The position numbers and the translations under genes were made by a program. The notes under the pieces were generated by a model. It saw only the letters and a program-made list of their open reading frames with translations. It had not been told where the DNA came from and did not search any database. 45,148 nt of DNA from an uncultured Rhodobiaceae bacterium (GTDB lineage: Bacteria > Pseudomonadota > Alphaproteobacteria > Parvibaculales > Parvibaculaceae), in contig CAJXOU010000021.1 of the NCBI GenBank assembly GCA_913057645.1, forward strand, positions 1 to 45,148, given 5' to 3'. Position 1 is the stretch's first letter. Each line of letters begins with the position of its first letter. This document shows positions 1 to 45,148 of the stretch, one piece after another.

Positions 1-30
1 CTCGGTGGCTCGGAGATGGGTATAAGAGAC
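1..30. other. Sequencing adapter remnant (Nextera-like)
   Basis: The first 30 bases align, with a few indels and substitutions, to the Illumina Nextera transposase read-2 adapter: CTCGGAGATG followed by GTATAAGAGAC can be read directly. The match ends exactly where the fold-back copy of downstream sequence begins at base 31. This is artefactual contig-end sequence, not genomic DNA. I recognised the adapter from memory; an exact alignment would settle it. Confidence 0.9.
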
Positions 31-185
31 CGACCAAGCGCCGCAACACGCACATAAGGTCCGCTGAAGAGCCAGCTGAGCCGCGGCTTCACGCGCAAAG
101 CCGCGCGGGCGGTGGACGCCATTCTGAAGCCGCGGCTCAGCTGGCTCTTCAGCGGACCTTATGTGCGTGTTGCGGCACTTGGTTG
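31..185. repeat. Fold-back inverted repeat at contig end (probable chimera)
   Basis: Bases 31-91 are the reverse complement of bases 125-185, with three mismatches at most (at 32, 39 and the outer edge), leaving a 33-base loop at 92-124. The right arm lies inside an open reading frame while the left arm is attached to adapter sequence. A fold-back library chimera explains both facts, so the left arm should be ignored in annotation. A genuine 60-bp inverted repeat is much less likely here. Confidence 0.85.
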
Positions 186-648
186 CATTCTCGTCGCACT
201 GACCGTGCCGCCGCTCGAGGTGCTTCCCTTCGCCGGAACGGTTTCCTGGGCGGCGATCGCCGCATTCGGCCTCGCCCTCGTTGCTCATGACGGCCTCTTC
301 GCCATCGTTGCGCTCGGCTTTGCGGCGACGACGCCCTATGTCATCTGGACCACGCTTTTCTGGGAGACAACGATGATCGATGTGAGCCGGACCGACGACG
401 GTGACCCGATGACATTCCGCGTCGTGGTACGGGACGAGGAAGGCACCACCCGCCACGAAGTGACGATGGCGCGCAAGGCGCACCAGGATCTGACGCCGGG
501 CCATACACCCGAACAGCTCGTGGAGGCGGCATTCCGGTTCCTGCTCGATCGGGAACCGAAGGAGAGCATTCTCGGGCGTTTCGACGTGACGATAATCCCG
601 ACCTATTTCCCCGAGTTCCACAAGGAACTGCCCGCCTATCTCGACTAA
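94..648 (+). CDS. ExoD-like membrane protein C-terminus joined to a ~90-aa conserved domain (5' partial)
   Basis: The reading frame is open from the fold-back loop to the TAA at 646-648. The first part has two strongly hydrophobic segments and the run KPRLSWLFSGPYVR, which resembles the C-terminal end of ExoD exopolysaccharide-synthesis family membrane proteins. From Met88 of the frame that opens with GTG112 (nucleotide 373) the character changes to a soluble, charged domain of about 90 residues ending FHKELPAYLD, which resembles a small alphaproteobacterial protein usually encoded alone. No stop separates the two parts. Either this is a true fusion, or a missed stop or frameshift joins ExoD to a downstream gene starting at ATG 373. 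The N-terminus is missing because the contig starts here. Function of the second part is unknown to me. Confidence 0.55.
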   Translation, partial: RKAARAVDAILKPRLSWLFSGPYVRVAALGCILVALTVPPLEVLPFAGTVSWAAIAAFGLALVAHDGLFAIVALGFAATTPYVIWTTLFWETTMIDVSRTDDGDPMTFRVVVRDEEGTTRHEVTMARKAHQDLTPGHTPEQLVEAAFRFLLDREPKESILGRFDVTIIPTYFPEFHKELPAYLD

Positions 649-733
649 ATGCCCGTGCCCGCCAACTATGCCCCTCGTCCGGATGCGTATAGACTGGACC
701 ATACTGGCATGATCACCGGGTGAGACGGTACGA

Positions 734-3625
734 ATGACGGGGGGCAAGGCGGGAGGAGAGGGAAACGGCGCGTATCCGTTTCTCGGGGGCGACAGCGAAA
801 TGGCGCGACGGATCGCGGCGTTCGACTGGGCGGCGACGGAACTCGGCCCCATCTCGGCATGGCCGCAAAGCCTGAAATCCACCATCGGCATGATGCTGCT
901 TTCGCCGGTGCCGATCGCCCTCCTCTGGGGCGAGAACGGCGTCATGATCTACAATGACGGCTATGCCGAGGTCGCGGGCGGGCGGCATCCGGCAATTCTC
1001 GGATCTCAGGTGCTGGACGGCTGGCCGGAGATCGCCGACTTCAACCGCAACGTGATCGAGGTCGGGCTTGCGGGCGGAACACTCTCCTATCGCGACCAGG
1101 AGATGATGCTGAACCGGAGCGGCGCGCCGGAAAAGGTCTGGCTCAATCTCGATTATTCGCCGGTGATGGACGACGAGGGGAAACCCGCGGGCGTCATTGC
1201 CTTCGTCGCCGAGACGACGCGGCGCGTGCAGGCGGAAACGCAACTCGAACGCGGCTTCGAGACGCTCCGGCAGATGTTCGAACAGGCGCCGGGCTTCATC
1301 GCGATCCTGGCGGGACCGGAGCACACCTTCGCGATGGTCAACAAAGCCTACATGCAGCTGGTCGGCCACCGGGATGCCGTCGGCAAGCCGGTGCGCGAGG
1401 CCCTGCCGGAAATCGTGGACCAGGGGTTCATCGAGCTTCTCGACCGGGTGCGGAAAACAGAGGAGCCCTATATCGGCCGGGGCATCCGCGTGCTGCTGCA
1501 ACGCGAGCCGGAATCAGAGCCGGTGGAACGCTACCTCGACTTCGTATTCCATCCGGTTTCCTCCGCACAAAGCAATGTGCGCGGCATTTTCGTTCAAGGC
1601 CACGATGTGACCGAGCAGCGGCTGGCGGAAATCGCGCTGCGCGAAAGCGAGGAACGCTTCCGGCTCGTCGCGGAAAGCGCGCCGGTGAAACTGTGGATGG
1701 GCGATGCCGAAGGAAATTGCATCTACCTGAACGCGATGCTGCGCCGCTTCTGGGGCGTGACACCCGAAGAGGTTCCGCATTTCAACTGGCTGGAGACCGT
1801 GCATCCCGACGACATGGAGACGCTGAGGGAACCCTACCAGAGGGCAATGCGCGACCATGCGCCCTTCTCGGTGGAGGTGCGCTTCCGCCGGGCGGACGGC
1901 GTCTACCGCATCATCAACACGACGGCCCAGCCCCGCTTCGGGCGGCACGGCGAATTCGAGGGGATGATCGGCGTCAATGTGGACGTCACGGAAAGACGGC
2001 AGGCGGAAGAAGCGCAGCAGGAGCTGAACGCAACGCTGGAGCAGCGCGTAGAGGACGAAATCGCCCGCCGCTCCAAAGCGGAAAGCGCGCTGCGGCAGGC
2101 GCAGAAAATGGAAGCAATCGGCAAGCTCACGGGCGGCGTTGCGCATGATTTCAACAACCTGCTGCAGGTGGTGTCCGGCAATCTGCAACTTCTGACGAAA
2201 GACGTGGCCGGCAACGAACGCGCCGAGACGCGGGTGGCAAACGCGCTGGAAGGGATCAGCCGCGGCGCGAAACTCGCGAACCAGCTTCTCGCTTTCGGCC
2301 GCCGCCAACCGCTGGAACCGAAGGTGGTGAATATCGGGCGGCTGGTGAACGGCATGGGCGACATGCTGCGCCGGACAATCGGCGAGGGTGTGGAAGTCGA
2401 TACGATGGTGTCGGGGGGCCTGTGGAATACGCTGGCCGATCCGGGGCAGCTCGAAAATGCCCTGCTCAACCTCGCGATCAACGCGCGCGATGCCATGGAC
2501 GGAACGGGAAAACTCACCATCGAGGTTGGGAACGCTTTCCTGGACGACGCCTATGCGGCCGACCACCCGGAAGTCGAGGCGGGGCAGTATGTGGTTCTTG
2601 CGGTAACGGACACGGGCGAGGGAATCGAACCCGAATTGCTGCAGCAGGTTTTCGAACCGTTCTTCTCGACCAAACCGCAGGGCAAGGGGACCGGCCTCGG
2701 GCTCTCGATGGTCTATGGCTTCGTCAAGCAGTCCGGCGGACACGTCAAGATCTACAGCGAGCGCGGCCACGGCACGACGGTGAAACTCTACCTGCCGCGC
2801 GTCACACAGAACGAAGACGCCATAACGCCGACAAGTGCGGCGGCGGCAACCGGGGGGACGGAAACGGTACTCGTCGCAGAGGACGACGACGCGGTGCGCG
2901 CGACCGTGGTCGATATGCTGAGCGAACTCGGCTACCGCGTCTTGACGGCGAAGGACGCGGCGGGCGCGCTGACCGTGATCGAGAGCGGCGCGCCGGTGGA
3001 CCTGCTTTTCACCGACGTCGTGATGCCCGGGCCCCTGAAGAGCACGGAGCTCGCGCGAAAGGCGAGAGAGCGGACGCCGAGCATCGCGGTGCTGTTCACA
3101 TCCGGCTACACGGAAAATTCCATCGTGCATGGCGGGAGACTCGACGCCGGCGTGGATCTTCTCTCGAAGCCCTATACACGCGAGGCGCTGGCGCGGAAGA
3201 TTCGGCAAGTGCTTGGCCGCGCGGGCCCGTCCGGAAACGTCCGTCCTTCAGCACCGGCTGCCACGCCAAAGAAGCTCAGCGTGCTGCTTTGCGAAGACGA
3301 TGTGCTGATCCGCATGAGCACGACGGAGATGCTTGAAAGCGCCGGCATGAAGGTGATCGAGAGCGGGAGCGGCGCGGAAGCACTCGCCGCGATCGAAGCG
3401 GAAGTGCCCGACGTGCTGATCGCGGATGTAGGGCTTCCCGACATGACCGGCGTCGAACTGGCAGAAAGGGTGCGGGACATCTCGGCAGGACTGCCCATCA
3501 TCTTCGCGACCGGCCACAGCGACGTGCCGGGGGCGGAGACGATGCCGCGCACGGCCATCGTGACGAAACCCTATGACATGGGAAAACTGCAGGGCTCGAT
3601 AGACGCACTTCTCGGCGGAGGCTAG
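734..3625 (+). CDS. Hybrid sensor histidine kinase with three PAS domains and two receiver domains
   Basis: A 963-aa cytoplasmic-looking sensor without obvious membrane segments. Three PAS-like domains occupy roughly residues 20-150, 175-295 and 305-425; the third ends in a PAC-type segment. A short coiled linker leads to the HisKA helix pair with phospho-acceptor His near 470 (GGVAHDFNN). The ATPase domain shows an N box (NARDAMDG, ~582), G1 (DTGEGIEP, ~625) and G2 ([10 protein letters not shown], ~650). Two receiver domains follow, at about 709-825 (acceptor Asp in FTDVVMPG) and 848-960 ([11 protein letters not shown]). The second resembles stand-alone CheY-like modulators. The signal is unknown; PAS domains suggest redox, light or small-molecule sensing. 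Start ATG 734 was taken because the next upstream sequence is non-coding. Its stop overlaps that of der by two bases on the other strand. Confidence 0.93.
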
Positions 3626-5040
3626 GCGCGCTTCTTCTTTCCCGCATAGGGGTTCTTGCCCTTGCGCATGAAAAGGCGGATGGGGACACCCGGCAGCTCG
3701 AAGGTCTCGCGCAGCGCGTTCACGAGATAACGGCGATAGGAGGTCGGCACGTCGTCGGCGCGGCTCGAAAAGACCGCGAAGGTCGGCGGACGCGACTTCA
3801 CCTGCGACATGTATTTCAGATTTACCGGACGGCCCTTGGCGGCAGGCGGCTGGTGGCGCGAGACGGCCTCCGTGAGCCAGCGGTTGAGTTTCGCGGTCGG
3901 GACGCGCGCATTCCAGAGCGTGTGGATGCGCTCGATGGCGGGCATGAGCCTGTCAGTGCCCTTTCCCGTCAACGCTGAAAACTGGACGATCGGAACGCCG
4001 CGCACCTGCGGCAGAAGGCGTTCCAGCTCTTCCTTCAGCATGCGGAGCACTTCCTGCGGGTTTTCGACCTTGTCCCATTTGTTGACCGCGATGAGCAGGC
4101 CGCGGCCTTCCTGTTCCACGAGATCGGCGATGTGAAGGTCCTGGCGCTCGAAGGGCTGTGTGGCGTCGAGCAGCACAACCACGACCTCGGCGAAGCGGAC
4201 GGCGCGGAGCGTGTCCGCGACCGAGAGTTTTTCGAGCTTTTCGATGACCCGGGCGCGGCGGCGCATGCCTGCCGTGTCCCAGAGTTTCACGCGGCGGCCG
4301 CGCCACTCCCATTCGATGCCGATGCTGTCGCGCGTGATGCCCGCTTCGGGGCCGGTCAGCATGCGGTCTTCGCCGAGCAACTGGTTCACGAGGGTCGACT
4401 TGCCGACATTCGGGCGGCCGACGATGGCGATGCGGAGCGGCGCTTCGAGATCGGGCTCGTAGGGTGCATCGGGATCGAAGCCCTCGACAGATTCTTCTTC
4501 GGCGAGCGCATCTTCCAGCGCCTGTTCGGCATCGTTTCCGGCGAGGCTGTTTGCGTATTCGGCGAGCGCATCATAGAGATCGCCGAGGCCTTCGCCATGT
4601 TCGGCGGAAAGCGGCAGCGGCGCACCGAGGCCGAGTTCATAGGCTTCCATTCGCCCCGCCTGCCCTGCTCCGCCTTCGCATTTGTTGGCGGCGAGGATGA
4701 CGGGCGTCGGCGACTTGCGGAGGATCTGGGCGAAGCGGCTGTCGAGCGGCGTTACGCCGGCCCGCGCGTCGATGAGAAGGAGACAGACATCGGCCTCGGC
4801 AATGGCGAGATCGGTCTGGCGGCGCATGCGTGCTTCGAGACTGTCGCCGGTTCCCTCTTCGAGGCCGGCGGTGTCGACGACCGTGAAGGAGAGATCGCCG
4901 AGCTGCGCCTCGCCTTCGCGCCGGTCGCGGGTGACGCCCGGCGTGTCGTCGACGAGCGCCAGCTTCCGTCCGACCAGACGGTTGAACAAAGTGGACTTGC
5001 CGACATTGGGCCGGCCGACGATGGCGACCTTGAATGACAC
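3622..5040 (-). CDS. der: Ribosome assembly GTPase Der (EngA)
   Basis: A 472-aa essential GTPase acting in late 50S subunit maturation. It has the diagnostic tandem G domains, each with GRPNVGKST (residues ~9-17 and again near 208) and DTAG switch-II motifs ([16 protein letters not shown]), and NKxD-type motifs (NKCE, NKWD). An acidic linker rich in Glu and Asp separates the two domains, and a KH-like C-terminal domain ends in a lysine-rich tail ([13 protein letters not shown]). Start is GTG 5040, preceded by AAGGG; there is no in-frame ATG before the first G1 motif. It is the last gene of the yfgM-bamB-der unit, 74 bp after bamB, and converges on the histidine kinase gene. Confidence 0.97.
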
Positions 5041-5114
5041 TTTATGCGGCCCTTTTCATGCCGAGTGATGGCGCGCCGCAACCGGCGGCGGCCTGCCGGA
5101 CCGGCTTTCGCGCG

Positions 5115-6482
5115 CTACTTGAGCGCGATGAGCTGCGCGTCGTCCGTCAGAATATACAGCGTTTCGTTCGCGACGACCGGTGCGATGAGAGCGCCACCCG
5201 GCAGATCGATGCTGCCGAGAACCTCTCCCGTGTAGGGCGATACGGAGACGGCATCGCCAATCGAGGAGACGAGCACCAAGCGGTCGCTGACGAGAACGGG
5301 GCCGGACCATTCGATCGGATCCTCACGATCGTCCGGGTCTTCCCAGCGCGGCAGAGGGGTGATCCAGCGGATACGTCCGTCGCGGCGGGAAACCGCCGCC
5401 ACTTCCTGGGTGGTGGTGACGACATAGATGAAATCGCCCGCGGCCCAGGGGGTCTGCACACCGCCAATGTCGCGTGTCCAGACACGTTCGCCGGTGCGCA
5501 GATCGATCGACACCATGCGGCCCGAATGGCTGATGGCGAAGACGCGATCGCGGTCGATGACGGGCCGGCCCGCGATGTCGTTCAACTCGCTGAGCGAGGT
5601 GACGTTACCCGTGCGGGTGAGCGAATCCGTCCAGACCGGCGTCCCGTTTTCCACACGCAAGGCGACGAGTTCGCCGGAAGAGTATGGCGCGACCGCGACC
5701 GAACCGGCGACCGCCGTGCTGGACGCCGCGAGGATGCCCGCGCTTTCAACGATGCCGCGATGGCGCCAGAGCACTTCACCGGTCTCCTGGGCGAGGCAGA
5801 TCGCCTGATTGTCCGCCGTGATGGCAAAGACGCGGCCGCCATTCGCGGTCGGCGAGGCGCGGAACGGATCGCCGACGGCCTGGCTCCACTGAACGGCGCC
5901 GCTGGCGGCATCGAGACCATGCGCCGTCCCGAAACCCGTCACGACAAAGACGCGGCCATTGTCGTAGGCCACGCCGCCGCCACGGCCCTCGTCGGCGTCC
6001 TCGTCTTCGGGAACGAGGCTCGTTTCCCAGAGTTCCTTGCCCGAAGATTGTTCGAAAGCCCGGACGGTCGCTTCGGCGTCGAGCACGAAAATCCTGCCTT
6101 CGGCGATCACAGGAGGCGCCATGAGCTGGCCGACCCGGCTCGACCCGGCGCCGGCATTTGCCGACCAGACGCGGTCGAGCGGACCGGGCGCGGCCAGATG
6201 GTACATGGCGTTATCCGGCGTGCCGCCGGGCTGGGGCCAGTTTTCGTTCACATAGGGCTTCGGCAGGATGATGAGTTCATCTGCCAGTTCCTGATCCGCT
6301 TCGAGCTGTGCGCCGAGCTCCATGACCGACAGACGCTTACCCGGCAGAACGGTCTTGTCGTCGGAGGAAAACATGTCGGAAACCGTGTCGCAGCCGGCCA
6401 GACCCGCCACGGCAAGGGCGAGAACCGCACCGCGAAGGATGCGGCCGATTGCGAATGCTTCAGCCGAATTTCGGTCCGTCAT
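5115..6482 (-). CDS. bamB: Outer-membrane assembly lipoprotein BamB-like (PQQ-type beta-propeller)
   Basis: About 455 aa. The N-terminus has a signal peptide ending in the lipobox LAGC, so it is a predicted lipoprotein anchored in the periplasm or outer membrane. The rest is repeated PQQ-type beta-propeller blades; recurrent GxVxW/GxLxW-type turns (SGAVQWSQ, TGEVLWRH, TGERVWTR, DGRIRWIT) can be counted. BamB assists the BamA complex in folding outer-membrane beta-barrels. The gene lies between yfgM and der as in enterobacteria, which supports the assignment. The TTG at 6488 is also in frame, but ATG 6482, six bases past the yfgM stop, is the more natural start. Confidence 0.9.
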   Translation of the reverse strand: MTDRNSAEAFAIGRILRGAVLALAVAGLAGCDTVSDMFSSDDKTVLPGKRLSVMELGAQLEADQELADELIILPKPYVNENWPQPGGTPDNAMYHLAAPGPLDRVWSANAGAGSSRVGQLMAPPVIAEGRIFVLDAEATVRAFEQSSGKELWETSLVPEDEDADEGRGGGVAYDNGRVFVVTGFGTAHGLDAASGAVQWSQAVGDPFRASPTANGGRVFAITADNQAICLAQETGEVLWRHRGIVESAGILAASSTAVAGSVAVAPYSSGELVALRVENGTPVWTDSLTRTGNVTSLSELNDIAGRPVIDRDRVFAISHSGRMVSIDLRTGERVWTRDIGGVQTPWAAGDFIYVVTTTQEVAAVSRRDGRIRWITPLPRWEDPDDREDPIEWSGPVLVSDRLVLVSSIGDAVSVSPYTGEVLGSIDLPGGALIAPVVANETLYILTDDAQLIALK

Positions 6483-6488
6483 CTTCAA

Positions 6489-7262
6489 CTACTCCGTCTC
6501 GGCCGGGGTTTCGGCGGCTGGCGTTTGCTGTATTTCGGGCGATGTTTCCGTGCCGGCTCCTGCTGCCGCAGAGCCGTCCGTCTCCGTATCCGCCGGTGCG
6601 GCGGCGGGTGGCGGCAAATGGGGAGCGGCCAGCGCCTGAATGACATGGGCGCGGTCGCGAAGACCACTGGGCGAAGCGGGATTGGCGATGATGCGTTTGA
6701 CGTAGCCGTCGGCATCGGTCCAGGCGCCTTCGCGCATGGCGACGAGCGCGAGAAGCTCCAGTGCATTGCCATGCCAGGGCGAGTCTTCCGACATGATGGG
6801 CGCCATGCGCGCCTTCATGTCGTCGTAGCTCGCCGTATCGACGACAATAAGCCCCGCCCTGACGGTCGCCATGCCGCGCACAAGGCCGAGGGAAGCGTCG
6901 TTGGCGACTTCCTCATAGACGGCGAGCGCCGCGTCGCGCTCTCCGGCTTCAAGCAGCCGGTCCGCCTGCTGGAGACGCGCGAGGGTCTCGTAGCCGCCGC
7001 CCGTCTCGGCCGCGAAGTTGTCGAAGGCCGCGGCCGCTTCTTCCGGCGCGGCGCCTTCTTCCAGTTCCGCCACAAGCTCGTCGTAGCGGGCGGACGCCTC
7101 GACCCGCGAGGCGTGGGACCAGGCACGCCAGCCGACGACGGCCGCGACGACCAGGACAATCGCGACGGCAAGGCCGATCACGTAGATCCCGTATTTTTCC
7201 CAAAGTTTGCTGAACTGTTCGCGGCGAAGGTCTTCTTCGACTTCGCGAAAGAGATCGGTCAC
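6489..7262 (-). CDS. YfgM-like inner-membrane TPR protein (UPF0070)
   Basis: A 257-aa protein with a short cytoplasmic N-terminus, one transmembrane helix at about residues 27-47 (IGLAVAIVLVVAAVVGWRAW) and a periplasmic helical TPR-like region, followed by a low-complexity Ala/Pro/Thr/Glu tail. This is the architecture of YfgM, a periplasmic chaperone-network protein linked to the Sec translocon. It is the first gene of the operon with bamB and der. The start is GTG 7262; no upstream ATG is in frame close by. The C-terminal tail is unusually long and probably disordered. Confidence 0.85.
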   Translation of the reverse strand: MTDLFREVEEDLRREQFSKLWEKYGIYVIGLAVAIVLVVAAVVGWRAWSHASRVEASARYDELVAELEEGAAPEEAAAAFDNFAAETGGGYETLARLQQADRLLEAGERDAALAVYEEVANDASLGLVRGMATVRAGLIVVDTASYDDMKARMAPIMSEDSPWHGNALELLALVAMREGAWTDADGYVKRIIANPASPSGLRDRAHVIQALAAPHLPPPAAAPADTETDGSAAAGAGTETSPEIQQTPAAETPAETE

Positions 7263-7360
7263 AAGAATACTCCGCGGAGAAATGCTGATGGGCGCGGAGG
7301 AAGCGCCCGGCGCCTGCCCCCTGCAGGCGGCGTAAAATAGCCCGGCAACCGACCAATAGC

Positions 7361-7387
7361 AAACCGCCCGGCAGGGGCCGCCGGGCG
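7361..7387 (-). terminator. Probable intrinsic terminator downstream of panB
   Basis: A perfect 8-bp stem, CGCCCGGC / GCCGGGCG (7365-7372 with 7380-7387) and a 7-base loop, followed on the minus strand by GGTTTGCT. It lies 15 bp past the panB stop codon and before the yfgM promoter region. The U-tract is short, so termination may be partial. Confidence 0.6.
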
Positions 7388-7401
7388 TGCAATTGCTTGA
7401 G

Positions 7402-8226
7402 CTATTTCGCCTTTTTCATGCTGTAGGTGTGTTCCACCGCCGGGAAGCTGCGGTCGCGGACGGCGCGGCCATAGGCTTCCGCCGCGCCCGCGATCTGGGC
7501 CCCGAGGGAGGCGAATTCACGGACGAATTTCGGCGGCTTCGGCGAGAGGCCAAGCATGTCTTCGAGGACCAGAATCTGACCGTCGCAATGGGCGGAAGCG
7601 CCAATGCCGATGGTCGGGATGTCGATCTGGCCGGTGATGCGGGCGGCAAGAGGCTCGGCCACGCCCTCGACAACGACCGCGAAGGCGCCGGCGTCGGCGA
7701 CGGCCTGCGCGTCGGCCTCGATGGCAGCCCATTCGCTTTCCTCGCGGCCCTGCGCCTTGAAACCGCCCATGACCTGGACGTTCTGCGGCGTGAGGCCGAT
7801 ATGCGACATGACGGGGATGCCGCGCTCGGAGAGATAGTGGATGGTGTCGGCAATGCGCGTGCCGCCTTCAAGCTTCACGGCGGTGCAGCCGGTTTCCTTG
7901 ATGACGCGGCAGGCATTGCGGAAGGCGATTTCGGGGCTTTCCTCATAGGAGCCGAAGGGCATGTCGACCACGACGAGGGCCCGCTCGGTGCCGCGCACCA
8001 CGGCCGCGCCGTGCGCGATCATCATGTCGAGGGTGACGCCGAGCGTCGTTTCCATGCCGTACATGACCATGCCGAGGCTGTCGCCCACGAGCAGGAAGTC
8101 GACATAGGGGTCGAGGTAGCGCGCGGTGTGCGCGTGGTAGGCGGTGAGCGACACGATCGGCTCCGCCCCCTTGCGGGCGCGGATTTCCGGCACGGTGATG
8201 CGCTTGATCTTCGACTGGACGGACAT
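7402..8226 (-). CDS. panB: 3-methyl-2-oxobutanoate hydroxymethyltransferase PanB
   Basis: A protein of about 274 aa that transfers a hydroxymethyl group from 5,10-methylene-tetrahydrofolate to 2-oxoisovalerate, giving ketopantoate, the first committed step of pantothenate and coenzyme A synthesis. The family motifs are clear: [15 protein letters not shown] near the N-terminus, [13 protein letters not shown] (Mg2+ binding), [14 protein letters not shown] and IPTIGIGA. The frame extends upstream to 8289, but ATG 8226 has a Shine-Dalgarno-like AGGGA about ten bases upstream and gives the usual family N-terminus; ATG 8235 is an alternative. It appears to be transcribed alone, as no panC is adjacent. 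Confidence 0.95.
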
Positions 8227-8409
8227 TCGGATCATCCCTGTCAGGTGGCGCGCGACGGCTCCCTCAAGAGATGGGGACTTGCGCGGCACATTGCGACGGC
8301 GGCCGGATGCCGCTGCGAAAAGGGCATACAGAACAAGCCCTTAGGCGCCTCCCGGCACCTTTCCTGATCCTTGTGGGCGGACCCTACAAAAAAGCGGGCG
8401 AAAGCGCAA

Positions 8410-9321
8410 TCAGAGCCCGGGGGTGGGCTCGGCGGCGGTCGCCTCGCCCTCGTGCCCTCCCGGCAGGCCGACGATCTCGCGATAGGCGACGGAGAGCATG
8501 GTGACGGAGAGCATCACGAAATAGAAGTAGGCCGCGATGCCGACGACGCCCGAAATGGCGAGAACGACCGGGCCAGCGCCCAGGACACCGCCAAGGATGG
8601 CCAGGACGAATATCAGGACAAGAACGACGACGCCGTAAAGAAGCCCGATCAGCAGCGCGTAACCGACCATGCGCCAGGTATTGCCCTGCGTGGCCGCGAG
8701 GACTGCGCGGACCTTGCCGGGCAGTCCGATCGCCACGTCCGGCAAGGAGAGCATCAGACGCATGGAGAGGCCGAGGATCAGCAGATAGCCGATGGCCATG
8801 CTGATCGCCAGGACCATACCGAGAAACCCAGCCCCCGCCGGATTTCCTCCCCTTTCAGCGATACCGGCGATGCCGGCGATACCGAAGATGACAGCGAAAA
8901 GAAGAACAGCCATCAGGAAATAGAGCAGCGTTACCTTGATGAACGTCCAGATGTAACGTGCGTCTTCCATGCGCAACAGGAAGCTGCCGCCTTCGCCCAT
9001 CAGCACAAAACGGTGCCAGCGGACCGCAGCTACCGCGCTCGCCAAGGTCGTCAGGATGAGGGCCGCATAATAAACCGGCCCCGTGGCGCGCTGGGCGACG
9101 GCTTCATAGGCGGCGCCGATTTCCTGCGGCGGTGTCCCTTCCTCGTTGATGAGATCGAAAATCGCGCCGATACCGGCCTGATGGAAGGACCACGCATAGA
9201 GCCCCATCGCAACAAGGATGAAAATCAAGGCGGGCCAGGCAACGCCGATCAGCTGAAAATAATGCCTCGTGACGCCCGAGAACACTTCTCCGACCGAGCG
9301 GAATACCGGCAGCTTTCTCAT
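8410..9321 (-). CDS. Polytopic membrane protein of unknown function (paralogue A)
   Basis: About 303 aa with six or so hydrophobic helices and small soluble loops. Two stretches recur in the neighbouring gene at 9416-10177: WHRFVLMGEGG and the C-terminal LSVAYREIVGLPG, so the two are tandem paralogues. I do not recognise a named family. ATG 9321 was preferred over the longer frame start because GGGAGA lies seven bases upstream. It is the last gene of the minus-strand TPR/membrane-protein run, 94 bp after the paralogue. Confidence 0.8.
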   Translation of the reverse strand: MRKLPVFRSVGEVFSGVTRHYFQLIGVAWPALIFILVAMGLYAWSFHQAGIGAIFDLINEEGTPPQEIGAAYEAVAQRATGPVYYAALILTTLASAVAAVRWHRFVLMGEGGSFLLRMEDARYIWTFIKVTLLYFLMAVLLFAVIFGIAGIAGIAERGGNPAGAGFLGMVLAISMAIGYLLILGLSMRLMLSLPDVAIGLPGKVRAVLAATQGNTWRMVGYALLIGLLYGVVVLVLIFVLAILGGVLGAGPVVLAISGVVGIAAYFYFVMLSVTMLSVAYREIVGLPGGHEGEATAAEPTPGL

Positions 9322-9415
9322 CTTCGTCTCCCCCCAGAGAATCGGCAGCCTGCTGCCGCGATATGGAGCGTTTACCTTAGACGGGGGTTCACGATCCGCC
9401 AACCTGTTCGGCGGG

Positions 9416-10177
9416 TCAGAGGGAGGGGTCCGTGCGGGCGGAGGACGGGACGGAGCCGGGCGGGCCGACGAGTTCGCGATAGGCGATGGAGAGAACGGCG
9501 ACGTTCACCACCGCGAAAAACACAGAAACAAGCGCGAAGGCGGCGATAGATATTGCCTGGAGAGCCAGCCCGCCGCCCAGCAGCGACCCGAGCAGCAGCG
9601 CCAGCACGAGGACCGGCAGCGCAACAGACAGGAACACCGCCGCCAGCCGCCAGAAATTGCCGCGGGTCCGCTCCAGCACGAGGCGAGGGTCGACCGGATC
9701 GCCGATGGAGACAGCGGGAAGAAGCAGGGAAAGCCGGACGAAGAAATAGATCGAGACCAGAAGAAGCAGGAGACCGAAGAAGCTCAGGAGCGATCCGGTC
9801 ATGGTCTGCGCCATCTGGCCGGCCGCCACGGCGAGGACAGCGCCGGGGACCAGGATCAGAAACAGGAATACGGACACCAGAAGGAAGCGTGCCTCGCGCC
9901 GCCCGAAGGAAAAGCGGAAAGCGCCAGCGGGTGCGTCGCCCATCAGGATGAAGCGGTGCCAGGCGACCGCAATGACGGGCCAGAGGAAGAGGCCCGCGAG
10001 TTCCAGGACGAGCGCGGCAAAGAACTGCTCTTCCACATTCACGAAGGCGCTTGCCGTGGAGAAGCAGAGATAGAGAATACCTGGCAGCCAGATGAGCCGG
10101 ATCATTTCACCCAGATGGTTCCAGGCGCCGCCATAGGCTTCGCGGATCGTGGCCAGCACATCGAGCTTCGTGCTCAT
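9416..10177 (-). CDS. Polytopic membrane protein of unknown function (paralogue B)
   Basis: A 253-aa protein of about six predicted transmembrane helices. It shares WHRFILMGD and VAVLSIAYRELVGPPG with the gene at 8410-9321, which places it in the same small family. The start codon overlaps the stop of the TPR gene by four bases (ATGA), so translation is probably coupled. No catalytic motif is visible. A role in membrane homeostasis or export would be a guess. Confidence 0.8.
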   Translation of the reverse strand: MSTKLDVLATIREAYGGAWNHLGEMIRLIWLPGILYLCFSTASAFVNVEEQFFAALVLELAGLFLWPVIAVAWHRFILMGDAPAGAFRFSFGRREARFLLVSVFLFLILVPGAVLAVAAGQMAQTMTGSLLSFFGLLLLLVSIYFFVRLSLLLPAVSIGDPVDPRLVLERTRGNFWRLAAVFLSVALPVLVLALLLGSLLGGGLALQAISIAAFALVSVFFAVVNVAVLSIAYRELVGPPGSVPSSARTDPSL

Positions 10178-10707
10178 CGTGTGTCGCGTCCCAGAATCTT
10201 GTCCTTGTAGGCCTGGTTTTCGGGGTCGAGCCCCAGGGCCGTCATGTAGAAACCGCGGGCCCCGCCATGGTTCCCCCGCGCCTCTGCAATGGCGCCGCGC
10301 ACGTACCAGGCGCCGGCGCTTTTCGGCTCGAGTTCGATGGACTTTTCGATGTCTTCGAGTGCGGCGTCATAGTCGCCCATCTCGCGGAGCGCATTGGCGC
10401 GGTTCTGGTAGAGGAGCGCATCGCGCGGCGCGATGTGGAGCGCACGGGTGTAGTCGTCGACGGCGCTTTGATAGTCGCCCGTCGACTTGTACGCGACACC
10501 GCGATTGATGAGAGCGGCGATCAGATCCGGTTCCGACAGGTCTCCGGAGTCAATCGCGCGGGTGCAAAAGTCGATGGCAGACTTGTAGTCGCCCGTGGCG
10601 AACTTCGAATAGCAGATGTTGTTGTCGCCAATGGCATCGGCTCCGGCGGCGGACGGCAGGGCCGACCAGCCGACGAAGATCGCTACAAGTCCCGCTCTGA
10701 TCGACAT
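10174..10707 (-). CDS. Exported TPR-repeat protein
   Basis: A 177-aa protein with a signal peptide (LVAIFVGWSALPSAAGADA) and about four tetratricopeptide repeats, visible as NRGVAYKSTGDYQSAVDDYT, NRANALREMGDYDAALEDIE and VRGAIAEARGNHGGARGFY. TPR arrays mediate protein-protein contacts; this one would act in the periplasm. It is the first gene of a three-gene minus-strand operon with the two membrane-protein paralogues and overlaps the next gene by four bases, so the three products may work together. Confidence 0.85.
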   Translation of the reverse strand: MSIRAGLVAIFVGWSALPSAAGADAIGDNNICYSKFATGDYKSAIDFCTRAIDSGDLSEPDLIAALINRGVAYKSTGDYQSAVDDYTRALHIAPRDALLYQNRANALREMGDYDAALEDIEKSIELEPKSAGAWYVRGAIAEARGNHGGARGFYMTALGLDPENQAYKDKILGRDTR

Positions 10708-10754
10708 GTCTCCATCCCAAACTGTTCAGGATGAGAGACTACCCTTTCCGCGGT

Positions 10755-11168
10755 CTACGAGAAAGCGGCCACAGCGACCGCCGTGTTCATGAAATCCCGG
10801 AAACGCAGCCATTTCCCGTCCTTCAGGGTAATGACATGAACGAAATCGGAATCGATCGGCCGTCCCGTCGAGCGCGCGGTCAGGTTCAGGTGACCGGTGA
10901 CGATCACCTTGTCCCGCTCGGCAATGAATTCCTCTGCGTCGAATTGATGAATGTCGACGGAGGAAAGCACGCGTTCGAAGAAACGGCGGCACTTCTCATG
11001 ACCCCGATATATCCCCGCATAGGGGATGGTCGAGGGCCCGTAGAACTCTACGACGCAGTCCTCGTGAAGGAATTCCATAATCGCGGGAATATCCTTCGCG
11101 CCAAAAGCGAGGAAGAGCGCCTTGGTCGTAGCAATGTTGCGGTCGGTTTCAAGGATTGTCGAAGACAT
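10755..11168 (-). CDS. NTF2-like / limonene-epoxide-hydrolase-fold protein (SnoaL type)
   Basis: A 137-aa protein with the alpha+beta cone fold signature of the SnoaL / limonene-1,2-epoxide hydrolase group: an N-terminal helix (TKALFLAFGAKDIPAIMEFL), then DCVVEFYGPS and the C-terminal strand pair TGHLNLTAR / KDGKWLRFRDFMNTA. Family members hydrolyse epoxides, isomerise ketosteroids or act on polyketides, so the reaction cannot be read from sequence alone. Its ATG overlaps the TGA of the upstream P450 gene (TGATG), so it is translationally coupled to the P450. It could process an epoxide or hydroxylated product of that enzyme; this is inference. Confidence 0.82.
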   Translation of the reverse strand: MSSTILETDRNIATTKALFLAFGAKDIPAIMEFLHEDCVVEFYGPSTIPYAGIYRGHEKCRRFFERVLSSVDIHQFDAEEFIAERDKVIVTGHLNLTARSTGRPIDSDFVHVITLKDGKWLRFRDFMNTAVAVAAFS

Positions 11169-12436
11169 CAGGCAGCTCCTTTCCGGCGCGGGACAAAACG
11201 GAGCGTGAGCCTGTCGAAGCCGTGGTTCAGCAGGCTGGTTCGCTGCGCCACGGGCGCTTCGGCACCGAGACCAACATCGTCCATCCGCTCAAGGAGGGTG
11301 GCGATGAGCGCCCTGCCCTCCATGCGCGCGAGCGCGGACCCAAGGCAGTGATGAATGCCGACACCGAAGGTGAGCTGCTTGTTGAGGTTCGGCCTCTCAA
11401 TGTCGAACTTCTCCGGCTCCGGAAACATGGCCGGATCATGGTTCGCGGCGGCGAAGAACAGCGCGACCCACTCGCCTTCGCGGATCATGCGGCCCGCAAC
11501 CTCGACATCCTGCGTTGCGATGCGGAAGAGGCGCTGCGGCGGGCCGCCGTGGCGCAGGCTCTCGTCGATGAAGGCGTCGATCAGCGAGGGATCGGCCGCG
11601 AGTTTCCGCCGGACATCCGGCATGGTGGCGAGATTGTGCAGCAGATTGCCGAGAAGGAAGGTCGTGGTTTCGGAACCGGCGACCACGAGGGTGATACAGA
11701 AGCGGATGACCTCGTCGAGGGTCAGTTGCTCGCCTTCGACTTCCGCCTTCAACAGCGCAGTGATGAGCGAATCCGGCACCTCTTCGTTCGCTTCGATCTT
11801 GCCGTAGAGCCGGTCGACGGTTTCGGTAAAATACTGCACGAGTTCGATGTTGCTCGCCTCGCGCTCGGCCGGGCTCATATCCGCCGAAAGCATGAAGGCC
11901 GTCGCCCAGCGCCGAAAGCGGTTCACGACGTCTTCCGGCAAGCCGAGAAGGCCAACCATGACGCGTGCCGGAATGCGCGAGGCAAGCTCATCCATGACCT
12001 CGACATCGCCCTGGCCGATGGCGGCGACCATCCCGTCCACGATTTCGCGGACCCAGGGTTCGAGCGCTTCCATGCGGCGGCGCGAGAAAGCGAGGTTCAC
12101 GATGCCGCGCAGGCGGTCGTGTTCCGGATTGTCGTGGTTCACGAGCATGAGCGTCGGCGCGGAGGACTGCTCCTGCAGCGGATCGCGCGAGGAAAAGCTT
12201 CGGTGGTCGCGCGCGGCGGCCGAGACATGAGCGTAGTCGAGCAGGACCCAGGCGGTCACCGGTTCATCCGCGTCTGGCACCGTGCCCGGCGGATAGTCGC
12301 GATAACCATACGCCGGACAATGCGGCCGCAGACTCTCGTAAAGCTCATAGGGCGACGCGATGGTGTCGCCCGACGGCAGCGCGGCGACAAGCGCCGCTAC
12401 ATCCCGGTCAGCGCCCGAGACACGGACGTTCTGCAT
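11168..12436 (-). CDS. Cytochrome P450 (bacterial class I type)
   Basis: A soluble 422-aa cytochrome P450. The I-helix oxygen-activation motif (VAGSETTTF), the K-helix ExxR (ESLR) and the haem-ligand loop [15 protein letters not shown] with its axial Cys are all present. Bacterial class I P450s receive electrons from a ferredoxin and its reductase; neither is encoded nearby. The substrate is unknown, although the company of an NTF2-fold enzyme and distant Baeyer-Villiger and gluconolactonase-like genes suggests terpenoid, steroid or alicyclic compounds. A strong ribosome site (AGGGGAGG) precedes ATG 12436. The promoter region holds three 16-bp repeats shared with the divergent MarR-type gene, which probably controls it. 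Confidence 0.95.
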
Positions 12437-12483
12437 GATGGTCCTCCCCTAGATCGTTTGCCGATGCGCGCCTCCACGCGCAT

Positions 12484-12531
12484 ATTGTTTATTTCATGAA
12501 TTGTTTCTTTTGTAAATTGTTTAGATCATGA
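12484..12531. promoter_or_regulatory. Three 16-bp direct repeats between P450 and MarR-type genes
   Basis: ATTGTTT begins at 12484, 12500 and 12516, an exact 16-bp period. The second halves of units one and three also agree (TTCATGA and ATCATGA), and unit two is more divergent. The tract is AT-rich in a GC-rich neighbourhood, and TTTCATGAA within it is a palindrome. The position between divergent genes makes a regulator-binding array, most likely for the adjacent MarR-type protein, the natural reading. Confidence 0.6.
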
Positions 12532-12600
12532 TGCAGACGCACCCAACGCCTACAATCCGCGAAGGATTCGGGCGGCGCGGAGCAGCCCAAAGGAGGCGGC

Positions 12601-13116
12601 GTGAGCGACAAGAGAACGGGCGTGAAAAGAGAGAAGAAAAAATCCGGCATTCCGGACGCGGCGCTGCGCTTTCTCGAATATTACTATCCCATTCACTACA
12701 AGGCAGGGATCGGCGTCGAGGATGCTCTGCGCGGCGGGCTACTCAACCGTCATCAGGTGGCGATGCTCTGGCTGATCCATTCGGAAGGCCGGGACGGCCG
12801 CGAAATGAACCGCAAGGCCATCGAACGCTCGCTCGAGAGCTGGTTCGAGATCTCCGGCGGGGCGATCACCAAGGCGCTGCGGAGCATGGCACAGCCACCG
12901 CTGGAACTGGTTCAACTCGTGGAAGACCCCCGTTCAGGCCGCGAGAAGATCGTGAAACTGACGCCGAAGGGCGAGACACACATGAAAAAGATGATCTCTG
13001 GCGGCGAGACCTTCGTGCAGCAGATCATCGACCATATGAGCGACGAGGAAATCGAGCGGGGGCTTCATTTCTTCAAGCGGGTTTCGGAAATCGTGGACAT
13101 TCTCCGGAACGAGTGA
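12601..13116 (+). CDS. MarR-type winged-helix transcriptional regulator
   Basis: A 171-aa protein with a basic N-terminus (KREKKK), a central winged-helix segment (NRHQVAMLWLIHSE ... ISGGAITKALRSM ... DPRSGREKIVKLTPKGE) and a C-terminal dimerisation helix. The recognition helix and the wing ending in LTPKG are typical of the MarR family, which usually repress neighbouring catabolic genes and release DNA on binding small phenolic or lipophilic ligands. The start is GTG 12601, placed seven bases after a perfect AGGAGG. It is divergent from the P450 operon and likely regulates it and itself. Ligand unknown. Confidence 0.82.
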   Translation: MSDKRTGVKREKKKSGIPDAALRFLEYYYPIHYKAGIGVEDALRGGLLNRHQVAMLWLIHSEGRDGREMNRKAIERSLESWFEISGGAITKALRSMAQPPLELVQLVEDPRSGREKIVKLTPKGETHMKKMISGGETFVQQIIDHMSDEEIERGLHFFKRVSEIVDILRNE

Positions 13117-13212
13117 GGCGCGGCCTTCCGCCCTCTTGCCCGGCTCCTGCGCCGCTGTTATAGGCACGGCGCTGCAAGGGCCCATCACGGGGCCGATCCG
13201 GAGTCCAGACAG

Positions 13213-14232
13213 ATGAATGCCAATCCCGTCGTCGCCATAGCGGGCGCGACCGGCGCCGTGGGCGTCGAGATGATCCGCTGCCTCGAGGAACGCAGTTTCC
13301 CGGTGAAGGAGCTGAAGCTCCTGGCCTCCGCGCGCTCGGCCGGCAAGATGATGAAATTCCGCGGCCAGGACGTCGGCGTCGAGGAACTGACGGAAGAGAG
13401 TTTCAAGGGCGTCGACATCGCCTTCTTCTCGGCGGGCGGCGGCATTTCGAAGAAGTTCGCGAAGGCCGTGAAAGACGCGGGCGCGGTGTTGATCGACAAT
13501 TCGTCGGCCTTCCGCATGGACCCGGACGTGCCCCTGGTGATCCCGGAGATCAATCCGGAAGCGGCGCTGAAGCATCACGGCATCATCGCCAATCCGAACT
13601 GCTCGACCATCATCGCGATCACGCCGCTGTGGCCGATCCACAAGGTGAACCGCGTGAAGCGGATCGTGGCGGCGACCTATCAGGCGGCGTCGGGCGCAGG
13701 CGCGGCGGCGATGGACGAACTGGAAAAGGCAACGCGGGCATTTCTTTCGGGCGAAGAGTTCGAGCAGAAGATCATTCCACATCCCTACCCCTTCAACGTG
13801 TTCAGCCACAATTCGAACGTGGACCCGGAAACGGGCTACAACGAGGAAGAGCTGAAGATGGTGAAGGAGACGAAGAAGATCTTTGGCGATCCGGACATTC
13901 GCGTGACAGCGACCTGCGTGCGCGTACCGGTGCTGCGCGCGCATTCGGAGGCGCTCGACTTCGAATGCGAGAAGCCGATCACGCCGAAGGAAGTACGCGA
14001 AATCCTGTCGACGGCGCCTGGCCTCAAGATCGTGGACGACGTGCCGGGAAACTATTTCCCGATGCCGAAGGACGCCTCCGGACAGGACGACATTCTCGTC
14101 GGCCGCATCCGGCAGGACATTTCGGACCCCGAGGGCCGGTCGATCGCGATGTTTGTCGCGGGCGACCAACTCCTCAAGGGTGCGGCGCTCAACGCCGTGC
14201 AGATCGGCGAGATCCTCGTCCGCGCGGCGTGA
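13213..14232 (+). CDS. asd: Aspartate-semialdehyde dehydrogenase
   Basis: A 339-aa enzyme reducing aspartyl phosphate to aspartate-4-semialdehyde with NADPH, at the branch to lysine, diaminopimelate, threonine and methionine. The NADP-binding N-terminus (AIAGATGAVGVEMIRCLEER), the catalytic Cys130 in NPNCSTI and the phosphate-binding SSAFRMD segment are all visible. Length and motifs are normal. It appears to be a single-gene unit, 96 bp after the MarR-type gene. Confidence 0.97.
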   Translation: MNANPVVAIAGATGAVGVEMIRCLEERSFPVKELKLLASARSAGKMMKFRGQDVGVEELTEESFKGVDIAFFSAGGGISKKFAKAVKDAGAVLIDNSSAFRMDPDVPLVIPEINPEAALKHHGIIANPNCSTIIAITPLWPIHKVNRVKRIVAATYQAASGAGAAAMDELEKATRAFLSGEEFEQKIIPHPYPFNVFSHNSNVDPETGYNEEELKMVKETKKIFGDPDIRVTATCVRVPVLRAHSEALDFECEKPITPKEVREILSTAPGLKIVDDVPGNYFPMPKDASGQDDILVGRIRQDISDPEGRSIAMFVAGDQLLKGAALNAVQIGEILVRAA

Positions 14233-14233
14233 G

Positions 14234-14998
14234 TCAGCTCCGCGGGCCGACCAGTGCGAAGGATGCGCCCTGCGGATCGAGCGCATGGATGATCCAGGCA
14301 TCGCCCGGCACCTGATGCGGACCGTCGACAACCTTGCCGCCCTTCGTGCCGATGCGGGCAATGGCGTAATCGATGTCGTCCACGCAAAAATAGAACGTCC
14401 AGTGCGGGCCGGCGCCGTTCCGGCGCTTCATCATCGCGCCGACGGGCTCGCTGCCGGCCGCGAAGAGCTGATAGACCTCGCCTTCGCCCATATCCATCGC
14501 CTGATCCTTCGTCCAGCCGAAGAGACCCGAGTAGAAGGCGAAGGCGCTTTCGACGTCGCCGCCGTTCAATTCATGCCAACCGACCGTTCCCGACGTGCCG
14601 GACGGGAATTGCGGCATCTCCCCGCCGAAGCCCCTGAAAATGACGAAGGGTGTGCCGTGCGGATCGGCGACGACGGCGAAACGGAGCATGCCGGGCACAT
14701 CGTCGGGATCGCGCAGCACGCTACCGCCCGCCGCGACGACACGCTTTGCCTCCGCGTCTACATCGCCGACCGCGATGTAGCCGATCCAGCCCGGCTCCGC
14801 GCCCTGATCGCAGGCTTCCTTCGGCAGTTCCATCATGCCGCCGACGCCCTGATCGCCGATCCTCAACAGCGTATAGGGATTGCGCGGCGTGCTGCCGTCA
14901 CCCGTGTTCCAGCCGACGACATGGGAATAGAAGTCGCCCGCAGCGGCAGTGTCGGACGTCATCAGTTCGTACCAGAGAAAATTGTTCGGCGTGCTCAT
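14234..14998 (-). CDS. VOC-family (glyoxalase/bleomycin-resistance fold) protein, two-domain
   Basis: A 254-aa protein made of two vicinal-oxygen-chelate domains. The first begins FLWYELMTSDTAAAGDFY and the second GWHELNGGDVESAFAFYSGL. This double-domain form resembles the actinobacterial antigen Cfp30B group and is often annotated as a glyoxalase, but the true reaction is usually unknown. ATG 14998 was chosen because GAGGAAC lies eight bases upstream. It is the third gene of the ArsR-SRPBCC-VOC unit, 41 bp after SRPBCC, and ends one base before the asd stop on the opposite strand. Confidence 0.88.
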   Translation of the reverse strand: MSTPNNFLWYELMTSDTAAAGDFYSHVVGWNTGDGSTPRNPYTLLRIGDQGVGGMMELPKEACDQGAEPGWIGYIAVGDVDAEAKRVVAAGGSVLRDPDDVPGMLRFAVVADPHGTPFVIFRGFGGEMPQFPSGTSGTVGWHELNGGDVESAFAFYSGLFGWTKDQAMDMGEGEVYQLFAAGSEPVGAMMKRRNGAGPHWTFYFCVDDIDYAIARIGTKGGKVVDGPHQVPGDAWIIHALDPQGASFALVGPRS

Positions 14999-15039
14999 GG
15001 AACTGTTCCTCATTCGGTTGATTGCAGGAAAAGGACGGC

Positions 15040-15576
15040 TCAGCCTTCGACGACCGACTTCAGTTTCTCGAGACCAGCCTCGAAATCGGTACCGACCATC
15101 TTGTCCATGTCGATGAAGAGACCCGCCGTCCTGGAAATGAGATTGGCCTCGCCTTCCATCGCCCATGTGACACGGGTCGCCGCGCCTTCGGGCTCCAACG
15201 TGAAGATCGCCTGGTTCTCCGCCTTCATCGGCGCGGTGAAGACGAGCGCGATGACGATCTTCGACGGTTCATCGGTTTCGACGATCTCCATGTGGCCACT
15301 GCCAATGCTGCCGTCGCCAGACCAGGCATAGGCCGCGCCTTCGCCCTTCTCCGCGCCGCTATAGGTGCGCTGCATGTCGGGATCCCGGTTTTCGTAGGGC
15401 GACCACGCAGGCCAGGCGTGGAAATTCTCGATCAGCGGATAGATTTCTTCCGGCGCGGCGTCGATGAGGATGGAGCGTTCGAAGCGGACATGGTCGGGTT
15501 TCGTCGAGGCGTAGATCAAGATCGCGCTGACGATCGCCACGAGAACGAGAACGGCAATCAGCAGATATTTCAGCAT
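15040..15576 (-). CDS. SRPBCC-fold protein with N-terminal membrane anchor
   Basis: A 178-aa protein. An uncleaved-looking N-terminal hydrophobic segment (LLIAVLVLVAIVSAILIYA) is followed by an SRPBCC/polyketide-cyclase domain, recognisable by RSILIDAAPEEIYPLIENFHAWPAWSPYE spread over residues ~35-65 and the C-terminal long helix. SRPBCC proteins bind hydrophobic ligands in a deep cavity. It sits between arsR and a VOC gene, a combination common in soil alphaproteobacteria and presumably co-regulated by the ArsR protein. Ligand unknown. Confidence 0.87.
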   Translation of the reverse strand: MLKYLLIAVLVLVAIVSAILIYASTKPDHVRFERSILIDAAPEEIYPLIENFHAWPAWSPYENRDPDMQRTYSGAEKGEGAAYAWSGDGSIGSGHMEIVETDEPSKIVIALVFTAPMKAENQAIFTLEPEGAATRVTWAMEGEANLISRTAGLFIDMDKMVGTDFEAGLEKLKSVVEG

Positions 15577-15602
15577 GGGTTCCTCACGGAAAAAGCAGGG
15601 GA

Positions 15603-15959
15603 TCAGTTCCTGTCCTTGTTCTTTCGGCTCTTCTCGCCGCGCGGCTCCCTTTTCAGAAAGGCGTCGAGGCGGTCGAGGCTCGCCTCCCAGAGGCGGCGGT
15701 ATTTCTCGAGCCAGTCGTCGACTTCGCGCATGGCTTCAACATCGAGCCGGCAGGGACGCCACTGCGCCTCCCGCCCCCTCGTGATGAGGCCAGCCTTCTC
15801 CAGAACCTTGAGGTGCTTGGAGACAGCGGGGAGGCTCATCTCGAAGGGCGCGGCAAGGTCCTTCACGGAGGCCTCGCCTTCGATCAGGCGAGCGAGGATC
15901 GCGCGGCGCGTCGGGTCCGCGAGAGCGGCGAACTTGACGCTGAGAGGGTCGGCATCCAT
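15603..15959 (-). CDS. ArsR-family winged-helix regulator
   Basis: A 118-aa regulator of the ArsR/SmtB fold, with the classic start FAALADPTRRAILARL and recognition helix SLPAVSKHLKVLEKAGLI. The usual metal-binding Cys cluster is absent, so it is probably a member of the non-metal subgroup that pairs with SRPBCC genes. The C-terminus is basic (EPRGEKSRKNKDRN). The ATG lies only two bases after a perfect 36-bp palindrome and has no clear Shine-Dalgarno, so the gene may be leaderless and autoregulated through that site. Confidence 0.92.
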   Translation of the reverse strand: MDADPLSVKFAALADPTRRAILARLIEGEASVKDLAAPFEMSLPAVSKHLKVLEKAGLITRGREAQWRPCRLDVEAMREVDDWLEKYRRLWEASLDRLDAFLKREPRGEKSRKNKDRN

Positions 15960-15961
15960 GA

Positions 15962-15997
15962 ATTAAACCATCAAGTTAATTAACTTGATGGTTTAAT
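15962..15997. promoter_or_regulatory. Perfect 36-bp palindrome, probable ArsR operator
   Basis: Two uninterrupted 18-bp arms meet at 15979/15980, with every pair matching (core CAAGTTAATTAACTTG). It directly abuts the arsR start codon and is AT-rich, unlike its surroundings. ArsR proteins bind palindromes of this kind, so it is probably the operator/promoter of the ArsR-SRPBCC-VOC operon. The opposite side (15998-16269) leads to the amidohydrolase, so it could affect that gene too. Confidence 0.85.
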
Positions 15998-16269
15998 ACG
16001 ATCGAAGGGGCTGTGAGTCAAGGGAGGAATAGGAAGATCAGGCAGTGGCGGGTATCTGTCACGGCGCTGATCGCGGCGGACATCTTCGCGCCGGCCGTTT
16101 TCGCGAGCGCGATGATGTCGGGCGAGGCATGGGCGAGCACGGCGTATCGATTAACGCTGTGCTCCCTATCGCCGCCACGCTCTCGGTAGGGCCATCCCCC
16201 TGCCGCTTTCATTCCGCGCCATACGCTTCATAGTGAGCAAGCCAGAACGGGCGGCTCGAGGGAGAAGAT
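15998..16269. other. Intergenic region before the amidohydrolase gene
   Basis: About 270 bp between arsR and the amidohydrolase. Apart from the palindrome at its edge I see no gene with convincing codon use. A ribosome site (GGGAGAAG) precedes ATG 16270. The promoter of the amidohydrolase must lie here but no strong -35/-10 pair stands out. Confidence 0.4.
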
Positions 16270-17487
16270 ATGCGACTTGTGATACGAAATGCGCGGCGGC
16301 TCGATGTCGAGAAGATGGAATTCGTCGAGGACGGCCCTCTTGTCGCGGAAGACGGCAGGATTGCGAGCATTGGCGAGAATGCTCCAGTTGGCGCCGCTGA
16401 CCTCGAAATAGACGCGAAGGGAAGCTTCATGCTTCCCGGCTTCATCGACGCCCATGTTCATTTCCGGCTGGCGACGCTCGATTTCGCGCGGCTTCAACGC
16501 TGGTCCGAAGTCGAGTACGGCATCGTCATGGCCCGGTTGGCGAAGGAAACGCTGCAGCGGGGTTTTACCACCGTGCGCGACATCGGCGGCGACGTGGAAG
16601 GGCTGATGCGCGCCATCAAGGCGGGGATGGTGGAGGGCCCGCGGATTTTTCGCGCCGGACGCATGCTCAGCCAGACGGGTGGACATGGCGACGCCGAATC
16701 CGGGCCGCGTCCCGTACCGACCTGCGCCTGCGAGATGCGCCATACCGCGTTCGGCATCGTGGCGGACGGTCCCGACGCGGTCCGAAAGGCAGCGCGCCAC
16801 AATCTGCGCGACGGATCGGATTTCCTGAAGATTCATGTATCGGGCGGCGTCGCCTCACCGGCCGACCCGCTCGAATCCATCCAGTATACGGCAGCCGAGA
16901 TCACCGCCGCCTGCGAGGAAGCGCGCCACCGGCAAACCTATGTGGCGGCCCATGCCTACTCGGCGGAGTCGATCACGATGGCCGTCGAAAACGGCGTACA
17001 CACGATCGAGCATGGCAACATGATCGACGCCGGGGCCGCGGCGGCCGTCGCGCGTCATGGCGCGGTGCTGGTGCCCGCGCTGTCGACCTATGAAGCGATG
17101 GACCTGCTCGGGCGCAAGATGGGTTTCCCGGCCGCGAACCTCGCCAAGAACAGCAAGGTTATGGAGGCCGGCCTGAAATCGCTGGAAATCGCGCGCGATG
17201 CCAAGGTGACGCTTGGCTTCGGAACGGACCTGATCGGCGAAAGCCAGGCGCGGCAGCGGCGTGAGTTCGCCATCCGCGCCGAGGTGGAAACGCCCAAGGA
17301 AATCCTGCGGTCGCTTTATGTCGTCAACGCGAAGCTTTGCCAGATGGAAGGCCAGATCGGCACACTGACGCCCGGCGCTGCCGCCGATATCGTCCTGACG
17401 AAAGTCAATCCGCTGGAAAACATTGCTGCGCTCGGCGCGGACGACGCCATCGAAGGCGTGATCCAGGCCGGACGGCCTGTGAGCTGA
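16270..17487 (+). CDS. Metal-dependent amidohydrolase (imidazolonepropionase / Xaa-Pro dipeptidase-like)
   Basis: A 405-aa member of the amidohydrolase superfamily. The metal-binding HxH of strand 1 (GFIDAHVHF), the carboxylated-Lys region (DFLKIHVSGG), the later His residues (AAHAYS, HTIEHGNMID) and the final Asp (GFGTDLIGE) are all present in order, followed by the closing composite domain (LTPGAAADIVLTKVNPLENI). This subgroup includes prolidases and carboxypeptidases acting on N-acyl amino acids or organophosphates; the exact substrate cannot be read. It is transcribed alone and ends six bases before the convergent guaA stop. Confidence 0.9.
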   Translation: MRLVIRNARRLDVEKMEFVEDGPLVAEDGRIASIGENAPVGAADLEIDAKGSFMLPGFIDAHVHFRLATLDFARLQRWSEVEYGIVMARLAKETLQRGFTTVRDIGGDVEGLMRAIKAGMVEGPRIFRAGRMLSQTGGHGDAESGPRPVPTCACEMRHTAFGIVADGPDAVRKAARHNLRDGSDFLKIHVSGGVASPADPLESIQYTAAEITAACEEARHRQTYVAAHAYSAESITMAVENGVHTIEHGNMIDAGAAAAVARHGAVLVPALSTYEAMDLLGRKMGFPAANLAKNSKVMEAGLKSLEIARDAKVTLGFGTDLIGESQARQRREFAIRAEVETPKEILRSLYVVNAKLCQMEGQIGTLTPGAAADIVLTKVNPLENIAALGADDAIEGVIQAGRPVS

Positions 17488-17493
17488 AGCCGC

Positions 17494-19044
17494 TCACTCC
17501 CACTCGATGGTACCCGGCGGCTTCGATGTCACGTCATAGACGACGCGGTTGATGCCGCGCACCTCGTTTATGATGCGCGTCGAGACGGCACCGAGGAACT
17601 CGTGAGAGAAGGGATAGTAATCCGCCGTCATGCCGTCGAGCGAGGTGACGGCACGGAGCGCGCAGACGAAGTCATACGTGCGCTCATCACCCATGACGCC
17701 GACGGTCCGCACGGGGAGTAGAACGGCGAAAGCCTGCCAGATCTGGTCGTAAAGACCGGCGGCACGGATCTCTTCCAGATAGATCGTGTCGGCCTTGCGG
17801 AGGATTTCGAGCTTCTCTCCGGTGATCTCGCCCGGTACGCGGATTGCGAGGCCCGGCCCGGGGAACGGATGACGGCCGACGAACTGTTCGGGCAGGCCGA
17901 GTTCGCGGCCGAGCTCGCGCACCTCGTCCTTGAAGAGTTCGCGCAAGGGCTCCACGAGCTTCATGTTCATGCGCTCGGGCAAACCTCCGACATTGTGATG
18001 GCTCTTGATGGTGACGGAAGGGCCGCCCGCGAAAGAGACGCTTTCGATCACGTCCGGGTAGAGCGTGCCCTGAGCGAGGAAATCCGCACCGCCGATCTTC
18101 TTTGCTTCGGCCTCGAAGACGTCGATGAAGGTCGAGCCGATGATCTTGCGCTTCCGCTCGGGATCGGTGACACCGTCGAGCTTGCCAAGGAAGAGCTCGC
18201 TCGCATCGACCGCAACGAGCGGGATGTTGTAGTGGTCACGGAAGAGCGAGACGACCTGTTCCGACTCGCCCGCGCGCATCATGCCGGTATCGACGAAGAC
18301 GCATTGAAGCTGGTCGCCAATCGCCTCGTGCAGCAGCACGGCGACGACGGATGAATCGACACCGCCGGAAAGGCCGCAGATGACCCTGCCCTTGCCGACT
18401 TGCTCGCGCACTTTCGCGATCTCGGTTTCGCGGAAGGCGGCCATCGTCCAGTCGCCCTTGCAGCCGCAGATACGGTGCGTGAAGTTCCAGAGCATGTCGC
18501 GGCCGCGCGGCGTGTGGACAACTTCCGGGTGAAACTGGACGCCGTAGAAGCGGCGCTCCTCGTCCGCGATGGCCGCGAAAGGCGCACCGCGGCTCTGCGC
18601 CACGACCTTGAAGCCGGGCGCGAGGGCGACGACGCGGTCGCCATGGCTCATCCAGACGGGCTCCGTCTCGCCCTTGCCGACGATGCCCTCCAGTAGGGGC
18701 GTTTCCTCGGCCACCTCGATGGAAGCACGGCCGAACTCCCGCTCGTCATGCCCTTCAACCTTGCCGCCGAGCTGCAGCGTCATGGTCTGCTGGCCATAAC
18801 AGATACCGAGAACGGGAAGCCCCGCTTCGAAAACGAATTGCGGCGCACGGGGAGAGTTTTCCGTGCTCACGCTGAAAGGGCTGCCCGAAAGGATGATGCC
18901 CTTGGGGGAGAAGCTCTCCCACATCTCCTCAACCTTGTTGAAGGGTACGATCTCGCTGTAGACGCCGCTTTCGCGGACACGGCGCGCGATGAGCTGTGTT
19001 ACCTGGCTGCCGAAATCGATAATTAGGATGCGGTCTTCTGTCAT
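17494..19044 (-). CDS. guaA: GMP synthase (glutamine-hydrolysing)
   Basis: A 516-aa enzyme converting XMP, glutamine and ATP to GMP. The N-terminal class I glutamine amidotransferase has the catalytic Cys in GICYGQQ and His/Glu in FHPEV; the ATP pyrophosphatase domain has the PP-loop SGGVDSSV; and the C-terminal dimerisation domain ends KPPGTIEWE as expected. The longer frame to 19200 is rejected because the GATase domain starts at [14 protein letters not shown] (ATG 19044). It is the last gene in a minus-strand run, seven bases after a TPR gene. Confidence 0.97.
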
Positions 19045-19051
19045 GTTCCGT

Positions 19052-19552
19052 CTACGGATCGGTTGCTGGGGAGGAAGGATCTGATGCGCCGGACCCGAGC
19101 GCGCGGGAAAGTTCCCGTGTTTCCTCGCAAGCGGGGCAGAAGGCGCGAAGCTTGCGGAGGCCGGCTTCGGCGCCTGCCCGGTTTCCGGCTTCGAGATCAA
19201 GTTGCGCCAATGCGCTCAGCGCATGGCGATCGGCGGGATCGATCGAAAGGGCGATCCTGTAGTATTTGCGGGCGAACCTGATTTCATTGCGCGCCTGATG
19301 CGCCTCGCCCAGCCCCGTAAAAGCGCCCGCATTGCCGGGATTGGCGACGATGGCGGTTTCATAGAGTTTCTGGGCTCTGAGGAAATCTCCCCGGTCCATC
19401 GCATCGGCCGCCTTGGCCGCGAGCCTCAGCGAAGCACTTTCGGAACGCGCGTCGACGGCTCGCGCCGACGGGCTCGCAAGCATTGCCGCGAGCACCAGAC
19501 CAAGCAGCAGGTACACGAAACGGCGGGATTTGCGGGAAAGAGCGGCCGACAT
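19052..19552 (-). CDS. Exported TPR-repeat protein
   Basis: About 166 aa. The segment [20 protein letters not shown] followed by ARA is a good signal peptide, and the mature part carries three TPR-like repeats ([58 protein letters not shown]). ATG 19552 puts the signal peptide at the N-terminus. The frame can start earlier at ATG 19633, which overlaps the rsmB stop as ATGA and would suit translational coupling, so the start is uncertain. It lies between rsmB and guaA; role unknown. Confidence 0.8.
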
Positions 19553-19629
19553 CCATCCAGGCCCGTCAGGAAAGAGGCTTCCGATAGACCATCCTTCCCC
19601 CGACCCGTCAAGTCCGTTGCGGCGATGCA

Positions 19630-20931
19630 TCATGACAGCTTCTTTCGGCGAAAAAGGCAGACAAAAAACCCGTCCGTTCCGGTACTTGCGGGGCTGAGAC
19701 GGAGGCCCTGTCCGAGCGGTGCGGGCGGCGGAAGAAGTCCTTCCGGCCAGAAGGCCGACCAGGGGATCGACGCAAAGTCCGCGTGGCTTTCGAGGAAGCG
19801 TTCCGCCCGCCGTTCGTTCTCCGAGGGGAGCAGTGAACAGGTGACATAGATGAGGCGGCCACCGGGCTTCACGAGACGGGCGCCGCGGGCGAGCACTTCG
19901 TCCTGGGCCGCGTGATAGCCGGCAAGTGTATCCGGACCGAGACGCCAGCGGGCGTCGGGGTTACGGCGCCAGGCCCCGGTGCCACTGCAGGGCGCGTCGA
20001 CGAGAACACAATCGGCATGTCCGCGCAGGCCTTCGAGGTCCATATCCGGTTCGCCTTCGACATAGGGGCCGAGCGTCCGGGTCTGCAGGTTTCGGACACC
20101 GGCGCGCTGTGCGCGGGGCATCAGGGGGCCGAGGCGACGGGGATCGGTATCGCAGGCGTGAATCTGGCCCCGGTTTTCCATCATCGCCGCGAGCGCCAGC
20201 GACTTGCCGCCGCCTCCCGCGCAAAGATCGACCACCTGTTCACCGGGTTTCGCACCCGTAAGCAGACAGGCGAGTTGCGAGCCTTCGTCCTGAATCTCGA
20301 TGCTGCCGTTCTTGTAGATCGCGAGCCCGGGAAGATTGGCTTTTGCGGAAATCCTGAGCCCCCAGGGCGACCACGGACAAGCCTCCGTCGCGACGTCCGC
20401 TTCCGAAAGAGCGGCTTGCGCCTTGTCACGCGAGGATTTCAGCGTGTTGACGCGAAGATCGGCCGGCGCGCGCTCCATGAGCGCCGCCATCTCGCGCTCG
20501 AGGTCGCCACCGAAGGCTTCCTCGAATTCGGCGTGGAGCCATTCCGGGTAGTTGAGCCGGACCCAGGGCGCCGCCTCGCCACCCGGCAACGCAGCGGTGG
20601 CGAGCGTCTCACGCTCTTCACGGCTCAGGGCCTCCGGAGCATGGCGCGATCCGTCTGCCATCGCGTCGAGCGCCTCGAGGCTTTTTTCTTCCACAAGAAG
20701 GAGGGCCGCAAAGGCCAGCAGACGCGCGTCCTCACGGCCCGTCGCGGCGGAGAGTTCGGCACGGCGGCGCAGGACCGTGAAAACGATGTCGCTCACTGCC
20801 GCGCGATCCTTGGACCCCGCGAAGCGGCTTGCGCGCGACCAGTTGTCGAAGACGCGGTCCGCCGGGCGGCCGCTCAGGAAAATGTCGCCGAGAATTTTGA
20901 TTGCGGATTGCAGACGTGCGCCGGGTGTCAT
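19630..20931 (-). CDS. rsmB: RsmB/NOP2-family RNA cytosine-C5 methyltransferase
   Basis: A 433-aa S-adenosylmethionine-dependent RNA m5C methyltransferase. An NusB-like helical N-terminus is followed by the Rossmann domain with VVDLCAGGGGKSLALA (motif I), the ADCVLVDAPCSGTG motif with its Cys (motif IV) and the catalytic Cys in YVTCSLLP (motif VI). The family modifies 16S rRNA C967 in E. coli; the NusB-like N-terminus supports RsmB over other NOP2 members. Adjacent upstream gene is guaB, 28 bp away. Confidence 0.9.
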   Translation of the reverse strand: MTPGARLQSAIKILGDIFLSGRPADRVFDNWSRASRFAGSKDRAAVSDIVFTVLRRRAELSAATGREDARLLAFAALLLVEEKSLEALDAMADGSRHAPEALSREERETLATAALPGGEAAPWVRLNYPEWLHAEFEEAFGGDLEREMAALMERAPADLRVNTLKSSRDKAQAALSEADVATEACPWSPWGLRISAKANLPGLAIYKNGSIEIQDEGSQLACLLTGAKPGEQVVDLCAGGGGKSLALAAMMENRGQIHACDTDPRRLGPLMPRAQRAGVRNLQTRTLGPYVEGEPDMDLEGLRGHADCVLVDAPCSGTGAWRRNPDARWRLGPDTLAGYHAAQDEVLARGARLVKPGGRLIYVTCSLLPSENERRAERFLESHADFASIPWSAFWPEGLLPPPAPLGQGLRLSPASTGTDGFFVCLFRRKKLS

Positions 20932-20959
20932 GTCGCCCTACCCGGCTTTCGCTCCGCGA

Positions 20960-22459
<1,500 letters not shown>

Positions 22460-22535
22460 CTATCGTGTGTTGGCGCTGGCTTTTAACACCTATATGCGGG
22501 AAAGCAAAGGACAGGATGCCGCGGCCGCGAAATAT

Positions 22536-23282
22536 TCACGGGACGTCTCCGGTTTCACTTTCAGAGCGCCCTTTAAAGCCTTGGGCGAGCACATACATCT
22601 CCGCCGAATCGGCACGGCTGGCTTCGGGTTTTACGTGACGAACGGTATTGAAGTGCTGCTTGAGCATGGTCAGCAGTTCGTTCTCCGTCCCCCCGCGCAG
22701 GACCTTCGCCAGGAAGGCCCCTCCCGGCGCCAGAACCTCGATGGCGAAATGCGCGGCCACCTCGCACAGGTGCATGATGCGCAGGTGATCGGTCTGCTTG
22801 TGGCCCGTGGTGGGGGCCGCCATGTCGGAAAGGACGAGATCAGCCTCCCCGGCCAGCAAGTCCTTCACCGTGTCGTCCGCCCCCTCATCCAGAAAATCGA
22901 GCTGGAGGATTGTCGCGCCGGGAACAGGCTCGGTTTCGAGATAGTCGAGCCCGATGACGCGGCCAGCGCGAGGCGACGAGACATCGGACTTCACGCGCTT
23001 TGCGGCAATCTGGCACCAACCGCCGGGCGCGCAGCCAAGATCGACCACGCGAGCGCCGGGTTTCAGCAGGTGGAACCTGTCGTCGATCTCCAGAAGCTTG
23101 AATGCCGCGCGAGAACGATACCCTTCGCGTTTCGCGGCGTGGACATAGGGGTCGTTCAGCTGGCGCTGCAACCAGCGGGCAGAGGAGTTCGACCGATTGC
23201 GCGCCGTCTTCACGCGGACCTTGAGCGCGCGCGTTCCGCCGCTCACCGATCCCTTGCCGCCGCTCTTGCCGCTCTTTGCCAT
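22536..23282 (-). CDS. rlmE: 23S rRNA 2'-O-ribose U2552 methyltransferase RlmE (FtsJ)
   Basis: A 248-aa methyltransferase that modifies U2552 in the 23S rRNA A-loop during late 50S assembly. A Ser/Gly/Lys-rich basic N-terminal extension precedes the FtsJ core: [13 protein letters not shown] (catalytic Lys), [13 protein letters not shown] (SAM motif I), [12 protein letters not shown] (catalytic Asp) and the last catalytic Lys in FLAKVLRGG. The start is ATG 23282, two bases after the ppx stop, so the genes are an operon. Confidence 0.95.
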
Positions 23283-23284
23283 GC

Positions 23285-24556
23285 TCAGACCACTCCTGCG
23301 GGAGCCGTCGTCCCCGCCCCGCGTCGCGACTTGCGGCGACGGCGGCGACGGCGACGGCGCGCCGCGTCCGCCTCCATGAGCGACATCAGGATGCCCTCGC
23401 GCAAGCCCCTGTCGGCAACGCGGAGGCGGTCCGCCGGCCAAGCATCCGAAATCGCCTCGAAGATCGCACAGCCCGCCAGCACGAGGTCCGCCCGCTCCTG
23501 CCCCACGCACGGATGGGCGGCGCGGCGGGCGTAGTCCATTTCGAGAAGAGAGCGGGTGACGCGGCGCACGTCCTGAGGCGAGATCCATATGCCATCGACT
23601 TGCATCCGGTCGTAGCGCTCGAGACCGAGATGAACACCGGCGATTGTCGTGACGGTGCCGGAAGTGCCGAGAAGATGGAACGCTCCCTCGCGGGTATCTG
23701 CCTGCTGCAGTCTGTCGAGAAAGGGCACAAGCCGTTCGGCCACTTCGGACACCATGTGCCGATAGACCTCGCCCGGCACTTCGACGCCGCCATGACGTTC
23801 CGCCAGCGTGACCACACCGCAGGGAAGCGAAACCCAGTCGCCAATGACAGGACGGCATTTGTCGGCAGTGTCCTTTTCCAGGCGAACCCAGATCAGTTCG
23901 GTGGAACCGCCGCCAATATCGAAAACCAGAGCGGAGGTGCACTCGCTATCAAGGAGTGGCGCGCAGCCTGCGACCGCGAGGCGCGCCTCATCTTCCGTCG
24001 AGACGATCTCGAGAGAGAGACCGGTCTCCTTTCTGACGCGGGCGATGAACTCCTCACCGTTGGCGGCCGTACGGCAGGCCGCCGTGGCGATGGTGCGTGC
24101 TCGCGTCACACCGCGACGCTTCATCTTCTCGGCACAGATACGCAAGGCGTCGATGGCGCGCGCCATTGCGGCATCGCTGAGGGCACCGCTGCCGGCGAGC
24201 CCCTCGCCGAGGCGAACAATGCGGGAATAGGCGTCCACTACCTTGAACCCTTCGGGGGCGCGCCGCGCGATCAGAAGACGGCAGTTGTTGGTGCCAAGAT
24301 CGAGCGCGGCGTAGAGCCTGTCCGACTGCGGCGACCGCTCCGCGTCGCGTTTCGGCGCTGCCGGTTTTGCTTCCGGCGGTCGCGCACCACCCCTGCCCCG
24401 GCGGCCACGCCGGCGCTTGGCTCGTTTGGATTTCGGCTTTTCGGGGATTTCGCCGCGTGGTTGACCATCCTCCGTCTCGGCGGAGGAGCGGGCCTCTCCC
24501 GGCGGGCGCTCTCGCACCCCATGCTTTGCAGCAACGGGCCCTTCCGGGCCACTCAT
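23285..24556 (-). CDS. Ppx/GppA family exopolyphosphatase-like phosphatase
   Basis: About 423 aa. The actin-like ATPase fold of the Ppx/GppA family is clear: [15 protein letters not shown] (phosphate 1), [13 protein letters not shown] (phosphate 2) and [13 protein letters not shown]. Family members hydrolyse polyphosphate or pppGpp; the C-terminal domain of long Ppx proteins is missing, as in the short GppA-like form common in alphaproteobacteria. Both ends are unusual: a long low-complexity, Arg/Lys-rich N-terminal region ([20 protein letters not shown]) and a run of about ten consecutive Arg residues near the C-terminus. Start ATG 24556 follows AAGGTGA; an in-frame GTG at 24580 is possible. 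It heads the rlmE operon. Confidence 0.9.
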
Positions 24557-24824
24557 GCCACCGTCACCTTCATGGTGCACTTTATTTCAGACCCGGGAAG
24601 CGCCGGGCCAGACGACTGGCCGCGCTTCGAACCGGATTCCCTATATTTTTCAGTTGGGTGGAGTGTAGCAGGCTGAGCCGCCCGGTAAAGGACGGGGCGG
24701 CCCGCTGCTTGATCCGGAGAGTTGACGAACGGGGGAGCGGCGACTAGGTTTCGCGCGCGCAACCAAGGTGCGCGGGCCCCGAATCGAACCTGAAAACGGT
24801 GAAAAAGGGCGCCAAACGGCACTT

Positions 24825-24898
24825 TGGGGGATCGTCTAACGGTAGGACAGCGGACTCTGACTCCGCCAGTCTAGGTTCGAATCCTAGTCCCCCAGCCA
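24825..24898 (+). tRNA. tRNA-Gln (anticodon CTG)
   Basis: A complete cloverleaf can be drawn: acceptor TGGGGGA/TCCCCCA, D arm with TCTAACGGTAGGAC, anticodon stem GCGGA/TCCGC around loop CTCTGAC (anticodon CTG), T arm with GGTTCGAATCC, discriminator G and an encoded CCA. The 3' end (24882-24899) is the integration target of the downstream mobile element, and the insertion preserves the tRNA because the element supplies an identical 18-bp end. Confidence 0.97.
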
Positions 24899-24899
24899 A
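24882..24899 (+). repeat. attL core (18 bp), inside tRNA-Gln
   Basis: TCCTAGTCCCCCAGCCAA is identical to the copy at 40069-40086. It covers the T-stem 3' strand, acceptor 3' strand and CCA end of tRNA-Gln, a classic tyrosine-recombinase target. Confidence 0.92.
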
Positions 24900-24948
24900 A
24901 ATCCGTTAAATTATTGATAATAAAAGGCTTTTCGGCACCATTGCCGCC

Positions 24949-24987
24949 TGTGACACGCAGGTGTGTCACACAGCTGTGGCACACAAC
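24949..24987 (+). repeat. Three tandem 13-bp sites at the left end (probable integrase arm sites)
   Basis: Three abutting 13-mers read TGTGACACGCAGG, TGTGTCACACAGC and TGTGGCACACAAC. Two matching 13-mers lie at the other end of the element (39988-40013). Their number, orientation and position 50 bp from the att core fit arm-type binding sites of the tyrosine recombinase or sites for an excisionase. Confidence 0.75.
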
Positions 24988-25034
24988 CCCGCCAGGAAGC
25001 TTGTCCGGCGGCCCCAATATGGGGGCCAAAGCCC

Positions 25035-26936
25035 ATGCCAACCCGCCATCTTCACCTCACCCGTAGAGGCGCGGTTTACTACTTCCGCGCCAGACTTCCC
25101 AGAACGCTCGCCCATGCGCTCAGCCAGGCAACGCTCGCCGTGTCGCTGCGCACCAAGGAGGCCGCCCCTGCCCGCCGCATGGCGCGCCGGTGTTCGGCCG
25201 CACTAGATCGTCTGGAGGCCCTGCTCTTGAACGCTCCGTCTAAATTCCCGCCCTCCAAGCTCCAGCTCCGGCTCGTTCTCGAAGCCATGTTCAACCGCAT
25301 CCTCTCCGAAGGCGAGGCCAAGCGAGACAACGACATGGAAGGCGGGCGCTACAGCGCAGACCGGAAAGCCGCGCCAAACCTGCCCGAGGACGAGTCGGCA
25401 TGGACCGATGAGCAATATTCGGCATTTTGGGATTGGGTGGATTACCACGAAGAACATCCGGAAACCGAAGCCGAGTTCCGGGAGGTCGACGCTCGGGTCA
25501 ACGCAACAAATCGGATTCGCGAAGACTTAGACACGGCGCTTACTGCCTTCGGGCTCTCCTTGGATCGTGACACACCCCAGTATGAGGCGCTTGCGCGCGA
25601 CGCTACGCGCGTTGTGGCAAGGGCCTATGCGATTGAGGCCGAGAGATGGCAGGGGCGTTACACCTCCGATCAGGACATTCCAAGTTTCGTTGCGCAGAAA
25701 TATCCCCTCGATAGCGCGCTGTTGCGCACCTGGACAACGCGCCTCAATCAGGATGAAGCGAAATTCTTGTCGCGCACCATTGACGAAGTCGCGCGCGATT
25801 TCGCGAGCTACCGCCAAAAGCAAGGCATCGCTCCCAAGACGAAATCCGACGACGATCTGGCGCGGCGGTATTTCGTCGATCTTGTCGGGGACAAGCAGAT
25901 GAAGGAGCTGACGCCGGAAGACGGTCAGAAATTCGCGGCCGAATTACTGCGCGTCCCCCGCGACTATGGCAAAGGCCCCTATCGACGAAAAACACCGCGC
26001 CAAGCAATCGCAATGGCAGACCGCATCGAACGGGAGATATCCGCCGCTGGAGAAAGCGACCAGCCGATCTGCGTCGACAGGCACGAGTTTGCCGCCGCTG
26101 AGGCGCGCCGCCGTGTCGAGCGGATGCGGAAGAAGACGGCGAACAAGCATTTGACCTTCTTTACATCGCTCTGGCGCTCGCCACTGGTTCCCCGGAGCCT
26201 TCGCGTCATGAACCCGTTCGAGGGCACACTTTATAAGAAGCGGCTGATCGATACAGAGACGGCGCGCCGTGGCACGCGCGTGCCGTTCACACAAGAGGAG
26301 CTAAGGGCGCTCTTTGCGTCGCCTGTGTGGAATGGGTGCCGCCGTCCCTTCCATCAGGACATCGCGCATCAGAAACGCCTCACGCCCTGGAAATATTGGT
26401 GCCCGCTGATTGCGCTTTTCTCAGGCCTCCGGCGCGAAGAGGTCGCTAGGCTTCGCAAGGATGATTTCGACATCTCGAACGGGGTCTGGCTGTTGCGCAT
26501 CCAGGCGACCTATGACCGCCGCTTAAAATCGAAGGCGGCGATCCGCGAGGTGCCGGTTCACTCCACCTTGATTGCGCTCGGCCTGCGGGAATTTGTCGAC
26601 GGCCTATCGAACAAGGCACCGCTGTTCCCGGATCTGCGGCCGTCCGGCGCCTACAAAGAATATGGCGAGCAGCTTGGCAAGTGGTTCCGGACCTACCGGC
26701 AGGCGCGAGGGCTCTACTCGCCGCATACGGATTTCCACTCGTTCCGGCACAGCTTTGTCAGCGGACTTCGGGATGCTGGCGTCGCCGTCGACCTGATCGC
26801 GCTCCTGGTCGGCCATGAATATGGCGGTGTCACGGCTTCCGTCTATGGCCGTCAGGTTTCAATTCTTCAAAAGAAGGACGCCATCGAGAAGCTCGATCTC
26901 TCGGGGTGCCTCGGAATGCGGTCTGCCGACGCATAA
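25035..26936 (+). CDS. int: Tyrosine recombinase / site-specific integrase (large, DUF6538-type N-terminus)
   Basis: A 633-aa integrase. The N-terminal segment RHLHLTRRGAVYYFRARLPRTL resembles the DUF6538 DNA-binding region of large proteobacterial integrases; a long charged middle section follows. The catalytic domain has Arg in FSGLRREEVARL (~465), the HxxR box in HSFRHSFVSGLRDAG (~570) and the nucleophilic Tyr in TASVYGRQVS (~603). The frame is open back to GTG 24963, but that would run through the three 13-bp repeats. ATG 25035 gives a natural N-terminus and leaves the repeats free, so it is the preferred start. It lies about 135 bp from attL, as is usual for the gene that inserts its own element. 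Confidence 0.93.
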   Translation: MPTRHLHLTRRGAVYYFRARLPRTLAHALSQATLAVSLRTKEAAPARRMARRCSAALDRLEALLLNAPSKFPPSKLQLRLVLEAMFNRILSEGEAKRDNDMEGGRYSADRKAAPNLPEDESAWTDEQYSAFWDWVDYHEEHPETEAEFREVDARVNATNRIREDLDTALTAFGLSLDRDTPQYEALARDATRVVARAYAIEAERWQGRYTSDQDIPSFVAQKYPLDSALLRTWTTRLNQDEAKFLSRTIDEVARDFASYRQKQGIAPKTKSDDDLARRYFVDLVGDKQMKELTPEDGQKFAAELLRVPRDYGKGPYRRKTPRQAIAMADRIEREISAAGESDQPICVDRHEFAAAEARRRVERMRKKTANKHLTFFTSLWRSPLVPRSLRVMNPFEGTLYKKRLIDTETARRGTRVPFTQEELRALFASPVWNGCRRPFHQDIAHQKRLTPWKYWCPLIALFSGLRREEVARLRKDDFDISNGVWLLRIQATYDRRLKSKAAIREVPVHSTLIALGLREFVDGLSNKAPLFPDLRPSGAYKEYGEQLGKWFRTYRQARGLYSPHTDFHSFRHSFVSGLRDAGVAVDLIALLVGHEYGGVTASVYGRQVSILQKKDAIEKLDLSGCLGMRSADA

Positions 26937-26964
26937 AATTCGCTAACCTAGTTCGAAAAAGCAA

Positions 26965-26997
26965 CAGGGCGCCTTGTCATGATGACGCGACGCCCTG
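26965..26997 (+). terminator. Stem-loop after the integrase gene (possible terminator)
   Basis: CAGGGCG pairs perfectly with CGCCCTG across a 19-base loop that itself contains GTCATGATGAC. It begins 28 bp past the integrase stop. There is no clear U-tract (CCACTTTCTT follows), so it may be a transcript-end processing structure and not an intrinsic terminator. Confidence 0.4.
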
Positions 26998-27010
26998 CCA
27001 CTTTCTTGAG

Positions 27011-27430
27011 CCCCGCTGGTGCGGGGAAGGATCAGCCACCCGAAGGTAATCCGATCTTCTGAGTGAGCCGGGAGTGACTGTGGCTCTCGCATCCTGACCG
27101 AAATCAAGTTTGGTCCATCCCCGCTAATGCGGGGGAAATCTCACAGCCTTCTTTGTCTCCTCGTCTTCTGTTTGCCGCCCCTCGCGTTAGAAGAGCGGCT
27201 ATCGCAATCCCCCATGGGGAAGATAAACTGGGTAAACCGTCGGGTTGCCTGATCGGCTCGCCGTAGTTGGTTTTCTCTCAATCCCCCATGGGGAAGATAA
27301 ACGTGTCGCTTGGCCGCCTATTCGGCGGAGAAGTCTCCTGTCGTCTGCTTGATGGCAAACGAATTAGTCGTCTCAATCCCTCTTGGGGCAGATGACTTTT
27401 CTCTTGGCCACCTATCCGGCGGCTAGGTCT
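27011..27430 (+). repeat. Degenerate hairpin-repeat tract between integrase and methyltransferase
   Basis: Five C-run/G-run hairpins begin at 27011, 27119, 27210, 27284 and 27378. Units three and four share 23 of 23 bases over CAATCCCCCATGGGGAAGATAAAC, minus the last base. Unit five keeps TCAATCCCTCTTGGGGCAGAT and, 20 bases further on, GGTCTTCTGTCATCTGC matches AGTCTCCTGTCGTCTGC of unit four. Unit two (GGTCCATCCCCGCTAATGCGGGG) resembles a type I-E CRISPR repeat. Spacing is 74-108 bp, not the regular 61 bp of such arrays, and there are no cas genes. The stretch 26937-27635 has no convincing gene; this tract is its only structure. Confidence 0.6.
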
Positions 27431-27635
27431 TCTGTCATCTGCTGCGGCACCGTGCGCTATGGTGGCCTCAGTTCGGGCCGGATACATAATGCCGGTTTGG
27501 CAGTGTGTGTCGGCCTCAGTGTGGATATGAACCCCACCGTCCAAGATTCAAGCCGATTGGCTTTCGGCTTTAGGACGGCGTTCAGAAGCGTCCGCGGATT
27601 CATGGGAAGTCTCCTTTCTGCTGAGGCGGGCACGC

Positions 27636-28184
27636 TCAATCGGCAGCCAGCTTGTTGAAGCCAAGATCGGCGCCCGGGATGAACTTGCGTTCCTCGGGCA
27701 GGATGAACTTGCGAGCCTTCGAGCGCTCAAAGAACATCTTGCCCCGGATGAGACCGTTCGCCGCCGCCTCTTCGATGGCTTCGACATTGGCCTCACCGAA
27801 GGCGATGAGAACCGAGGCCGCCGGAGCGGAACCGACCTTCTTTTCGTCGGCGTCGACGAAGGCGATGCGTCCTCCAAAGAGGAACAGACCATCGCTGCCT
27901 TCGATTGCCCTGTGAGCCCACTTTGTGTCTGTTCGCGCGAAGGTTAGCGCGATGCCGTTGCGATGCTCGATCGCCTTGTCGATCCAAGGATCTATTTCCG
28001 AGTAAGGAGGATTCATAAAGAAGCGCCCAAACCAAGGCAGCTTCAGCCCGTCATCTTCCTTTGTGTAGCAGTGACGCGCCGTCCAGTGATTCTTGCTCGG
28101 AGCGCAAGGGTCGATATCGAATGGGCGCAGCGCTTCCACCAGCGCACGGGGCGTATACCATTCATCACCGCGAGATTTGGACAT
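27636..28184 (-). CDS. Phage-type DNA N6-adenine methyltransferase (orphan)
   Basis: A 182-aa protein of the phage N-6-adenine-methyltransferase (Dam) family, with the early WYTPRALVEALRPFDIDPCAP segment and the catalytic NPPYSE motif at about residues 58-63 (compare DPPY/NPPY of adenine methylases). Such orphan enzymes modify element DNA, protecting it from host restriction or marking replication. AAAGGAAA lies seven bases before ATG 28184. The nearest neighbour is the P-loop gene 148 bp upstream on the same strand. No restriction partner is adjacent. Target sequence unknown. Confidence 0.85.
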   Translation of the reverse strand: MSKSRGDEWYTPRALVEALRPFDIDPCAPSKNHWTARHCYTKEDDGLKLPWFGRFFMNPPYSEIDPWIDKAIEHRNGIALTFARTDTKWAHRAIEGSDGLFLFGGRIAFVDADEKKVGSAPAASVLIAFGEANVEAIEEAAANGLIRGKMFFERSKARKFILPEERKFIPGADLGFNKLAAD

Positions 28185-28331
28185 TGTCTTTTCCTTTCGA
28201 TATGGACGTCACAACCGACCGCCGGTGTGATGCGTCCATACCGAACATCTGGTTCCAATTTTTCGCGGAGAAGAATAAATCGCCGGATTTTTATTTTTTT
28301 CATTTGGTCTGGATTCGCGAAACAAACGAAC

Positions 28332-29600
28332 TCATATTCGCCCGTTTTTTTCGTCGCCTTCCTCGACCAACTGAAGCAGCGCCTTCGCTTCGCTCGCAGT
28401 GCGTATAGCGGCGATACGCCGACAAAGATCGCGCGGCTTACATTTCCGTCCTTCTGCTTCCACTTCTGTCTTCACCTCTTCAACGCGGCGCACGACGCGC
28501 TCAAGTTCGCCAAGGCCGTAATCATCCAGGAGCTGCCGCGCGTCTTCCAGATGAAGAGCCACCATGCGAAGCGCCCATGCCATATCCCGCGCCGTCAGTT
28601 CGCCGCCGCTGTCACCTAGAAGGATGTGATAGACGGCCGCATAGCGGACCGCCGAGAACATCAAACGACGGTAAAACGATACTGGCAGCGCATCGCCTTC
28701 AGGCATCATCGCCCGGAAGGCCGATTTGAATGTGCCGATTGCCTCCTCTCCGACTCTATAGATGGGATGAAGCGGGATTTGTTCAACAGAGGCCCACGCG
28801 CTTCGCATGGCATCGTGATTCTCGCGCAGATCGTAGAGCGGGAAGTCGACCGCACGGCGCAGCGGATCAGCTGGCGCAATGATAAAATTGAATCTTTGCG
28901 CGAAACCATCCACTAAGGATTCCGGGCCGACGCAATCCTTGAAAGTCTCCAACACCGTCGAACCCAAGATCGTCAGCGCCGGGTTGTCGATGGAAATCGC
29001 ATCCATCTTCGTCCGCCGCGATATCTGCTGCCCGTCATAAAGACGCAGCAGATAGTCGCGCAGCTCGGCCATATGCGTTTGCTGGTCCAACGATCTGAGG
29101 AACTGCCCGAACTCGTCCCTTATCCAGGTCGCATTGTTGTGTGCGGCGAGGTCCTGAACGAATTTCGCGGCCGATGCCGGGTCCGGGAAAAGGTTCTTCT
29201 GACCCGCAATATCGAGAACGCGCCGCGTCGCGAAGGTCTTGCCTGCGCCGCTCGGTGCGAGAACGACTGTCCAGAGGCTGGGCTTGACCTTCTGGCCGTG
29301 GAGATCGACGAGGCATCCCGCCTCTAGAAGCCGTCCCGATATCAAGGTCATAACCGCCACAAGAGGAAGCTCAAGCGGGATATCGGTCCTCTGCCGGAAG
29401 GCCTCCGTCACCACCTCCGCAAAGGAGCCCGGCGGCACGGCGCTTTGACCGCGCCAGGCAGAAGACTGGGTCTTTCGAACGAGCAGCATGGCGCGGATCG
29501 TGTCTCGCGCCTCACGGCTGCGGCTTGCGGCCTCGATCATGCTCTCGACACCGGAGAAAGGAAGAGTGAGCTGCCTTGGGCTCTTGCGGTTTAGTTTCAT
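28332..29600 (-). CDS. DUF3987-type P-loop protein, probable replication/helicase-like ATPase
   Basis: A 422-aa protein with a Walker A motif PSGAGKT (116-122) preceded by a helical region with LELPLVAVMTLISGRLLEAG, and a later DEFGQFLRSL that may serve as Walker B. This matches the DUF3987/YfjI group found in prophages and integrative elements, which is thought to act in replication (primase-helicase like), but the function is not proven. It lies between the relaxase and the methylase. The start ATG 29600 has no strong ribosome site. Possible iterons lie just upstream. Confidence 0.75.
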   Translation of the reverse strand: MKLNRKSPRQLTLPFSGVESMIEAASRSREARDTIRAMLLVRKTQSSAWRGQSAVPPGSFAEVVTEAFRQRTDIPLELPLVAVMTLISGRLLEAGCLVDLHGQKVKPSLWTVVLAPSGAGKTFATRRVLDIAGQKNLFPDPASAAKFVQDLAAHNNATWIRDEFGQFLRSLDQQTHMAELRDYLLRLYDGQQISRRTKMDAISIDNPALTILGSTVLETFKDCVGPESLVDGFAQRFNFIIAPADPLRRAVDFPLYDLRENHDAMRSAWASVEQIPLHPIYRVGEEAIGTFKSAFRAMMPEGDALPVSFYRRLMFSAVRYAAVYHILLGDSGGELTARDMAWALRMVALHLEDARQLLDDYGLGELERVVRRVEEVKTEVEAEGRKCKPRDLCRRIAAIRTASEAKALLQLVEEGDEKNGRI

Positions 29601-29654
29601 GGCGGGTTCTTGTCTGTCGTGGTTGCGCTTGTCTCCGACCTAGGCACCACGCAG

Positions 29655-29710
29655 CGACAGACAAATCCGATCTTTTGGGGGACCCCCTCATTGACACTGA
29701 CAAATCCCAG
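29655..29710. repeat. Short iteron-like repeats and a GGGGGACCCCC palindrome between relaxase and P-loop genes
   Basis: CAGACAAATCC (29658-29668) and CTGACAAATCC (29697-29707) are direct repeats 39 bp apart, flanking the 11-bp palindrome GGGGGACCCCC at 29677-29687. TGACA recurs further on (29754-29767). The 175 bp between the two genes could be a replication origin or promoter region. No -35/-10 pair stands out. Confidence 0.4.
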
Positions 29711-29775
29711 AAATCACAAACCGCAGCGGCACTTAGCGCCTTAAAGCGGGATTGACAGGGCAGTGACAAAAGGCG

Positions 29776-30762
29776 CTATCGCTCCTCACCGCCGCGCGAT
29801 CGCGCATTCTCGGCGATCTCGCTCGTTGCCTCGTCGACCATCTCGTCGACCAAGCGCTTCCCCTTCCGCACCGCTTTCGCAAGGCCCGCCGTTCTTACCG
29901 GCGCGTTAAATTTGGGCTTCGGTTTCTTCGCATGTTCCACGTGTAACGCGGTTTTAAGAACCGGCTCCTTCCGGGGGTGGCCTGTCTTGTCGCCATCTCC
30001 TGTCTTCCGGCGCTCCGCTATCAATGTGCCCGCATCCTTGCGCCGCCGCCGCTTCCTCCGGTTGCGGTCTCCGGCGGCGGTCTTGCGCCCGCGCCGCTCG
30101 GCGGAAGAGCGCGAGGGCCCAAGATGCTCCTCTCCCTCGATCAAGTCTTCCGGCAGGCCTTCAGCCTCAAGGCGCCGCTTCCATGAGCGCATGTCGACCG
30201 GTTGCGCCTTGCCCGCTTGCTCAAGGGCACGCCCGGCAAGCTCGCCCCATGCCGCCCGCCATGCCTCGATAGCGGCCGGGCCGGTCTTTCGATCATCCAG
30301 TTCGCGGGCCTTGTCGCCCAAAGCATCGCCTGTACTGCGGCGGCCGGTGATGACGACATGCGCATGGATATTCCGTTCATCGCCCGCCGCGTCGGGCGCA
30401 TGGATGACCCAGGCGCAGGCGACCCCGTGCTGTTCATTGAGATGACGGCACCAATCTTCAACCAACGCCGCTGATTGCGCGATTGTCAGCTCATGCGGCA
30501 CGGCAATGATAGCGCTGCGGCCTTCGCAGGCATCGCCACGCTTCTCGGCAAGGGACATCGCCTGTCCGAGGCTCTCGGCGTCGCCGTTCCAGCCGGCGAT
30601 GCCGGATGCGAGAAGGTCGCCGTCGCCCTTCTTCCGATAATCATGTGTCGTGGCGATGCGGGGGTCATGGATGCGGCTGCGCATGACATAGGCCATGCGG
30701 GCGCAGGCCGTTGCGCCGGTGCCCCGCGAGATTTTTGAGACCCTCAAAAAGCCGATTGCCAT
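29776..30762 (-). CDS. mobA: MobA/MobL-family relaxase (N-terminal nickase)
   Basis: A 328-aa relaxase. The N-terminal AxxAY-type segment (ACARMAY, Tyr25) carries the candidate nicking tyrosine. The metal-binding triad is visible as HAPD (His121) and NIHAHVV (His133, His135). The remainder is basic and low-complexity (KRRRRK), suited to DNA binding. It would nick the oriT at 30808-30840 and pilot the strand into a helper's secretion channel. GGAGG sits upstream of ATG 30762. The size is short for this family, so primase or helicase domains are absent. The gene start contains an 8-bp inverted repeat. Confidence 0.88.
   Translation of the reverse strand: MAIGFLRVSKISRGTGATACARMAYVMRSRIHDPRIATTHDYRKKGDGDLLASGIAGWNGDAESLGQAMSLAEKRGDACEGRSAIIAVPHELTIAQSAALVEDWCRHLNEQHGVACAWVIHAPDAAGDERNIHAHVVITGRRSTGDALGDKARELDDRKTGPAAIEAWRAAWGELAGRALEQAGKAQPVDMRSWKRRLEAEGLPEDLIEGEEHLGPSRSSAERRGRKTAAGDRNRRKRRRRKDAGTLIAERRKTGDGDKTGHPRKEPVLKTALHVEHAKKPKPKFNAPVRTAGLAKAVRKGKRLVDEMVDEATSEIAENARSRGGEER
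30732..30750. promoter_or_regulatory. Tight hairpin in the first codons of mobA
   Basis: TTTTTGAG and CTCAAAAA form a perfect 8-bp stem with a 3-base loop, within the first ten codons of mobA. In RNA it would lie just after the start codon and could occlude ribosomes, or it could be a repressor site for autoregulation. Both are inference. Confidence 0.4.
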
Positions 30763-30807
30763 TTCTCTTGCGCCTCCGGCGGGGTGTCGGGGCCTGCCCT
30801 GACCGCT

Positions 30808-30840
30808 GCGTTCCCCTCGGGGAATGCGTAATTGCGCCCT
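30808..30840 (+). other. Predicted origin of transfer (oriT) with nic site, RSF1010 type
   Basis: A stem-loop GCGTTCCCC / GGGGAATGC with a 2-base loop (30808-30827, one G-T pair) is followed two bases later by TAATTGCGCCCT (30829-30840). This is the layout and core of the RSF1010/R1162-type oriT (hairpin then TAAGTGCGCCCT or TAAATGCGCCCT), which MobA nicks near the end of the motif. It lies between mobA and the divergent mobilization genes, exactly where such an oriT belongs. Confidence 0.85.
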
Positions 30841-30925
30841 TCGGGTATTCCGCTGCCTCGCTTGCCTTCCTCAATCTGGTTCATAGGTCCACGGAAGGCT
30901 CACACAAGGAACGGGAGAGACAATC

Positions 30926-31261
30926 ATGATTGGCAAGTCTGTTGAGGGGTGGCACTGGCAGTGGAAAGGAAAATTCCTGCGCCTCTGGTCGCCAAGTGGA
31001 CGCGTCGCCGCCGTCATCGGCTTCAACCTAAAGCTCGGGTGGATGTGGTCGCTCCCGAAGTCGCTCGGCCACAGGGCGAAGGATGCGGAAACGGCCGTGC
31101 GTGAAGTTCTTGATTCCCTCGAAATGGAACCAAGGGTTCGCGCCGAACTACTCTCGATTGCGCTCCACGAGTTTGCGCGCATCGCAAAACTGGAGGCAGA
31201 GAATGATGCCGACTTCAGCACCCCCGAAGGCAACGAAACCAGCGAAGCCGAAATCGCCTGA
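30926..31261 (+). CDS. Unknown small protein downstream of oriT
   Basis: A 111-aa acidic protein, preceded by a good ribosome site (GGGAGAGA) before ATG 30926. It contains two Trp-rich segments near the start (GWHWQWKGKFLRLW) and a helical C-terminal half with many Glu. I do not recognise a family. It is the first plus-strand gene after oriT and overlaps the next frame by 59 bp, so it probably belongs to the mobilization module. Confidence 0.6.
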   Translation: MIGKSVEGWHWQWKGKFLRLWSPSGRVAAVIGFNLKLGWMWSLPKSLGHRAKDAETAVREVLDSLEMEPRVRAELLSIALHEFARIAKLEAENDADFSTPEGNETSEAEIA

Positions 31262-31505
31262 GGAGCGCCGCGCCGCGCTCGAAGCGCGGCGCGCAAAGCT
31301 TGACCTCCGCATTCGTGCTCTAGCCACCGAAGAGCGCGAACGGCGGCGCCGTGAGGACACCCGAGCGAAGATCGTCCTTGGCGGGGCGCTGCTCGCCTTC
31401 TTCCGCAAGGAACCTTTCGCGGCGAAGGCCTTCATGCCCCGGCTCCTGCCCCTGATCGCGGAACGGGACCGCGAAATGGTTGTGAGGCTTGCCGACCAGG
31501 CCTAG
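31203..31505 (+). CDS. MobC/TraD-like relaxosome accessory protein
   Basis: About 100 aa from ATG 31203 (GGAGG lies seven bases upstream; ATG 31206 is the alternative). An Ala/Pro/Lys-rich start leads into an arginine-rich amphipathic helix (RRAALEARRAKLDLRIRALA, TEERERRRREDTRAKIVLGG) of the type seen in TraD/MobC accessory proteins that help the relaxase at oriT. The position near mobA and oriT supports this. Homology is inferred from character, not from a hit. It overlaps the end of the preceding gene in another frame. Confidence 0.6.
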   Translation: MMPTSAPPKATKPAKPKSPEERRAALEARRAKLDLRIRALATEERERRRREDTRAKIVLGGALLAFFRKEPFAAKAFMPRLLPLIAERDREMVVRLADQA

Positions 31506-31599
31506 CGATTGCTGGCTGGAGGTTCGTTCGAGCCGCTCCGGCAGCGTATCATGTGGCTCCAGGGCTGATTCCTTGACAGGGACGGTCGTATCGCGTCAC

Positions 31600-31627
31600 T
31601 TGACACCATACGGCCCACGGGTGTAAA
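31600..31627 (+). promoter_or_regulatory. higBA promoter/operator
   Basis: TTGACACC (31600-31607) and GGTGTAAA (31620-31627) are arms of an inverted repeat with one mismatch. TTGACA is a perfect -35 and TAAATT (31624-31629) a fair -10 at an 18-bp spacing, ending one base before the higB ATG. A promoter here would give an almost leaderless transcript, so a second TTGACA at 31573 may be the real -35. Repression by HigA is expected. Confidence 0.55.
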
Positions 31628-31630
31628 TTC

Positions 31631-31921
31631 ATGAAAATACGGAACGTGATCCACAAGGGCCTGCGCCGGTTTATAGAGACCGATGACGCTGCCGGATTAC
31701 AGCCCGCTGTTGTGCCGAAGCTTCGGCGGATCGTCTCCTTCCTCCAGGATATGGAGCGTGAGGAGGAGCTGCGGACGGTTCCGAGCTGGAAGGCACATCA
31801 GCTGACCGGCGACCGCAAGGGGACATGGAGTCTCTTTGTCACGAAGAACTGGCGCCTCACATTCCGGATAGACCAGACAGAGATCGAAATCGTCGATCTC
31901 GATTACGAGGACTACCACTAG
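31631..31921 (+). CDS. higB: HigB-type toxin (RelE superfamily mRNA interferase)
   Basis: A 96-aa protein with the HigB signature: MKIRNVIHKGLRRFIETDDA at the start, the central WKAHQLTGDRKGTWSLFVTKNWRLTFR and the acidic end DLDYEDYH. HigB cleaves mRNA on the ribosome. Toxin precedes antitoxin by nine bases, the reverse of most TA operons and typical for higBA. It probably stabilises the integrated element. Confidence 0.93.
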   Translation: MKIRNVIHKGLRRFIETDDAAGLQPAVVPKLRRIVSFLQDMEREEELRTVPSWKAHQLTGDRKGTWSLFVTKNWRLTFRIDQTEIEIVDLDYEDYH

Positions 31922-31930
31922 GAGAGCGAA

Positions 31931-32281
31931 ATGGGCACGACGCAAGGCATTCGCATGAAGAACCCCGCCCATCCCGGCGGCTTCGTCAAACATGAGATCA
32001 TCGAGCCTCTGGGCCTGTCCGTAACAGGCGCGGCAGAAGTGCTCGGTGTCACGCGGGCGGCACTCTCGGCGTTGCTGAACGAGCGGGCGCATCTGTCGCC
32101 CGAAATGGCGCTCCGCCTGGAGAAGGCATTCGGCGTGTCGATGGACACGCTCATGCGCATGCAGAACAGTTTCGATATTGCCCAAACGCGCAAGCGCGCG
32201 GGTGATATCAAAGTGAAGCCCTATCAGGCTCGATCCACCGGGCCCGATGACGGGCATACGCGCCGCTCGAATGCGACGTGA
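31931..32281 (+). CDS. higA: HigA-type antitoxin (XRE helix-turn-helix)
   Basis: A 116-aa protein of the HigA addiction-antidote family: PAHPGGFVKHEIIEPLGLS followed by the helix-turn-helix VTGAAEVLGVTRAALSALLN and the helix PEMALRLEKAFGVSMDTLMRM. It would neutralise HigB and bind the inverted repeat upstream of higB. The C-terminal tail is longer and more basic than the minimal family form. Confidence 0.92.
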   Translation: MGTTQGIRMKNPAHPGGFVKHEIIEPLGLSVTGAAEVLGVTRAALSALLNERAHLSPEMALRLEKAFGVSMDTLMRMQNSFDIAQTRKRAGDIKVKPYQARSTGPDDGHTRRSNAT

Positions 32282-32453
32282 CCTGAAGAGCCTCTGACCG
32301 GCACGGCCGGTATATTGCTGTGGGCGACGTCAGCGCATCTTCAAGAAAAGCTTATCAAGCTTGCGGCGCGCTATGCGACGGCTCGGGCGGCCTCCTTGGG
32401 TGCCACTTTGCCTTCATTGCCGAAGAAGGTGTTCTATCGGCATTGATGCCCAG

Positions 32454-32507
32454 TTCTGACATTGCTCTGCCGCTATGTCAGAAACTCGTGACTTTCCGAC
32501 ATAGCGG
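32454..32507. repeat. Overlapping inverted repeats in a 327-bp gap after higA
   Basis: TTCTGACAT (32454-32462) pairs with ATGTCAGAA (32475-32483), and CCGCTATGTC (32470-32479) pairs with GACATAGCGG (32498-32507). The two palindromes share the middle arm, so they are mutually exclusive. The surrounding gap 32282-32608 has no convincing gene; a 103-codon frame across it lacks a ribosome site and family character. It could be a decayed insertion or recombinase site. Confidence 0.6.
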
Positions 32508-32608
32508 TCGGCTCCGTCTGAGGCGCGCGAGCACACCGTTCGACTTCGACGATCAGGGGCAGGCCCAGCCTATATTTGGTGAGAGCCTCCTTCTTGCCGT
32601 GCCAATCT

Positions 32609-33004
32609 TCAAAGGTACATCGGGTTCCTAAGAATAAGACGCTTTCCGTCCTCCAAAGATGGAGATCCTTCGCTAATCGGAAAGTGATAGGTCGCCCTTT
32701 CCTGTTCGGTCAAGGCCCGCCAAGTCATCGCACGTAACTCCATCCGCTCATGCCCAGACAAAAGAGGGAAGTGGTCTTGCTTTAGTGAGCAGAGCGCTCC
32801 CTCCTTCGCGTCTTTCAATTTCCTGTTGGCGCCAAGGGAAACCAGTTTGAAATGCAGGGCACAAAGAGGAAATTCGATGGAGATGGGATGGTCGGCGATC
32901 ACGCCTTGTAGATTTTGGAATACGGCCCAGTAGTGGGAAGTTGCCGCCTTTCCTTTGAAAATCAGAATATTCGTGTTTTTGAATGGCCCCAGAATTTTGC
33001 GCAT
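32609..33004 (-). CDS. Unknown protein in a low-GC patch of the element
   Basis: About 131 aa from ATG 33004 (GGAGC lies eight bases upstream; the frame opens at 33040). It is more AT-rich than the rest of the window and its codons differ from the host. The sequence has no signal peptide or transmembrane helix: MRKILGPFKNTNILIFKGKA then mixed alpha/beta-like stretches such as PISIEFPLCALHFKLVSLG. I do not recognise the family. Its position between HigBA and ArdC is typical of accessory or defence cargo. Confidence 0.6.
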   Translation of the reverse strand: MRKILGPFKNTNILIFKGKAATSHYWAVFQNLQGVIADHPISIEFPLCALHFKLVSLGANRKLKDAKEGALCSLKQDHFPLLSGHERMELRAMTWRALTEQERATYHFPISEGSPSLEDGKRLILRNPMYL

Positions 33005-33172
33005 GTGCTTGCTCCGTGTTTGCGGGAGAATTCCCGTCACGGGCGAATATGGGTCCGTCTGTTCGTGCCCATGCGGTGATCGCCGTCTTTTTTGACGGAA
33101 TTTTTGGAAGCATTAATTTTCGATTTCCAACACATGGCGCGACCGGCTTCTGTTCGAGAGAGCGCCGCGCTT

Positions 33173-34051
33173 TCACGCGGCCCTCTCACATATGGTGCCA
33201 ATGCCGCTGAGATAGTCGGCGGCACGCTGCGCTTGCGAGGCCGCTGTGAAGATCGCGCGGGTGTCGCCCTTCAGCACCTTCAGCCATGCGCCGATATAGT
33301 CGGCATGGTCAGCGCGCGGTTCGGGCGAAAGACCAAGATCCGCACAGATGAACGCGGCGCCGATTTCGGCAACAAGCTCCTCCATCGCATAACTGGCATC
33401 GCCAAACCGATTGCCCTCGAAGGAGCGGTCCAAGCGATTCTGTCCGCCGGTCCAGTGCGTCGCCTCATGAGCAAGGACGGCGTAATAGGCCTCGGCCCCG
33501 TGAAACGCCTCGAAGGGCGGCATCTGAATAAAGTCGGCCTTGGGGCTGTAATAAGCCCGCTCGCCGCCGTGCCTGATATCGGCGCCGGTCGCGGCAAAGA
33601 AGGCCTCGGCATGCTCGATGCGGGCTTCCGGATTAAGCGGGAGATTGCGGGCGGGAAGGATGCCGTCCGGCAGGTCCTCGATCTGCTCGACGTTGAAGAC
33701 GGTGTAGCTTTTCAGGAAGGGGATCTTCTTCTCGGTCTCCTCGCCGCTTTCGCCGGTATCCTTGGCGATAAAGACATTGGAATAGACAACCTGGCTTCCC
33801 TTCTCACCCTTGCGGACATGCCCGCCCAGGGCTGTAGCCTGCTTGTAGGTCATCCAGATCGGGGCGGTGAAGCCTCGTTCCGCGGCGGCGGCCCAAAGCA
33901 ACAGGGTGTTGATCCCGCGATAGGGTTCGCCATTGGCACGAAGCGGCCGAGGAATGCCGTTGCCTCCATTCCAGCACATCGACGAGGGGCGGATACCGGA
34001 TTCCAGATCGGCAACGATCTTCGCGGTGATGGTTTCGTAGAGCTTTTTCAT
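33173..34051 (-). CDS. ArdC-like antirestriction protein with zinc-metallopeptidase motif
   Basis: A 292-aa protein with the ArdC N-terminal single-strand-DNA-binding domain (MCWNGGNGIPRPLRANGEPY, RGINTLLLW, GGHVRKGEKGSQVVY) and a C-terminal zincin with HEATH at 195-199 and a following Glu-rich helix (EELVAEIGAAF). ArdC proteins protect incoming plasmid DNA from restriction. ATG 34051 has AAGGAAGG upstream; the longer frame to 34174 has no support. Carrying ArdC together with a type III restriction system is plausible: entry protection plus resident defence. Confidence 0.88.
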   Translation of the reverse strand: MKKLYETITAKIVADLESGIRPSSMCWNGGNGIPRPLRANGEPYRGINTLLLWAAAAERGFTAPIWMTYKQATALGGHVRKGEKGSQVVYSNVFIAKDTGESGEETEKKIPFLKSYTVFNVEQIEDLPDGILPARNLPLNPEARIEHAEAFFAATGADIRHGGERAYYSPKADFIQMPPFEAFHGAEAYYAVLAHEATHWTGGQNRLDRSFEGNRFGDASYAMEELVAEIGAAFICADLGLSPEPRADHADYIGAWLKVLKGDTRAIFTAASQAQRAADYLSGIGTICERAA

Positions 34052-34131
34052 CTGAAGCCTTCCTTTAGCTATGGGTTGCGCACGCAACCCGACTAGCCAC
34101 GCGGCAATGAGCGGGGGATTGCTGTCAGGAC

Positions 34132-34190
34132 CGGAAATCCGGAGAAGGCGCGGGCCGGAGCGAAGCGACAACACGGTCTCCGGATTTCCG
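34132..34190. repeat. Long stem-loop upstream of the ardC-like gene
   Basis: CGGAAATCCGGAGA (34132-34145) pairs perfectly with TCTCCGGATTTCCG (34177-34190) across a 31-base purine-rich loop. It sits between the unknown gene at 34229 and ardC. In the minus-strand transcript it would be in the ardC leader. It could regulate ardC, or act on single-stranded entering DNA, as with known ssi-type promoters; this is speculation. Confidence 0.7.
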
Positions 34191-34228
34191 CGCGGGAACC
34201 GCGCCCGGTCTTGACGGCATGGGGGGCG

Positions 34229-34693
34229 TCAGCCCCTCTTCACTTTCTGGGAGATTGGGACGGCGGGAGAGACAGAGCCCGTTCGCGCCTCGCTTTCCTG
34301 CGCGGCGTCCGGTGCCTCCAGCGGCGTGTTCGCGCCGCTCGGCCGCTTCGGGGCCTTGTGCTTTGAAAGGAGCGTCTGAAGCTCTCCCGGTCCGTCGACA
34401 TCCTTGGCCGCCCCGATCAGGCGCACCAGGCGGCGAACCGCTTTCAGATCTGCGCCTTCAAGATTGGCGACATGGACCATCGTGCGCCCATGACTTAGCT
34501 CCGAGAATGGATACGCTCTTGAAGGCGTCCTGACTCGGCAGCAAGAAAGATGTTCTGCGAGCGAGAAGCGCTTTGCCTTGTCAAAATTACCGTCGGGCCA
34601 CTCTTCCCGATTCTTGCGGCGAATATATCGCGCCGCGGCCTCATACTCGGCGGGCGTGTAGCCTGCCGCGATGGCATCGTCTTTCGTAAGCAT
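34229..34693 (-). CDS. Unknown element protein
   Basis: About 154 aa from ATG 34693, chosen because TGAGGT lies seven bases upstream; ATG 34705 is also in frame. The N-terminus is helical (DDAIAAGYTPAEYEAAARYI, RRKNREEWPDGNFDKAKRFS) and the C-terminus is Pro/Ser-rich and probably disordered. No known motif. It is the gene upstream of ardC and probably co-transcribed with it. Confidence 0.6.
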   Translation of the reverse strand: MLTKDDAIAAGYTPAEYEAAARYIRRKNREEWPDGNFDKAKRFSLAEHLSCCRVRTPSRAYPFSELSHGRTMVHVANLEGADLKAVRRLVRLIGAAKDVDGPGELQTLLSKHKAPKRPSGANTPLEAPDAAQESEARTGSVSPAVPISQKVKRG

Positions 34694-34702
34694 GGAGAAC
34701 CT

Positions 34703-34747
34703 CATTCGAACCGCGCAAGCCGCACCGTGCGGTTGCTGTTCCGAATG
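34703..34747 (-). promoter_or_regulatory. Hairpin in the leader of the unknown gene at 34229
   Basis: CATTCGAA / TTCCGAATG close an imperfect stem, inside which GCAAGCCGCAC pairs with GTGCGGTTGC (one bulged G, one-base loop). It ends nine bases before the preferred start codon, so it may sit in the transcript leader and affect translation, or mark a dyad operator. Confidence 0.5.
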
Positions 34748-35060
34748 TGGTCTGGTTGAATTTCAAGCGAAGCGAATTGGCCGGATTACTCGCTGGATGT
34801 TCAGTTCGCTTTAAGAAGTGGTGGGCAGAGGCGCGTCCGGGTGATTCTCGCCATCAATTCTAGGGCGGTTTCCCGAATCTCGGGTATCTTAGCCATATAG
34901 AATACGAAAAGATGAAGTTGTGAATTTCTGTCGCCCCCCGCCCGACCGGGAGCGAAAGAAGCTCTGACCCAATAGGGGCTGAAATTAGGCCCATGTATGA
35001 CATTAGGGCCCATATACAAAGCAATGGCCTAGATTTTATTCCAAGAGGTAGGGCGTTTCG
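34748..35060. other. Intergenic region before mod, with an 18-bp-period direct repeat
   Basis: The 313 bp between the leader hairpin and mod hold no gene I can support. TTAGGCCCATGTA (34985-34997) and TTAGGGCCCATATA (35003-35016) are near-identical with an 18-bp period and lie about 45 bp before the mod start. They may form the mod promoter/operator. AGAGG about eleven bases before GTG 35061 is a fair ribosome site. Confidence 0.5.
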
Positions 35061-37208
35061 GTGTCACGTTTGACTGATTTGATTGCGCAGGCAAAAGCAA
35101 AAGATGCCGAGCTTGGACGCGAGTTGGAACGCGAGTTCAAAGTTCTGTCAGCACGTCGTTCTTTCGGTCTCAATTTCGAGCGTCACCGCCCCGAGAGTGT
35201 CGAACTTCCCGGGCGCCCCGTTCGGAAAGGTGACAAGGTACGTGTGCTGCCGCCGCGCGGATCAACGGTCAAGGGCGATCAGCGCCTTTGGAAGGTTCTC
35301 GGCTTCGAGCGGAAAGTCGGCGAGCGGCTCGCCAAGCTGGACTTAATCGGCGTCGCTGAAACGGAAACCAAGTCTGTCGCGGTCGACGACCTCGTCGTTG
35401 TGGCAGAGTTTCGCGACTATATCTATCCGGGGCTTGTGAGCACGGGGAAAGTAGAGCGCGGCGGAGACAAGCCCTTTCACACGGTGATTAACGGCGAGAA
35501 CTTCCATGTATTGGAAGCGCTGACGTTCACGCATCGTGGCAAGATCGACGCCATTTATATCGACCCTCCCTACAACACCGGGGCGCGCGACTGGAAATAC
35601 AACAACGACTACGTCGAGGCGGAAGACCTGTATCGACATTCGAAATGGCTGGCCTTCATGGAGCGGCGACTGAAAGTCGTCAAGGAGTTGTTGAACCCCG
35701 AGCGAAGTGTCCTGATCGTGACCATCGATGAAAAGGAATACTTGAGGCTTGGCCTTCTTCTAGAACAGGTTTTTGAGGAAGCCACCATTCAAATGGTTTC
35801 ATCCGTAATAAATCCTAAAGGGGCCTCCAGAGGCGTTGGTTTTAGGCGAACTGACGAGTACTTGTTCTTCGTCATGTTTGGAAGCGCAACCCCGGCTCGT
35901 TTGGAATTGGGATCTGAGTGGTCAAGCTCTGCCTCAAGCAATTCAACAGAAAGGCTAGAAGAATCGGCCGCACCTTCAGCTCCCGAATGGACGTCCATGA
36001 TGCGGCGGGGTTCCCATGCGGCAAGAAGAGAGAGGCCGGGACTGTTTTTCCCAATTTACGCGGCGGTCGATGGATCGAAAATTGTGGAAGTTGGCGAGAC
36101 CGTTCCTTTAGACGCTCCACTACCTCAAGATAAGCCGGGGCTTGTAACGATTTGGCCCCTTCGATCCGACGGTAGTCAAGGAGTATGGCAAGTCGGACCT
36201 GAGGAACTCCGAAAGAGGATCAAACAAGGACGCGTTAGGCTTGGTCGCGCAACTTCATATGGATTTGTGGTGAACTACCTTCCCGATGGTGCTTACGCAG
36301 CGGTCATGTCGGACCGTTTTGAAATCAAAGGATTTGCTGATGACGGATCGATAATTGCAGAAGGGCGGCGTGACACCCGCAGGATAGCGCCCTCGCAATG
36401 GAAAATTGCTGCTCATAATGCGTCAGAGCACGGAACAGCTTTGTTGCGAAACTTGTTACCCCGGCGCACTTTCCCATTTCCCAAATCTCTTTACGCCGTA
36501 GAAGACGCCCTTCGCTTTTTTGTAAAAGAAAAATCTGACGCCGTCATTCTCGACTTTTTTTCCGGTTCAGGCACTACTGCCCATGCCGTCATGCGACTGA
36601 ACCGCCAGGATGGCGGCCGCCGCCGCTGTATCTCCGTCACCAATAATGAAGTAGCAGCCGACGAACAGGCCGCTCTGCGCAAGGCGGGGCTTCGCCCCGG
36701 TGATGCGGACTGGGAGAAGCTGGGCATCTGCGACTACATCACAAAGCCACGCATCGATGCCGCGATTACAGGCAAGACACCGGACGGGAGAGACATCGAG
36801 GGCGATTACAAGTTTACCGATGAATTCCCGATGGCAGAAGGCTTCGAGGAAAACGCGGAATTCTTCACGCTCACATACGAGACGCCAGTGACGGTCAGCC
36901 ACAACCGCGCCTTCGGGCGAATCGCGCCGCTACTCTGGATGCGCGCAGGCAGCGAAGGCGGTCGAATTGACGCCCTTCCCGCCAAGGGTTGGGAAGTTGT
37001 CGACACTTATGGACTTCTCACGGACCTGGATAAGGCCGCGCACTTTTGTAAGGCGGTGGAGGCGAAGGGTAGTACCCGGATTGCCTATATCGTGACGGAT
37101 GATGACCGGCGCTTTCAGGCGGTGGCGCGCCGACTTCCCGATTCCGTCGAGCCAGTACGTCTTTACGAGACGTATCTGACCAACTTCCGATTTTCGATGG
37201 GGCGATGA
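35061..37208 (+). CDS. mod: Type III restriction-modification methyltransferase (Mod)
   Basis: A 715-aa beta-class N6-adenine methyltransferase: the catalytic DPPYNTG (from Asp168) comes before the SAM motif DFFSGSGTT (from Asp498), the order of type III Mod proteins. The long stretch between them (about 230-490) holds the target-recognition domain. Its DNA (about 35780-36540) is visibly more AT-rich than both flanks, which is the usual sign of domain exchange. The start is GTG 35061. Together with Res it modifies and cuts unmethylated sites; the recognised sequence is unknown. Three bases separate it from res. Confidence 0.95.
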   Translation: MSRLTDLIAQAKAKDAELGRELEREFKVLSARRSFGLNFERHRPESVELPGRPVRKGDKVRVLPPRGSTVKGDQRLWKVLGFERKVGERLAKLDLIGVAETETKSVAVDDLVVVAEFRDYIYPGLVSTGKVERGGDKPFHTVINGENFHVLEALTFTHRGKIDAIYIDPPYNTGARDWKYNNDYVEAEDLYRHSKWLAFMERRLKVVKELLNPERSVLIVTIDEKEYLRLGLLLEQVFEEATIQMVSSVINPKGASRGVGFRRTDEYLFFVMFGSATPARLELGSEWSSSASSNSTERLEESAAPSAPEWTSMMRRGSHAARRERPGLFFPIYAAVDGSKIVEVGETVPLDAPLPQDKPGLVTIWPLRSDGSQGVWQVGPEELRKRIKQGRVRLGRATSYGFVVNYLPDGAYAAVMSDRFEIKGFADDGSIIAEGRRDTRRIAPSQWKIAAHNASEHGTALLRNLLPRRTFPFPKSLYAVEDALRFFVKEKSDAVILDFFSGSGTTAHAVMRLNRQDGGRRRCISVTNNEVAADEQAALRKAGLRPGDADWEKLGICDYITKPRIDAAITGKTPDGRDIEGDYKFTDEFPMAEGFEENAEFFTLTYETPVTVSHNRAFGRIAPLLWMRAGSEGGRIDALPAKGWEVVDTYGLLTDLDKAAHFCKAVEAKGSTRIAYIVTDDDRRFQAVARRLPDSVEPVRLYETYLTNFRFSMGR

Positions 37209-37211
37209 GGC

Positions 37212-39806
37212 ATGAAGTTCACCCTGAAAGATTATCAGGACGAAGCCGTTGAGGACGTTCTTGACCGCCTGAAGAAGGCCAGCAGACGCTGGCATGAGGA
37301 CGGAGACAAGCATGCGTTTTCACTGACTGCGACGACCGGTGCGGGCAAGACGGTCATGGCAGCGGCCGTCTTCGAGGCGCTTTTCTTCGGGAATGACGAC
37401 TATAACTTCGAGCCGGATCCCGGTGCTGTTGTGATCTGGTTCAGCGATGACCCATCCTTGAACGAACAATCCCGTTGGCGTCTTCAGGAGGCATCAGACA
37501 AGCTCACCATCTCTGATCTGGTGCCTGTTGGAAATACCTTCAGCGGGGAGAAGTTCCAGCCGGGCAAGATCTACTTCCTGAACACGCAGAAGCTCTCGAA
37601 GAACAGCCTTCTGGTGCGCGGTCACGACCCGGACGATCCGGCACTCGAAACCGCCGATGGCCAGCACATCATGCCCGACATGAGGTCCCATACGATCTGG
37701 GATACGATTCGGAACACCATCGAAGATCCCGACCTGACCCTCTACCTTGTCTTGGACGAGGCACATCGCGGCATGAAGGAAGGTGGCCGATCCAATGGCG
37801 ACGGAAAGCCCACCATCGTTCGTCAGTTGATCAACGGGTCGGGCGGCACGCCGGGTATTCCCATCGTTTGGGGTATCTCGGCGACTGTACAGCGGTTCAA
37901 CGATGCCGTGGCCGAGATGCTGGATCGAGGCACTCTCCCCAATGTCGTTGTCGACGCAAAGAAGGTTCAGGAATCAGGCCTTCTCAAGGACTCCATCAAT
38001 CTCGAGGTGCCGGATGAGGACGGCAATTTTCTGACTGTCCTGCTTCGGCGCGGTACAGCCAAGCTGCGTGAGATTTCCGACGCGTGGGCCGAGTACGCTA
38101 AGCAGCAGGACGACGCAGATACGGTTCTACCGCTCATGGTCCTACAGGTGCCGAACTCGCCAGATCACAACGAGATCAGCAGATGGCTCGACACGGTCTT
38201 CGAGGAATGGCCCGAGCTGCCGCTTGATTGTGTGGCGAACGTCTTTGGTGAGCACAGGACGGAGACCTTCGGTAGGTACTCTGTGCCCTACATCGCACCA
38301 GAGCGTGTTCAGGAATCCCATTGGGTGCGCATCATCCTTGCGAAGGACGCTATCAGCACCGGATGGGATTGCCCCCGTGCGGAAGTCATGGTGTCCTTCA
38401 GGGTGGCATCAGACAAGACTCACATCACCCAGCTTCTGGGACGTATGGTGCGCACGCCGTTGGCGCGGCGTATTCCCGGTAACGAGCGTTTGAACGCAGT
38501 GGACTGCCTTCTTCCGCATTTCGACAAGAAGTCGGTCGAAGCGGTCGTCGCCGCGCTCATGACTGGGGGCGAAGCAGGAGAAGATCTGCCTGGACGCCGG
38601 GTCCTCATCAATCCACGCGAGATGAAGCCGAACCCAGCTATTCCAGAAGATGTCTGGCAGAAGCTTCTTTCCTTGCCGTCGCAAACCCTGCCGAAGCGAC
38701 ATGCCCGCCCCGTCAAGCGTTTGACAGCACTGGCGCACGAGCTTGCCGTGGACGGACTTCTGGCCGATGCCGGTAAAAAGGCTCACGCTGAACTACATAG
38801 GGTGCTCGATGGGGTCCAAGTTCGCTATGCCGAGGAAATCAGGAGGGCTCGGAGTTCCGTCTTGACCGTCGAAGGCAAGACCGTGAAGGCGGACATCGAC
38901 ACCAAGGAAATGACCTTCGACGACTTCATTGAAGCGGCGGATTACGCTGTCATTGATGATGCCTATAGGCGCGCAGCGCGTTTCATAAGCCCAGATCTGG
39001 CAACGACCTACAGCGAACACCTTGCGAGCAAGGCAGCAAATGATGGAGACCCCGAGGAGGCGCTTATCGAAGCGCATACGGTGATCGCCTCGATGGGACT
39101 TGTAGCTGATATCAAGGAAGATCTGGACTTTGCGGCAGAGAAACTTGCGAACCAATGGCTCACGCAATATCGGGTGCTTATCAAGAGCCTGTCAGACGAG
39201 AGGCAGGAAGTTTACCGGCAAATTCGCGAGATGAGTGCCGATCCCTTACCGGTCGATCTCGCGCGCCCCAATACCTGGCTCCAAATGACCATGGCCAGGA
39301 AGGCCGACGGGACGGAGGAACCTCTTCCGCGCTTCGAAAGGCATCTTCTCTGTGACGTAGATGGCCTATTCCCCGGGGATTTCAACACATGGGAAACCAA
39401 GGTCTTGAACGATGAGATAAATCGCGAGGGAACTATCGGCTGGTACCGTAATCCGGCCCGTGCGAGCCAGGACTCTCTTGGCGTGACATTTGAGGATGGC
39501 GGCGAGACAAAAATCCTCCGGCCTGACTTCGTCTTCTTCACTCGGCTACCGGACGGCACAGTCGCTGCGGACATCGTCGATCCGCATGGAATCCATTTTG
39601 CCGACGCACTCCCTAAGTTGAAGGGTTTGGCGAAATACGCTGATGCTAATCTTGGCGTCTATCGCCGGATCGAGGTTTTTGCGGAGGTTGGGGGAAAATC
39701 GCGGGTTATTGACCTAACCGACCCGACTGCGAGAGCCATGGTTATGGCAGCGGCGACAGTCACAGAGGTTTACGAGAGTCATGCCGCAAGCGATTACGTC
39801 TCGTAG
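37212..39806 (+). CDS. res: Type III restriction-modification helicase/nuclease subunit (Res)
   Basis: An 864-aa SF2 translocase: Walker A TTGAGKT (41-47), DEAH (182-185), GISATVQRF (motif III), AISTGWDCPRAEVMVSFR (motif V) and QLLGRMVRTPLA (motif VI). The C-terminal part around 770-795, with RPDFVFF and then ADIVDPHG, fits a PD-(D/E)xK-like nuclease, but the expected Lys is His here. It needs Mod for target recognition. Alternatively it may be a member of a distinct SF2-nuclease subgroup. Codon use is more AT-rich than in host genes. Confidence 0.93.
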   Translation: MKFTLKDYQDEAVEDVLDRLKKASRRWHEDGDKHAFSLTATTGAGKTVMAAAVFEALFFGNDDYNFEPDPGAVVIWFSDDPSLNEQSRWRLQEASDKLTISDLVPVGNTFSGEKFQPGKIYFLNTQKLSKNSLLVRGHDPDDPALETADGQHIMPDMRSHTIWDTIRNTIEDPDLTLYLVLDEAHRGMKEGGRSNGDGKPTIVRQLINGSGGTPGIPIVWGISATVQRFNDAVAEMLDRGTLPNVVVDAKKVQESGLLKDSINLEVPDEDGNFLTVLLRRGTAKLREISDAWAEYAKQQDDADTVLPLMVLQVPNSPDHNEISRWLDTVFEEWPELPLDCVANVFGEHRTETFGRYSVPYIAPERVQESHWVRIILAKDAISTGWDCPRAEVMVSFRVASDKTHITQLLGRMVRTPLARRIPGNERLNAVDCLLPHFDKKSVEAVVAALMTGGEAGEDLPGRRVLINPREMKPNPAIPEDVWQKLLSLPSQTLPKRHARPVKRLTALAHELAVDGLLADAGKKAHAELHRVLDGVQVRYAEEIRRARSSVLTVEGKTVKADIDTKEMTFDDFIEAADYAVIDDAYRRAARFISPDLATTYSEHLASKAANDGDPEEALIEAHTVIASMGLVADIKEDLDFAAEKLANQWLTQYRVLIKSLSDERQEVYRQIREMSADPLPVDLARPNTWLQMTMARKADGTEEPLPRFERHLLCDVDGLFPGDFNTWETKVLNDEINREGTIGWYRNPARASQDSLGVTFEDGGETKILRPDFVFFTRLPDGTVAADIVDPHGIHFADALPKLKGLAKYADANLGVYRRIEVFAEVGGKSRVIDLTDPTARAMVMAAATVTEVYESHAASDYVS

Positions 39807-40068
39807 CGCGATCAAGACAACGATTGGCGTAGAGACCTGACGAGACCTGACCGCACAGTACTATCGGGAATTAAGTGTCAATAAAGCTTCAGGCTCTGGT
39901 CGGCACCCCAGCTGACCTTTCGTCAGATGAAACTGAAATTCACCGGCCGCTGCTTTCTTCTGCGCGCCGCCTACCGGAGGCTTTGAGTGTGACACACAGG
40001 TATGCTACACAGTCAAAATCGCCCTGTTAAGCCTTTGTTATTGTTGATTTTTTTGACGGTCGAGGGGG
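39807..40068. other. Right-end non-coding region of the element
   Basis: From the res stop to attR there is no convincing gene. The only structure is the pair of 13-bp sites at 39988-40013. Host sequence without a gene continues from 40087 to 40195. Confidence 0.6.
39988..40013 (+). repeat. Two tandem 13-bp sites at the right end
   Basis: TGTGACACACAGG and TATGCTACACAGT abut each other. The first differs from the first left-end unit at one base. They sit 55 bp from the attR core and match the left-end array in orientation, as expected of integrase arm sites. Confidence 0.75.
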
Positions 40069-40086
40069 TCCTAGTCCCCCAGCCAA
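40069..40086 (+). repeat. attR core (18 bp)
   Basis: An exact copy of TCCTAGTCCCCCAGCCAA from the tRNA-Gln 3' end at 24882-24899. It marks the right limit of the mobile element; beyond it the chromosome resumes. Confidence 0.92.
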
Positions 40087-40195
40087 CTCCCATCCATGTC
40101 GGCGAGCGAACGGACGTTCCCGGGTGAGAGGACGTCGCCCCCATACATGCCCTTCGCCAACTTCGGGCACCCGGGAACCGGACTCAAGCCAACGT

Positions 40196-41035
40196 CTATT
40201 TGCCCGCGGGCACAGCGACGCCCTGCATCTCGATCCGTCCGCTGCGTGCCTTCCGGCATTCCTCGCGCACAACGGACTCCGCGGTGGCGATGTAGAGGGT
40301 ATCGCCTTTGCTCCCGCCCAATGCACAGGCAATCGCCTGACGTCCGGTTACGACGCGGTCCGCGATCTCGCCGCCTTCCCTGATGCGCAAACAATCGCCG
40401 GTGGCAGGCGACGCCACCCAGACCGCATCCTCCGCATCGATGCAAATACCATCGGGGATCGCGCCATCTTTCAGGCTGGCCCATGAGCGCTTGTTCGAGA
40501 GATTGCCGGCGTCATCGATATCGAACGCGGTGAGGCATGCGGCAAAGGTTTCCGCAACGATGAGCGTGGAGCCATCCGCGGTGATCACCATGCCGTTCGG
40601 AAACAGGAGATCTTTTCCGGCCGCCGATACCTGGCCGCCCTGCGTCACCAGCGCCAGAGATGTCGTGGCCTGGGGTTCATCCTCGTCGAAGTCAAACCCG
40701 AAATTGCCAACATAGGCGCGTCCCTTTTCGTCCACGATCATGTCGTTGGTTCGACGCGGCGCGACGCCCGAAAGGTCGGCATAATCGGTCAGCTTCCCAT
40801 CAGCCCCGAGCTTCAGAAGCTTGCGGTCGAGCATGGAGACAATCAGCAATTCCCCGCCGGGCAGCCAACCAAGACCGGAGGGGCGCCCAGTGACGTCGCA
40901 GACCCGATGGCGCGTCCCGTCCTCGGAGACGCGCCAAACGCTGTCGTCATGCATGTCGGAAAACCACAGCTGCCCGTCGCGCCAGCGCAGGCCTTCCGCG
41001 AAGGCCAATCCGTCTACGAGCACACTCAAAGCCAT
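40196..41035 (-). CDS. SMP-30/gluconolactonase/LRE-like protein
   Basis: A 279-aa six-bladed beta-propeller of the SMP-30 family: MALSVLVDGLAFAEGLRWRD with the metal-ligand Glu (AEGLRW), NDMIVDEKGRAYVGNFG and FPNGMVITADGSTL, and the last metal Asp in DGICIDAEDAVW. The family hydrolyses lactones such as gluconolactone with a divalent cation. Placed 160 bp downstream of the Baeyer-Villiger gene on the same strand, it could open the lactone that enzyme produces; this is inference. Confidence 0.92.
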   Translation of the reverse strand: MALSVLVDGLAFAEGLRWRDGQLWFSDMHDDSVWRVSEDGTRHRVCDVTGRPSGLGWLPGGELLIVSMLDRKLLKLGADGKLTDYADLSGVAPRRTNDMIVDEKGRAYVGNFGFDFDEDEPQATTSLALVTQGGQVSAAGKDLLFPNGMVITADGSTLIVAETFAACLTAFDIDDAGNLSNKRSWASLKDGAIPDGICIDAEDAVWVASPATGDCLRIREGGEIADRVVTGRQAIACALGGSKGDTLYIATAESVVREECRKARSGRIEMQGVAVPAGK

Positions 41036-41194
41036 ATCATCCTCCCCGATGACGTTTCTTCAAGACACACAATGCGAAGCATTACGTGCCCACGCAACAC
41101 GCCTTTGAGGATCAGCGGCGTATTCGCGCCGCTGAAGGCGAGTTGGTCAGAAAGCAGTGGACAAGAAACAGCAGCGCGATGCCGTGCAAGCGAT

Positions 41195-43006
41195 TCAGCT
41201 CAGCTCCAGCCCCGGAAGGTTGTTCTCCGCGCGCCAGTCTTCCAGAATCTTGATGAAGGCAACGGAGCCCGCACCATAGAAACCGTTCCGGATGGCGGCT
41301 TCGGAGGGCTGACCTTCGTTGTTGTAGTAGCCGGGGGTGCATTCCTCAAGATAGCGCCGATTGAAGACGGCCACCTTCATGACTTCCTCGACCCAGGCGT
41401 CTTCCGCTTCCTGCGAGGTTTCGACGACGCGCGCCTGCCGGTCGACGCACTGTTTCACGATGTAGGAAAGATGCTTCGACTGCTCGTTCAGCATATGCGG
41501 ATAGTTGGCGGTGAAGCCGGCCTGCGCGTTCGAGACGATGAAGCAGTTCGGAAAACCGCGCGTATGCATCCCGTGAAGAGAGGAAACGCCGTCCTTCCAT
41601 TTCTCGGTGAGGGAAATGTCGTCCCGACCGTAAATCTCGAATCCCGCGCGGCGCGTGTAGCCGGTGCCGACCTCGAACCCCGTCGCATAGATCAGGCAAT
41701 CGATCTCGAACTCCTGGTCGTTGGCGACGATGGCGTTTTCGGTGATCCGCTCGACGCCTCTGCCCTCGGTATCGATCAGGTGGACATTCGGACGATTGAA
41801 AGTCTGCAGATACTCGTCGTGGAAGCAGGGCCGCTTGCAGAACTGATTGTACCAGGGCTTGAGCGCCTCTGCGGTTGCATCGTCGCCGACGACGTTGTCC
41901 ACACGCGCGCGGATCGACTCCATTTTCTTGAAGTCGGCAAGCTGGACGATCTCGCCCATTTTTTCCGGCGCAAGGCCGTCTGGATTCTTGCGCGCCAGGA
42001 CGAGCAGATTGCCGATGATGTCGGTCCACCCGTCATTGACGAGGTCTTGTTCCTGATAGCCTCCCGACACGAGCGTATTGAAATTGTCCATGCGGTACTG
42101 CTGCCAGCCGGGCTCAAGGCTCTTCACCCATTCGGGGTCGGTTGGCTGGTTGTTGCGCACGTCGATCGATGACGGCGTGCGCTGGAAAACATAGAGCTCC
42201 TTCGCCCAGGCTCCAAGGTGCGGCACACACTGAACCGCGGTCGCGCCCGTTCCAATGATTCCGACGCGCTTGTCCTTCAGCTTTTCGAGGCCGCCATTGC
42301 AGTCGCCCCCCGTGTAGCCATAGTCCCACCGGCTGGTGTGGAAGGAGTGTCCCTTGAAGCTCTCGACACCCGGAATGCCGGGCAGCTTCGGCCGGTGAAG
42401 CGGACCGCTCGCCGTGACCACAAAGCGCGCGCGGATGGCATCGCCCCGGTTCGTATGGACGATCCAGCGTGCGGCTTCCTCGTTCCAGCGCATTTCCTGC
42501 ACTTCGGTCTGGAAGAGTGCGTCGTCGTAGAGTTTGAAATGGCGGCCGATGGCGCGGCTGTGTTCGAGAATTTCGGCCGCCTTCGAGTATTTCTCGACCG
42601 GGATGTAACCGATCTCTTCAAGCAGCGGCAGGTAGATGTAGGACTCGATGTCGCAAGCCGCACCCGGATAGCGGTTCCAGTACCAGGTACCGCCGAAATC
42701 GCCCCCCTTCTCGATCATGCGGACGCGTTCGACACCTGCTTCGCGCAGGCGCGCACCAGCGAGCAGACCGCCGAATCCGCCACCCACGACGACGACGTCG
42801 ACTTCATCGGACAGCGGTTCGCGCGCGAAACCGGGCTCGACATAGGGGTCTTCGAGATAGTGAGCGAACTGACCCTTGATCTCGACATATTGCTCGTTGC
42901 CGTCCTTGCGCAGCCGCTTGTTTCGCTCGGCGCGGTATTTCTCCTTGAGGGCCGTCGGATCGAAACCGAGTTCGTCGCCGTTCGCCGCGTTTGCCTGGTC
43001 CGCCAT
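41195..43006 (-). CDS. Flavin-dependent Baeyer-Villiger monooxygenase
   Basis: About 603 aa. The FAD dinucleotide motif [10 protein letters not shown], the BVMO fingerprint FxGxxxHxxxW ([11 protein letters not shown]) and the NADPH dinucleotide motif [11 protein letters not shown] are all present. Such enzymes insert oxygen into cyclic or linear ketones to give lactones or esters. The chain carries an N-terminal extension of about 60 residues before the FAD motif, typical of the steroid/cyclopentadecanone-type subgroup. ATG 43006 has GGAGAG upstream; the longer frame from 43039 is less likely. Substrate unknown. Confidence 0.93.
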
Positions 43007-43138
43007 GTTTCTCTCCTTCGCCGCCGTTCCGTTCCGCATTCCGATGTGCGGATGGTGCGGGATGCCTGCGTTTTCGCAAATGATAATGTGGATTTACTAC
43101 CTGTCAAAGCAGATCGAAAACGCGAGCCGGACGCAGCG

Positions 43139-44101
43139 TCAGATTTCTCCACGCGGCAGCGGAACAACCGAGATGTCGTACAAACGCCAGTCGCTCTTCT
43201 CTACAGAACGGCGAACCTGATCCATACGCTCGGCGACATTCCCGGCCTCCGTCATTTCGACATAGACGACACCGGTGAGCAGGTGTCCTTCTTCACGGAA
43301 TTTTACCGCCGCCTTCCCGACGCCTGCTACATCGGCGGCGGCTTCGCGAGCGGCCTTGATCGCAGGATGGACGGCATCGCGGTCGACGGTATGCGGAATA
43401 CGATCCGAGAGATCGCCAATGGCGCGCCCGACATGGCCCGCACCATCGCGGATGACGCTGAGAGAAATGAAGAGTGCCGCCGCCGCATCCGCCCACCACA
43501 GACCGAACCCTACACCGGCGATGCCGACGATGGCGCCAAGCCCCGTCATCCAGTCGGCCTTTTGCATACTGGCATCGGCCATCAGCGGCTTGTCGTGAAT
43601 TTCGCGCGCGACGGGAAGCTTGAGACGACCGAGAACAACGGGCGGCAGAATGCTGTAGAGGAGCGCCGCCATCATCACCCAACCGCCCCACACCTCGTAT
43701 CCCGCAATCGACATGAGCCCGATTGTCGGATGCTCGAGATTCACAAGCTTGATCGCGTTGTCTGCCAGCAGATAGGCACCGACAAGAAGCGTTGCTGTCG
43801 CACCGACGAGATAGGCGACGGAAACGGCGCGGTAAAAGCCAAACGGAAACCGCTCGGTGGGTCCGCGACGCTCGAAGGACACCGCGACGAGATAGGCGGC
43901 GGCGGGGACGAGACCGAGAATGTCCTCCGTCCAGGCGGTACGCATCGCCTGCGAACTGCCGAGAACGAAATAGAGAACGATGACGACACTCGCCATCGCC
44001 ACCAGCGTCGCCCATTCCAGCCGTATGGCGCGGCGACGAAGCTTCGCCTTCTCCTCCGGCCAGACATAAGCCTCGCGTGTTTTCACGGGCGAACCTTCCA
44101 T
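43139..44101 (-). CDS. Cation diffusion facilitator-like membrane transporter
   Basis: A 320-aa protein with about six transmembrane helices and a cytoplasmic ferredoxin-like C-terminus. The CDF fold shows in EDILGLVPAAAYLVAV, RFPFGFYRAVSVAYLVGA and KADWMTGLGAIVGI; Asp residues replace the usual His in the transport site (WTED and KADW), so metal preference may differ or the protein may be divergent. It overlaps the end of the upstream solute-binding gene by 19 bp, a coupling that suggests joint function. Confidence 0.85.
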   Translation of the reverse strand: MEGSPVKTREAYVWPEEKAKLRRRAIRLEWATLVAMASVVIVLYFVLGSSQAMRTAWTEDILGLVPAAAYLVAVSFERRGPTERFPFGFYRAVSVAYLVGATATLLVGAYLLADNAIKLVNLEHPTIGLMSIAGYEVWGGWVMMAALLYSILPPVVLGRLKLPVAREIHDKPLMADASMQKADWMTGLGAIVGIAGVGFGLWWADAAAALFISLSVIRDGAGHVGRAIGDLSDRIPHTVDRDAVHPAIKAAREAAADVAGVGKAAVKFREEGHLLTGVVYVEMTEAGNVAERMDQVRRSVEKSDWRLYDISVVPLPRGEI

Positions 44102-44574
44102 TCTGCAGCGACAGCCTTCGGACCGTTCCTTGAGAAGAAGCGGTCAACGAAGATCAGCCATGCATTTTCGCCGGAAGGCACGACGACGACATGATTTCTA
44201 CCGGCAATATAGGGCCGCGTCACACCGAGCGTTGCAAGCCAGGGATCGCCTTCCGTCAGCCCGCCGACCAGAATGTCGAGCCGCCTCGCCACCAGTTCCT
44301 CGTAAGCGCGAGGACCCGATGCTTCGGACCATTCCACCCTTGCGTCGAGCGACTGAGCCAGCCGTTCGACAAGGCGAACTTCTATGCCTTCCGGTTCTTC
44401 ACCGTCCCTGAGAGCCCAAGGTGGATTCTCGACAATACCTGCACGGAGGGTGCCTCCGCGCACCCGGTCCAGCGTGCCCTCCGGATCGCGGGGATAGTCG
44501 TCGCATGACTGGAGCAGGAAGAGCACCGCACCAAGAAGGAGAGCGCCGCCTGCCCTTCCCGTGGCTCTGTTCAT
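44083..44574 (-). CDS. Small solute-binding lipoprotein (periplasmic binding protein type 3, short)
   Basis: A 163-aa protein with a lipobox (FLLQSC) after a signal peptide and only one lobe-like part of an amino-acid-type periplasmic binding domain: LRAGIVENPPWALRDGEEP then GIEVRLVERLAQSLDARVEW and RRLDILVGGLTEGDPW. The usual length is about 250, so the second half of the domain is missing or divergent. ATG 44574 was preferred over the frame start at 44619. It is translationally coupled to the CDF-like gene and may sense or deliver the transported cation complex. This is inference. Confidence 0.75.
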   Translation of the reverse strand: MNRATGRAGGALLLGAVLFLLQSCDDYPRDPEGTLDRVRGGTLRAGIVENPPWALRDGEEPEGIEVRLVERLAQSLDARVEWSEASGPRAYEELVARRLDILVGGLTEGDPWLATLGVTRPYIAGRNHVVVVPSGENAWLIFVDRFFSRNGPKAVAAEWKVRP

Positions 44575-44660
44575 TTTTCGGCCCGCCTGTTCGTTCGAAG
44601 CCGCGATACGAGCGGCCAAAGAACAACGCCGAGCGGCGGGCCGGGTTCCGCCCGGAACGC

Positions 44661-44686
44661 AAAAGGCTCCGCCTTGCGGCGGAGCC
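44661..44686 (-). terminator. Intrinsic terminator after the TRAP binding protein
   Basis: A 9-bp perfect stem GGCTCCGCC / GGCGGAGCC with a GCAA tetraloop on the transcribed strand, followed by TTTTGCG. It lies 30 bp past the stop of the minus-strand TRAP gene, so it should end that operon. Confidence 0.9.
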
Positions 44687-44715
44687 CCTGTGTGCCCGTG
44701 AAGGTATATTGCGGA

Positions 44716-45148
44716 TCAGCCGTAGCGATACGGGGCGCCAGCCTTGCGCATCGTTTCCTGATATTCCTTCAGAATTTTCACGACCTTGGCGTTGCGCTCG
44801 CTCTTCTGGGCAATCTCATCCCAGAATTTGAGCGCTTCGTCTTCGACCGCCTGCCATTCGGATTCCGGAATGGTCGTCAGTTCGAGTTTGCCGCCGGTCG
44901 CGCGGTAATGCGCCTCGCCCCACCAGTACCAGTGCTGCCGATAGTAGTGCGAGCTGTCCATGGCGAACTTGAACATCTGCTTGAGATGATCCGGAAGGGC
45001 TTCCCACTTCTCCGTATTGGCGATGTAGGAACCGGCCCAGGCACCGGAGATGTTGTTCGTCAGATAGTATTTGTTGATGTCCGCCCAACCGACCGTGTAG
45101 GTCTCGGTTGCGCCGCACCACGCGACGCCGTCGAGTTCGTTGGTCTGG
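44716..45148 (-). CDS. TRAP transporter DctP-type solute-binding protein (C-terminal part)
   Basis: The frame is open from the stop at 44716 through the window edge, giving the last ~143 residues. The segment GVAWCGATETYTVGWADINKYY with the later IANTEKWEALPDHLKQM and the end MRKAGAPYRYG is the C-terminal lobe of DctP-type periplasmic binding proteins that feed a TRAP permease. The ligand (often carboxylates) cannot be read. The 5' part and the permease genes would be beyond the edge. It is preceded by no start in the window because it is truncated there, not because the gene is broken. Confidence 0.88.
   Translation of the reverse strand, partial: QTNELDGVAWCGATETYTVGWADINKYYLTNNISGAWAGSYIANTEKWEALPDHLKQMFKFAMDSSHYYRQHWYWWGEAHYRATGGKLELTTIPESEWQAVEDEALKFWDEIAQKSERNAKVVKILKEYQETMRKAGAPYRYG

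Follow-up and report, generated by a model that had tools for sequence, protein, structure and literature searches.

What could a cluster of C/G-run hairpins contribute to the mobile element that carries it? The cluster lies in the window, as we call the whole 45,148-nt stretch of DNA analysed here, which comes from contig C21 of genome G000 (3.75 Mb). A preliminary description had placed it at 27011-27430, as five hairpins in a gene-free stretch of 700 bp, and had read it on the plus strand. We found that the tract is longer, ends in a terminator, holds further units and makes most sense on the minus strand, and we consider it quite possible that it is a set of mimics of CRISPR repeats that work in the way of RNA anti-CRISPRs (Racrs), here clustered and of multiple subtypes.

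The tract and the element around it

The tract is carried by an integrative mobilizable element of Parvibaculum, 15.2 kb in size (24882-40086) and located at tRNA-Gln, with these features:

24882-24899, plus strand: att site, 18-bp direct repeat TCCTAGTCCCCCAGCCAA, 3' end of tRNA-Gln
24963-26936, plus strand: tyrosine integrase with a DUF6538 domain (PF20172, PF00589)
27603-27457, minus strand: possible small gene of 48 aa with a Shine-Dalgarno AGGAG, between Dam and the tract
27636-28184, minus strand: DNA N-6-adenine methyltransferase Dam (PF05869)
28332-29600, minus strand: DUF3987 protein, candidate replication protein of the element
29776-30762, minus strand: MobA/MobL relaxase
40069-40086: att site, second copy of the 18-bp repeat TCCTAGTCCCCCAGCCAA

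The element further encodes a HigB-like toxin and its HTH partner, as well as two items concerned with restriction: an ArdC-type anti-restriction protein and a type III restriction-modification pair. The tract sits between the genes for the integrase and Dam, which converge on it; Dam is perhaps an anti-restriction gene, and we presume that it shares one transcript with the tract. The surrounding 700 bp are not as free of genes as described before, since the 48-codon frame falls inside them. This frame is open in genome G009 too, with nine changed codons, five of them silent and four residue-changing; its comparison with PADLOC gave no match, and its status as a coding gene is uncertain. Regarding the DUF3987 protein, which may be a replication protein, 25 of the 26 plasmid records with a relative were 3.5-4.3-kb plasmids from Enterobacterales, and in the one such plasmid examined the neighbouring genes were MobC and one other hypothetical gene.

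The C runs of the five C/G-run hairpins begin at 27011, 27119, 27209, 27283 and 27378. Their spacing of 108, 90, 74 and 95 bp agrees with the 74-108 bp first given, and units three to five do share longer sequence, a common 27-nt core at 100, 96 and 74%. The hairpins are real, but both their number and the limits of the tract had been set too low: it extends over 26956-27442, holds 7-8 units in about 440 bp, and includes two C units (27306-27333 and 27400-27427) and a terminator (26956-27003) in addition to the original five. Its parts are given below, with scores out of 28 against the reference repeat and p values from a null in which the hairpin letters are fixed.

26956-27003, minus strand: T, intrinsic terminator, long GC hairpin then TTTTT
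27004-27031, minus strand: A1, I-E-like, degenerate tail (20/28, p 0.12)
27112-27139, minus strand: A2, I-E-like ATTTCCCCCGCATTAGCGGGGATGGACC, 3' tail intact (23/28, p 0.0018)
27201-27228, minus strand: B1, hairpin with ATTGCGAT tail
27237-27259, minus strand: C1 (tentative), degenerate GCC-GATCA-GGC hairpin at the expected C position, found by eye
27275-27302, minus strand: B2, hairpin with ATTGAGAG tail
27306-27333, minus strand: C2, I-F-like CTTCTCCGCCGAATAGGCGGCCAAGCGA, with 5-bp stem, 5-nt loop and 8-nt tail (20/28, p 0.00024)
27370-27397, minus strand: B3, hairpin with ATTGAGAC tail
27400-27427, minus strand: C3, I-F-like CCTAGCCGCCGGATAGGTGGCCAAGAGA (18/28, p 0.0019)

On the minus strand the order is thus C3 B3 C2 B2 (C1) B1 A2 A1 T, and an outer stem (27388-27396 with 27434-27442) encloses C3. 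The terminator reads GGCAGGGCGTCGCG...GGCGCCCTGTTGCTTTTT on this strand; its counterpart in genome G001 keeps TTGCTTTT, while that of G009 keeps the stem and has lost the U-run.

Because the units are palindromes, structure is present on both strands over 26956-27442. We scanned 26881-27750 in 120-nt windows (26 positions on both strands), and 19 of these 52 windows had folding z-scores that rank in the bottom 5% when all 752 windows from the whole 45 kb are compared. Other places in the 45 kb fold more strongly than the tract: the strongest signals are at 32401-32520 (z -6.98 on the minus and -5.92 on the plus strand) and 15961-16080 (-4.44 and -6.80, respectively). As for the strand, the evidence from base pairs is split: a changed pair in C3 remains G-U on the minus strand only, and a changed pair in A1 of G009 is lost on the minus strand and remains G-U on the plus strand only. 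A simple scan of both strands over 26850-27700 found no sigma-70-like promoter (0.2 expected by chance), and a terminator scan of the same type found none on either strand, also missing the minus-strand terminator that is visible in the fold. The minus strand is the informative one, and the tract is a genuine, conserved and probably strand-specific hairpin cassette. The preliminary description had overlooked this strand and its terminator, had not noticed that some units are I-F-like, and had missed the association with the Dam module; it had also offered a structured RNA as an option, and this option is supported.

Likeness of the units to CRISPR repeats

One unit had been likened to a type I-E CRISPR repeat, and this likeness holds for A2. 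We took I-E repeats from ten arrays beside I-E Cas2 genes (10 of the 14 Cas2 loci had an array) and scanned five of the ten (L100, L101, L102, L093 and L095) along the two strands of 165.8 kb of sequence. For L100, L101 and L102, the top places were A2, its copy in G009 and unit A of G001 (20-23/28): A2 scored 22-23/28 and G001 A 20-22/28, against 18-19 for the best place outside the tracts. With L093 and L095, A2 came first at 21/28, and the best outside places reached 20 and 18. The closest repeat, that of L102 (GGCTCCCCCGCATACGCGGGGATGGACC), has 23 of 28 letters in common with A2, and the final 13 are identical. The I-E score was reached in 0/800 dinucleotide shuffles of the window and 0/800 of G001, as compared to 23/800 and 38/800 in the opposite orientation. 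When the hairpin letters were fixed, p was 0.0018 for A2, 0.010 for G001 A, 0.12 for A1 and 0.29 for G001 A'.

As a control, we searched the 40 genomes of the order for the pattern CCCCGCNNNNGCGGGGAT and found 15 sites, compared to two for the reversed control. Three of the sites are the tracts and four lie in arrays of G027 and G031; the remaining eight score 25, 23, 22, 20, 19, 19, 18 and 17 against I-E repeats. With three of these eight at 22-25, the 23 of A2 is not unique. The 22-scoring site (L090) lies within open frames, and the 23-scoring one (L082) overlaps a 63-codon ORF. In Rfam, no CRISPR family matched any A unit of the window, and the DR28 match on G001 A lies on the strand opposite to the minus-sense reading. 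Judged by sequence, the link to CRISPR repeats is strong for A2 and weak for A1 and G001 A'. Compared with a type I-E array, the tract has a single good unit, no 61-bp periodicity and no cas genes found.

The C units have a 5-nt flank, a 5-bp stem, a 5-nt loop and an 8-nt tail, which is the geometry of type I-F repeats, and three of the five have CCAAGCGA or CCAAGAGA where I-F has CTAAGAAA, with a stem richer in GC. In a scan of the 165.8 kb with an I-F repeat, C2 was the top place at 20/28, an outside place reached 19, and C3 and G001 C' reached 18. The score was met in 2/800 shuffles of the window, 1/800 of G009 (not independent of the former) and 150/800 of G001; with the hairpin letters fixed, the five scored C units gave p values of 0.00024, 0.0019, 0.007, 0.027 and 0.027. 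Below the Rfam threshold, C2 matched CRISPR-DR4, which we take to stand for type I-F, and so did G001 C in the same sense; these matches reach 13-19 bits, where the gathering score is 35. A 4.7-kb neighbour gave three Rfam matches, none of them to a CRISPR family. For the C units, the link to CRISPR repeats is moderate.

The B units are CCC-loop-GGG hairpins with a tail, which is ATTGAGAC, ATTGAGAG and ATTGCGAT in the window and twice ATTGCTAT in G001, where the tail of B' (AATGAGAT) falls under the cut-off. Their ATTG tail resembles the reference tails ATTGAAAC (Rfam CRISPR-DR2 reversed) and ATTGCGAC (a Thermus repeat), both of which we assume to stand for I-B/III-like systems. The alignment score is marginal, being reached in 31/800 shuffles of the window and 56/800 of G001. 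Sub-threshold Rfam matches put B1 and B2 on CRISPR-DR2, with the raw matches on the opposite strand until DR2 is reversed, and the DR8 match on B3 lies on the strand opposite to the minus-sense reading. For the B units, the link to CRISPR repeats is weak. The I-F and B references were picked with the units already in view. At the gathering score, Rfam found only the tRNA in the window, and all matches to CRISPR families were far below it.

We then asked how often the three kinds occur jointly, with cut-offs of at least 21/28 for I-E, at least 18/28 for I-F and at least 6/8 for a CCC...GGG hairpin with tail, set after the units were known. The set was a non-random one of 230 sequences with many overlapping copies (3,016,284 strand-bases). 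All three kinds fell within 450 nt on one strand in 22 rows, every one of them a copy of the three tracts, and single matches numbered 235 for I-E, 98 for I-F and 143 for B-like, tract copies and true arrays included, against which the rarity of the joint occurrence can be judged. Throughout the 45-kb window, B-like matches occurred in the tract alone and on the minus strand alone. Among viral contigs, 15 had the I-E-type pattern, four of them in several copies, and none of these 45 sites had an I-F or B partner.

Relatives of the tract and CRISPR systems of the hosts

The DNA of the tract matched four of 146 genomes: its own, G009, G001 and G021, the last over merely 33 nt on the Dam side. 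The tract is known from three Parvibaculum elements, two of which are close kin. The G009 tract is 92% and 90% identical to that of the window over two aligned pieces, is without one 94-bp C-B unit, differs by an indel of 1 bp in the stretch that separates unit two from unit three, and departs from the window just past the terminator on the integrase side. The G001 tract has diverged much further. Its terminator and A1 are best kept (82% over 70 bp, E 2.5e-13), and a second match over a C unit is at chance level. Its Dam is 55% identical to that of the window, its relaxase belongs to another family (Mob_Pre), and by eye its element borders on a tRNA fragment. Still, the order 3' of Dam is kept, as (C,B)x3, A, A, terminator, with C'' and B' weaker than the other units of their kinds in G001 (L015 coordinates):

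11194: C''
11237: B''
11275: C'
11314: B'
11347: C
11391: B
11410: A
11468: A'
11501: terminator

The preliminary description had reckoned with mere relics in case sibling islands showed no conservation and there was no transcript; on the first of these two points, the tract is present in three elements, with the order kept in the diverged one. A sibling element in G022 has DUF3987, and on inspection its integrase and MobA look the same as those of the window; it has neither a Dam match nor the tract. The genome is 84% complete, but the relevant stretch of the element is assembled. As the tract is present with Dam and absent from this element with the same integrase, its presence follows that of the Dam module, not that of the integrase. 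In the place of that module, G022 has a different gene pair (L033 12246-14360), encoding 410 aa without a Pfam match and 158 aa in which a Crp-like HTH is weakly matched. No tract stands beside the more distant Dam relatives of G010, G015 and G028, and in G012 Dam is at a contig end that puts the adjoining region out of view.

Among 72,556 plasmid records, the tract gave one match, to a 35-nt stretch outside the hairpins, and the hairpin tract itself none at E 0.01; phages gave no match at E 0.01, nor did the G001 tract match plasmids at E 0.1. In viral contigs, neither Dam nor DUF3987 nor the pattern of the terminator was found, and the integrase had one relative at 33%. A loose C-then-B pattern hit at least 120 viral loci, and none of the matches listed held a cassette; the strict C pattern hit two loci and the strict A pattern one, all without a cassette.

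With respect to the hosts, type I-E Cse1 was found in none of the 40 genomes of the order. Cas1 was present in 11 of the 40 and absent from G000, G009 and G001. Among 385 genomes of the class, 14 had I-E Cas2 and one had I-F Csy4. Of the cas families searched, the window's own genome had neither Cas1, Cse1, I-E Cas2 nor Csy4. Repeats stood at 11 of the 12 Cas1 loci of the order and were of other kinds than the tract units, presumably I-C and II-C; those of the genus, which we read as II-C and I-C, did not match the tract. We rejected an ordinary CRISPR array for the tract, given three kinds of repeat, irregular spacing (74, 95 and 108 between units of the same kind in the window; 58, 72 and 153 in G001) and those four genes absent from G000. 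Two sister-genus genomes without Cse1 hold I-E-like repeats GGCTCCCCCGCACACGCGGGGATAGACC: G027 a short array of three intact repeats and a degenerate one (L039 1497-1690, G027:C3:214508-214701), and G031 two repeats at a contig end (L038 1-90, G031:C372).

Possible mimics of CRISPR repeats and other explanations

In the study of Camara-Wilpert et al. (2023; PMC10651486), a type I-F Racr is a repeat mimic that binds Cas6f and Cas7f and gives rise to an aberrant complex. Nine Racr candidates covering both classes were inhibitory there, the systems tested including I-E, I-C, I-F and V-A, and one racr was co-transcribed with an upstream acr gene. About 90% of the prophages and viruses bearing solitary repeat units (SRUs) infect CRISPR-bearing hosts, and 83% of the SRUs with such hosts match the host subtype. 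The search of that study retained only repeats without other (partial) repeats nearby, and clusters like this tract would therefore be left out.

If the tract worked in the same manner, a minus-strand transcript would run through DUF3987, Dam, the possible 48-aa peptide, the mimic cassette and the terminator, with the tract as its 3' part. In the cassette, two units would stand for type I-E (A), two or three for type I-F (C) and three, with ATTG tails, for I-B/III-like systems (B). Once the element had entered a host that has class 1 CRISPR immunity, Cas6-type proteins of this host would bind the mimics and cleave them. Cas7 subunits would then assemble on RNA that is not a guide, the crRNA-loaded complexes left would be too few to destroy the element, and the element would benefit. 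Mimics of several subtypes would fit an element that meets varied hosts, and the ArdC-type protein and type III restriction system that it also carries speak for this reading. More tentatively, the tract could be the first multi-subtype RNA anti-CRISPR cassette, with I-E, I-F and I-B/III-like mimics lined up in order in the tail of a methylase operon and able to jam whichever class 1 system the next host has. Racrs described so far consist of one repeat each, in most cases directed at the subtype of the host itself. Mobile elements would, if our reading is true, bear pre-emptive RNA decoys against systems that their present host does not have; a class of tracts now discarded as odd arrays would deserve attention, and one RNA that blocks several class 1 systems would become available.

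The tract has in common with Racrs and SRUs (PMC10651486) a CRISPR-repeat-like hairpin with a 3' tail, an intergenic position in a mobile element and no linked cas genes, and differs in its 7-8 units of three kinds, its own terminator and a host order without I-E Cse1. In sequence and structure together, A2 and C2 are similar to repeats, and B, A1 and A' weakly so. The mobile setting (18-bp att repeats, integrase, relaxase) and the lack of linked cas genes (none of the families searched in G000) also agree. The match to the host subtype, usual for SRUs and not obligatory, does not (Cse1 0/40, Csy4 1/385, none in G000). Since its units are not solitary, we do not file the tract as an SRU, only as possibly working like one. 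Viral CRISPR mini-arrays are likewise short repeat-bearing tracts in mobile elements; as reviewed in PMC11656645, their repeats are identical to those of the host and flank spacers, whereas the tract has heterogeneous repeats, irregular spacing and no protospacer found. Among the open-licence PMC papers listed, we found no report of multi-subtype Racr clusters, and a phrase search of the main text of PMC10651486 found none of several wordings for multiple, tandem or clustered Racrs or SRUs.

One could argue that the tract is a structured ncRNA, or that it forms a long 3' UTR to the DUF3987-Dam operon, and that it serves a different purpose (stabilizing RNA, antisense control or acting as a sponge for a protein), its CRISPR likeness being a convergence of short GC hairpins. 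We hold this to be rather unlikely, although the strong terminator, the conserved unit order and the folding signal suit it, as do the rarity of Cse1 and Csy4 in the order and class and the weak scores of B, A1 and A'. Such convergence does not readily give three different 3' tails like those of known repeat classes, all in one orientation, nor scores of A2 and C2 that exceed both nulls, and known Rfam families offer no explanation.

It is improbable that the tract is a replication or single-strand origin whose hairpins act in ssDNA beside the DUF3987 protein, which would then be the replication protein. G022 has DUF3987 without the tract, the tails and the terminator suit RNA on one strand, and PLSDB calls all 26 DUF3987 plasmids non-mobilizable; on the other side stand the small size of 25 of these plasmids and a DUF3987-Dam-tract block common to elements whose relaxases vary (MobA_MobL, Mob_Pre). 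The chance that the element acquired one or more CRISPR arrays that have since decayed is smaller still: I-E-like arrays do occur in sister genomes without Cse1, but three repeat kinds in an order conserved across two diverged elements, irregular spacing and a hairpin tract unmatched in phages and plasmids (E 0.01) speak against it. Tandem small peptides, decayed or active, are hardly credible, as the open 24-codon frame at 27352-27426 and the common (S/A)IP(H/L)G(E/A)D reading are present as first described, but the 1-bp and 94-bp indels of G009 break the frame, and the G001 B units read AIPHGAI, AIPQRGR and SFLTGIR in the motif phase, with the motif altered in one and lost in the other two.

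Apart from the tracts, two lone units were seen. The control site that scores 25 against I-E repeats (L086 about 1501, G031:C226:3953-3970) is a unit GGCTCCCCCGCTCACGCGGGGATGGATC between short ORFs with a terminator-like hairpin directly after it, and is a candidate solitary repeat unit. A viral contig (L229 4595-4614, IMGVR_UViG_3300007755_000011) bears a lone hairpin ATTTCCCCCGCACGAGCGGGGATTGACA that is very similar to the A units.
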